Assembly: GCA_903813345.2 (NCBI GenBank)
Contig: CAIIXF020000002.1
Location: forward strand, 3,324,001-3,388,000
DNA: 64,000 bases
Direction: 5' to 3'
DNA from: Owenia fusiformis
Taxonomy: Eukaryota; Annelida; Polychaeta; Sabellida; Oweniidae
Shown: one piece after another, positions 1 through 64,000 of the stretch
Numbering within the stretch: position 1 is the first letter of the stretch
How the letters are laid out: the number at the start of each line of letters is the position of its first letter
Position numbers and translations under genes: made by a program
Notes under the pieces: model-generated
Seen by the model: the letters and a program-made list of their open reading frames with translations, nothing else
Told to the model about the DNA's origin: nothing
Database searches by the model: none

Positions 1-531
1 TGGTATCCTTCTAGGTGTTTGATCAAGTTAAAGTCTTACAAAATGAAATCTCCCAAACTGTCAATGAAATGGTCAAATCTCAGACAGAGTATTCAAAGGA
101 GGAACACCTTTCCCACAATTCAATTTTGATTTATACTCTTGGTATCCTTCTAGGTGTTTGATCAAGTGAAAGTCTTACAAAATGAAATCTCCCAAACTGT
201 CAATGAAATGGTCAAATCTCAGACAGACTACTCAAAGGAGGAACACCTTTCCCACAATTCAATTTTGATTTATACTCTTGGTATCCTTCTAGGTGTTTGA
301 TCAAGTTAAAGTCTTACAAAATGAAATCTCCCAAACTGTCAATGAAATGGTCAAATCTCAGACAGACTACTCAAAGGAGGAACACCTTTCCCACAATTCA
401 ATTTTGATTTATACTGTTGGTATCCTTCTAGGTGTTTGATCAAGTTAAAGTCTTACAAAATGAAATCTCCCAAACTGTCAATGAAATGGTCAAATCTCAG
501 ACAGAGTATTCAAAGGAGGAACACCTAGCCC
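1..531 (+). repeat. 139-bp tandem array covering an intron end, splice acceptor and F-BAR exon
   Basis: Four copies with acceptors CTAG at 14, 153, 292 and 431, an exact 139-bp period. The array may continue left of the window. Each copy holds the acceptor and about 95 bases of exon. Only the last copy runs on into the genuine exon tail and donor (GTAAGT at 569). In the first three copies the exon text turns into intron text after GAGGAACACCT, so they have an acceptor but no donor. Reading through them in the exon frame reaches TGA at the next copy. Confidence 0.9.
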
Positions 532-3500
532 ATGATGCAAGAGTGAAGGCTTCAGAAGCTGAACAGAAGTAAGTTTTAGAATTGAGTGCTTTCATTTCTG
601 ATGTTTGTATTCTTCAATACTTACACAAGTAATATGTATTACTATATCATTGCTTGAAACCGTGTGATTTGATTGGCTGATTCAGTACCATGTGATCAAA
701 AATATCATCAATTTCAGCAATATCAGCAATTTCACAGCTCCCTGAGTTATTAAAATATAAAAGACGCATTGCCCGGCAATTACATTTTCTTTAATATAAC
801 TCATTCCTAGAAAGTTAGGAACTTGCTCCAATATCTGATTCCAGTAATACAAATGAATATTTACAAAGAAGTAATGTCTTACTTAAAGTGTATGTTGTAA
901 ATAGTTACAAATGAAATGAAACCCCTAAAATCCATATTAACCCGATTTCAGGTTAAAGAAGAGATCTATTGGATTATTTTCCTCAATGGCTTCCCTACAG
1001 AAAAACACAGCAAAGGTATTGTAATGTAAATTTATTAAATCCATGATGTTTTAAATAATGATTTTTTTAGGACTCCTTCACTGATTTCAATAGCTCGAGT
1101 TAATGTTTCTAATTTGAACCTCAATGAGGTTTTGCACGGTTCTTAGGACTTCATCAGTACTTTCCAATTTGAAAACTGTATGGTTCACAGTGATTGTAAA
1201 ATCATTCACTGCTACCTGCAGTTGATAAACTTAACCAATGATAGCTAAAATTGGAATAGCAATGAATGCATCATTTCATAGACAATAAATGAGCTTGGCC
1301 ATAGGAAAACCAGTCTTATCACAAAAATTTAAATTGTGCTACAGAGCCAAAAATGTGCCCAAGATTAAGATGAAAATGTGCTAAATTCAAATCCGACTTT
1401 TTGGTCTGTATATGCAAGGGAAAATTGTTAAGACACAAGCCATGGCTCAATTGAAAGGTATTTTTGTGCTTTTTAAGATAAACAAAAAATCAGAATTTTG
1501 AAAAAATTGTGATAAGACCCCTTTTCCCGTGGCCTGGCTCAAATATATAAGATGGCTAACATTTATCTTACTCGAGCATTGATTTTACTCCAGTTGACTG
1601 CCAGAAAAGATGCATGTGAGGTGAAATCCACCAGTGCCAGAAATGACTACCTGTTAAACATGGCTGCTGCTAATGCCCAGCATATCAGACACAGCAGTAC
1701 AGACCTTCCAGAGCTTATACAGGTATGTATATATAAGGGGGGGGGGGTAGCTAATGCCCAGCATATCAGACACAGCAGTACAGACCTTCCAGAGCTTATA
1801 CAGGTATGTATATATAAGGGGGGGGGGGGAGTAGCTAATGCCCAGCATATCAGACCCAGCAGTACAGACTTTCCAGAGCTTATACAGGTATGTATATATA
1901 AGGGGGGGGGGGGAGTAGCTAATGCCCAGCATATCAGACCCAGCAGTACAGACCTTCCAGAGCTTATACAGGTATGTATATATAAGGGGGGGGGGGAGTA
2001 GCTAATGCCCAGCATATCAGACCCAGCAGTACAGACTTTCCAGAGCTTATACAGGTATGTATATATAAGGGGGGGGGGAGTAGCTAATGCCCAGCATATC
2101 AGACACAGCAGTACAGACCTTCCAGAGCTTATACAGGTATGTATATATAAGGGGGGGGGGAGTAGCTAATGCCCAGCATATCAGAAACAGCAGAACAGAC
2201 TTTCCAGAGCTTATACAGGTATGTATATATAAGGGGGGGGAGTAGCTAATGCCCAGCATATCAGACACAGCAGTACAGACTTTCCAGAGCTTATACAGGT
2301 ATGTATATATAAGGGGGGGGGGGAGTAGCTAATGCCCAGCATATCAGACACAGCAGTACAGACCTTCCAGAGCTTATACAGGTATGTATATATAAGGGGG
2401 GGGGGGGAGTAGCTAATGCCCAGCATATCAGACCCAGCAGTACAGACTTTCCAGAGCTTATACAGGTATGTATATATAAGGGGGAGTAGCAACATGTAAT
2501 GCCCAGCATATCAGACACAGCAGTACAGACCTTCCAGAGCTTATACAGGTATGCATATATAAGGGGGAGTAGCTAATGCCCAGTATATCAGACATAGCAG
2601 TACAGACCTTCCAGAGCTTATACAGGTATATAAGTGTGGTGCGTGGGGGGGGGGGCAGTAAGGCTAAAAAGGGATGAGGCACAACTAAAGCCAAGAAGAG
2701 CACATGCACATATGTATATGACAGTATGAGATCATTTTCAATGTCTGTATGTAACAGTGGCAAAAATGACATTTGGGTGGAGAATTTGCCTTGCCCACCT
2801 CATTGCTTGTTATGTCAACTGAACTGTGAGAATTTAGAGGGTTGGAGTATTAAAAAACACAGGTTGTTGCAGAAATAGTTATTGGAACCTTTACAGGGTG
2901 TTGCAGAGTTGGTATTCTAAGCATTAACACATAGGATAGTAAGCGTGGTCTATCAATTTACAGGGTGAAACATAAATATAAAGAAAACAATTCAATGGTA
3001 ATAGACATACCTGGAATACATGTTTGCACACACATCAGTCAATTAACTTGTACATATTAATTGTTGCAATAAAGATATAAAACTGAGGATTTTGTTGCAA
3101 TAAAGATATAAAACTGAGGATTTCGAAAGATAAAGCAAAGATTCTATATTTTGTGTCTTGTATTTGTTTTTTATAGAATTTAGATGGTGAAACGTTCGAC
3201 AGAATACGAGACTACTTCTTAGTGCTGGGAACGCTAGAAGTTCAAAGTTGTGGAGTCACACAGGAATGTTTCAGTAGAGTCTTACTAGAGTCAGGCATGG
3301 TACGTTACATGTTTAAACTTTCCAATACACGTCAAACTGGACCTGATCTGAAGATGATCTCTATATCTCACTTAATAGACATTTCTGATCGATATTCATA
3401 GCTACTTTTTCCCCATCATTGAGTGAGTTCAAGTTTTGGGCCTCATGTTTTTTTAATATAAACATGTTTACTTTCTCGAATGAAGTGCCCCTTTCTTTAT

Positions 3501-6500
3501 ACTGACTATGTTTGCAGGGGTTTCACTAGAATTTCTCACAACAGGCTAAATTAATGAAAACAACAGGCAAAATCAATGAAAATCATGGAAAAGTTGAAAA
3601 GTCCCTCAAAACAACAGGCAATTTTGTGAAAACAAACTGGTGAAAATTGCCTGCTGCCTGCTGCTAACGAAACCCCTCTTCTGCCAGTATGCATCCTTCT
3701 AAGCAGGCGTCCAGAATCAATACAGTACCTCCTTCTTCCCCCTGCTATAACAAATTTGGAAGCGCCCGATTTAACTGAGTCACGTTTAATTATGCGCAAT
3801 GACGTATACATGATTTCTGTCCCAGTGTTGCGACAGCCAATCAGATTGCGAGTTCTTAATCAGGGAAATGCTAACTGCCTAACGCAGGGGTAAAAAGAAA
3901 GAATATATTCTGGATTTTGAAGCACTGTGATCGGAGGATGCCAGTATGATACAGAGTCTGAATGGGTGCATTGTCTACTTGTTCAGTAATTTTTTTCCTA
4001 ATAAGTCCAACAACAAAAAGTACACTGGTATCTGATTTATGTTGACATGAGTGATGACTTTTATTTTCAGATAAGCCAAACATACAACCTACAGTGTTTC
4101 CTCCACAATAATTTTGTGTTCACAAATCTAGTGCAATATAAGTTTGAACCATGTGATAATGATCAGGTAATAATGAATTCCTAATTCTAGTGCAATATGA
4201 ATTAATCATGTGATAAATCTAGTGCAATATAAGTTTGAACCATCTGATAATGATCAGGTAATAATGAATTCCTAATTCTAGTGCAATATTAGTTAATTAA
4301 AATTCCTAAATCTAGTGCAATATGAATTAATCATGTGATAAATCTAGTGCAATATAAGTTTGAACCATGTGATAATGATCAGGTAATAATGAATTCCTAA
4401 TTCTAGTGCAATACTAGTTAATTATAATTCTTAAATCTAGTGCAATATGAATTTAATCATGTGATAAATCTAGTGCAATATAGGTTTGAACCATGTGATA
4501 ATGATCAGGTAATAATGAATTCCTAATTCTAGTGCAATATTAGTTAATTGTAATTCCTAAATCTAGTGCAATATGAATTAATCATGTGATAAATCTAGTG
4601 CAATATAAGTTTGAACCATGTGATAATGATCAGGTAATAATGAATTCCTAATTCTAGTGCAATATTAGTTAATTAAAATTCCTAAATCTAGTGCAATATG
4701 AATTAATCATGTGATAAATCTAGTGCAATATAAGTTTGAACCATCTGATAATGATCAGGTAATAATGAATTCCTAATTCTAGTGCAATATTAGTTAATTA
4801 AAATTCCTAAATCTAGTGCAATATGAATTAATCATGTGATAAATCTAGTGCAATATAAGTTTGAACCATCTGATAATGATCAGGTAATAATGAATTCCTA
4901 ATTTTAGTGCAATATTAGTTAATTAAAATTCCTAAATCTAGTGCAATATGAATTAATCATGTGATAAACCTAGTGCAATATAAGTTTGAACCATGTGATA
5001 ATGATCAGGTTATAATGAATTCCTAATTCTAGTGCAATATTAGTTAATTATAATTCCTAAATCTAGTGCAATAGGTATTCAATCATGTGATAAATCGTGT
5101 GCAATATAAGTTCAAACCATGTGATAATGATCAGTTTTGATTTGAAGAAATTGGCAGTGAAAGTCAAGCAATGGACTAAGAGTGTCACTATTGAGTCTGT
5201 TTCTAGGTAACAGGAATATCCTCTGATTTTTGTTGTTCCATTGCTAGGTAACAGGAATATCCACTGTTCATTGTTATCATGAATATCCACTGTTTATTGT
5301 TATTATGTTGCTAGGTAACATGAATATCCACTGTTTATTGTTATTATGTTGCTAGGTAACAGGAATTTCCACTGATCACAATGCAAGAGAGCAGGTAGAA
5401 TCTGAGGCCAAGAAATGGGCAACCAAGGTCGCTAAGGAATCCAAGGCAATAAGAGATTACACTCGCAAATATAACGCATTACAAGCTTCTATCAACAATT
5501 CTGGCAATAAAAAGGTGAGATTTCTACAAACTCTGAAATGATGATAACCACAAGAGATTTTTCAGGCCAGCTAATATTAAATTATGATTTAATAGCTCTT
5601 AGAGACCTCTTAACAGTGTGATACTGTGATACTTAAGTACCAATTTTCATTATATTTCATTATAGAGGGCGCCTTCAGAATCATCATCTGGAGATGGTAA
5701 GGAGAAGGACAAGAATGAAGTTGATCCTGAGACTCGTTTAGAGGAACTAAAACAATACATACGCAGAGCTGAGGTATGCAAATATGAGATTTTGATTTCT
5801 GCTTATTTCATTTATATTTTACATATACAAAAAATATAGTTGCTATGGTTTTGCAATATAGAGGCAGCTTTATAAAGTTGCATATAAATCACAAAAGAGA
5901 ATGCAATTAAAAAGCTTAAAGGTACAACATTTGAAAATGGTGAAAATTTTAAAAGCTTTCTTTGGGTCAAAGTACTTTTGCAAACAAACTTATTTTACCT
6001 GTTCATTCTCCAATTTAGTGAATCTTCTATCACCAAATAATAAAAACTGATTTAATTTCATCTGAATTCAGGTCTTGGAAAATCTCCACAAATGGAACAT
6101 TAATTATTTAGAAGTACCAAAAGGCATTGCATTTACAGTACAAAATATAAGGAAATTAGTACAAATTTTCTCAGGATTCCAAATCTAAAATCAGAATTGA
6201 AACTTCTGGCTTAGGATCTATGGCCTTTTGAAATCTCAAAATAACGTTAAAGTTACCTGTAATAGCGAACCAATTTTTGATTATACTCTTACCATTACTG
6301 AGCCTCCTCAGGTACCTACTATTTATCTATTTAACACAAATTCTACAAATTATCCATTCTGTTAACTGCTACAAAACTCAATAAGTTTTGGGCTATGGGT
6401 GTTTTCTGAGCGCTTTCAGATGAATACCCATGTAATTAATTTATTTTTTGCCATTTTTATTTCAGACAGCCAGGATGAAGGCAGAGGGAAGGTTAGATTT

Positions 6501-9500
6501 ACTCAGGATAGCGGGAAGTAAGTCTGAAACTCTTGAAAGGTCTCTTAACAATAAATGAATAAATAAATAGATAATATTAACAAAATTAACAATAAATAGA
6601 TAAAGAAAAATAAACAATAGAAAGATACAAACAAACAGGCAATTATAATTGATGGAATAAAAAGCAAGTGTCTGATGAGCCTACTAATAATGCACATGTA
6701 CACGTACGATGTTATTAGTGCACCCTTAAACATGTAAATTGTGATCACTAATCCCTATTTTGTATAGTATTGGATGATTATATTAACAATATTATGTTTA
6801 ATGAACGTATATTTCAGTTAATGTTGATGAATGGTTAAGTGTTGCCCAAGCGGATCATGAATCACATGCAGATGACCTCGATGAAGATGTTACTAGCAGA
6901 CATTCTATGCACTCACAGCACAGTTCGGGAGGGGTGAGTTAGATTACCCAACCTTGTTAGGGAAACATACTCTTTAAAGTATGAATAAGGAGAAAATGAA
7001 AAGGGTATCTTGAATTTTCATATGTTTTAGTCATAGGTATTTGACCATGTAAGTTCTTAACAGAATTGGATTTGTAAAGTTATTGAAATGTAAAATATAT
7101 TCAATAGTGTCTAAACGGAGTAATCATAAACAGAGTAATTTTTTCGTATCATCCGAGAACATGCATGGGACATCAAAAGAATGGAATTAAAATTGTTCTG
7201 CAAAAAAGAGGTGTTTCAGTCATCAATGTTTAAAGATATAATTATTACATTTTCAAGAATTTTGGATCATTCGATTCATTGAATGGAAGACCCCAAATTG
7301 GGAATATTTAACCCACATAACTGGAAACTACTATGAATTCACTTAAATCACTAAATTCCATTCTGTTGCAGAGTGCTGAAGACCACTCTTCAACCCCAAC
7401 TAAAATATCACAACCAGCCGCAGACATCAGTTACCATAACTACCAGGAGGATGATCTAGAATACATAGACGATACCTATGCAGGAGAGTCAACGGGAACT
7501 ACCCATAATGCCTACACAGGGAGTAGGTTGGGACAGGTGTATCCAGTTCAGTGTCTAGCTCTTTATGAATTCCAGGTATTTATCCATTCAAAACCCCAAG
7601 ACTCAGGAACTTACATAAAAGTTCTAGGCTCTGAAGATGTTGAATTAAATACTGTAAATGTGTCTTATCTTATTCCAACGCCACTGGTATCAGCCAAAAG
7701 TTTTAGGATTGGCAGCTGTTCATTCTTTTAATGATTAAATGATTGTAAATGTAAATTACATAGTTGTTCATTGTTTCAGGGAAGCAATCAGGATGAGTTA
7801 ACGTTTGCTGAAAATGAACAATTGGAACTTATTGCTGATGGGGATGGAGATGGCTGGGTAAAGGTGCGTGATTAGGCCATGCCTTAAATACTCAAATATT
7901 ACCCAATTCTCTCCGAATATTTCATTGTGCAATTAAACCTGCACATGTGCAACACTCTTCATACTTGCCAGATACGTTTCTAGAAGATTTCGTTTTTTTA
8001 GAGAGGGTTCTTTTAAACTGTTTATAGATGTGTTGTTTATAGAGAGGTTTTCTAATATCATGGGCAGCTTGCTGTATTTGATTACATTTGATATACATTT
8101 TAAGCTGCACATTTTAAAGAGAACATTATCACGGTGTTATAGCATGACAGATACGACAAGGCAATTGACCAAATTATGCGGTAACGATAACAAAAAATGG
8201 CGGACGGGAAAGACAGCATGTCCTCTTTTTCGCCTGTAGGCAAGATTCACAGATAAGCTTTCCTTTTCAACTAGTTCCATTCGGTGATGCATATGTGAAT
8301 GGTTTTAAAGATTGAGTTAAATCTGTCGTGTGGTCTACAAGAAGCAGAATATAAGCTGTAAACCTACCCAGCTGAGATTTCGAAGTTCATAATTTTTAGT
8401 CCTTTTTCGTGTTTTCTCAGTATATGTGCCTCAGAGCCACTAAAAATACTAACTGTACGTAAACTGTGCATAAACAAGCCATAAAATGACAAATGCAGAA
8501 CAGAAATGTGGTAAATATTGTAGATAATAAGGTTTCAATCGCAAGGTCGTTAGACAGATACGTATGTATTGCATGCTTTTTTATGGACAGCAACGCATTG
8601 TATTAGTTTTACATTAGATGTTAGCGGACGGTTACATGCAAGTTCCTGTCAAGTCAAGGTCCCTAGATGGATAGCTCTCTATGTGTGAACTGCCTATATT
8701 TGTTTTCAGGACTCGCAAGAGACGCTCTTGCTTGAGCCTCTATAGGGCAAGGAAAAAATAGCGAAAGCCAATGAAAGTGAAAATGATTGTAATGAAGAGG
8801 CAAAGGAAGAAATTAGTAACAACGAACAGGCGACGGAAGAAAACAACTCCAAATTAATTGATGATGTCATAAGTGACATTAGACATTACCATTATTACAA
8901 ATCATATTCAGCTGTTTATGTCACCATCTTCATAATAGTACAATAACGTCATTTCTGCGGGCAATATGAAATATTGGACCAAGGGCCGCAGGCCCAAGGT
9001 CCAATATTTCACTATTTTGCCCGCAGAAATGACGTTATTACCATTATTACCACCGTTAATGCCCAGGGCTGAAATAGCAAATTTGAAATAGAAAATCTTA
9101 CGCACTGAACGATATCACTTTTCCCGGGAAACATAGCCGGGCGAATAATATCATTATTGCCCGACTAAAGTCATTAACGCCCGACACAATATTGCTCACG
9201 TCAATATAGCAATTTAAATGCCTTCTCAACTAGTACTAAAACCCCTAGAACAGGCCCTGCAAGGTGGTAATAATACGATTTCATCTATTATAGCTTACAA
9301 AACTCAAATCCGGTTGAAAAACATTTCAATTTTGGATCACAAGCGATATGAAATGATTCGGTTTTACATATATGAACGAGGTTCGCGTAACTGTCTATCA
9401 ATTTTTGGCGTATCCGCAAATTCAAAATACATTATTATGGCTTGAGTAGAACATATTAAGTGGTTTACAATGCTTAATTGGCTTTGTATGATCGTATGTA

Positions 9501-12500
9501 GGTTACATTTATATACACCAAGGTTGTTGCGCAATGTAGAGCATGTCCTAACGAAGAAAAGAAACAAATTACTAAATTTTATGAAGTTTTGAATTTCAAA
9601 CTCGACAGTTTTTCGCTTATTTCATGTTATCCATGGGCGTCGATTTGCAAAGACTACGTTCAAAATAAACATTACTGAATGCATCCCCGAATGCGACGCT
9701 TACATAAATCTTTCATGCTTTTATTGATACGCAGTAGTAGAACATAATGCACCTACCTTAGCTTTCTGTTTCATCGTGGCCATTTTATTGGATAAATCAG
9801 TGATCGTATACGACTAACCTCGTTTTCAGAGGTGGCGTATCTGTCATGCTATAACACCGTGATTATGTGTATTACTAAATACATATAAATATATGACAAC
9901 TACCGGTACTTCCTTCCTCTCAATTGGATCTTCCAGGGACCCAATTCCAACTACATGTATTTTCCTTCTAACACTGTATTCAATCTGGCTAGTAATTACA
10001 AGAAAGGGGAGAATAAATCCATAGAGGACCATACTTCTTACATGCAAGAATTCTTGAAAATACATAGTGTAATGACCCCAGGGCGCCCCAGGGGAATGAC
10101 TAACTAACGAGCATAGTGTAACAAGCCAGATAAAGAAATTGAAAGAAAGTGTGCTAAATTCAATGCCCCGTGTGGGAATCGAACCTAGGACCCTTGGACC
10201 CAAAGTCTGATGCTCTACCGACTGAGCTATAAAGACTTAAGCCTTTACAGCTGGGCTTGTGTAGCAACTTGCTATCAAGGGTTGTTACACTAGCTAAACC
10301 TCCATTACATCCATTATTCTAGGGACGTAACTCCAATGGAGTAGAAGGATTTATCCCTGAAAATTATGTCCAAATCCTGGATGGAAGTGTTTCTGAGGCA
10401 GTAATCCCTAACAATATAGACCACGCAACAGATCAGGCTAATTCTGCAACTGATGATGCCACATACTTGGCCAACAGTGTAGACCAACCCACCTCAATTT
10501 CTAGTCTTCAAAGTGGTCACCAGGGGGAGACAGCTCCTATCGCTATAGCAACAGATTTGTCTCAAGATGGCCGTGCATCTTATTCTTCCAATGATTACGA
10601 GGTGGAACAGGTCAATGATGGTCAACAAGTCGTAGATGGTAAATGGCATTCTTTTAACCATATCAATTGTTTTATAAACTACATGATATGTTTATTCAAA
10701 ACCAATACATGTTTTGGGTTAAAATTATGATATCAATAAAAGAGTTAACTTTTGGAGCACTAAATTCATGAGATTTGATTAAATATTCTTAGTTTGCCCT
10801 CGAGCGATATATCATTTGTATGTATATTTTTGAACTATTTATCTGTATTTTTTACATACTCAATTTATTTCAGTAATAATATTATGACTTATATTCATAT
10901 GAGTACATTATTATACATTATAGTTTGATTTCATATTTTTTAGACATCCAATATTATTTATCATTTACTATTTAATTTATTTATTGTGTCTTAGGTTTCC
11001 TTGACAAAGTTCCTATTTTGATGACCATATACAGAAATGAAGGTTTAAACATTTCATAATATTGTACACAGGGGTATAAAACAGTTGGCGTAATCTAATC
11101 TCTTTTGTAATGCTTGCCCACTGTTAAACACCCCTGTCTGCCTAATTTGCATTTTGCTCCTCGAAAATGAGAAAAATGGTTGGAAAATTAAATTAATTAA
11201 TTTTGACTGTTATCATTTTTGACTGTTATCATTTTTAAAATAACAGAATGATTTAAATTATTTTGTATTGACCCATATGCAAACTAAAGGAGACTAATTA
11301 GTGATTGTTAGCACTTTGGAATTATTTAAATATCATTAGATGGCAGGCTCAGTGTTATTATATCACATAGATGCTTGCATTTGAATTATGAATAAATGTG
11401 TGATTTAACAAGAAGCATGTACAAAACAGCAAATTACAATTAATATTATGTTATTTTGGATATATACTATCTGACTCATACCTTGTTGATGTTAACAAAT
11501 TCTGAGCTAATTGTGGTGACTATATTTTGGTAAGGAATACTCTATTGCATGGACTCTTGAATATATGAGTAATCTTTAGTTAAGTTGTTGATTTTGGACT
11601 TTGTGGTTCATAGTTAGTAATTATAATAATGATTAATGATGATTTTTATGTTTTTCTACTCACTCGTGTTGGAAAAAATTATTTCTCCTAAAACGATCAC
11701 CGATTTCATGATTCAATATAGCCATGGAGTATTTTAACTCCAAAAATAAATTAACTTTTCAAATATTCCAAACATATATTTTTCAATAACATGTGGTAGA
11801 TCAAGTTATCTGTATTTACACATTTCAAAAGTAATGATTAAATTTAATTTCTTTCCTTTCAAGACAATATCCCCATATACATGTAAGATGTGTTTCTAAA
11901 TTATCTAAACACATATACTCTAACAAACATAAAGTAATATAATTTCTTTCATCTCTAGATGGAATGTGGGCCAGAGCACTGTACGATTATGAAGCCTGTA
12001 CCACAGAAGAACTCTCCTTCATTGAGGGCCAGCTTATCAAGGTGCTACGCAAAGAGGAGAAGGGGACAGATGATGGGTGGTGGAAAGGGGAGGTGGAGGG
12101 AAAAGTTGGAGTTTTTCCATCTCTTGTCGTTGAGGAAATCACAAATAATGATAATGACCAGGTTTGTGTTTATTTAAGGGGTCTTTCATCTTATACACTG
12201 TAAGTTTGAGTTTATTTAAGGGGTCATGTATCATATACACTGTGAACTCAGTTTTGCATGTCTATGTCACCAACATGAAGTAGTGATCATAACATACTGT
12301 TGACCTTCAAAATTGTAGTGACTGGTATTTAATTAAGATCTGTTTCTATGGCAACACATCAGAAGACTTAAAACACTTCTTTTCTTTGCTCATGTTCATT
12401 TATGAATACATTAGAGAATCAAAAGTTTTAAAGCAAGAAAACGTAATAGTGATAACTTCAGAAGTCATGGTGAGATTTACTTGAAACTCTTCAGAATTGA

Positions 12501-15500
12501 AATAATATTTTTTTGTTAACATAGTAACCATAATTTACTGGGTTATCACTCTCTAATAATCTGTGCAACCAGGGGTGACCTTTTGTCGTGTGAGTTGTTT
12601 AAAGGGTCTGATATGAATCAGAATGCATTTTTTGGTTTTTCGCTTCCTAAAAGGGTCCTGCATGAACTGCATATCTCACTTGGCTCCAGTTTGTGTATTT
12701 GTTTTTACCAAATAAACACTGGACCCAAGTTTTATACCATATTATAAATTGTAAAGTATATTATAAGTTATTGAATGATTTGAAGTGCAATACAGGATAT
12801 ATTCTATTCGAGAAATTTTGTATTGGAACGAGACGAAGTCGAGTGCCAATACAGAATATCGAGACAGAATATATCCTGTATTGCACTTCAAATTATTCAA
12901 TAACGTTTTTATCATGTGATCCTCTGTATTGCTACTGAGATTGTCCCCGCCGTACCAATATTTTCTGTATTGCGACGGAGATGATCAACGGGGACAACCT
13001 CAGTAGCAATACAGATTGGTACATCACAAGAACTGACCAATCAGAGGGCTTCATTTTAGAGATCATGCGATAATATTTGATATGCAGGTTTTTATAGGCA
13101 CTGTCTGCAAGCCAGGCAGAATTATAAATGTTTAAATCAAAAGAACAATTATTACTATTTAATAGTGTATTTCTTTGCTTGAAACCATTTTTAATTGTTT
13201 TAAATTTATTTCAACATTTTATAAGATAACAATATACAAATCCATTTCATGAGACATTTTAGGCATACATTGTTTATTATTACAAATCACAGTGGAACAT
13301 AAACCATGGTTTATAACTCTGTTCTAAATATACAATGACTTTTGTTGATCATTCCATATGAAGAGTTAACAGTTTCTACTATACTACAATATTCTACTGC
13401 AACAAAGTTACTACTGCACTCTAAGTTACTTCAGTAACCCATATGAAATTGCCGCTTTTTGTCATATCGTCATGTCTTGCTCAAAATGATTTTAACTGAA
13501 GGACACTCTGTAACCTTGATGGTGAAGTATAATAACTTAGATTAAGTGATAAAATATCCCCTAATAATTGCAATCTATCTTTAGGAATTGCACTCGCCAG
13601 AAGGAACTTGTCCCCCGAATTTTGCACCCCCACCCCCAGCTATGGCACCCCCAGGGCTGACCCCTACATATGCCCCAGAGGATGTCTCACAACCCTCAAA
13701 TGAAGCCATTACCCGTCAAACAGGTAAGAATTTATTTTAAGATGTTGAAATTGTTTTATTGTATCTTGGAACATCTTGATGGTGACCGTTAGAAAATGGT
13801 GTTGAAATGTTGTTTTACCTTATCCTGAATTTTTTAAAACCTGAACCCTCCTTGGCAAAAGCTGGCTACTAGCATGAACGCCCTTACAGGGCAACATTAC
13901 CTAGCCATGTCTCGTCTTATTCTGAATTAAACCTCTGATTTGAAAGCAGTGTTCAGTGTATTACAGCACTGTAACCCAAGTCACATACATGTAAATCTCA
14001 TGTGAATACCAGTAGAGTACATACACTTATTCAACAATAACTTATGTAAATGTATTTTTTTATATTACAATACATGCATTTTTGATATTTATGATACACA
14101 TAAATTGTATGTATATACAGAATGAAAAATAAAGCAATAATATACAAGCATTCCCCAGAAATTTTATAAAATCATTGTACAATGTCTCCTAGATATCTTG
14201 ACAGCAGCTGACACATAACTGACTATATAAATACAGTAAAACTTGTGTATAGTGAACATTTTTTTGCCAAGAAAAAACGTTCACTGTAGGTAGGTGTTCA
14301 CTAGAGAGAGGGTAATTTATACAGAAGTCAGTGGACTATGTGCGTAGGAAGAGTGTCCACTAGGGACAGGTGTTCACTAGAGAGAGGTGTTCACTAAGAC
14401 AGCTTTTACTGTAACTGAGTAAAAAATGAGATCACATCATGTTTCTAAAGCATACACTTACAATGCTATGTTGATATGTAGAGTTATAAATAAAATGTAT
14501 ATTATGAACATATTATTCTGTATTGCCACACGAACACTGTCATACAAAGTACAGGATCAGACTTGTCATTACTATGTACAACAAGCAATGTTTTGTCCTG
14601 TTTTTGATTATGATACACATCAATTTTAGTTAGGCTGAGAGGTTAAACCTTGTGCCTAGTTATTTTGCATGTGCATATACATGTAGTTATCTGTAGCAGA
14701 CAAAAGTCTCCTGAAGTGAATCCTCGATTATAATACTGCAACTTAATGATTAAGAAGACACATAATGAAACTATGTAGGGCACTGATGCGAATCATTGGT
14801 GGAGTCCATTCCAGCTCGGTGGGACTTGGGTCTCACCCGTCAGGAACTTGCCATGTGGTCTACAAACTGCTTGGTTCAGCTATTGACAGTGTCTTTTACA
14901 TCCTCATTCAGGTGTGATCTGTTTTGGTTGTGTGTCGGAACATAAATTGTCCTTGATGGTGTCATATGAATGTGGCAGTTCCGAAGGATATGAACCAGGA
15001 GTTGCATAGAGCTTACCTGAAATAAAATGTTCATATGCACTTCTTAGGTGATTTATGGCTTCATGTATTAATGTTGATCTTATAATAGTGCCAAGGAACA
15101 AGTCTTGATTCTGTTTCATGCTTAGTTTTTTTGTGTATATTTTGCAAAAAGAAAATCAACAATAGTTTGTGAAGTGATTCAGAATTTGGATTTTTATTTC
15201 CAATTGATATCAAAAGCACTCACCTGGATTTGGTGCTTGGACCTGCTTCCCTCTAACAGTAGCTGCTGTGCTGAATTGTTTATGATGTTCATCCAACCTG
15301 TCCTTAGTTGCAGGATCAGCAAAAGCTTCCATATTTCTCTCTCCCTCTTGATTGTCGACCTTGATTTCCATTAACTCTTGACCCTCTGGTATATTGTCCT
15401 TGTTCTCAATAACTGTGTTTCCATAGTGATTAGAGTATGTGTTGAACATGCGCTTGAGGCATTTCCTTCCACATTTGTACAGAATAAATCCAAATATTGC

Positions 15501-18500
15501 AATAATTATGATAAAGGAGAGCACTGGTACACCAATTAGTAAAAGATAGTTTGGTGATTCTGGTGAATGAGTCATTGTTTTTTGTGTAGTTATCATCGTT
15601 GTGAACCATGTTGGTGTAAGTGTGGATGTTTGTGGTAGTTTTGTGGTCGTAGCAGTCAAACATGTAACATATTCTGGAAATTAAATAAGAAACATATGTT
15701 TGCGCTAGTGCCAAAAGGATTGGACCAAAACTTGTTACAGAACACTACAGTGAAAGGAAAACATCTTAGAGTAACACAAATCAGAAGGAAAACAAACAAC
15801 ATCAAAACTACTGGTAGATACTAGACATGGCAATCATATAAGACAGATCATTCAGTCTCAAATGATGTGGGACGGACAAAATCCAATCTCAAAGTCCATA
15901 AGCTTATCAAAGGGTCAACATCCATTCATACACACACACACTGTTATTATTACCACCTTGCCGGGCCAGTTCTAGGGGTTTTAGTGCTAGTTTAGAAGGC
16001 ATAATATATCGACATGAGCAATATGTGACGTCATAGTGGTGGTCCATATTGCCCATAATTTTCTCCGGGAAATTAGATATCGTTCAGTGCGTAAGATTTT
16101 CTTGCTGTTTCTGTCTATGTCATTAACGGTGGTAATAATACTAATAACGTCATTTCTGCGGGCAATATAGTGAAATATTGGACTCGGTTCAATATTTCAC
16201 TACATTGCCCTTCGAAATGACGTTATTGTAATATAAATGTTAAAGCTTGTATTTCTTAAGAAATACCTTATGTCTATAATTCTTCCCTCTATCACAAAAA
16301 TCAAGTATAAGTCGATGATCAAATATAAAGTTATTCAAAAAGTTACACAATGGTTTAATTGATTGCTTCGTTATTAAAGATTTTGACATTAAAGCTCTGT
16401 AACAAGGCATTTATGATATTAAACAGGCAAAAAATCAATTTTGAGAATCTTTTTATAAAAATTGTAATTTAAACCCCAGAATTTTAATGATGCAAATTAA
16501 TTAACAAATATCCTACCTGAGCATTTAGTCCTAGTTTCAAGATTGTCCCAGCAAAGGTCTTTATAATTTGAGTTTATCCATGGGACACACACATCGCTAC
16601 AGAATGTGTGGTATCTTGGATTGTGTCCTAATCGATAGAACTTTATGTTATATTTTCCACAATCGGAGGATACCATCTGAAATGATCAACTGTGTGTGAT
16701 TTATCAATTTTTATGTTGTTCGTTGATCTCGTATTTTGTATGTACATTTATTTTGCTTTAGTGCCTGATCTATCTTTTATAGATTTTATATTTTAAGCAT
16801 ATTTTAAAATACAAATACATGCTATAATTGCAAACAAATAAAGTCAACTCATTGGGTTATGTATGAATACATTTATGTTACCTCTAATAAACAGACAAAA
16901 AGAAAACAAGCCAGCTGCCATTCCATCCTAATCTAAGAGTTTTTCCTTGTATGTATGTGTAGTGGGTGGCTGAAAGTACTGATCTTGAGTAGATGTATTA
17001 TTTAATCTGGAAGAAAAAATAAAAGTTTTATAGAGCATCCACAAATAAAACTACCTGCACTGTTTTATATTGCTGAACACTGTTTTCAATTCATTTTCTA
17101 CCAAATTATAAATGTATAACTAGGAGGAGAAAGAATAAAGAAAAATTAACCATGTTTTATCCTAAATATTTGGGTTTGTTTTCCAGGTTCCGTCTATCCC
17201 CAACAGCCCCATGCTAAAATGCTTAAGCTTCATGGCCATCAAAATGGCAATACTCATTATTTCAAACTTGAATCCACAGTTTGATATACAATTTTTATAA
17301 CTAACTTTTGAAACTAATGCATGAAATTCATGCCTTCCTTTCTTGACTCTTGAATGATTTGGATGTCATCTAAAATTACACGTATATCCATTATCCAGAT
17401 TGATATTGTTTCTTTCATTATCATTTAGAGTGTGTTTCATTCTTACTAACATTCCTTAGATTTTAGTTAATATTAATTCATTTTTCTTCCTTTGTATGTC
17501 AGGAAATATTGTAAATTACTCACAATCTGTATAATCAATGAATTTAAACATTATACAAGTTCAATTAAGTTGTATACATTCTCTGAGGTTGTTGTTCATG
17601 AACAACTAGCAGAGTTTATATCTAGTTTAATATGTAAATATTATGCTTGTGGGAAATGAATTGCATAATACATATAGATGACTATTTTATAAAGCATGGA
17701 AAAATTTAACAGGAACAATTTAACATGTTCTTCAAAAGGTGCTTTAACCATTGGTGCTTATTCTAAAATGGGTGCTATTATAAACAATTTATAACTTATT
17801 AAAGCAACCTCTCCCCTGTATGTATTGCCTGATACTTTTCAGACTTCTCTTTAAAAACCTTTTCTGAATCATTGCTTGTGTGTCGGGTTGCATGTAACCT
17901 GGGTATGGGATCTTTTTAACTATCTTTGGCTTGCTTCCTGCTTACCTTTCCTGTCACTAGAGGGAGCAAGTGACACTGGAGATGAACCAATGAAAGTTGA
18001 TGTTGAGCAACCAAATGAAGACCTTCCAATGGATGGTGAAGAAGCAGCCGAGAATGTCAATGTTGTTGCTTCTGGAGAAGAGAAAAACGTTGATGATGCT
18101 GATGAGATTGTGAAGGAAAGTGAAGATGTTAAGGAAGAAGAAAAGGATGAAGGCATTAAGGAAGATGATGTTAAAGTTGAGGTTCAGGAACAACCAGCTG
18201 AAGGTACTAGCAATCTATGCTAAGAAATTACCATCCATTCTCTTTTTTAGCAATGTAACATTGACCTGAAATATTTTTTTTTAAATGGGGCTTAGGTTCA
18301 ACTTTCCATTTGTATTATTTTGTTTTTTACTTTATGGTGGTGACTTAAAATGGTGAGGGATTACCTTATTTTCAATATCATCATTGTAATCTGTTCTTTG
18401 GATGAGTGGCAATGACGACCTGTACATGTATTAGGGAATTAACAATTGTTTTAAGAATGTGAACATGTAAAATCAGGTTTCCATTTAGAAGCATTTACAT

Positions 18501-20412
18501 GTCATATTGATAATGAAGGCATTAAAAAAATTGTAACCGATTGAGAGATGAACAATGATTCATCATTGGTCATAATATCACATGTTCACGTTCCAGTCTC
18601 TCAAATATGTAATCTTAAGCTCTTTAATATGGCCTGTTTTTTCTTTTTCTAGGTGGAGGTATACCAGGAATAGTGAAGACAAACAGTGTCGAGGTAATTA
18701 AATATTGTTATTAATGTTAATATAATCAATCAATTATTCAATTGAATAAAGTTACATTTTAGCATGTTGTTTTAATCTAATTTGAGACAATACACTCGTA
18801 GGATTAAATATTTATTTGTTAAAACAAAAAGGTACACATAATTATTTTATTTCATGATTATAAACATGTGTGATTTGCAATTGCATACAAAGTGAGAAGG
18901 ATGGGTAAGAAAGCATGAAGAAGAAAGAATTGTCATTTAGTTGGCTTTTGTTGAATAAAACATATGAGCTCATAATGGCCTATGAAATTACATTGTTATA
19001 TTGGGTCATATTGCATTTAATGGAGAATAACATGTAGCTTATAATGTCCATATTTCTGAATGTTATTTATTAACTTTATCAAAAATGTCAAAACATTTTT
19101 CTTGAAACATTTCTTTATAATTTCACTGATATGGCTCTAACTTTGGCAATCTCTGTTAAACATTCACAGATTTCAAAAAATGTGTCATGGGTAATCATTA
19201 ATGTCACAATGAACAATGTACATGCATGCACTTTACAGTATTTTACATGTGTTTATTTCATTTATACTGCATGAACTAACAATTTTATGCATACTTTGGA
19301 CTTTTTTATCACCTGAGAGGTTGAGGCAAATAAAAATGTTCAAAATATTAACTGTGATCTTTAACACTCAAAGGAGTTATGGATATGCTAAAATGACATT
19401 CAGATGCTTTAGTGTCAGCATGGAATTTATGATTATGTCTAGGTCTAGTTGTGGAATATAAAGTTTCTGTAGTGTCCTACATAATCATAGGATACATATA
19501 CACTGTAGGTGCTTTTAAAGCTCGTTCTTTATGGAATTTATGATTATGTCTAAGTCTAGTTGTGGAATATAAAGTTTCTGTAGTGTCCTACATAATCATA
19601 GGATACATATACACTGTAGGTGCTTTTAAAGCTTGTTCTTTATGGAATTTATGATTATGTCTAGGTCTAGTTGTGGATTTAAAGTTTTTGTAGTGTCCTA
19701 CATAATCATAGGATACATATACACTGTAGGTGCTTTTAAAGCTCGTTCTTTATGGAATTTATGATTATGTCTAAGTCTAGTTGTGGAATATAAAGTTTCT
19801 GTAGTGTCCTACATAATCATAGGATACATATACACTGTAGGTGCTTTTAAAGCTCGTTCTTTATGGAATTTATAATTATGTCTAGGTCTAGTATTGGAAT
19901 ATAAAGTTTCTGTAGTGTCCTACATAATCATAGGATACATATACACTGTAGGTGCTTTTTAAAGCTCATTCTTTATGGGTATAATACTACATGTAACCAT
20001 CATGATAGCATGAGTTTACTTAGCAGTGTCATACATGGGTACTAACCAGACCTAAATATACCAAGTAAGCATGAGGATTCACATTGAACTGAACCTACTA
20101 CCAAGCTTGCTAATACATATAGCACTGTGCCTTAGCCATGATAGGGCCATAGCAATCTTCAACTGTTTATGAATGAATGCTAATGGTATGTTTAGGTTTG
20201 GTCACTACTTGTGATTATTTTCTTATACTTTAACATATGATGAAATTATTGATTTTTCTTTTCAGGATCCATTCCTGCTTTTAGACACAACTCGCAGATG
20301 TAGCAATGACAGTAACAATTTGACTGCCACTAACATATCTCCCATCAACATAGTCGTCAGTTACATTGAAGATGATGAAGATAAATGCAATGCTAATGAA
20401 TCTCTTATATAA
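432..20412 (+). CDS. FCHSD2: F-BAR and double SH3 domain protein (FCHSD/nervous wreck family), 5' end outside window
   Basis: Membrane-curving adaptor; in known members the F-BAR domain binds phospholipid and the SH3 domains recruit actin and endocytic partners. Seventeen coding exons join in phase: 432-568, 952-1015, 1594-1722, 3177-3299, 4071-4166, 5356-5514, 5666-5773, 6466-6517, 6818-6933, 7372-7575, 7780-7863, 10323-10638, 11959-12161, 13585-13723, 17961-18203, 18653-18693, 20266-20412. They give 786 residues and a TAA stop. F-BAR helices run to about 5514 (AAANAQHIRHSSTDLPELI is family-typical). A coiled coil lies at 5666-6933. SH3-1 (ALYEF, GWVK, GFIPENYV) spans exons 7372-10323; SH3-2 (ALYDY, DGWWKG, GVFPSLVVEE) lies in 11959-12161. 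A short proline-rich stretch (APPPPAMAPPG) and a Glu/Asp/Val-rich tail follow. The C-terminus NESLI fits a class I PDZ ligand. FCHSD2 versus FCHSD1 is not decided, since invertebrates usually have one member. I saw no broken exon. No initiator Met is in the window. Confidence 0.9.
643..775 (+). repeat. Dispersed repeat, copy 1
   Basis: The stretch around GTGTGATTTGATTGGCTGA, with CAGTACCATGTGATCAAAAA, TTTCACAGCTCC and AAAAGACGCATTGCCCGG, is matched in the same orientation at about 35849-35982. The two copies lie 35 kb apart in unrelated contexts, so this is an interspersed element. In the second place it is part of a larger inverted-repeat element. I see no coding sequence. Confidence 0.7.
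1668..2640 (+). repeat. ~82-bp tandem array of exon tail, splice donor and poly-G tract, 12 copies
   Basis: Unit: the last ~55 bases of the F-BAR exon, donor CAG|GTATGTATATATAA, then a run of 5 to 12 G and AGTAG. Exon-end positions of the 12 donors are 1722, 1803, 1887, 1971, 2054, 2136, 2218, 2298, 2381, 2465, 2548 and 2625, so the period is 77-84 bp and varies with the G run. The copies differ by a few bases (CAGACACAGC / CAGACCCAGC, ACCTTCC / ACTTTCC). The first donor is the genuine exon end. Confidence 0.93.
3062..3126 (+). repeat. 33-bp tandem duplication in an intron
   Basis: GTTGCAATAAAGATATAAAA followed by CTGAGGATTT occurs twice in direct tandem, about 50 bases before the acceptor of exon 3177-3299. 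Confidence 0.8.
3513..3682. mobile_element. Small inverted-repeat MITE in an FCHSD intron
   Basis: The left end GCAGGGGTTTCACTAG is mirrored by CTAACGAAACCCCTCTT at the right. AACAACAGGC words recur inside. It has about 170 bp and no ORF. The exact ends and target duplication are uncertain. Confidence 0.55.
4120..5135 (+). repeat. ~125-bp tandem array of exon tail and splice donor, 9 copies
   Basis: The end of the F-BAR exon at 4071-4166 (AATCTAGTGCAATATAAG ... GATAATGATCAG) with donor GTAATAATG recurs with exon-like ends at 4166, 4256, 4382, 4508, 4633, 4758, 4883, 5008 and 5134. After the first 90-bp step the period is 125-126 bp. Each unit contains shorter sub-repeats of 'TCTAGTGCAATAT'. 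The last copy has lost the donor GT (CAGTTTTGA). Use of any extra donor runs into TAA six codons after the true exon end. Confidence 0.92.
5195..5375 (+). repeat. Short tandem array of intron end and splice acceptor, 4 copies
   Basis: The acceptor TTGCTAG|GTAACAGGAAT and following ~20 bases occur four times, with candidate exon starts at 5207, 5248, 5315 and 5356. The interval GAATATCCACTGTTTATTG between them is also repeated. The last copy leads into the genuine exon at 5356 (VTGISTDHNAREQ). The copies are 41, 67 and 41 bp apart. Confidence 0.88.
8710..8946 (+). pseudogene. Broken coding-like fragment inside the Harbinger-like element
   Basis: After a good acceptor (TTTGTTTTCAG) the frame reads DSQETLLLEPL, stops at TAG 8743-8745, then continues open for 66 codons to TAA 8944. 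That part is very acidic (NESENDCNEEAKEEISNNEQ). An upstream frame at 8197-8256 starts ATGGCGGACGGG and could splice to it in phase (CCT|GTAGGC), giving a short stopped peptide. I recognise no family. It looks like a captured and decayed host exon, but this is inference. Confidence 0.35.
8938..9275 (-). repeat. Foldback repeat family, copy 1
   Basis: On the - strand it runs from ATTATTACCACCTTGC to the hairpin GAAATGACGTTATTGTA. The hairpin arms read AATAACGTCATTTCTGCGGG around GGGCCGCAGGCCC. A second, diverged copy lies in opposite orientation at 15943-16234, sharing CCTAGAACTGGCC-type words, ATATCGTTCAGTGCGTAAGA and CATTAACGGTGGTAATAAT. It is non-coding. Confidence 0.75.
10060..10236 (-). 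repeat. tRNA-derived SINE or tRNA pseudogene
   Basis: On the - strand from 10236 the text has a polymerase III A box (TAGCTCAGTCGGTAGAGC) and B box (GGTTCGATTCC), with Lys-tRNA-like spacing. The acceptor stem does not pair (GTCTTTA against CGGGGCA) and the anticodon stem is replaced by TTTGGGTCCAAG. It is therefore not a working tRNA. The tRNA-like head covers about 10164-10236; the start of the body at lower coordinates is a guess. Confidence 0.65.
12767..13015. repeat. Two adjacent foldback hairpins in an intron
   Basis: Hairpin 1: arm GTTATTGAATGATTTGAAGT at 12767 mirrors to 12904, about 39 bp per arm. Hairpin 2: CTCTGTATTGCTACTGAG at 12922 mirrors to 13015, with GTTGTCCCCG/CGGGGACAAC inside. 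They share the word 'TGCAATACAG/CTGTATTGC' and probably form one MITE of about 250 bp. Confidence 0.7.
14234..14411. mobile_element. Tc1/mariner-like MITE, 178 bp
   Basis: The inverted ends CAGTAAAACTTGTGTATAGT and CAGTAAAAGCTGTCTTAGTG (right end, reverse) are flanked by TA on both sides. The interior repeats GTGTTCACTAGAGAGAGG. CAGTAAAAC ends with TA target sites are usual for this superfamily. No ORF. Confidence 0.75.
15210..16926 (-). CDS. Type I membrane protein with six-cysteine, TNFR-like ectodomain; nested in the FCHSD intron
   Basis: Three exons on the - strand: 16926-16882, 16676-16517 and 15673-15210, with phases 0 and 1 matching, total 669 nt for 222 residues. The start ATG at 16926 has an in-frame TAG nine bases upstream. 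Residues 1-20 form a signal peptide (MEWQLACFLFVCLLE in exon 1). Six cysteines at 21, 41, 45, 57, 67 and 73 resemble one TNFR cysteine-rich repeat (CSDVC, LCWDNLETRTKC, SEYVTC). Residues 74-109 are a Thr/Ser/Pro stalk, probably O-glycosylated. A membrane helix covers about 111-134, followed by KCGRKC, a possible palmitoylation site. The tail of about 85 residues has no death domain I can see. AATAAA (15198-15193, - strand) lies 12 nt past the stop. The TNFR assignment is tentative; the gene structure is well supported. Confidence 0.7.
15943..16234 (+). repeat. Foldback repeat family, copy 2
   Basis: Second, shorter copy of the repeat at 8938-9275, in opposite orientation. It runs from ATTATTACCACCTTGCCGGG to AAATGACGTTATTGTA and ends in a hairpin with arms around GGACTCGGTT. 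It lies in the intron between the second and third exon of the nested - strand gene. Confidence 0.72.
17187..17284 (+). CDS. FCHSD2: Alternative terminal exon of the FCHSD gene
   Basis: After the acceptor TTTTCCAG an exon reads on in phase 1 from the donor at 13723. It encodes about 32 residues, GSVYPQQPHAKMLKL then HGHQNGNTHYFKLESTV, and stops at TGA 17282-17284. Splicing here instead of to 17961 gives a 675-residue in-window isoform lacking the acidic tail. It ends in ESTV, a class I PDZ-binding form (Ser at -2, Val at 0). The phase fit, the good polypyrimidine tract and the PDZ-type end all support it. I did not see an obvious AATAAA between the stop and 17960, which is the weak point. The exon could instead be skipped or little used. 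Confidence 0.6.
19420..19974 (+). repeat. 111-bp tandem array, 5 copies, in the last FCHSD intron
   Basis: Units start at 19420, 19531, 19642, 19752 and 19863 (period 110-112 bp) with ATGGAATTTATGATTATGTC, and contain AGTGTCCTACATAATCATAG. Copies are nearly identical; the third lacks a few bases. The array ends near 19974, about 290 bp before the acceptor of the last exon. Confidence 0.9.
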
Positions 20413-20439
20413 AACAATTTACAAGGTGGAAAAAATATA

Positions 20440-21080
20440 AGTACATTGTACATGTAAGGACAATTATATCTTGAAATAAGTAGGACAATAAGGTGTTCAG
20501 TTTTTGGAACATATACGTGTAGACCCTCAAGAGGTATTTGAAATACCAAATGAATTGATGTAATGCTACAAGTTATTGATGAATAAAACAATTCATGTTG
20601 TAGAAAATATAAATAAGGATGTACTTATCTCTTGAAATAAGTACAGTATGGGCAATAAGGACATGATTGAGGTGTTCAGCTTTTGGAACATATACGTGTA
20701 GACCCTCAAGGGGTATTTGAAATGCCAAATGAATTGATGCATTGAATTATTTATAGATGCCAAGTGTTCAAGTTTTGGAACATGACTTTATATGGTCAGA
20801 TCAGTATTTGAATTGCTGAATGCGAAATGAATGGACATAATACTACAAGTTATTCATGAAAGTAAAGTGTTTGGAAATTATATGGGGAATAGAGTATTTG
20901 AATGGACATAATATTACAAGTTATTCATGAAAGTAAAGTGTTTGAGAAATTATATGGGAAATAGAGTATTTGAAATTCTGAATGAATAGACACAATACTA
21001 CAAATTATTCATGGATATCAAAGTGTTCAAAATTTAGAACATGAAATTATAAGGGCAAAATAATATTTGAAGTGCTGAAT
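20440..21080 (+). repeat. Degenerate tandem repeat in and beyond the FCHSD 3' UTR
   Basis: Sequences built around GTGTTCAG-TTTTGGAACAT, ACGTGTAGACCCTCAAG and TATTTGAAAT-CCAAATGAATT recur at about 20495, 20675, 20765 and, more diverged, to 21080. Also repeated are TACAAGTTATTCATGAAAGT and AAGTGTTTG. There is no reading frame. Confidence 0.7.
20582..20587 (+). promoter_or_regulatory. Candidate polyadenylation signal of the FCHSD long isoform
   Basis: AATAAA 170 bases after the TAA stop at 20410-20412. It is the first canonical signal downstream. It lies inside a degenerate repeat (20440-21080), so other sites are possible. Confidence 0.5.
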
Positions 21081-21671
21081 GAACAATCACGATACCACGA
21101 CTTCTTCAATGATTGGAGTAATAATTCCCACTGGAGAATTTAATGGATGGTATCTTAAGATGGATTGCTGAAGCAAATCCAGTAGAGATTATAGTCGTCA
21201 AAACCATACAAAATTTTAATTTAGGAGTTGTAGTTTTGTCTAAGATACATGTGATTACATATAATATGTTTAATCCAAACCCTAGATTGTGCATAACAAG
21301 TAAATGAGCAAATAAATAGTGATTATGAATTATATACAAATGAAATGTGATAATATTAGAAAAATGATATAATTTCTGTTTAAAAAATGTTTGGATTTAG
21401 TGGAATACAAAAATTCATGTGTGTGAGAGCAGTATCAGATAAAATGCTGCATCTGGCTATAGGAGCAACATATCTACACACTTATGTACACTAAGAACCA
21501 TTATATACCTGTACATGAACACATATTACTCTGGGATCATTAATTTGTTCTATTGATATAGGACTCAAAAATAACAATGTGGATTCATAAAGATGTCAGG
21601 CAATCAATATTGAATGTAAGTACTGCATTTGTGTGAATTATTTTCAGCTTTCTTTCACTCAAAACATTGTG

Positions 21672-21888
21672 CAATAAAACCTTTGTAATGGTACACCTCT
21701 ATAAGTGGAATACCTTTGAAAGTGGAACACCTCTAAAGTTAAACACCTTTGTCAGTGGAACACCTTTCACAATCTTTCGACCTGTTGACCTTTTGTTAAT
21801 AGTATTAGGTTCTATGAGTGGACCATATCAGTTAGTGAGACTTTTTAGCATAACCAAGAATGTTCGACTAACACGGGTTTTACTGTAC
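21672..21888. mobile_element. Tc1/mariner-like MITE, degenerate
   Basis: The right end reads GGGTTTTACTGTA and the left end CAATAAAACCTTTG. AGTGGAACACCT words repeat inside. The left terminus has lost the CAGTAAAAC consensus, so the element is old. Confidence 0.45.
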
Positions 21889-22085
21889 ATAAGGATGCAA
21901 ATTGCGACAAAATAGATCATATCTCACATGTCTTAGATGGGAATCTAACAGCTGAAAGAAATATAGTTTTAGATTTTTACAATATGTCATATTCACTCAG
22001 TTTATTGTATATTTCATAAGCATACCATTTAGGAATTGTGCATTTAGGAATCCACTCCGATCATATACTTAGAATAAGTTACTTG

Positions 22086-22460
22086 CAGGGCATGCATTAA
22101 CTCCGTCCCATACATGTTAAGGACACAAAAAAAATTTGGAGGACACATCCACAAAAACTGAAAATATTTCCGTTTTTAGAACACAGAAATTTTTTAGGTC
22201 AATACTGCAGCACTGGTTTTAACATGTGTCAGGTTGATGTTAAGTTTGGACACTAAATAACATTGTGAGAGTCAGCTTGAACTCTTATGTTTGGGAGAGT
22301 CAAAGAAAATCAGCTGACAGAATTAACTTGAAGGTAGCTTTTTGGTGAAAAATGCTTTTAAAATAAAGTTAACCTCAAAACAGGCTTGTAATGGAGAACA
22401 CAGTTTTTTTTAAATTGCTTCCTTTGGGACTCACAAATTTTCTGACCTAATGCAAGCCCA
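22086..22460. mobile_element. hAT-like MITE, 375 bp, with 8-bp target duplication
   Basis: Ends CAGGGCATGCATTA and (reverse of right end) TGGGCTTGCATTA. GTTACTTG is present directly on both sides (22078-22085 and 22461-22468), an exact 8-bp duplication as expected of hAT. No transposase ORF. Confidence 0.78.
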
Positions 22461-22468
22461 GTTACTTG

Positions 22469-25400
22469 TTAATCAAATTAATTAGAATTAAAAAGAACAA
22501 AACAACCAGGGTGACTTATATTAGATAAGATAGTTATAGTTAATGGGAGTATATAGCTCAAGTAGAAAATATAACCCAAACATCAAAATTAAACATTTAA
22601 CATTTTGTTTTAACATGTGCCTCTTTTGAACATTTTCCTTATGATCACTTTTCTTATGAACAAAAAGTTGTAAAAATATATATCACACTGGTTAACCCCT
22701 GCCCCTTATAACACGTTTATAAATGTTAAGTAACTTGTATTTTATTATGAAAGACACTCTTGTCAAAAAAATAATATAAAGCAATGGTGGAATGATGAGG
22801 CCTAATTATCAGAAATATAAAATCATGAAAAAAATATTTATACATACCAGCTTGTTTGATACCACCAAATATAGAACACCTAAATGTATGCTTTTGTGTT
22901 CTTATGTAAACTTTTATTCCCTTTAATTGAAACTTTCTTGATTTTTAAAAGACTTTGTCTAGTGTAATTGTATCACTGTTTCTTTGGGTTATACTGTTTA
23001 TTTTGAGCATGTGTATCTATTTTTCAAAAGAAATCAGTGTGTTCTTGCTAAGAAATTAGCCAATCAAATTGCTATGTTATTTTTGGGCATTTCCATAACG
23101 TAAGCAAAATTACAGATAGGATAAAACTGTTACTAAATTCTAAACACTTTGAGTAAGATAATTGCATAAGTTATTATTTGTAGTTGAAATGAGTAAAGGT
23201 GTCTTCCTAGGTGGGTTACAAACTGATTATTGATTTATTTATCAATTATTGTACCTTACCATTGTGCTGAATGATTATCCATGGTTGGCACTTTTATTGA
23301 AATATGTAAACTGCTCTCTTGTTTTGGATAAATGCTCTCTTTAAAAAAAATATGACAAATTAGGATGTTTATCTCTGTATGCAATAAAACTGATATATAA
23401 ACAAATATACAATGTATATTATATGAAGGAATTCCATAGGTCAGTGTGACCTGAACATGTTTATGATAAAATTATGTAGAGTTTACCTCTACTGTATACT
23501 TCTAATTGAAGTAAATAGTTCTCTGTGACATAGATCTTTGTGAATTATGAAGTACACATACATAACTGCTAGACTAGTTTGTGCCAAATTACATATACAG
23601 CAAAATCTTAATATGAACACCTCTCAAAGTACATGTATCAACATATCAAGAAACCTTGAAATGTAAAAAACAGCTGATCTGTAAACCTTTGACTGGTCCC
23701 TGTGGTATTTGGTTAATTGTTTACTGTCATGAATATACTAGTATTGATGTTATTCACTATTTTACATGTAAATTGTAACTGAAATTATTAAGTTTGATAA
23801 AATTATAATGATGGATGTATTTGAGTTAAGACAGGTTTTACTGTACCATTCTAAAGTAATTACTAATAAACTTATTAAGCATCCATAAAATTTAAAAGAT
23901 TATATTTAATATTGTTTATTTAAAGATACAGGTTTTACTGTATGAACAGAGGTGTTCATTTGGATTTGGATTGCTCTAAGTTATTTGAATTGTTCACTGT
24001 ATGGAATATACAAGTATTGATGTTATTCACTATTTTATATGTAAATTGTAACTGAAATTATTAAGTTTGATAAAAGTAAAATGATAGATGTATTTATTTA
24101 CACAAGTAAGAATTAGAGGTTGCTATGATTTATATAGTATTTTATTTTATTACATCTGAGTTAAATTCAGTTGAAGTATTAACTACTTAGTGCGGACTGC
24201 TTCAGTTTGATTATTGGTTTTAGAAAATGTTTGTTTGAATTCATATATTTCACAAAATCTGTTTAATGCATTCACAACTGTGATATTTACAAACAGGTTG
24301 TTTTGGTTGCCTGTTTTTGATTACCATATTGATTATTGTACTATAATGTTTGTTTTGAATATCATTGATTGGTGTAGGTTTTGGCAATTCAGTCACTTTA
24401 TTATGATTTATTTCAAAATTCAAAATTAACATTAAATTAACCATCTATTAAAAAAAATATATTAAAAATTGAGACTATCAGGCTTTAGCACTTGCTGTTT
24501 AGGACCAATAAATTTCTCAAATTGGGACCACAGGCCCGGGAAGATTTAGATCCCTCCCCCAGTCACTGTATTGCTAGTTTTCTAAGTAATACATAGGCCT
24601 AGTGAGTGGAGGGGGTGAACTCTTGTTCCCGTGTCTGTGATTGGAACTTTCATCATTCTGCAAGCAAAATCTTTTCAAGTGTTCATATTTTACTAAAGAT
24701 AGCTAGAAACACAAACTAGACATTTCCAGACTGTTTAGTCAAAAATTAAATGAATTACCTTAACAACAGTTACAGTCACATCTGCCACATATGTCCTCAA
24801 CTCTTGAAGTTCCTTTGTTCAGGTGATATAATGTGTTCCATAAGCTTCTTTGCTTAAGAATTATCACTGAAATGCAGTTGTCATATTATATACCTGCTAT
24901 ATAAAATAAATTGTATGATCACTGAATTGAGAGTATTGATATACTTAAATAATTTAGCACATTTTTATCCTGGATGGATGTTGTTTTAAAGATTGTATGT
25001 TATTTTTGAAACTGCTAAGAATATCTAGAAGGTTGAAATCCGTATACATCAGATCTAATAGCACCTACATGCCCATCATATTATATGCATTTGATAAATG
25101 TCAATCTATACTTACTAGTCATCATGGCATCACTGTCATCCTGACATCACTTTGTCTTCCTGACATCACTTTATCTTTACTTATGGTTTTATTGGTGGTC
25201 AATATATAAGGCATTGCTTATCTTATTTTTATATGCAAGCTTTTTTTAAATTCATTTGGAATGCTGAAGTCACATTGAAAATGCAAAATTGAATCCTATG
25301 CTAAGGGCTGATGTGAAAAAGTTTATCCCAGAAGTGACTTTAACTATCATAGTTTTGAATGCAAGGCTGAAAAGTGTCAAGACATCATCCTCATGTTTAG

Positions 25401-27340
25401 GGTATGTGGTGATATTTAAACATTTAACAGTACATGAACATACAATACCTTTAACAGTTTAAGGTCAAGACCCACTCTCAAAATTCAATGGAATAAAAAT
25501 GTACAGATTTTTCCTGTTTGAAAATACTGATATGAAAATACGTTGCTGAATATAGCATTTTCTATTTGAGCAAAATATATTCTGTTTGTATTTTCACTCA
25601 GTTTCAGTTTCGAAACCAAGGGGAATCCCCGTTGTTTCCTCATGCGCCCACTGTACAGCTGTACAAGTGATAATTTTGCCTAACCATTTCATTTGCCTCT
25701 TGCCAAATTTTTGCCAGGTTCGGGAAATTAGATGTCGGAAATATTATATTTATAGTGTTATCCATTCGGAAGTTTCTTGTCATTAGGAAAATTAAAATTA
25801 GGAAAATGATAAAATTTGTCCATTCGGCAAATTAACCACTCAGATTAAATACCACTTTACAGTATTTCCTTAGTAAAACCAATTGATTGATCATACTTAC
25901 ATGTATGTTACATGTATCATCATTTCATCTCATCATTAAATGATTTGTTACCGAGAAAATGATACATTGGAGGTATAGCTAGGGTCCCAAATAGGCGAGG
26001 CAAATTTAAATAGTTGAGGCAAAAAATAAGTTAGGGAAATTTAAATTGGTGAGGCAAAACTTAAGCCAAAGAATTTATATTTCCATGGATCATGTTCACA
26101 GTTTAAAGTCTACAAAACATCATATCTTGTGTTAATGTTTGTTGAGGTGCACTTAACTGTTTTTTTCATACATAGTTGCGCTTATGTGTATAAAGTTATG
26201 GAACGATACATGATTTTCGTGGAATCGAGGTCATATTGACTTGATATGTATACAGTCGTCACCTATCTGTTTGTAATTAACATCCCCAGCGTTCAGGTAA
26301 TATTTGTTGTCATGGCAACGAACTAAAAACGTAGATAGTTTTTCACTTTGTTGTATGTGTTGTCAGGTGGTGCCATTTGTTATGTAAAGCCCCTGTTTAC
26401 AATGTTGTTGCAAATTGTAAATGTTATTGTATAGATTGTTTCATGCAAATATTGTTATTGTATATTATGAAATACAGCTGACACAAATAAAGTAGATAAA
26501 TCATATCAATGCATATTGTTAAAGTTATTGCATTTATGCGTGACCGTGCCAGTGATCAGATTTTATAATTCAATTATTCGAGTGAAATCCAGACAATATT
26601 TTTAATGAGAAAGAAGAAACCCCTTACATATTAGTGAGTAAGAACTAAACACATTTTCCGTATTTAGGGGCCCATCTAAAAATTGACACTAAAAAGAAAA
26701 AAAGCCATTGTCATATTGAAACCAATACACTCTCTATAGAACAAAAGTCAGATTGAAACATCACTTGGATATTGTTTCCCCTATTATGCCAAATGCAACA
26801 TATGCAATACTTTTAAGCATTTTCATGGCACGGCTTTGGTATTAATTATTGTTTGTGCAATTAATTATATGGTTTTGATCATAAGGTTGCATGTGCAGGT
26901 GTCATATAATTTGCTGATGGAATTTATCGAGGAAAATAGTTTTGAAAGTAACTTTTCAAAAATACAGGCCAACAATGTGTGTCATCGTAATATATTTTCA
27001 TAATATATTTGTGTTATTAACGTACTATATAAATATATGTTCCAAGACTTGAGAATTAATATGCAATGTCATTCAATTTGGAAACTTCTGATTGGGTTGG
27101 AGACAGGTTTCGCGAGTTGCCCGGATGTGACCAAGCAAAAGCCCAGTTGTAATATACAAATAATTCTGTTACATCAAATGTTATCTTCCGATGATACTGG
27201 ATTCGAAATAAATGTTTGTAGTAGCTTGTAAATTATCTTAACCTTGTAACTTATTTTCAAAAAAAAATTATTCGAAGGAAGAAATGAAATTAGTGTTTAG
27301 GGAATACTGTTCATTAATGCGGCAATGCACCTGGGACTGC
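22469..27340. other. Intergenic, no gene seen
   Basis: AT-rich sequence. Short open frames here show no codon pattern or motif I recognise. It contains a Tc1/mariner-like MITE at 23598-23843 and a direct duplication of about 110 bp (23722-23832 and 23993-24103). Confidence 0.6.
23598..23843. mobile_element. Tc1/mariner-like MITE, 246 bp
   Basis: Left end CAGCAAAATCTTAATATGAA, right end (reverse) CAGTAAAACCTGTCTTAACT, TA on both sides. Its right ~110 bp are repeated at 23993-24103, beside another terminus-like GGTTTTACTGTA near 23941, so a second partial copy follows. Confidence 0.6.
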
Positions 27341-30300
27341 CACTGTGAAAAAAGCCAAATATAGTTTGTACTATAGCAAACTATTTTTTAGAATAACCCC
27401 CATATAGTTTGAATTTCACCTAAAATATGGGCGAGAATAGTTTCTCCCATATTCCTAAAAACGGAACACTTTAATATAAGTCCTGATATACTCTCCGATA
27501 CGCCCATATAAACTAAAATAAGTTGCATATATCATTGCAGAGTGTATATCTTTACTGAACTATTTTCCACTTATAAGCCTAAAAGTCGGAATCAAACCTA
27601 CTATATGCGTTGAAAAACAACTTATATTAAATAAAAACAGACTATATCAAACTATACTTGACTTATTCTTCTCTTATTCTACCTCAAAACAAACTATACT
27701 CGTCTTATACGCGATATTACGTAATAGCTTCAGTTCCCGAGTTTGTTGTTTTAACAGATTAAAAGCAAAGTCCAGCATTGATGTATTTTGTTTTCAATGC
27801 TAATTAATTCGCTTGTTCAGATTAATCTGGTCATTTCTATAACTGAGGGTTCTAATTTCCATCAAAAAGTCATTTATAAATTGAGCTTTTTACTTTTACT
27901 AAATTGGACAATGACAGTCGAATTAGAATTAACACCGTGTTAAATTTTGGATTCATTTAATTAAGTCTGTGGAAAGTTACATTTTTCAATTCACTTGGTA
28001 TTGAAGTAAAACTAATATATAATAAAATGTTTAATATAGTTGCAATAAGAGGGAATCGTATATTTTTTCCTGTATGGTAGCCAGTTATTTCCTGTATTAC
28101 AGCGGAATAAGATATAATAACTATTTTTAAAAATTAATTTTTCTTTAGTAATATTATTTGTGTATTATTTGAAGGGAACAACATATAATGCCTTATAATA
28201 TAGAATAATATTCTAGTCAGGAGCAAATAATATCTTGGCATTTGCAATCAAAACCGGATTATATGCGTTTATTTTTGAGCCGTTAATCCCTAAGTATTCC
28301 ATTCCTGTGAAATGAGTTTCATTCACACTAATTAATCCGTTTGTTAGGATTAATTTCTACAGCTGATGGTTCTTATTTCTCAAAAAATTATTTGCAAATT
28401 AAGTTTTTACATATTTATTTGATTGTATAATGTCCCTCGAGTTATGATTAAGATTGTGTTAAATTTGGGATTCAATCGATAAATCCATTGGAAAGTTAAT
28501 TTTTTATTCTTAATTAATGAGTTTTCCTCACATTTTTACTCTATTGTTTATTTGTCACATCAGGTTTACAACAAACAACATTTAAATCCCCCTCTTACAC
28601 AGGTACAAACAACCACCTGTACTATTCACTTTGCCAACCAAAACAGTCATGACACGGAACTGCTCAATATTCAATTAATATATTACGCATTTATACAAGC
28701 CCGTACCTAAGGACCCCCTACCCCTGGCCAACAATTCTTTGAAGAAATGCAGTTTTTCACCATTCATATACATGTATTGACATGTCAGAGCAATGTAATT
28801 AGTAAAACTTTAATCCATAAGTATTCAATTTCTATGAATTGAGTTTTGTTCACCCTGATAAATAATCTGTTTGTTAGAGTTAATGGATTAATTTCTACAG
28901 CCTATGGCTCTAATTTCCACAAAAATACAAATTAAGTTTTTCATATTTATTTGATTGTATAGTGTGCCCCGTGCTATGATTAACATTGTGTTAAAATTTG
29001 GATTCAATCGATTAACTCATTGGGAAGAAATTTCTTGATTTTTAATTATGGGGTTTCCTCACAATTTAACTCCATTGTTTCTCTCTAACATTTAACTCCA
29101 TTGTTTCTCTCTAACATTAAGCTTAATACAACAAACAACATTTAAAACCCTCTCTTACACAGACACAAACAAACACCACTATTCACATCGCAAACCACAC
29201 AATACGTTTATAACACAATATTGCAAAAATATTCAGCTCAATACATTACGCATTTGATACAGGTCTGTGGCCATGGGGGAGGGTCGTTGGGTTCATGTGA
29301 ATCCCTCACCCCCTTGCCAAGATTCTTTTAAAATCATACAGTTTTCACCAATCTGAGCACTGTCAAGTGATTTTTGGCCAACATTATCAATTTTGACCCC
29401 CTTGGTACGTTTTGAAAAGTGTCCCCCTGAGCTCAAACTTATTACGTGCCTGTAATATACCAGAAATATTGCTCAGATTTCATCTGACAAATCACTTATA
29501 ATAAATTAGGAAATAACATGCATTATGTAAATGATACAAGTAGTATTAAGCCATATTAAAACAAAGTTAAAACTTGTATTCTTTCACATTTCACAATTCA
29601 TGTGTTTTCTGTTATCCATATGATAACTGAGATAAACACCCGTGATAAACAACAGAGATTAGCCCGTGCAATACAATTGTTTCTATTAGAATTGGACCAT
29701 TTCTGTTTATAACAGCTGGTTTTATTAATCATTCTTTGTTTTCCGTTTCAATATAGACATATACAAATGGTGCAAGATTTGGTATGTTTAGTTGATAATG
29801 TAATAATGCAAATGAAGAAACGGGCGCATTTTACATTTATTGCAAATGTTTCATCTGACAAATTGATGATTATGTTTTGAGCAAATTGGTGCATGGAAGA
29901 ACAAACTGATGCAAATAACATACAGTATGGACATACAGCTATGTCAGAGCAATATGATAAGTAAGACTTTAATCCCTAATTATTTAATTTCTATAAAATG
30001 AGTTTCGTTAACACTGATAGCTAATCTGTTTGTTAGAGTCAATGGATTAATTTCCTACAGCCAACGATTCTAAGTTCCACATACAATAATTTGCAAATTA
30101 AGTTTTTTATATTTATTTGATTGTATATTATCCCCAATGTTATGATTAACATTGTGTTAAAATTTGGATTCAATCGATCAATTCATTGGAAAAATATTTT
30201 TTTAATTCTTAATTAATAAGTTTTCCTCACATGTTTACTCTATTGTTTCTCTGATCCCCCTTATATTACACAGGCACAACCACCTGTATTCACTTTGTCA

Positions 30301-33300
30301 GCCACAAATAACAGTCTTGACACAGAAATGCTCATTATTCAGCTAAATACATTACGCATTTTATACAGGCCCGTACCTAGCGACCCCCTCCCCTTGACCA
30401 TCAATTCTTTCAAAATCATGCAGTTTTTCACCATCTCGTACATGTACAACTGTATTGACATGTCAGAGCAATATAAATACAACTTTAATCCCCAAGTATT
30501 TAATTTCTATGACATGAGTTTTGTTCACTGATAACTAATCCGTCTGTTATGAGTTAAAGGATTAATATCTACAGCCGATGGTTCTGATTTCCACAGAAAA
30601 ATAATTTGCAAATTAAGTTTTTCTAATTTATTGGATTCTTTAGTGTCCCTCTTGCAATGATTAATATTGTGTTAAAATTTGGAATTAATCAATTAACTCA
30701 TTGAAAAGTTTTTTTTGATTTTTAATGAATGACTTTTCTTCACCTTTAATCCACAGTTATTACCCAAATGTTGAAAGAAACAGTGAAAGGTTAAACTAGG
30801 CTCATGAGTATGTTTCAATTTGAGACATAGTATGTGATGTGCTCCAGGTACATCAGAATATTAAAAAGTTCAATTTGGCGCATTAGTATTGTTCAATTTG
30901 GCGCATTATTTATGATGTTCAAAGTACATCCTTACAGTGAAAGATTAAACTTGGCTCATGAGTATGTTTCAATTTGGGGCATAGTATGTCATTGCTCCAA
31001 GTACATCAGTATTTCAAAAAGTTCAATTTGGCGCGTTAGTATAGATCAATTTGGCGCAATATTTATTATGTTCAAAGTACATCCTTAGAGTGAAAGATTA
31101 AACTTGGCTCATGAGTATGTTTCAATTTTGGGCATAGTATGTCATGTGCTCCAAGTACATCAGTATTTTAAAAAGTTCAATTTGGCGCTTTAGTATATAT
31201 CAATTTGGCGCACTATTTATTATGTTCAAAGTTCATCCTTGTATTGAAAGGTTAAACTTGGCTTATGAGTATGTTACCATTTGGATATAGTCTGTGACAT
31301 GCTCTAAGTTCATCAGTATTGAAAAGTTCAATTTGGCGCATTGGTATAGTTCAATTTGGCGCGTTATTTATGATGTTCAAAATACATCATAATATTGAAA
31401 GATTAAACTTGACTCATGAGTATGTTTCAATTTGTGCCATAGTATGTTATATGCTGTTCTTCAGTATATTAAAAAGTTCAATTTGGCGCATTATCATAGT
31501 TCAATTTGATGCATTATTCATAATGTTCAAAGTACATCCTTACATTGAAAGGTTAAACTTGGCTCATGAGTATGTTTCAATGGGATATAGTATGTGATGT
31601 GCTCCAAGTTCATCAGTATATTAAAACGTTCAATTTGGCGCATAACCATATTTCAATTTGGCGCGCTATTCATGATGTTCAAAGTACATCCTTACTTTAA
31701 AAGGTTAAACTTGGCTCATGAGTATGTTTCAATGGGACATAGTATGTGATGTGCTCCAAGTTCATCAGTATTTTAAAAAGTTCAATTTGGTGCATTATCA
31801 TAGTTCAATTTGGCGTGTTATTTATGATGTTCAAAGTACATCCTTACATTGAAAGGTTAAACTTGACTCACGAGTATGTTTCAATTTGGGACATAGTATG
31901 TGATGTGCTGTAAGTTCATCAGTATATTAAAAAGTTCAATTTGGCGCATTAGTATAGTTCAATTTGGCGCATTATTTATGATGTTCAAAGTACATCCTTA
32001 CATTGAAAGGTTAAACTTGGCTCATGAGTATGTTTCAATTTGGGACATAGTATGTGATGTGCTTCAAGTACATCAGTATATTAAAAAGTTCAATTTGGCG
32101 CATTAGTATCATTCAATTTGGTGCATTATTTATGATGTTCAAAGTACATCCTTACATTGAAAGGTTAAACTTGGCTCATGAGTATGTTTCGATTTTGGAC
32201 ATCGTATGTGATGTGCTCTTACTTCATCAATATATTAAAAAGCTCAATTTGGTGCATTAGTGTAGTTCAATTTGGTGCATTATTTATGATGTTCAAAGTA
32301 CATCCTTACAATGGAAGGTTGAACTTGGCTCATGAGAGTATGTTTCAATTTTGAACATAGTATGTGATGTGCTCCAAGTACATCAGTATTTTAAAAAGTT
32401 CAATTTGGCGCGTTAGTATTTATCAATTTGGCGCGTTTTTTATGATGTTCAAAGTTCATCCTTACATTGAAAGGTTAAACTTGGCTCATGAGTATGTTTC
32501 AATTTGGGACTTGGTATGTGATGTGCTCTCAGTTCAATAGTATATTAAAAAGTTCAATTTGGCGTGTTAGCATAGTTTAATTTGGGGCATTATGAACATC
32601 ATAAATAACGCGCCAAATTAAACTATACTAATGCGCCAAATTGAACCTTTTAATATACTGATGAACCTACAGCACATCACATACTATGTCTCAAATTGAG
32701 ACTCATGAGCCAACCCAAGTTTAACCTTTTTAACCATTTTATTCATGAAATTGTAAAATATAATGTACTCTGTAATTACTGAATGCTATGTAATTGACAA
32801 ATATATTGAAATATATGCATATTTTATACTTAAACTTTGTGTTTTGTTCTGTATCGTTTTGTGACACTTGTTGATAAGGTTGATCCGTACTATTATATAT
32901 GTTATAAATTGTACATGTAACCTAATGATTTGCATACAAAAATAAGTTTTCATTCAGCGCAATCCCTCATCCTTCATAATATTTAATCCCGGGGATTTTA
33001 TACCGATTCCTTATTGTATTTCATACGTTTGAATATTGCTATCTTTTTAAAATTTAAAAATGCATCACCATCATCAACTTCTGCCACATAATTATACAAC
33101 AATTAATTTTCCTCCAGATGGCTTCACTCTAAACCTCCGACTAGACTAGGGGTCTAATTTGTCATAGGAAAGTCAGGATTGTCTCAATTTAAAACTGACA
33201 AAGAACAAAGATATCACGGTACGCTTTATCTAATTGTAATTTTAACGACACCGAAATTGCTGCTGAATTTTTGGACTAAAAACAAACTTCAAATTAATAT

Positions 33301-33734
33301 GCGCATATTTTACTCAAAACGGACATTAAGTTTGATTAAGCTTTCTTAAGCGAAATGCATGATTTTATTTGTTTACATTAGCGCTTAATTAAAAAATAAA
33401 ATAGGATTAACTCCAAGCAAATTAGGGCACATCAAAGAATATATAGCCTCGCGTATAAGAGGCGTATAGTTTGTTTTTGGATTACATAATACATACTATA
33501 CTCATGTTTTCCATGTACTTATATCCTACTATTCCTGGCTCTTAAGAATAATCGGAGAATAGTTCAAACGATATTTAGTATCGTAGAGTATATACCACCA
33601 ATACTAAATGTTCCGCTTCTGAGGCAAGAATAGTTTGTTTCCCATACCGAATACGATATAGTGAGGACATACTGAACTATATTCACAAATAGTTTGCCAC
33701 TTATACGCTACTATATTTGGCTTTTTGCACAGTG
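27341..33734. mobile_element. 6.4 kb inverted-end element with satellite core, copy 1 (element A)
   Basis: Ends are inverted: CACTGTGAAAAAAGCCAAAT at 27341 and (reverse of right end) CACTGTGCAAAAAGCCAAAT at 33734, with further weaker matching inward. TGC flanks both sides, a possible 3-bp duplication. The arms are AT-rich without ORFs; the left arm holds several diverged ~1 kb internal repeats (words TTGCAAATTAAGTTTTT, TTTGGATTCAATCGAT recur). The core, 30780-32720, is a 153-154 bp satellite. A second copy lies at 55911-62832, nearly identical. No transposase, so it is non-autonomous. Confidence 0.8.
30780..32720 (+). repeat. 153-154 bp satellite array, about 12 units, core of element A copy 1
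   Basis: The unit contains two TTCAATTTGGCGCATTA blocks, ATGTTCAAAGTACATCCTTA, GGTTAAACTTGGCTCATGAG and GTTTCAATTTGGGACATAGT. The period is 153-154 bp. About 18 exact TTTGGCGC words occur. The last unit (from about 32590) is inverted, giving a head-to-head junction near AACATCATAAATAACGCGCC. Short ORFs across it are repeat translations. Confidence 0.92.
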
Positions 33735-34704
33735 TGCATTCTCCGATTGACGTCACTAAACACTCAAACTTCACTTAATACATATTCCTACATTAATAGT
33801 CACTTTGCTTATGAATAATGCTCGTTAATATCAACCATTAGCTGAATTATTCATAATAAAATACTAGTATTACAAAACTGGAAACTTTTAATCAAAACTT
33901 TCCCATAGAACAGCAAACAACCTAATAGACTGTCAATTTCAACTTCTAATCAGAACCTCTTCGTATGTGTAGACTGACAGGGAAATACAACCAATATTCG
34001 CATATGACATGTAATGTTTCAGGTACATATATCAGCGGGATGTTGAATTGAATGAACACTTTGTTTTTGTATATTTTATGTAAATAACTGTTTTTTGAGT
34101 GCGCATTGTTTGTGATATATGCGATTAGTGATTTGTTCGAATAATAAAGTTGGATGTATAGAAGATACATAATGCCTATTTGACCTATCATCGGCATTTC
34201 CCAAGTTCGCCATTTACAAAGAAAGAGTTTTAAGTTTTTGTTAATAGTTAGTAGTTAAATATTTATTATAGTGTCACAGGCTATACATGATGAAGACATT
34301 GTACATTTACAAGAAAGGCAAGAATAGCCCCCAGCCGTCTCCGGCTTATGAATGATACACTTTTTATATCAAAGTATTTACTGTTTTTGTTGAAATTACT
34401 TTGTGCGATACAATTCATTGATTGTCCAGTCAATAAACTTAGATATAACGATTGCCCCTAGTGTTCGAGATTTTGATGTATTGAATGGACATACGTAGGT
34501 TCGACCAACGAGAACCCAATGGCTACTCGTTTTAATGACTTTTTATATGTCCCAACTAAATAATATTTGTTGACCACAACAATAATAACTAATTTTCAGT
34601 TTTATTTGTGGTAAATACAATTATTAATTATGAAGCATTGTCTGTTAGATTTCTTGGTTGGGCCTACATGACTACAGATTAAAATCTGGTCATGTTTTTT
34701 GGCC
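33735..34704. other. Intergenic, nothing recognised
   Basis: AT-rich. An 83-codon frame on the - strand (34197-33946) lacks motifs and coding bias and is not called as a gene. Confidence 0.5.
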
Positions 34705-35256
34705 AGTTTTTGGCCCAACTTGCATAACATGTACAATATGTTTTCTTTGCACATATATAAAGTGCTAATAAATTAACCGCAACAAACATATCTATTTTGT
34801 TACCATTTGTTATGCAACAAGCAAGTAACTTACAGCTAAATGAGCATATGAATCATAAATTCCATCTTATTGTAAATAAGAACATTTATTATCTTATGCG
34901 AGGATTTCATTTGTGGCCATACGTCATGCGAGGGGGTGGAGCTTAAATGCTACATCTGTTCTGGTAGCAGAAGTCTTTAGTTAAAATTATTTTCCTGCTA
35001 CTGCAAGCAGTACATTTACATGGACTCTAATTTTGATTGTGCAAACTGCATACGTTTATATTATTTTTATTACACCACCCATTCCCCTCCACCTCCCTCA
35101 GTTTTTGGCCCAACTTGCATAACATGTACAATATGTTTTCTTTGCACATATATAAAGTGCTAATAAATTAACCGCAACAAACATATCTATTTTGTTACCA
35201 TTTGTTATGCAACAAGCAAGTAACTTACAGCTAAATGAGCATATGAATCATAAATA
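34705..35256 (+). repeat. Direct duplication of about 155 bp, 395 bp apart
   Basis: The stretch starting TTTTTGGCCCAACTTGCATA and ending GCATATGAATCATAAAT occurs at 34705-34861 and 35100-35256, practically identical. The DNA between is unique and AT-rich. No coding sequence. Confidence 0.88.
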
Positions 35257-35671
35257 AACATTATATACATAATTATTTTATCGGAATATTGGGGAGTCTA
35301 GCTTCCAAGGTTATTAAAATGTTTGAATCTCCCGCTGGAAATAGGACACACGCAAGTAACAAATCATCTAATGGGCCACGCTGATCAGACAATCCATGGA
35401 CGTATATCAATTCTTGAAGACAAGATTGCGTCCATCGAACTCTAATTAAAGCATTATTCTCCGCAAGTGTTTACATTTTTGGAACAAATTGTAGGTAAGC
35501 ATAAACTTTTATTACATCCCACTCCCATCCCCAAACCCCAACCAATTTGTTTGTGACTTTTTATATGTCCCAACTAATTAATATTTGTTGACCAGTTTAT
35601 AGTTTAGTAAAATGTAATTATGTGCTTTTGAATAAACCAAAGACAATAAGCTTAGACTATTTAATGGGAGG

Positions 35672-37116
35672 TTTTTGATAAGGGTATATCTGAGGGAAAT
35701 ACTAAATATTTACCCGAGGGACCGTAGGGAACGAGGGTCTCCCCTCCATAAGTTTGACAACCTTAAACTACGTGTTTAACTACGTGTTAAAGCCTCTTTA
35801 CGATTGAATTTTTCTTTACGTAACCTGCGATGAAATAACTTACATGATTATATCATTGCTAGAAATTGTGTGATTTGATTGGTCGAGTCAGTACCATGTG
35901 ATCAAAAATACCATAACGTATTTCACAGCTCCATCAATTTTAGGATAATAAAAGACGTGTTGCCTGGCGTATTGCCCGGGAATTCTGACAACTACAACTA
36001 CACTGACGAAAATAACGTGTACCATTCAATGATACTTGTACGTAATTATGTTCACTTATGGATTAATGATATATTGATTGATTAAAATAAATGATCATAG
36101 GGAATGTCTAGCAATGATTAACGTATACATGAAAATATTGGGTGAGACTTGAGATAATGTATGCGGCGCCAGTCAAAATTGAAACTTCTGATTGGGTTCG
36201 AAGCCGAGATGCCCGGATATGTCCGAGCAAAAGCCGGAATTCACGTGATTTTTCACGAAGAAGGGGCGGAGTTTAAGCGAGATTCATCGAGACTTCTCCA
36301 TTTAAGGAAAGTGTCAGTCCGCTTATAACTCCGCCTTTTTGCCCTTAAATGGAGAATGCCATTTTCGAAGGGGTCCTTTTTAGGGGAGATTTTCATCATT
36401 TTTTTCCTAGATTTCTTGTATAATAAAACAAATATTTCATTCTTTGTTCGGGCAACACCTGTTGCATTTTCAATGATTTTTGCATCATTGCAAAAAAACC
36501 TACGGGCTGCGGGCAATACATACTGCAAAAATCATTGAAAGATGAACAGGTATTGCCCTCCATAGAATGAAATATTTGCTTAATATTGATGGAAATGTAA
36601 CTTGACTTTAATTTTCTCAATTTTTTCCTCAATTACAATAGGTCGATAATTGATGATAAATTTGATGAATTTTTGAAAATCGTCATTCCCATGTAATCCA
36701 ATGGGAAATTGAAGGTTCGGGGCAAATGAGAAATCGGGATACCTTTTCAGTGAAAGACTCAGCGAAAAATATTTGAGATAGAAAATTGAATTTTCTCAAT
36801 TTTTTCCTCAATTACAATAGGTCGATAATTGATGATAAATTTGATGAATTTTTGAAAATCGTCATTCCCATGTAATCCAATGGGAAATTGAAGGTTCGGG
36901 GCAAATGAGAAATCGGGATATCTTTTCAGTGAAAGACTCAGAAAATTGAATTGTTTAACTTTTTTGTACACTAAGTGTTTAGTTTTTTAAAGTATTTCAT
37001 CGCAGGTTAAGGCAAAGAGGCTTTAACACGTAGTTCAATGGGGGAGCTAAGGTTGCCAAACTTATGGAGGGGAGTGTATATTGTATTTACCGAGGGATAT
37101 ACCCTGTGTCAAAAAT
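35672..37116. mobile_element. Inverted-repeat element of about 1.45 kb (element E)
   Basis: Left end GATAAGGGTATATCTGAGGG and right end (reverse) GACACAGGGTATATCCCTCG. Further mirrored blocks are CCCCTCCATAAGTTTG, ACGTGTTAAAGCCTCTTT and AACCTGCGATGAAATA, so the arms exceed 150 bp. Inside are the dispersed repeat copy 2 (35849-35982), a hairpin at 36430-36590 and a 179-bp direct tandem duplication (36610-36950). The open frames here lie across these repeats. Confidence 0.72.
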
Positions 37117-37429
37117 TGAGCAATTCAATAACTGATTTATCCTATACTTAAAAGATTATGAGAATTAAATATGCATTGTTAGGGGAAAAAAATTGAAAAT
37201 ATTTTGAAAGTAATGTGAAAAAAATGTGACAAATAATGAAAAAAAAAATTGAAAAAGAATTTTGAAAAAAAATTGAAAAAAAGTTTTGAAAAAAAAATTT
37301 TGAAAAAGAAAATTGGGATTTTTTTTTAATTTAAAAAGGAGCGGGACCGGGATGGATACAGCGTGTATCTATCACGGTCCCTGGCCTAGATACACTATAT
37401 ATTGCCGCTCGTTATGTACCTAGAACCTG

Positions 37430-38395
37430 AGTAGGTATGGAATAAACTAAGTATGAGATAAATAAAGATTATCCCATACTTGGACGTGTTACATGTACAT
37501 AAAGCCGGTTTGTAAAAACTTTTATCCCATACTTGGACGTGTTACAGGTACATAAAGCCGGTTTGTAAAAACTTATATTTTCATCAGCGGGCAGATATAG
37601 CTTTACATCCCGCTCCGAGCGGGCAGATATAGTATATCTGCCCGCTACGTCATAATCGCCGCTCGCATATTGGTTCATAATTTGTAACGTTCGCGTAATA
37701 AATGTAAACGACAACGGAGAAAAACGTTAACAATCGTGATCTGTTTGATGACCAAGATTGGTATGGGATAAACATATTATCCTATAGTCGGTTCAGGATA
37801 TTGGGATTATCCCTTGGCCATATAATATATCTTCCCTCGGGACCTACGGCCCTCGGCCAGATATATTATATTTGCCTCGGGATAATCCCAATATCCTGAA
37901 CCTCATATAGGATAATCTCTATATATTTCATCAGCGGGCAGATATAGCTTTACGTCCCGCTCCGAGCGGGCAGATATAGTATATCTGCCCGCTACGTCAT
38001 AATCGCCGCTCGCATATTTGTTCATAATTTGTAACGTTCGCGTAATGACTGTAAACGACAATGGAGAAAACACAGACAATCGGGATGTTTGATGGTTTAA
38101 AAAGGGAAGGAGCATCCACTTAATCAAAAATTCGAGAAAGTAAATGTCGGATTATTTGAGAGAATAGGAAAATCCGCCCACGGCCAAGAAAACAAAACTG
38201 GACATGAATATTCTAAAATATTTCCACGACTGAACAATGTGAACCAGATGACCAATATTGGTATGGGATAAACATATTATCCTATAGTCGGTTCAGGATA
38301 TTGGGATTATCCCTTGGCCAATACAATACAATGTTCTATTTATCCGGCATGAGGTTCAGAATATTGGGATTGTCCCGAAGCCAATATAATATATC
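37430..38395. repeat. Cluster of foldback and direct repeats
   Basis: GGTATGGGATAAACATATTA + TCCTATAGTCGGTTCAGGAT + ATTGGGATTATCCC recurs at about 37758 and 38262, and again in the next hairpin at 38778, with mirrored forms between. A block with AGCGGGCAGATATAGCTTTA and TACGTCATAATCGCCGCTCG is duplicated (37580-37700 and 37925-38050). A 53-bp tandem duplication lies at 37472-37580. All look like parts of one hairpin MITE family. Confidence 0.7.
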
Positions 38396-38835
38396 TGCTC
38401 AAGGGCCATAGGGATAATTCAAATATCCTGAACCGACTATAAGGTGATTTGTTTATCCCATCCCAATTACATTGTTCCAAAGTTCAGAAACTTTGCAATC
38501 AACCGTGGAATTATTTTGAGATATTCATGTCCAGTTTTGTATTCTTGTCCGTTGCCGGATTTTCCTGTTCAAATCTTTTATTATTAACGGGGCATACATG
38601 CTTAAAAGAAGGGAAGGAGCAGTATGATTTGTTAATAATCAAATATAAGAACAGGAAAATTCGGCTACGGACAAGAATACAAAACGTTTTTTATGAATAT
38701 TCTAAAATTATTCCACGGATGGTTGCAAAATTTCTGAACTGTGGCCAAGTAGACGTTGTGAAACAAATGACCAAGATTGGTATGGGATAAACAGATCATC
38801 CTATAGTCGGTTCAGGATATTGGGATTATCACGGG
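38395..38835. mobile_element. 440-bp near-perfect hairpin element
   Basis: Arms of nearly 200 bp: left TATCCTGAACCGACTATA ... GTTTATCCCATCC ... CCGTGGAATTATTTTGA ... GGATTTTCCTGTTC, mirrored on the right by GAACAGGAAAATTCGG ... ATTATTCCACGG ... TATGGGATAAAC ... TATAGTCGGTTCAGGATA. The loop is around 38580-38640. A 113-codon frame at 38449-38790 is a product of this hairpin. Confidence 0.82.
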
Positions 38836-38853
38836 GCCAATATAATATATTTG

Positions 38854-38935
38854 CATTTTGAGCACGTTCTACGTTCTAGAGGACGTTCTCCAGAACGTAG
38901 TGAGAATTAGTTCTGTGTGATAGATGGGTTAGATG
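38854..38935 (-). repeat. Solo end of the element B family
   Basis: TTTTGAGCACGTTCTACGTT ... AACGTAGTGAGAATTAGTTC ... TGTGTGATAGATGGGTTA matches the right end of element B at 62875-63018. No matching left end was found nearby. Confidence 0.6.
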
Positions 38936-39264
38936 CTATTTTCTTAAGATTCATGAATTACATAACTGATTGTCAAGATCGATTAACAAGATAGCTACCG
39001 TAGGTGATTATTTAACATTATTTAATTGTATTATTGTTTTCATAGATGGCAGTACAAGTTAGTGTAAAATAAGTGTTGAAAGAAGACACAAGTATAAATG
39101 TTAATATTGAATTAATAGAAGAAATACATGAATACTTTGACATGCTTGAGTGGGCATATTGATTTTATTTGATTTGAACTTTCTGAAACTAATATCCTAC
39201 ATAAGCTTTGAAAATATGGTATGTATCAATATAAGAATAAAACCGAGTCCTGGAGTAACAGTCC

Positions 39265-39475
39265 TCGATTGTGCTTTTACGATTGTGCCACAAAAATACT
39301 CCTTGTCCTGGATTGGTAATACCTCAATATAATGTTTTTATAAATAGGTTGCTCCCTATTACTTGTAATTATGATTGTGCAACAAGAAAGACGCCTTGTC
39401 CTGGATTGGTTATACCTCAATATAATGTTTGTAATAGGTTGGTCCCGATAACTTGCAATTATAATTAATTGTGCC
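39265..39475 (+). repeat. ~104-bp tandem duplication
   Basis: GATTGTGC-ACAA-AA, CTTGTCCTGGATTGGT, ATACCTCAATATAATGTTT and TAGGTTG-TCCC-AT-ACTTG occur twice in tandem. The beginning of a third copy is at 39465. Confidence 0.8.
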
Positions 39476-39479
39476 ACAA

Positions 39480-40410
39480 AGAGATATATCGTCCTTCAGA
39501 ACTGATTATTGTATGTTCGTTTGCTACTTAGAATTATGCTCAATTGTCTTGCATTCGACCCCTTTTTGTCAAGTTTTAATACAATGTGCAATTTTAAACG
39601 CAACGACATTTAAGTTAAAAGTGATAAAGTTTGGCAATTTATGTTATTTATTGTACATTTACTGATTACTATCTGTATATGGCGATAACGCTAGTGAAAA
39701 GCGCTTTACAAAATCGCCATCCTGAATACACCTACATTTCTAAAGCTCCTTAGGAATTTAATTTTGAAATAACACATTTCTAAAACGCCTTTCGTGCATT
39801 TTAACGATGTCCAGCAGATATGTACATCTAAAGTAAATATAATCTTTTAGCATTTAAGAGAAAGCGTAACCGAGACTTTTGCCAGTGATGTGAACTTACT
39901 TTCAATTTTGGCGATATAATTTGATGACCTTCTGCATTTTTGGGTCCCATCCATCATTTCTAAAACGCATGGTGTAATTATAGCAAATGAATCCACTCCG
40001 GCTCATACATAATAATAATTATAAGTGCAATTTTATTTTAGAATGAAACAATGACATATTACTGAATGCATTACCAGGATTAGTTTTACATGTACCTGCA
40101 ACGGTGAACAGTCCAGAATATAGTCCCCAATCAAATATATAAACGGATTTATACGCATACATGTGTGCGATGCAGCTCAAACAAAAAAGTTAGAACAACT
40201 GTTTCGATTCTTCAACATAGAAGTAAAACCTTTTTTTGAATATTACATGCACTACGAACGATGCAAACGTGAAAGAATTTGATAAATTATCGTTCACGAC
40301 GATTGTAATTGTCACCGGTAGTGCAGGTAGAATAAGAATTATTAACAAACGAACTGATCAATAGAAATAGGCAATTTCGGCACTATTTACTTTTGAGCTC
40401 TCGGATTTTT
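39480..40410. other. Upstream region of the kringle gene, nothing recognised
   Basis: Unique AT-rich sequence without repeats, hairpins or frames that I could support. It probably includes upstream control sequence, but I could not identify sites. Confidence 0.5.
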
Positions 40411-40411
40411 T

Positions 40412-40478
40412 TTATGTATATAATGCAAAACCTTTGCCATCGAAGAAGTCGTCCTCGTTGATCACAACGTTTGATCTG
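40412..40478 (+). promoter_or_regulatory. Probable TATA promoter and untranslated first exon of the kringle gene
   Basis: TATATAA at 40417-40423 in an otherwise plain stretch. About 55 bases on is a strong donor, GATCTG|GTAAGT at 40478/40479, suitable as the end of a short 5' UTR exon starting near 40447. The next acceptor, TTTTTATAG, at 40956 precedes the ATG exon. Another small exon-like piece (AAAG|ATGGAGC ... AAAA|GTAAGAC, about 40656-40679) could be an alternative leader. Confidence 0.4.
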
Positions 40479-40977
40479 GTAAGTAATATTTTCAAAAATC
40501 AGTTAAATTAAATTTATCGAGTTATAATTTCAATAGTCTAGAATCTTAAGTTTTAATTAAAAAATATCTGAACTTCCTGTTCAATTTCAATTTTCTTTTA
40601 ATGATTCTTTTCACTATTCACTATTAAACATTTATAACATAATTTCTCACTAAAGATGGAGCTTATATCGTCTGACAAAAGTAAGACATCATTTTTATTC
40701 ATCATGAATATTTTGTAATTTATAATTTCATTGATCGCAAAGTGGGTCTGCAACAATAAAGTTGGTAGGATTACATATATCTAAAATGGACAAATTATTC
40801 TAATGTCAATAGTTTGTACCATTGACATTAGAATTGACATTATCAACTTCATATAAGATTACTTTACAATTCCAGAATTATTTGATTTATTTGTTTAATT
40901 ATTTTGTTCAAGAATTAAAGATTACAAACCGATTACATTGTTTCGACTTTTTATAGGAAGCAAACGACAACTACAAC

Positions 40978-43900
40978 ATGAAAGCTGTTTTCCAGTTGAT
41001 GTTTTACATCTTCGTTTTAGCGGAAACAATCACGGCGAGAGGTAAGCGCATCGTTGTTACTTAAACACTAGAGACGATTTGAGAGTAGTTTTTTATATCA
41101 TTTTCTTTATTTATAATTTAAGAATTTTGCTAACAACAATCAAGGCCTGTATTTTAAAAGGCCCAGCAGTTCTTAATCTAATTTACGATAACACTTTTAA
41201 CTTTTGTAAGTTCGCTGTAGTGGAGTCAATTACGGCAATAAAATCCTAGAATTGCACTGTCATACTATACATAAAGCATCATTTTTGACCAAAGAATCAT
41301 TAATACATATATTTTTATTGATATCTACCGAAGTTGTATTAAAAATGGCCCCAGTAGTTAATAAAGGCCTCGAAAATATTGAACATTTACATAGAATCCC
41401 ATGTTAATTTATCGGCCTGCAGAAAAGTTATTGAGCATTAATGTCTTCCAAGTATGTAACAATAAAATGAGTGCCTTCAAAATAAAAATGGAGACAAGCT
41501 GAATTTTGCCTGATTGCTATATATATATTTGCACTTGAAATTTGGAAAATCCACTATAGCCGCCATTACAAATTACTATTAATTTGGTTTACTAAAGTTA
41601 TCTAAAAAGTTAAATTTTCTAATATTGAAGATCTCTATAGTTTCTATATAGATGCATTCATTTGAGATATAGTGGAAAACAATATTTCCCATGTTATTTT
41701 CCCATAAGGAAAACTCATGCGATCCATCAGTCCATTGCTTTCAGTTTAATTTTTGTCAACCAAAATTGATATCTTTGAAATCCCGAATGCATGCATTTTT
41801 CTTTTAGGAGATTAATCGTTTCTCAAAACGCAATACATTGATGCATTAAGCGTTGACAAACCAGGTGTGGAAGGGCTGAAAATCGAGAAAACATTTCAGC
41901 AAAACACGTTGGCGGGGCGTTTGCACCTTCCCTGTCTTAAAGTCCAAGTTATTCTGTCATCTCTATGACTTCTTTTCTTGGAGATAATGTATTATCATGT
42001 ATTATTTGGTGTTGATTTTATTTTAGTTTCGAACTCCAAAAATCATATGACTAACACACATGGCCGGTACATGCTAAACTAATCATGAGCTACATTGAAA
42101 GGAGTACCTTTAAAAATCGAAATCCAAATTCATTTTATTTACGGAATATAAGATTACTGATTTGTGGTGATGTGGTAACATTTCAAGAGTTTATATTGGA
42201 GAGTCAAACTGTCCAGTAACCGCATCGTATTGACGTAACGGTATCATACATTTCCATTTACCATCCCTTACGTGGTGGAAGATATCGTTGAACAATGACG
42301 CACGATGTATTAACAAATGATCATACTCCACGGAATATAAGATTACTGATTTGTGGTGATGTGGTAACATTTCAAGCGTTTATATTTGAGAGTCAAACTG
42401 TCCAGTAACCGCATCGTATTGACGTAACGGTATCATACATTTCCATTTACCATCCCTTACGTGGTGGAAGATATCGTTGAACAATGACGCACGATGTATT
42501 AACAAATGATCATACTCTAGAGTTCATTCTCATGTCATATAAGCCTGATTTGTTTAAAATATCAAAGCATAGCGTGATTAAGTAGGTTTAATTCGATGAA
42601 AACTAAACATTCATCTGATTTTTCAAAATGAGTATTCTGCTTCAATTATTACATTTATATGCACACTAGTATCTTGTTGACCTATATTCAGCACTGTATT
42701 GATGCATAGGCCACTTATTAGGGTCATAATTCAATCATGAAGTGTAGAGGCATAGATTCCAAACCAGGAAGTATTTTTGTGTCTGTCAAAATCCATTTAC
42801 ATCCTACGCATCCCTGCATCTTATCCAAATATGTCACTACATAATGAAATATAATAGTATAATCTTTGGTTTTACATACTTGTATGATATTTGATAAGTG
42901 TAAAAGTTGTTTTTGGAGCATTTTTCTATAGCCATTTTGTAGGGAAAAATGATGGAAAAATGTACAACCTTTTAATTTTAAGTATGACCTGAATCGATTG
43001 CAAACTTCATATTTGCACATTTGATGAGATAAACCATTTGTGTCGTATTGTGAAATTATTAAGTTTGCAATCGATTCAGGTCATAGTGTATTTATGGTAT
43101 TTCTGTGATAATCAATGGAAACCAATGGCCTCTATTGGGATCTGCTGATATCCTCATGTTAAGTCAATGGTGCACAGCCCCATGTAAGTCAATACAACCT
43201 TACTGAACGAAATGATCCCTATCTCAGCTTATGTGTGTCCGAGCACTTTAATATTTTCCAAAGTATTATATGACATTTTATTCTTCATGTTACACATACG
43301 AATGATTCATTTTGACCAAAAGGAAATTTGCCAATAATTGCACCTTGTCCTTTGTGGCACTACCTTCGCGTGATACTGACCAGTGGCCATGTCTTATTTT
43401 TAGGTTTTTAATTCACCTTCAAGATTGCGTCCATTCTGACATCACGGCCATATCCGTTGAATACGTCTTCTTATCCTTATGCCAGGTGTAATTTATAGAC
43501 CGATAGGAGAAAGAACATTGCAGTGATATAATTGTTATTTTTATCTCGAAAATTGTATCCGCGGGTATATAAATGCTTCATACTATTGAGGTGAAAACCT
43601 GTTCGTCTTTCAATGATTCTAGGAAAGTCCTGGGGACACAACTTGCGGAGTCATTGAAATTACTGCAACTGGTATTCACCGAAAATAGCATGAAATATTT
43701 GTTTCAACATTCACTGTTATATTCACCACTCTCTTGGTGATGGGAATGTCTTAGAAGAACATGAATTATTAGATCTTTTTCTATCACTTTCAGATTTACA
43801 CTGGACGATGTAATGGGAGTGTTCACACCTGGTGAACACTCCCATTTACATGTTTTATGCAACCATTTTGTATAACACCTGTTCATTTTGAGTAAATAAT

Positions 43901-46900
43901 TCAGATTTTGAATGACATGTTTTTTTCATTTTATTGTCTTATCTCGGGCTATCATTTTATCCACCCATGGATAAAAATGGTATCCCTAAAAAGCATATGA
44001 TATCCTCTACTCATTGTAAAAAAAACTCATCATGTTTTCCCTTGGAAATATACAGGTTGAATTGTTTATAAAGAACCCCTATTGGATCCCTTATCAATTA
44101 AGTTCCCATGTCACATCCTGTACCAGAAGTACTCCCAGGGATTTCAAATTAGTTATATTTTAGAGCTTGTTAATAAAGGTTAAAAATGTTGTTTCTATGA
44201 AACATTCCCAAGGTATCGACCTTGGCCAGTATGATATTTTCCCTAGCGATAACATATTTTCCCTCGGAATAAAATTAATATTCCATTCCTTCCATTAAAG
44301 ACATTAAATAACCTCTTTATATTCACTCATCAAATGCAGAAACTAACAATTACAAGTAAATCGTATTTTCTCCAATGTCAGATATAACCATAAGCACATT
44401 CTGGATATTTATTATTAAGAGGTTCTTTTTAATTCAATTCATAAACGCAATATTTGTTATTTTAGAATGCTTATTCAATAAGCTAGGTTTGGAGTACACT
44501 GGGAATGTTTCCAAGACCAGAGAAGGTCTCACATGTCAACGTTGGGATGCACAGACATCGCAGGACTATACCTATGCCTCCCATGAATTCCCTGATGCCA
44601 CTATCTCTGATGCCAGCAATTATTGTCGTAACCCTGATGAAGACTCAGACGGACCGTGGTGCTTAACTGTGGACCCTGATATTATCTATGATTACTGTGA
44701 CATCCCGTATTGTCGTAAGTAAAATTTGTAATGACCTCTTGATACATGTAGATGTAATTGTATAGTGAAAGCATCCAGGGGTTATTATTTGCATTTACTG
44801 CTTTTGTCAAGATGTCAGGTTTCAGCCCATTCTTCAAATATATCAGGTACACAATATATTGTATAATTGTATAAGGGGGCATTTTAATTATGTCAGGATC
44901 ATTACATGTATACAGGGTGTCAAATTGTGTCGTGACCCAAATCCACAGCATAAACTAGGAGAGGTACACACGCATACTATATACCATCGTACAGAGCATT
45001 CAATTGTGTGGAAAGATAAAGATTCATGGTAGAAAATGAGACATATTTGAACTTTTAAAAGTCAGTATTACCATATTAGGCAGCCTAAAATGGATGCCAG
45101 TCTACCTGGATATGAACCTAAATCTCAATACTCTTTTGGGGTTCTTGTGCAGGGCATCTTGGAATTTCCGTTGTCTTCAGCTTCCATAAGTTTATCTGAA
45201 ATATCCATTAATAGGGGTTCCACGTGCTCTACAGCGTTTAAGTCGTAGTTGTTGCTCGATCTGGTACTGATCAATATCAAAAGTGTATACAGGATATCTT
45301 CAAAATCATTAAAAAGAGCACTGTACTGGATATATATATAGCACATTTCAAATGCTTGTGAAATCATGTAACAATATCTGACCTTGGTCATCTTGATTTT
45401 TTTATCCAGCATTGAATACTCTTTCCAGTGACATACAGAATGTAAGGTTATTTTCCTAGTTTATGCTGTGAAAGGGGCGGGGGCAACGCCATTTGACACC
45501 CTGTAAATGGGCAAATTTACGATAATTGATATTTTCAAATATAGTCAAATTCTATTTTTCTACCAAAGCCTGTGCCATGTGTGTTGATATCAACGACATT
45601 TAATGTGTGCTATTTTAATGCCAATCATGACCATCCGGTATACACTAGAAATATCGCTTATTTGTTCTTAAAAACAGCTTTAACGTTGATTTTGTTTGAG
45701 TCAAAAAAGTCAAAGTTTGCTAATATTAACTCGGACAACATTTTTAAACAGTTTAAAAAATGTCGGCGCTCTTGCTGAACATCTCGCTTTACTCCGAGCT
45801 TTTCTACGACCTATTACGACCCCGACGCTTTAATCAAGTTTTGTTACGCTTTGGTGCCGCTTTACAAGTCGCTTTAAAGCGCCATGTTTTAGTGCCGCTT
45901 TGCTCACCGATTTAAAGCGTGGCATTCGCGGTTGGTGTGAACATAGCTTTACGGTTCCTCACGCGTTGATCCCGCTTCGACCAGGCTTTGTTACGCTTGA
46001 AATCACGCTTTGATAAGCTTTGATAGGCATTATTACACTTTGATGCGATTGTGACGCTTTAAATCAGTCTCTGATACGATTGCTAAGCTCTGTTGTGCAT
46101 TGCTACGCTCTGTTAAGCTCTGTCACGCATTGGAAAATGTCGAGATCGCGGATTTCATGCCGCATTTGATCCAATGACTATATAAGGATGCAGTAGATCC
46201 ATAAAACAGTTGCATCTTTAACTTGAGAACATGATGGCAGAACAACAAGATCCAGAAATTCAAGATGGACCGGAGCATGACCTATCTGAATGTTTGTCGC
46301 ACGGTGTGAAAGAGCGTGAGAGAGCGTGAGGAAGCTTGTCAAGCGTAACAAAGCCTAACAAAATGTTTCAATCCTTGATTAAAGCGTCTCAATTTGTTTG
46401 AAAGCTTGAGTCCTCCATGAAAGAGTGTGATATTGATGAAAGCATCAGATCTTCATGTCAGATCGTAGCAAAGCTTGAGACATCTTAACGAAGCGTGTCA
46501 AGTTGTAACAGACCGTGAAGAGACAGGGGTCCCCGCTTTGAACCAAGCTCTGTTAAGCTTTCCTATGCTTTGGGTCAAGCTTTGTTAAGCTTTGATACGC
46601 TCTCGGCGCTTTAATCAATTTGTAACAGAGCGCCCAAACTTTTTAAACAGTTCAAAATGTTTTGGTGGTCTTGCCGAATATCTCGCTTTACTCCGAGCTT
46701 TTCTACGACCTATTACGCCCACTACGCTTTAATCAAGCTTTGTTACGCTTTGGTGCCGCTTTACAAGCCGCTTTAAAGCGCCATCAAAGCGCCGTTGGTG
46801 TGAACGTAGCTAAAGCTACGTTCACACCAACGGCGAATGCCACGCTTAAATCGGCGAGCAAAGCGGCACCTAAGCATGGCGCTTTAAAGGGACTTGTTCT

Positions 46901-49900
46901 GCCATCGTCTTCTCGAGTCACAGATGCAATGGTTTTATGGATCCAGTGCATCTTTATACAGCAATTTGATCAAACGCGTCATGATAAAGGCGATCTCGAA
47001 AATGCACAACAGAGCTTGGCAATCGTATCAAAGCCCCATTAAAGCGTCATAATCGCATCAAAGCGTATACTCAAGGGGCGAGGAGGAAAATTCTCAATAA
47101 ATGGTGTATAGTTGGTTTGGCAGCATTTTCAGTTAGGGGAGAGTCTTGGATGAAACTTCCTCCTAGGTGATAGCTTCACAGAGTGGTAGGAAGTTCTTTT
47201 TTTTGAGAAGTTCGCCCCCACCCCCCAAAAACGACCCACCCTGGGGAAAAAAATTGTTCACAGTAAATAACCTTAGATATTTTGATGTTTGTAAGTGACA
47301 TACATAGATATTATATATATGAATCATTTGCAGTATAATTGATGCTGATTGCTCCTAAGAAAATTGAATATTAGTACAAAGTGTGTACCCCAGGGGGCAA
47401 ATTCGTGACTCATTTTCTTACTATTTTGATCCTAACTTTACAATTAGACACTGTAAGAGGTTGAAAAAATTCATGGGAAGTGCCCAATAGCAGGGCTAGT
47501 AAATCTGAAAGATGCAAAGCCATTGAAAAGGTAGGAGCTGAGAAAAAAATTGTTGATTTTTGACATTTTTGACAGTTGGATTTTGTGTATGACTATAGCT
47601 GACCCCTATAGTTTCTAGATTCATCCCTCTATAATGATATTTATGGTTTTATAGTGTGGAACTAAGATGTAAAACATAATTTAGATGGGTTTTAAGGAAG
47701 TTAAAGGTTTTAAACAAGTCCAAAATTTGAAAAATTGTAAATATAAGGTTTCAAATTTACATATTCCAGGTATAGCCATGGCTGACCCCTATAGTTTCTA
47801 GATCCATCCCTCTATGATGATATTTATGGTTTTGCCATGTGGAACTAATATGTAAAACACAATTTAGATGGGTTTTAAGAAAGTTTAAGGTTTTAAACAA
47901 GTCCAAAATTTGAAAAATTGTGAATATAAGGTTTTAAATTTACGAATTTCAGGTATAGCCACGGCTGACCCTAATGGTTTTTACATACATACCTCTATGA
48001 TTAAATATACAGTTTTAGAGGGTGGGACTAAGATTTAACATATCCAAAATGAATTTTAAACAAGTCCGAAATTTGAAGAATTGTAAATGTTAGGTTTCAA
48101 ATTTATGAATTTCAGGTATAGCCAAAGATGACCCTTATGGTTTTTACATCTATACATCAGGGATGAAATTATTATTAGAGTATTTAACTAAAATGTAAAA
48201 GATACCTAAGATGAGTTTGAAGGAAGTTCAAGGTTTTAAACAAGTGCAAAATTTGAAAAATTGATCTCAAAATTGGTCTCAAATTCACGTTATTCAGGTA
48301 CAGCCTTGAATGAGCCCTGATAATTGAAGGTTATGAGCATAATAGTATCAACTATGATATCATAGCTTAGAGACCAGGTGTAGAATATATACCTGTTGCA
48401 GCGGTTAGTCTGCTGCATATAGATGGAGTGAAAAGTCGTGAACTACAGTAAAATCTCTCTAATCTGAATGCTACTGGTATTTGAACCAGCTAAAAGCATT
48501 CTAATTAGGAGTGTTTGAATTTTGAGGTTTTTACATCTACAATACAAGTTCTGGATTTTGAAGAAATATGGATGCATTCTCAATGAAAAATATTAATAAT
48601 ATTTATACTGACCACATAAAAAGCTTAATAGCATTCCAAAATCCAATTCAAAAGTTTTGATATCATAACAATTCAGTGTTAAACTGACAATATTTGAGCA
48701 ATTTTGTAAGAAATATGTGATATTTGGTAAAAAGAGTTCAAGTTAGACGGGTTAATTTTTCAAATATGAGTGTTCACTGTTCGAAGTAAGAGGTATTCAG
48801 ATTTCAATTTTTTAAACATAGGAGTCAATGGGAGGAAAAATTGGACTGGGAAAAGTGTTCAGATTGGTGGGTGTTCAGATTAGTCAGGTGTTGGGATGAT
48901 TGGTAGGTATTCACAATAGTCAGATTTCGGGATATACAGGTTTCACTGATGATTTATCATTTATACAAGATGATGAACTAGAACTACTGTACTAGGTGCA
49001 TTTGATGATTTTTACCACAATGTTAATACTATGTCAGGAAAAGAAAGCACCCATGACACTTTGCTTGTACAACTTGAAAATCAACAACACTTTAAGATTT
49101 GATAAAGGTGTCTACCAAATGAGTAATCCACATAAATTTAAATACAAGCACTTGGCATGATATTCCCTATGATGCTATTTATAGATTTTTAGTCAATGTT
49201 ATTGATCAGCTTATTGGTTTCATTACTTTCTCTAGAATCTAAAATTGACCTTGGGTTTATGAGAGTGGTAAATTGGAATGCAGTTATATGTAGTATTGAA
49301 TTGGCTGGAATTGGACACACGTTGCCTAGCTATGGGTGAGTAAACTATGATCTTATATGGATACAAACAGTTCATTCAGAACTTAAAAAGGGGTTTGAAA
49401 TTGAGATCGATGAAACCATACCACAAATTGATAAAACTTCCGTGATCGATGCAATGGCTATGACAAAAGGAAAATTAAGATTAACTTATATGTTGAAATT
49501 TGGAGAGTTTTGGAAAGCTATATTTGACTACTCCATCAAATCTAGTAAAGGAGTCCAAAGAATAGATTTCATATTAGACTCCTAGTAGTCTCCATCAGTA
49601 AAGGATTCTGAAAGAATGCAAATTTTCAAAGATTACAAAGAAATTTAATAAAGCAGCATTCTAAAAGTGTGCCAAATGTCAAGATTGTTTTAAGTGGAAC
49701 TATTGGGGAGAACTCAAATATCTGTGAAAATGATAACTGAAATCCCCTGTTAAATTCCACTCTTGAAGAGGCTTATTTTAAACTTATTCACTCTGTTTTA
49801 CATTCAGCAGGAGAACATGTGGGACTGCAGTAATTTGCATCAAATGACACTGATTTTCTAATTTTATGACCATCATTTCAATAAATGTAAAAAATTCTTC

Positions 49901-52900
49901 AACTGCTAGAAAATGTCATCTGCAAAGTCAGTATGTAAACATTTTCTACAATGTCTGTTTGTTTGAAACATATTGATCATATATATCACCATATATACTT
50001 TTTTGATCTACATGAAGATTTTAGTGTGACAAGATCCTTTTATCCTGGAGTTCCTAATCTCATTGCACTAACAGGAGTTTCTAGGCCCAGCGGGGTATGA
50101 TCCTTATAATCCTTATTTACTGTTGCCTGATGACAAGTTGTTTTATTGGGAGTGTAGTGATTATAATTTGATAATTTATAATAATATTTTGTATTAGGAG
50201 ATGATCATTGCTTAATTACAGTATGGGCGTAACAAAATATCGAGAAATCATGTTTCTTTTAATTTACCATGTCTTTATGTATTTTGACAATGTAGAACAT
50301 TACATCGAACATGTTGATGTGAAAAAGTAAAAATGCTATATCACATAATAAATATCATCAAATTATAATTAATTAGTTATAATCCATTTAATCAATCAAT
50401 TACTACACTGTATACGATATCCCTAAGAGCAGTTACACTTTAGGGGGCGGGTGGGATTTATTAACCTCTCACCCCCTTAGGAACTCTAGGGTAAGGTCCT
50501 CAACTCTAATGATTTTTCTTTTAACAATACTTGTAACATGGATCAAACCTGACCACAATATTTTCAACATCTAATTTCTAAGCTAAAAAGTCATACATTC
50601 AAAAAGATAGACATCCAAGCAATATCTGAAATTGTAAAGGAGGACGGAAAGTATCGCAACAGATTTAGGACAGTCACATGTTGGATTTTTGCTATTTTCT
50701 GAGGATTTGAGGAGGTGCATATGTTAGGCCAATGTATTTCCTCCAGGAAAAGCACTCGTAGAGATGATAAAATAATTTCTATTTGAGACAGGGTGCAAAC
50801 AACCCACCCACATGCATCAATATGTTGTGTTTTGACACACAGTTAAACTCTTTAAAGAAATAATGCATTCCATCAGGGGTTTAAAAGATATCAAATATGG
50901 GTGACCAAAATTAAGCTGAAAGTAATGGAGCACATGAGTTTTCCCTATGGGAAAATAACAGGAAAATATTGTTTTCTGCTTTATCTAAAAGAAATTTATT
51001 ATTCCTTTTTATGGGTTAACTTTGTCTCAAAACGCAACATATTGATGCAACAAAAATTGAAAAAGCAGGGGTAAAAGGGCTTGAAAATCAGGACAACATT
51101 TCCGAAAAAACATGTGGCTTGATTGTTTGCACATTCGCTGTCTCAAAGTCCAAACTATTTTATCTTTCTTTTCCCGTAGGTAATGCAATGGCCTATCATA
51201 TGCACCTGCTTAAATCCTCAGGAAACAGACAAAATCTAACATATGACTGTCTGTTGCGATACTTTCCTTGCTCCTTTGAGACCTGATGTTTCTCAATTTT
51301 TCAAACATTGCACTTGTTAAAATTCTTAAACTTCCTTAAAATTCATCTTCGGTATGTTTTACTTCTTAGTTTCACACTCTAAAAATATATGTTTCATCAT
51401 AGAGGTATGGATGATTTTGGACTTGTTTAAAATATTTAACTTCCTTAAAACCCATTTAAATTATGTTCTACATCTTTACTTCCATACTACAAACCATAAA
51501 TATCACCAAAGAGGGATGGATTTAGAAACTATAGGGGTCAGCCATGGCTATACCTGGAATTCGTAAATTTGAAACCTTATATTTACAATTTTTCAAATTT
51601 TGGACTTGTTTAAAATCTTTAACTTCCTTAAAACCCATCTAAATTATGTTTTACATCTTAGTTCCACACTATAAAACCATAAATATCATCATAGAGGGAT
51701 GGATCTAGAAACTATAGGGGTCAGCCATGGCTATACCTGGAATTCGTAAATTTGAAACCTTATATTTACAATTTTTCAAATTTTGGACTTGTTTAAAACC
51801 TTTAACTTCCTTAAAACCCATCTTAATTATGTTTAACATCTTAGTTCCACACTATAAAACCATAAATATCATTATAGAGGGATGGATCTAGAAACTATAG
51901 GGGTCAGCCATGGCTATACCTGGAATTCGTAAATTTGAAACCTTATATTTACAATTTTTCAAATTTTGGACTTGTTTAAAACCTTTAACTTCCTTAAAAC
52001 CCATCTAAATTATGTTTTACATCTTAGTTTTACACTATAAAATCATAAATATGATTATAGAGGGATGGATCTAGAAATTATAAGGGTCAGCTATAGTCAT
52101 ACACAAAATCCAGCTGTCAAAAATGTCAAATTTTTCGAAAATTCAACAATTTTTTTCTCAGCTCCTACCTCTTCCATGGCTTTGCATCTTTCAGGGTTAC
52201 TAACCCTGCTATTGGGCACTTCACATGAATTTTTTCAACCTCTTACAGTGTCTAATCGAAAAGTTAGAATCAAAATAGTAAGAAAATGAGTCACGAATTT
52301 GCCCCCTGGGGTACATACTTTGTACTAATTTTCAAATTCTTTAGGAGTTATCAGCATCAATTATACTGCAAGTGTTTCATATATATAATATCTATGTATG
52401 TCACTTACAAACATCAAAATATCTAAGGTTATTTAGTGTGAACAATTTTTTCCCCAGGGTAGGGTGTTTTTGGGGGGTGGGGGGCTAACTCCTCAAAAAA
52501 AAGAACTTCCTACCACTCTGTGAAGCTATCACCTAGGTGGAAGTTTCATCCAAGACCCTCCCCTAACTGAAAATGCTGCCAAACCAACTATACACCATTT
52601 ATTGAGAATTTTCCTCCCCGCCCCTAGAGTAGTAATAATGCTTACCAAAGCTTATCAAAGCGTGATTTTAAGTGCAACAAAGCCTGGTCGAAGCGGGATC
52701 ATAGCGTGAGGAACCGTAACAAGTCGGGAAACCAGAGCGTATCAGAGCTTTTCAGAGCGTAACATTACTTAGGAGATCGTGATATTTTTGGAAAAGTAAA
52801 CATGATGACAGCGCTTTGCTCGCCGATTTAAAGTGTGGCATTCGCCGTTGGTCTGATAAATCAATTTTATCAATTCTGATAGTAACAACCCAATCACAGT

Positions 52901-55104
52901 TGTCGTAAAGAGGCCATGCGTCGACCGCAGATCAATTAAATCAGTGAATTTCTGCGGCGAGCCCAGAAAATACTACGCTCGCCTTACGGTCTCCCTGCGG
53001 CCACCGTTGGACCTTTCTGCGGTCTGGCAACATCCTGTTGATAACACCCCAGTCATATTTGTCGTACAGAGGCCGTGCGACAACCGCAGATCAATTAAAT
53101 CAGTGAATTTCTGCGGCGAGGGAAGAAAAACTACGCTCGCCTTGCCGTCGCATGGTACCCGTAGAAATCATAACTCGGATTTATAATATTTGTTCATTTC
53201 TGCGGTCCCCGTAGAAATCAACAGGCCGTTGCCAGACAGCAGAAAGGTTTAACGTCAGCTTTGCCGTTGACTTGCGTCAGCTGTAGGTTTGAGGCGTATT
53301 GTACCTTTAGAAACAGTTTTTATGTCAGTTTTCGTTCATATATTTGCTGCAAACACAACACAATACGTATACTGTTTGATGTAAGGTAACTGATACCACA
53401 GCAACATAAATTACACTTGCACTTTTTATTCGATACTATATCCTTACACTACAAACAGAATTTATAAATTGTACTGCTGATGTAGATAAAATAAAAAGAA
53501 GAATTAACGTTAAAATCAATAGAAGTTCAAAAACTCGCCGTGCGGCTGCCGTAGGAAATGTGACTGCAAAAGCATCTGACCGCAGAAATTCCACGGCGAG
53601 CGGAGAAATGTTACTGACCGCAGAAATGATAGACGGCACGGTCGTCGCGGGAAATGTGACTGGGGTGTTACTATGGGGACCGCAGAAATGAACAAATATT
53701 ATAACTCCGAGTTATAATATCTATGGCTACCCTGAGGCCTGTAAAAAATGGATACGCCGTTTTGAGACCACAAGGCGAGCGTAGTTTTTTACGCTCACCG
53801 CTGCAATTCACTGATTTAATTGATCTGCGGTCGACGCACGGTCTCCATACGACAAATGTGACTGGGGTGTATCTTGAATAAGTATTTGCAATATAGAATA
53901 TGTTAAATAGCTAGGCTTGCAAACATATGGATTATTGTTAAGCCTGTGTTTCGATCGTCCACTCACAACTATCGAAGCCAAACTTTGGATTAGCCTATTT
54001 ATAATCCCCAAGTACGGACACGTGCACATTCTATTATTGAAATATTCTGTAGAAAAACACGGCCCTTTATGTAATTGTCACTGTCAACAATTTATGCGAG
54101 AATTATTTAAATATATTTTTTAAATATGAATTTTAGTGCAATTACTTTATGTTCCTTTCTAGCAATTCTTGAGAATGGAATAAAATATCTTTCCGAACCT
54201 TGTTGGTACAAAATAGCATATACAACATTTTCTTAGACCATTAAATTTTATAGTTATACAAATGAAATTTGGTTAATTTAATGTTCAAAATTACACTTGG
54301 TAAAAAAGTAATAAAAAATAGAATAAATGTTTGATAAGTTGCATTAAGAGAGAAACGTAGAGAATATTTTTTCCAGTATAGTAGACAGATATTTCTTGTA
54401 TTATAGCGGAAAAAATATAATACGTCTTTTTAAGAATTATTTTTGATTCAATAATATCATTCGTGTATTATTTAATAAAGGGAACATCATATAAAAAAAA
54501 TATATAAAATTAGTCTTTTATTTCATTCACAAGATACTTTTTTAAATCAACCAAACTTTCCTTCCGAACAATATTGAGAGACCCCAACGCATTGTGTATA
54601 TGTCGTTTTGTTCCAATGAGGTTCGGATAGATGTTTCATTTCATTCCGAACATATGATAGTAAGAACAAAAGAAGTGTCTGATGTGTTTTTTAAGAAAAT
54701 TAGAGAAAACTAAACATATATTTCTCGAATTAAACTGTAAGCATTCGAAAAGATGATCACTAGATTGACGACATGTGTTCACCTCAGTTCGCCATATAGA
54801 TACCAATCCTTTCAGTAATTAAAACATCTGTTTTCAGAATATTTTGCAGAATGTAAAACAGACACTTTAGGCACTGGATATCAGGGGAAGCTATCCGTTT
54901 CTAGGTCTTGGAAAGATTGTCAGAGATGGGATTCTCAGAGCCCGAACAATCACAGCAGTAATTATGATCCCAGTAAATTCCCTGACGACAGCCTAAAAGA
55001 TGCTAAAAATTATTGCCGTAACCCTGATAATAAACCCCAAGGTCCTTGGTGTAATACGAAAGATAGTAACAGCAGCTGGGAATATTGTTATGTACAACAG
55101 TGTG
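40978..55104 (+). CDS. Secreted multi-kringle protein, 3' end outside window
   Basis: Three coding exons: 40978-41041, 44466-44714, 54850-55104. Exon 1 encodes a signal peptide (MKAVFQLMFYIFVLAETITA) and ends in phase 1. Exons 2 and 3 each hold one complete kringle and are phase 1-1, the symmetry seen in shuffled extracellular modules. Kringle 1 has six cysteines in family positions, with TCQRWD, NYCRNPD and GPWC, ending YCDIPYC. Kringle 2 repeats this with DCQRWD, NYCRNPDN and GPWC, ending YCYVQQC. Kringles are disulfide-bonded protein- or lysine-binding modules of secreted or surface proteins (plasminogen, HGF, ROR). The partner is unknown here. The donor at 55105 (GTGAGT) shows that the gene goes on. 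No catalytic domain is seen in the window, so the family cannot be named. The exon 1 to exon 2 link rests on phase, spacing and the signal peptide. Confidence 0.75.
42141..42517 (+). repeat. 189-bp direct tandem duplication in kringle-gene intron 1
   Basis: Two nearly identical units start ACGGAATATAAGATTACTGA at 42141 and 42330. They differ by very few bases, for instance AAGAGTTTATATTGGAG against AAGCGTTTATATTTGAG. This is a recent duplication. Confidence 0.92.
42984..43084. repeat. Hairpin with 24-bp arms
   Basis: ATGACCTGAATCGATTGCAA+ACTT is mirrored exactly at 43061-43084, with a loop of about 53 bases. It lies in kringle-gene intron 1. Confidence 0.8.
43812..43846. repeat. Short perfect palindrome
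   Basis: AATGGGAGTGTTCAC mirrored around ACCTG; arms of 15 bp, loop of 5. Intronic, function unknown. Confidence 0.8.
44911..45505. mobile_element. Inverted-repeat element, 595 bp, with a 95-codon frame
   Basis: Ends TACAGGGTGTCAAATTGTGT and (reverse) TACAGGGTGTCAAATGGCGT; arms of about 50 bp also share CACAGCATAAACTAGG. TA is at both borders. On the - strand a 95-codon frame (45412-45125, MLDKKIKMTKVRYC...) fills half of the inside. I do not recognise it. It may be a captured exon or chance. Confidence 0.68.
46171..46329 (+). pseudogene. Promoter and first-exon remnant inside element C
   Basis: CCAAT at 46171 and TATATAA at 46179-46185; ATG at 46231 opens a 32-codon frame (MMAEQQDPEIQDGPEHDLSE...) ending at TGA 46327-46329. 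The same cassette is inverted at 46890-46965: TATAAA, GATCCATAAAAC, TTGCATCT, GATGGCAGAACAA. Such an ordered CCAAT-TATA-ATG unit looks like the 5' end of the parent transposon's gene. The protein is not recognised. Confidence 0.45.
46790..46835. repeat. 46-bp palindrome, head-to-head element ends
   Basis: CGCCGTTGGTGTGAACGTAG+CT mirrored with a 2-base loop (AA). The arm is the terminal motif of element C, so two element ends abut here. Confidence 0.85.
48446..48948. mobile_element. Tc1/mariner-like MITE, about 500 bp, nested
   Basis: Left end TA|CAGTAAAATCTCTCTAAT; right end (reverse) CAGTGAAACCTGTATATCCC. Words GTGTTCAGATT and ATTCAGATT recur inside. It lies in the centre of the 5.5 kb foldback. 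Confidence 0.6.
48950..50035. other. Centre of the foldback element, no feature seen
   Basis: AT-rich, without long frames, tandem repeats or inverted ends that I could find. Confidence 0.5.
50038..50496. mobile_element. MITE of about 460 bp, nested
   Basis: Ends TTATCCTGGAGTTCCTAA and (reverse) TTACCCTAGAGTTCCTAA. Non-coding. Confidence 0.6.
50638..51274. mobile_element. Inverted-repeat element of about 640 bp, nested
   Basis: Left GGAGGACGGAAAGTATCGCA and right (reverse) GGAGCAAGGAAAGTATCGCA; the arms go on with ACAGTCA-ATGTT-GATTTT, TGAGGATTT and GGTGCATATG. The inside (50905-51165) has a partner at 41690-41960 in kringle-gene intron 1, where one half is flipped. Confidence 0.7.
52628..52860. 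mobile_element. Element C, right part
   Basis: Mirror of 45948-46033 (GCCTGGTCGAAGCGGGAT, CAAAGCGTGATTTTAAG), then AAGCG-type short repeats, then GCGCTTTGCTCGCCGATTTA and GCATTCGCCGTTGGT. It completes the element split by the foldback. Confidence 0.6.
52884..53870. mobile_element. Inverted-repeat element D, about 990 bp
   Basis: Left end ACAACCCAATCACAGTTGTC, right end (reverse) ACACCCCAGTCACATTTGTC. The arms of about 80 bp continue with CGACCGCAGATCAATTAAAT and CAGTGAATT. The left arm has a second copy at about 53043-53125, and TTTCTGCGGTC/GACCGCAGAAAT words are scattered through it. ORFs here are short and show no motif. Confidence 0.75.
53871..54849. other. Kringle-gene intron, no feature seen
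   Basis: AT-rich intron up to the acceptor ATTTTGCAG of the second kringle exon. A stretch near 54330-54490 (AGAGGGAAA-like, ATTTCTTGTATTATAGCGGA, ATAATATCATTCGTGTATTA) is a diverged match to the left arm of element A (28050-28185). Confidence 0.55.
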
Positions 55105-57543
55105 GTGAGTTTAACTTTTATGGAATATAATGTGAATATATTGGCCAGCTTATTTATCATGTTACACCAATTCCCTATGATCCCTATGAAATTTATCAAT
55201 TGCAAAAGTAAAAATCGATCAGTATTCTTCTAAATATATGACAATTACTGTGATGGGGTAAACTAAAAATGAGTGATGTTCAGACTTTTTAATGGCTTAA
55301 AACGACTTTAATGTATTTTTTGATTGACAATTGTACTAACCCCCCTATCACACCAAACTAGTTCTTACCCGTTCTTGCCAGTCCTACGAAAACGTCGTTA
55401 AACGGGCTCAATCTGGCTGCGATCGGGAAATATCTCTAAAATAATTAGCTACTTCGTTCATAAACAGTCTTCAATACGTCCATCTCATTCGCAGTTCGTT
55501 CATGTCGTACCACGATCGGTGTGCAACGTCGTATAACGCGTCCCTTAGTCTAAAAGGTCATCATGACCTGATTACAAAACGGTATGGTCGCCATCGAATT
55601 TTGAACCGAGTCAAAATTCTAAAATCACCTTCCCGTCTGAAAACGTTCATGAAGTTCGTAAATAGACCTTAGGATGTTGCAGCTACGTTCATTCCGTTCG
55701 CACACAGTTTAAAACCAGTTTTGAAGAACGCAGTGGCAACTTGTTTGGTGTGATAGCTATATTTTTGCTAACTCGTTCATAAGCAGTCTTTAATACGTTC
55801 TTAGTCAGTTTAAACCCGTTTGCAATTAGTTCTACCTCGTTCTCAATACGTCCTCAGACACTTCAACTCGTTGTAAAAACGTCCCTAGTAGGATTGAAGT
55901 ACGACGGTTCCATATAGTTGCATATATCATTGCAGAGTGTATATCTTTACTGAACTATTTTCCACTTATACGCCTTAAAGTCGGAATCAAACCTACTATA
56001 TGCGTTGAAAATAAATAAAAACAGACTATATCAAACTATACTTGACTTATTCTTCTCTTATTCTACCTCAAAACAAACTATACTCGTCTTATACGCGATA
56101 TTACGTAACAGCTTCAGTTCCCGAGTTTGTTGTTTTAACAGATTAAAAGCAAAGTCCAGCATTGATGTATTTTGTTTTCAATGCTAATTAATTCGCTTGT
56201 TCAGATTAATCTGGTCATTTCTATAACTGAGGGTTCTAATTTCCATCAAAAAGTTATTTATAAATTGAGCTTTTTACTTTTACTAAATTGGACAATGACA
56301 GTCGAATTAGAATTAACACCCTGTTAAATTTTGGATTCATTTAATTAAGTCTGTGGAAAGTTACATTTTTCAATTCACTTGGTATTGAAGTAAAACTAAT
56401 ATAGAATAAAATGTTTAATATAGTTGCAATAAGAGGGAATCGTATAATTTTTCCTGTATGGTAGCCAGTTATTTCCCGTATTACAGCGGAATAAGATATA
56501 ATAACTATTTTTAAAAATTAATTTTTCTTAAGTAATATTATTTGTGTATTATTTGAAGGGAACAACATATAATGCCTTATAATATAGAATAATATTCTAG
56601 TCAGGAGCAAATAATATCTTGGCATTTGCAATCAAAACCGGATTATATGCGTTTATTTTTGAGCCGTTAATCCCAAAGTATTCCATTCCTATGAAATGAG
56701 TTTCATTCACACTAATTAATCCGTTTGTTAGGATTAATTTCTACAGCTGATGGTTCTTATTTCTCAAAAAATTATTTGCAAATTAAGTTTTTACATATTT
56801 ATTTGATTGTATAATGTCCCTCGAGTTATGATTAAGATTGTGTTAAATTTGGGATTCAATCGATAAATCCATTGGAAAGTTAATTTTTTATTCTTAATTA
56901 ACGAGTTTTCCTCACATTTTTACTCTATTGTTTCTTTGTCACATCAGGTTTTTAACAAACAACATTTAAATCCCCCTCTTACACAGGTACGAACAACCAC
57001 CTGTACTATTCACTTTGCCAACCAAAAACAGTCATGACACGGAACTGCTCAATATTCAATTAATATATTACGCATTTTATACAAGCCCGTACCTAAGGAC
57101 CCCCTTCCCCTGGCCAACAATTCTTTGAAGAAATGCAGTTTTTCACCATTCACATACATGTATTGACATGTCAGAGCAATGTAATTAGTAAAACTTTAAT
57201 CCATAAGTATTCAATTTCTATGAATTGAGTTTTGTTCACCCTGATAAATAATCTGTTTGTTAGAGTTAATGGATTAATTTCTACAGCCTATGGCTCTAAT
57301 TTCCACAAAAATACAAATTAAGTTTTTCATATTTATTTGATTGTATAGTGTACCCCGTGCTATGATTAACATTGTGTTAAAATTTGGATTCAATCGATTA
57401 ACTCATTGGGAAGAAATTTCTTGATTTTTAATAATGGGGTTTCCTCACAATTTAACTCCATTGTTTCTCTCTAACATTTAACTCCATTGTTTCTCTCTAA
57501 CATTAAGCTTAATACAACAAACAACATTTAAAACCCTCTCTTA

Positions 57544-57683
57544 TGCCTGGGTCACATAGGCTCCGATCAATCGGCCGGCGCCCGGCCGATTGAGTGTTTT
57601 GTTCAATATTGTATTCAATTTTGAACAAAATACTCAATCGGCCGGGCGCCGTCGTGAAAATCAGAGCAAATGTGACCAAGGCA
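57544..57683. mobile_element. 140-bp PIF/Harbinger MITE with TTA target duplication
   Basis: Ends TGCCTGGGTCACAT and (reverse) TGCCTTGGTCACAT; a GC-rich inner hairpin (CGGCCGGCGCCCGGCCGATT). TTA flanks it on both sides (57541-57543 and 57684-57686). The other element A copy has the empty site (CTCTTACACAG near 29155), which proves insertion and fixes the borders. Confidence 0.93.
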
Positions 57684-58772
57684 TTACACAGACACAAACA
57701 AACACCACTATTCACATCGCAAACCACACAAAACGTTTATAACACAATATTGCAAAAATATTCAGCTCAATACATTACGCATTTGATACAGGTCTGTGGC
57801 CATGGGGGAGGGTCGTTGGGTTCATGTGAATCCCTCACCCCCTTGCCAAGATTCTTTTAAAATCATACAGTTTTCACCAATCTGAGCACTGTCAAGTGAT
57901 TTTTGGCCAACATTATCAATTTTGACCCCCTTGGTACGTTTTGAAAAGTGTCCCCCTGAGCTCAAACTTATTACGTGCCTTAAATATACCAGAAATATTG
58001 CTCAGATTTCATCTGACAAATCACTTATAATAAATTAGGAAATAACATGCATTATGTAAATGATACAAGTAGTATTAAGCCATATTAAAACAAGTTAAAA
58101 CTTGTATTCTTTCACATTTCACAATTCATGTGTTTTCTGTTATCCATATGATAACTGAGATAAACACCCGTGATAAACAACAGAGATTAGCCCGTGCAAT
58201 ACAATTGTTTCTATTAGAATTGGACCATTTCTGTTTATAACAGCTGGTTTTATTAATCATTCTTTGTTTTCCGTTTCAATATAGACATATACAAATGGTG
58301 CAAGATTTGGTATGTTTAGTTGATAATGTAATAATGCAAATGAAGAAACGGGCGCATTTTACATTTATTGCAAATGTTTCATCTGACAAATTGATGATTA
58401 TGTTTTGAGCAAATTGGTGCATGGAAGAACAAACTGATGCAAATAACATACAGTATGGACATACAGCTATGTCAGAGCAATATGATAAGTAAGACTTTAA
58501 TCCCTAATTATTTAATTTCTATAAAATGAGTTTCGTTAACACTGATAGCTAATCTGTTTGTTAGAGTCAATGGATTAATTTCTTACAGCCAACGATTCTA
58601 AGTTCCACATACAATAATTTGCAAATTAAGTTTTTTATATTTATTTGATTGTATATTATCCCCAATGTTATGATTAACATTGTGTTAAAATTTGGATTCA
58701 ATCGATCAATTCATTGGAAAAATATTTTTTTAATTCTTAATTAATAAGTTTTCCTCACATGTTTACTCTATT

Positions 58773-59170
58773 TATTTATTTATTTTTATTTAGACATATG
58801 CTTTTAGAACAGCAGCACCCTAACATTTAAATGCTAGGTGCGTCTACATATATATAAAATCACATACTATTAAACATTTAAATAGAAATTGCTAAAATCA
58901 TACAGTTCTTGGTTTAAAAATTTTGACTAAAAACTGCTTGACAATTTTGTCAAGACTAGAATTAATATCATGCCCCCATTCCACATTATCACCAAGCATG
59001 GTCGTTAACTTTTGATCATTACTTGATGCAAGCAGTGTTGCACAAAGATCACTAGAGGCATATGTATTAACATTACTATAAAAAACAGATCTTTCCTTGG
59101 TAAAAAAGGGACACAATAATAATCTATGATGCATTGTATCTTTCACTTCAAGTGTGCACAATTTACATTG
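58773..59170 (-). mobile_element. 5'-truncated LINE fragment with 10-bp target duplication
   Basis: On the - strand the insert opens in the C-terminal end of a reverse transcriptase ORF (59170 to 58898): QCKLCTLEVKDTMHHRLLLC is the CCHC motif found near the end of many LINE proteins. The protein stops at 58898-58900. A short 3' UTR then ends in an ATAAATAAATAAATA-type tail at 58773. The direct duplication TTACTCTATT is at 58763-58772 and 59171-59180. Copy 1 of element A has the empty site near 30235. The LINE clade is not determined. Confidence 0.9.
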
Positions 59171-59719
59171 TTACTCTATTGTTTCTCTGTCACATCAAGG
59201 TTACAATAAACGACATTTAAATTATATTACACAGGCACAACCACCTGTATTCACTTTGTCAGCCACAAATAACAGTCTTGACACAGAAATGCTCATTATT
59301 CAGCTAAATACATTACGCATTTTATACAGGCCCGTACCTAGCGACCCCCTCCCCTTGACCAACAATTCTTTCAAAATCATGCAGTTTTTCACCATCTCGT
59401 ATATGTATTGACATGTCAGAGCAATATAAATACAACTTTAATCCCCAAGTATTTAATTTCTATGACATGAGTTTTGTTCACTGATAACTAATCCGTTTGT
59501 TATGAGTTAAAGGATTAATATCTACAGCCGATGGTTCTGATTTCCACAGAAAAATAATTTGCAAATTAAGTTTTTCTAATTTATTGGATTCTTTAGTGTC
59601 CCTCTTGCTATGATTAATATTGTGTTAAAATTTGGAATTAATCAATTAACTCATTGAAAAGTTTTTTTGATTTTTAATGAATGACTTTTCTTCACCTTTA
59701 ATCCACAGTTATTACCCAA

Positions 59720-61690
59720 ATGTTGAAAGAAACAGTGAAAGGTTAAACTAGGCTCATGAGTATGTTTCAATTTGAGACATAGTATGTGATGTGCTCCAGG
59801 TACATCAGAATATTAAAAAGTTCAATTTGGCGCATTAGTATTGTTCAATTTGGCGCATTATTTATGATGTTCAAAGTACATCCTTACAGTGAAAGATTAA
59901 ACTTGGCTCATGAGTATGTTTCAATTTGGGGCATAGTATGTCATGTGCTCAAAGTACATCAGTATTTCAAAAAGTTCAATTTGGCGCGTTAGTATAGATC
60001 AATTTGGCGCAATATATATTATGTTCAAAGTACATCCTTAGAGTGAAAGATTAAACTTGGCTCATGAGTATGTTTCAATTTTGGGCATAGTATGTCATGT
60101 GCTCCAAGTACATCAGTATTTTAAAAAGTTCAATTTGGCGCTTTAGTATATATCAATTTGGCGCACTATTTATTATGTTCAAAGTTCATCCTTGTATTGA
60201 AAGGTTAAACTTGGCTTATGAGTATGTTACAATTTGGATATAGTCTGTGACATGCTCTAAGTTCATCAGTATTGAAAAGTTCAATTTGGCGCATTGGTAT
60301 AGTTCAATTTGGCGCGTTATTTATGATGTTCAAAATACATCATAATATTGAAAGATTAAACTTGACTCATGAGTATGTTTCAATTTGGGACATAGTATGT
60401 TATATGCTGTCCGTCAGTATATTAAAAAGTTCAATTTGGCGCATTATCATAGTTCAATTTGATGCATTATTCATAATGTTCAAAGTACATCCTTACATTG
60501 AAAGGTTAAACTTGGCTCATGAGTATGTTTCAATGGGATATAGTATGTGATGTGCTCCAAGTTCATCAGTATATTAAAAAGTTCAATTTGGCGCATAACC
60601 ATATTTCAATTTGGCGCGTTATTCATGATGTTCAAAGTACATCCTTACTTTAAAAGGTTAAACTTGGCTCATGAGTATGTTTCAATGGGACATAGTATGT
60701 GATGTGCTCCAAGTTCATCAGTATTTTAAAAAGTTCAATTTGGTGCATTATCATAGTTCAATTTGGCGTGTTATTTATGATGTTCAAAGTACATCCTTAC
60801 ATTGAAAGGTTAAACTTGACTCATGAGTATGTTTCAATTTGGGACATAGTATGTGATGTGCTGTAAGTTCATCAGTATATTAAAAAGTTCAATTTGGCGC
60901 ATTAGTATAGTTCAATTTGGCGCATTATTTATGATGTTCAAAGTACATCCTTACATTGAAAGGTTAAACTTGGCTCATGAGTATGTTTCAATTTGGGACA
61001 TAGTATGTGATGTGCTTCAAGTACATCAGTATATTAAAAAGTTCAATTTGGCGCATTAGTATCATTCATTTTGGCGCATTATTTATGATGTTCAAAGTAC
61101 ATCCTTACATTGAAAGGTTAAACTTGGCTCATGAGTATGTTTCGATTTTGGACATCGTATGTGATGTGCTCTTACTTCATCAATATATTAAAAAGCTCAA
61201 TTTGGTGTATTAGTGTAGTTCAATTTGGTGCATTATTTATGATGTCCAAAGTACATCCTTACAATGGAAGGTTGAACTTGGCTCATGAGAGTATGTTTCA
61301 ATTTTGAACATAGTATGTGATGTGCTCCAAGTACATCAGTATTTTAAAAAGTTCAATTTGGCGCATTAGTATTTATCAATTTGGCGCGTTTTTTATGATG
61401 TTCAAAGTTCATCCTTACATTGAAAGGTTAAACTTGGCTCATGAGTATGTTTCAATTTGGGACTTGGTATGTGATGTGCTCTCAGTTCAATAGTATATTA
61501 AAAAGCTCAATTTGGCGTGTTAGCATAGTTTAATTTGGGGCATTATGAACATCATAAATAACGCGCCAAATTAAACTATACTAATGCGCCAAATTGAACC
61601 TTTTAATATACTGATGAACCTACAGCACATCACATACTATGTCTCAAATTGAGACTCATGAGCCAACCCAAGTTTAACCTTTTTAACCAT
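59720..61690 (+). repeat. 153-154 bp satellite array, core of element A copy 2
   Basis: Same order of units and the same inverted last unit as the array at 30780-32720, with only scattered base changes. The two arrays therefore moved or were copied as one block rather than growing separately. Confidence 0.92.
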
Positions 61691-63094
61691 TTTATTCATG
61701 AAATTGTAAAATATAATGTACTCTGTAATTACTGAATGCTATGTAATTGACAAATATATTGAAATATATGCATATTTTATACTTAAACTTTGTGTTTTGT
61801 TCTGTATCGTTTTGTGACACTTGTTGATAAGGTTGATCCGTACTATTATATATGTTATAAATTGTACATGTAACCTAATGATTTGCATACAAAAATAAGT
61901 TTTCATTCAGCGCAATCCCTCATCCTTCATAATATTTAATCCCGGGGATTTTATACCGATTCCTTATTGTATTTCATACATTTGAATATTGCTTTCTTTT
62001 TAAAATTTAAAAATGCATCACCATCATCAACTTCTGCCACATAATTATACAACAATTAATTTTCCTCCAGATGGCTTCACTCTAAACCTCCGACTAGACT
62101 AGGGGTCTAATTTGTCATAGGAAAGTCAGGATTGTCTCAATTTAAAACTGACAAAGAACAAAGATATCACGGTACGCTTTATCTAATTGTAATTTTAACT
62201 ACACCGAAATTGCTGCTGAATTTTTGGACTAAAAACAAACTTCAAATTAATATGCGCATATTTTACTCAAAACGGAGAATAAATGATTTACCGATTTATA
62301 TTTGAAATATACCCAAATTTTTCATTCCACTTTTTGTATTGACTTACATTTTTAAAATTCATTTAAAGTTCATTTAAAATCATATACTTCAACATCATAA
62401 AATTTTTAATGAGATCTCAGACATTCAGTTTGATTAAGCTTTCTTAAGCGAAATGCATGATTTTATTTGTTTACATTAGCGCTTAATTGAAAAATAAAAT
62501 AGGATTAACTCCAAGCAAATTAGGGCACATCAAAGAATATATAGCCTCGCGTATAAGAGGCGTATAGTTTGTTTTTGGATTACGTAATACATACTATACT
62601 CATGTTTTCCATGTACTAATATCCTACTATTCCTGGCTCTTAAGAATAATCGGAGAATAGTTCAAACGATATTTAGTATCGTAGAGTATATACCACCAAT
62701 ACTAAATGTTCCGCTTCTGAGGCAAGAATAGTTTGTTTCCCATACCGAATACGATATAGTGAGGACATACTGAACTATATTTACAAATAGTTTGCCACTT
62801 ATACGCTACTATATTTGGCTTTTTGCACAGTGGTTGTCACTCGTTCTAATTGTAGAACGTGACGACCACGAGAACATTTTGAGCATGTTCTAAGTTCTAG
62901 AGGACCTTCCCGTTCGAGTACGTTCCAAACGGTTCTAAGTACGTCCAGTCCGTTCGTACACAGTTGAATCCCGTTTTCGAAAACGTAGTGAGAACTAGTT
63001 TGGTGTGATAGTAGGGTTAGCACGGTATTTAGCTTCTGCTATTTTTTGACAAGTTCAACGATAAGCGCGGGGAGAAAGCTAATTGTTGATTTCC

Positions 63095-64000
63095 TATTTT
63101 TTTTTTATTAAGAAATATTTATTGCTTCATAAAAATATCATAAATAAATCCCTTCAGTCGCCCGAAGGCATTATAGAAGGGTACATTAATAGCACAAAAT
63201 TCAAAATTATGATTAGGTCAAGGGGTTCACTCTGCACTTGTGGTTGGCCATGGGGTGGAAATATTAAGTGTGGATAATATAAAATAAAGTATAGTATATA
63301 TAGTATGTAGGGAGGGGAAAACGTTATAGGTTCATTTCAATGAATTCAGCGATTGAGGTTTGGAGATGTGAATTTAGATCAAGGGAAATATTGTCAGAGC
63401 CATGTTTCATTAAGTAAAGGAGATCATTCTGAGTTAAATGTTTATCTGATAGTCCAGTTATATTAATAATATCAGTTTTTAATTTTGTTATCTTTTCTTT
63501 AATAAGGGGACACTGAAAGAAGAAGTGTTTTTCTGTCTTGGGGGCTCCACATTTACAGTTTGGATTCTCAACATAAGTAAAGTTGTGAGCATAAAGTTGG
63601 GCTTTGAAAAGAAGATCAGCTCTAAATTGGTTAATCAAAATTTCATGAGATCTTTTTAGATTGAGTTTGGAGGTGCTAATAAAACTTTCTTGGTTTTTAA
63701 ACAAAATCTTTTGGTGTTTTTTAAAGGATTGGAGAGTTTTCAAATTACGTAATCGTTTTGGTAGTCGTGACCAGTTTGATATTGCTGATGGAACTGATGA
63801 ATTCAAGAACCTCTTTGAGCACCTGGTTGGTAAATTAAAGTCAGATCTATCACGCAGATTGCGTGTTCCCTGATTTTTGAATTTATCAAAAATTTCATCT
63901 AAAAAGAGTGGATTTGGACCATTTACAACTTTAAACATAAAGTTGTTAATTTGCATTTTTCTTCTTGTGTCTAGAGAAGGCCATTGAAGGAGATTCAAAA
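63095..64000 (-). mobile_element. 3' part of a LINE with reverse transcriptase C-terminus, continues past the window
   Basis: A - strand frame is open from the window edge to TAA at 63324-63326 (224 residues from the first Met). LQWPSLDTRRKMQINNFMFK, NLRDRSDFNLPTR, SAISNWSRLPKRLRNLKTLQ and the CCHC-like CKCGAPKTEKHFFFQC are typical of the end of non-LTR retrotransposon reverse transcriptases. The visible Met is internal; the catalytic part lies outside. The 3' UTR runs to about 63095, where AATAAA and an A-run (T-run on +) close it. It is of a different family from the fragment at 58773-59170. Confidence 0.82.

Follow-up and report, generated by a model that had tools for sequence, protein, structure and literature searches.

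Each of four tandem arrays in an FCHSD-like gene of Owenia fusiformis covers one splice junction, and 17 of 663 exon edges sampled elsewhere in the genome (2.6%) also fall within clear tandem arrays that carry decoy copies. The excess of arrays at junctions is moderate and replicated. The process behind the arrays is genome-wide, and the FCHSD gene represents a local extreme of it; the idea in the initial annotation that the process might be local to this gene is unsupported, given the arrays at the other 17 junctions. What is new is the occurrence of splice-border arrays in an annelid lineage, at approximately 2–3% of the sampled junctions and with a replicated junction excess.

The window, that is, the whole stretch of 64,000 nucleotides that was analysed, is C2:3324001-3388000 of an assembly of 498.26 Mb in 525 contigs. 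In this assembly, matches to the annelid erythrocruorin linker (PF16915) exceed the cut-off of 27 bits at three places on C6 (28.4–38.1 bits), and a COX1 search gave no mitochondrial contig. Arrays in it were detected with TRF and by direct reading of the letters (Table 1). The top PDB matches of the SH3-coding exon were 2dl7 (KIAA0769, which we take to be FCHSD2) and 6gbu (F-BAR and double SH3 domains protein 2). A second SH3 exon, at 7780-7863, scored 22.2 bits with SH3_1, just below the cut-off of 22.9. The exons of the F-BAR region, joined by hand, matched no Pfam family and no PDB sequence, so that the name FCHSD rests on the SH3 exon.

The unit of array 1 consists of 95 bp of exon start and 44 bp of intron end. 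This array begins approximately 227 bp upstream of the window (locus L001) and has five acceptors; the corresponding exons start at -124, 15, 154, 293, and 432, the last of these acceptors being genuine. In array 2, 54 bp of exon end are followed by the donor and 23–30 bp of G-rich intron start; there are 12 donors, with the genuine one first. The unit of array 3 straddles the donor with 43 bp of exon and at least 48 bp of intron. TRF resolved it into a 125-bp row at 4176-5134 and a 91-bp row from 4124, and eight CAG|GT donors (the genuine one first, then seven intact decoys) and one degraded copy were read. The unit of array 4 has about 19 bp of exon, the remainder being intron; acceptor-like exon starts are found at 5207, 5248, and 5315 (decoys) and at 5356 (genuine).

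The presence of arrays with units of 139, ~82, ~125, and ~41–67 bp at these junctions, as initially annotated, was thus confirmed by both TRF and reading, and their description as four separate events is borne out, the units being unrelated in sequence. The decoy splice sites proposed at the same time could be read in the copies. The array borders had been placed on the splice sites, which is wrong, since the units straddle the junctions. A genuine copy is indeed present at the edge that faces the intact exon, but this position is uninformative. It follows from the geometry: whatever segment across a single junction is duplicated, one full exon must survive, at the 5' end in donor arrays and at the 3' end in acceptor arrays, and this puts the intact copy next to the exon. 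In all 17 clear cases and in the kinesin locus L024 described below, the copy joined to the exon was likewise first in donor arrays and last in acceptor arrays.

Other repeats are present in the window. The first copy of a small array starts precisely with the GT of the SH3-exon donor; this array abuts the donor, contains no exon sequence, and does not straddle the junction. An element of approximately 260 bp at 1275-1563, with at least 39 other matches at 91–93% identity, lies in the intron directly upstream of the array-2 exon. Segments of about 6–7 kb at 27521-33734 and 55916-62832 are 98–99.5% alike piecewise, and in each a 154-bp unit is repeated 12 times (30780-32593 and 59732-61546). 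This pair looks like the product of recent duplication and could be a mobile element. The stretches at 47068-48252 and 51414-52631 are inverted copies (88%) with a 183-bp tandem repeat.

Table 1. Arrays and exons of the FCHSD-like gene (window positions) and clear splice-border arrays of the genome sample (locus positions; first-sample cases in gene orientation)
Feature	Position	Strand	Unit	Junction	Remark
Array 1	1..526	+	139 bp	acceptor 431/432	genuine; TRF, reading
Exon attached to array 1	432..569	+		donor 569/570	46 codons
Array 2	1669..2629	+	77-84 bp (83 bp in TRF)	donor 1722/1723	genuine
Array 3	4124..5134	+	91, then 125-126 bp	donor 4166/4167	genuine
Array 4	5201..5374 (TRF 5214-5374)	+	67/41/26 bp	acceptor 5355/5356	genuine
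Exon attached to array 4	5356..5513	+
SH3-coding exon	11961..12161	+			best PDB sequence matches 2dl7, 6gbu
Small array	12162..12243	+	42 bp x 2		TRF
L003	593		30 bp	donor
L009	5619		117 bp	acceptor
L009	7851		66 bp	acceptor
L009	8124		44 bp	donor
L010	1137		41 bp x 12	donor
L015	1418		37 bp	acceptor	doubtful, exon edge by eye
L017	2202		34 bp	donor	doubtful, exon edge by eye
L025	1184		42 bp	acceptor
L025	2534		93 bp	acceptor
L029	640		47 bp	donor
L031	3918		91 bp	donor
L036	1253		87 bp	acceptor
L015	4105-4461		152 bp		local BLAST, clear case
L026	1791-2188				local BLAST, clear case
L043	4157		86 bp	acceptor	CCT
L044	1		83 bp	acceptor	CCT
L045	3438		154 bp	donor	CCT

In alignments of the copies, variable sites numbered 5 of 94 in the exon part and 3 of 44 in the intron part of array 1. 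With the last copy left out, the corresponding values were 6 of 54 and 2 of 20 in array 2, and 3 of 43 and 4 of 34 in array 3. Because the exon and intron parts vary alike, the decoy copies look free of constraint. The most diverged copy was the one furthest from the exon (132/138 in array 1, 63/74 in array 2, and 52/72 in array 3), and the edge copies on the exon side of these arrays were not the most diverged. The splice signals of arrays 1–3 are nearly all intact, apart from the degraded last copy of array 3. Across the sampled cases, GT or AG is retained in most decoys but not in all; in L010, the AG before GT is lost in 2 of the 11 matched copies.

In conceptual translation, all four decoy acceptors of array 1 ran into a stop at codon 49, the array 3 decoys into one soon after the genuine donor, and the decoy acceptors of array 4 into one at codon 15, 36, or 3. 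In arrays 1, 3, and 4, the frames thus favor the edge copy, and from reading frame and homology we infer splicing at the edge copies. In array 2, the decoy donors at 1804, 1888, and 1972 are in frame with no stop, and later decoys shift the frame and run into a stop. The first three decoy donors of this array may therefore be used, to judge from the frame. If so, decoys 1–3 (1723-1971) would add glycine-containing inserts, as repeats of 27–28 residues.

The genome sample was picked by protein family and blind to repeats, from places listed for dynein, myosin, kinesin, and ABC-transporter families; for each family part of the listed places was taken, with dense exon matches favored. The first sample comprised 37 loci (256,886 bp, 302 exon blocks, 601 junctions). 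Five listed CCT chaperonin genes (31 exon blocks, with exons taken from Pfam places and BLAST) served as a replicate, which brought the combined sample to 42 loci (286,986 bp, 333 exon blocks, 663 junctions). Exon blocks were defined by aligning paralogues and by Pfam places; some exons may be missed and some edges misplaced in this way. An array was taken to straddle a junction when TRF reported it with a period of at least 30 and it covered at least 3 bp of exon, straddling being decided by eye. The same criterion, not recorded in advance, was applied to the CCT replicate. The kinesin loci were trimmed closely around the motor exons. L024, which had been taken because its array was already visible, and two TE-like arrays in L007 were left out of the counts, and nine exon blocks (three each in L010, L025, and L007) were dropped as decoy copies or TE-like. 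For the null expectation, the unit of each array was placed randomly in its own locus, and placements wholly within an exon or over two edges were rejected.

The 17 clear cases consist of 12 found with TRF in the first sample, two found with local BLAST, and three CCT cases; by TRF, the border-array anatomy is seen in 12 of the 42 sampled loci. Three clear and three degraded cases are found in L009, which has 14 exon blocks. The degraded ones (262/361, 964/1105, and 4419/4549) were left uncounted, as were L012 282/377 and a local copy in L041 (3782/3857); weak local copies, e.g. those in L008 and L016, are also outside the count. Six arrays near junctions were judged by eye to be non-straddling: L004 6364, L005 6517, L007 3751, L017 1982, L023 5059, and L034 3037. 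The three ABC-transporter loci (18 exon blocks) gave no straddling array; L039 had no exon block. It should be mentioned that L024 (C2:23266000-23270000, minus strand), a kinesin locus, has 18 near-identical 159-bp copies that include the acceptor and much of the exon. This is the largest splice-border array seen in the analysis and is outside the sample counts.

In the combined sample, 15 of the 42 arrays with a period of at least 30 straddled a junction, as compared with 5.9 expected (approximately 2.5-fold, P ~0.0002). With a period of at least 20, the value was 15 of 64 against 6.8 expected (P 0.0017). In the CCT replicate alone, three of four arrays of period at least 30 straddled a junction, against 0.67 expected (P 0.014). 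The excess fell when the kinesin loci were removed (10 of 36 against 4.7 expected, P 0.011) and when the two doubtful calls were subtracted (13 of 42, P 0.003). By family in the first sample, the numbers seen and expected were 6 and 3.3 for dynein (P 0.10), 5 and 1.2 for kinesin, 1 and 0.6 for myosin, and 0 and 0.1 for ABC transporters. The duplication process at exon-intron borders that had been suggested from the four arrays thus finds moderate support across the genome, but not as a property of one gene. Arrays were not equally common away from junctions, the finding that would have spoken against the suggestion, although 27 of the 42 straddle no recognised junction.

The claim that such a run in 5 kb is unlikely by chance holds for a single gene. 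At the rate of 14/601 in the first sample, the probability of at least four arrays was 2e-4 in 12 junctions and 0.005 in 29, both junction totals having been counted by reading and not taken from annotation. It does not hold for the genome as a whole, where some such runs are expected; a few would be expected across tens of thousands of genes.

It is highly probable, in our judgement, that these are minisatellites of the 'mirage' type: duplications that span a border are tolerated and then expanded, the edge copy is spliced, and the FCHSD cluster is partly due to chance. The process would start when a 30–160-bp stretch that by chance includes a single exon-intron junction is duplicated in tandem. 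Such a duplication would be tolerated, since the exon-side edge always retains a complete exon together with its splice site. The two-copy state would then expand and be homogenised, presumably via replication slippage or unequal exchange, and the remaining copies would end up in the intron as decoys, each with a partial exon and one splice site. These are probably ignored because the genuine site gives the shortest exon. Such arrays are found at about 2–3% of the sampled junctions, with an approximately 2.5-fold excess relative to random placement. The four FCHSD arrays might lie close together partly through chance.

Duplications might simply fall anywhere, with no preference for splice sites and with those internal to exons purged by selection, and this reading, possible though doubtful, would agree with the 27 arrays off junctions. 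It would also agree with the first sample without kinesins, where the excess is weak (7 against 4.0 expected, P 0.09, and 5 against 4.0, P 0.37, when the two doubtful calls are also removed). At distances of 50–500 bp, non-straddling arrays were no closer to exons than random points, and 14 of 47 lay within 100 bp of an exon, as compared with 31% of random points. However, random landing does not predict the combined excess or that of the CCT replicate, and non-straddlers are somewhat over-represented within 10 bp of an exon (5 of 47, against 3% of random points). The converse reading, that tandem duplication is seeded preferentially at transcribed junctions (~2.5-fold) and that 2–3% of them carry a standing supply of material from which introns could slide or be gained and in-frame protein repeats could arise, is put forward only tentatively.

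Selection could also produce a junction excess, if the decoys served as alternative donors or acceptors or as splice decoys that tune expression, with in-frame repeats made from array 2 and stop-containing isoforms from arrays 1, 3, and 4. The mostly intact splice signals and the stop-free repeats of array 2 would fit such a role, and passages of one study indicate that human boundary repeats can alter splicing (PMC2812944). Nevertheless, a functional role seems unlikely: variation among the copies is similar in their exon and intron portions, the remaining decoys tested end in stops, and in amphioxus RT-PCR suggested undisturbed splicing, according to part of PMC3087553. The same part of that paper describes one mirage that was aberrantly assembled in the draft, and the exact copy numbers in the present single assembly could be affected if the assembler inflated them in repeat-prone stretches. 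As an explanation of the arrays themselves, such inflation is very improbable. The copies within arrays differ from one another, the anatomy recurs in unrelated loci, and L024 has 18 copies; the initial judgement that assembly error alone is a poor explanation is consistent with these observations. The mirage-type process remains the preferred reading.

About one in 40 of the sampled junctions of conserved genes is affected, which is above the expectation for random landing. Earlier reports of splice-border minisatellites were made gene by gene in lancelets, plus recent human paralogues. Two questions are made testable: whether duplication prefers splice junctions, and whether the arrays feed intron gain or sliding. 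Preferential seeding, if true, would provide a fast-turnover supply of ready-made splice sites, e.g. the open frame in array 2. In addition, gene predictors and short-read assemblies may misread junctions that bear arrays. The open-licence literature on splice-border arrays gave no annelid report, with queries in which the Owenia genome was the only annelid subject named.

Among known systems, variable minisatellites are described in part of PMC2812944 at the exon-intron boundaries of human genes that lie in segmental duplications, with 27 intron modifications. Their units are ~30 bp on average, and for recent paralogues both alternative splicing and the formation of new introns are reported there. 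The Owenia minisatellites likewise sit at exon-intron boundaries. They differ in that the sampled Owenia genes are conserved single members of families and not recent paralogues, and, unlike the human cases with altered splicing, the Owenia arrays are known from DNA sequence alone. In the AGGT model of intron gain, an exonic segment with AGGT is duplicated in tandem to give a new intron (passages of PMC3443670). Tandem duplication supplies new splice sites in Owenia as well, but the model, with its segment inside one exon, does not apply, because the Owenia units straddle existing junctions.

Tandem duplication of mutually exclusive exons also involves local copying of coding sequence in a gene. 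The FCHSD units do not fit this class: they hold 95, 54, 43, and ~19 bp of exon with one splice site. Whole-exon copies seem to be present elsewhere in the genome. At C9:37986009-37994334 (minus strand), myosin-head positions ~18–84 match 12 times in tandem, with starts ~330–1,940 bp apart, an arrangement suggestive of clustered alternative exons of a muscle myosin. In L005 (C9:7080892-7089392), one dynein AAA1 exon occurs three times (1662-1988, 2837-3154, and 6177-6548), copies 1 and 2 having 72.5% DNA identity; these copies appear to be a whole-exon duplication rather than a mirage. Similar exon pairs were seen in L011 (938/2182, 79%) and L038 (2102/2599, 71%).

The closest counterparts are the amphioxus 'mirage' minisatellites, so that duplication at exon-intron borders had already been described (the name is also that of a transposon in a passage of PMC9071541). 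In the passages drawn on from PMC3087553 and PMC3902484, mirages are reported in Adh3, the globins BflGb6 and BflGb9, troponin C, and PGBD5, with units of 10–72 bp in Adh3, 150–160 in the globins, and 60 and 108 in PGBD5. They show length instability with apparently normal splicing, and AG or GT is found in many copies; the globin authors proposed mirages as a source of new introns. Further traits of mirages are splicing at the authentic edge copy only, copy-number polymorphism between haplotypes, somatic instability, and homogenisation of the internal copies to the exclusion of those at the boundaries. As in amphioxus, the units of all four Owenia arrays span an exon-intron boundary, at a donor or an acceptor, and many, not all, copies carry AG or GT. 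The Owenia arrays differ in that they occur in an annelid genome, four of them in one gene, with a measured frequency (17/663) and excess, and are known from the sequence of one assembly. By anatomy, the FCHSD arrays belong with the amphioxus mirages.
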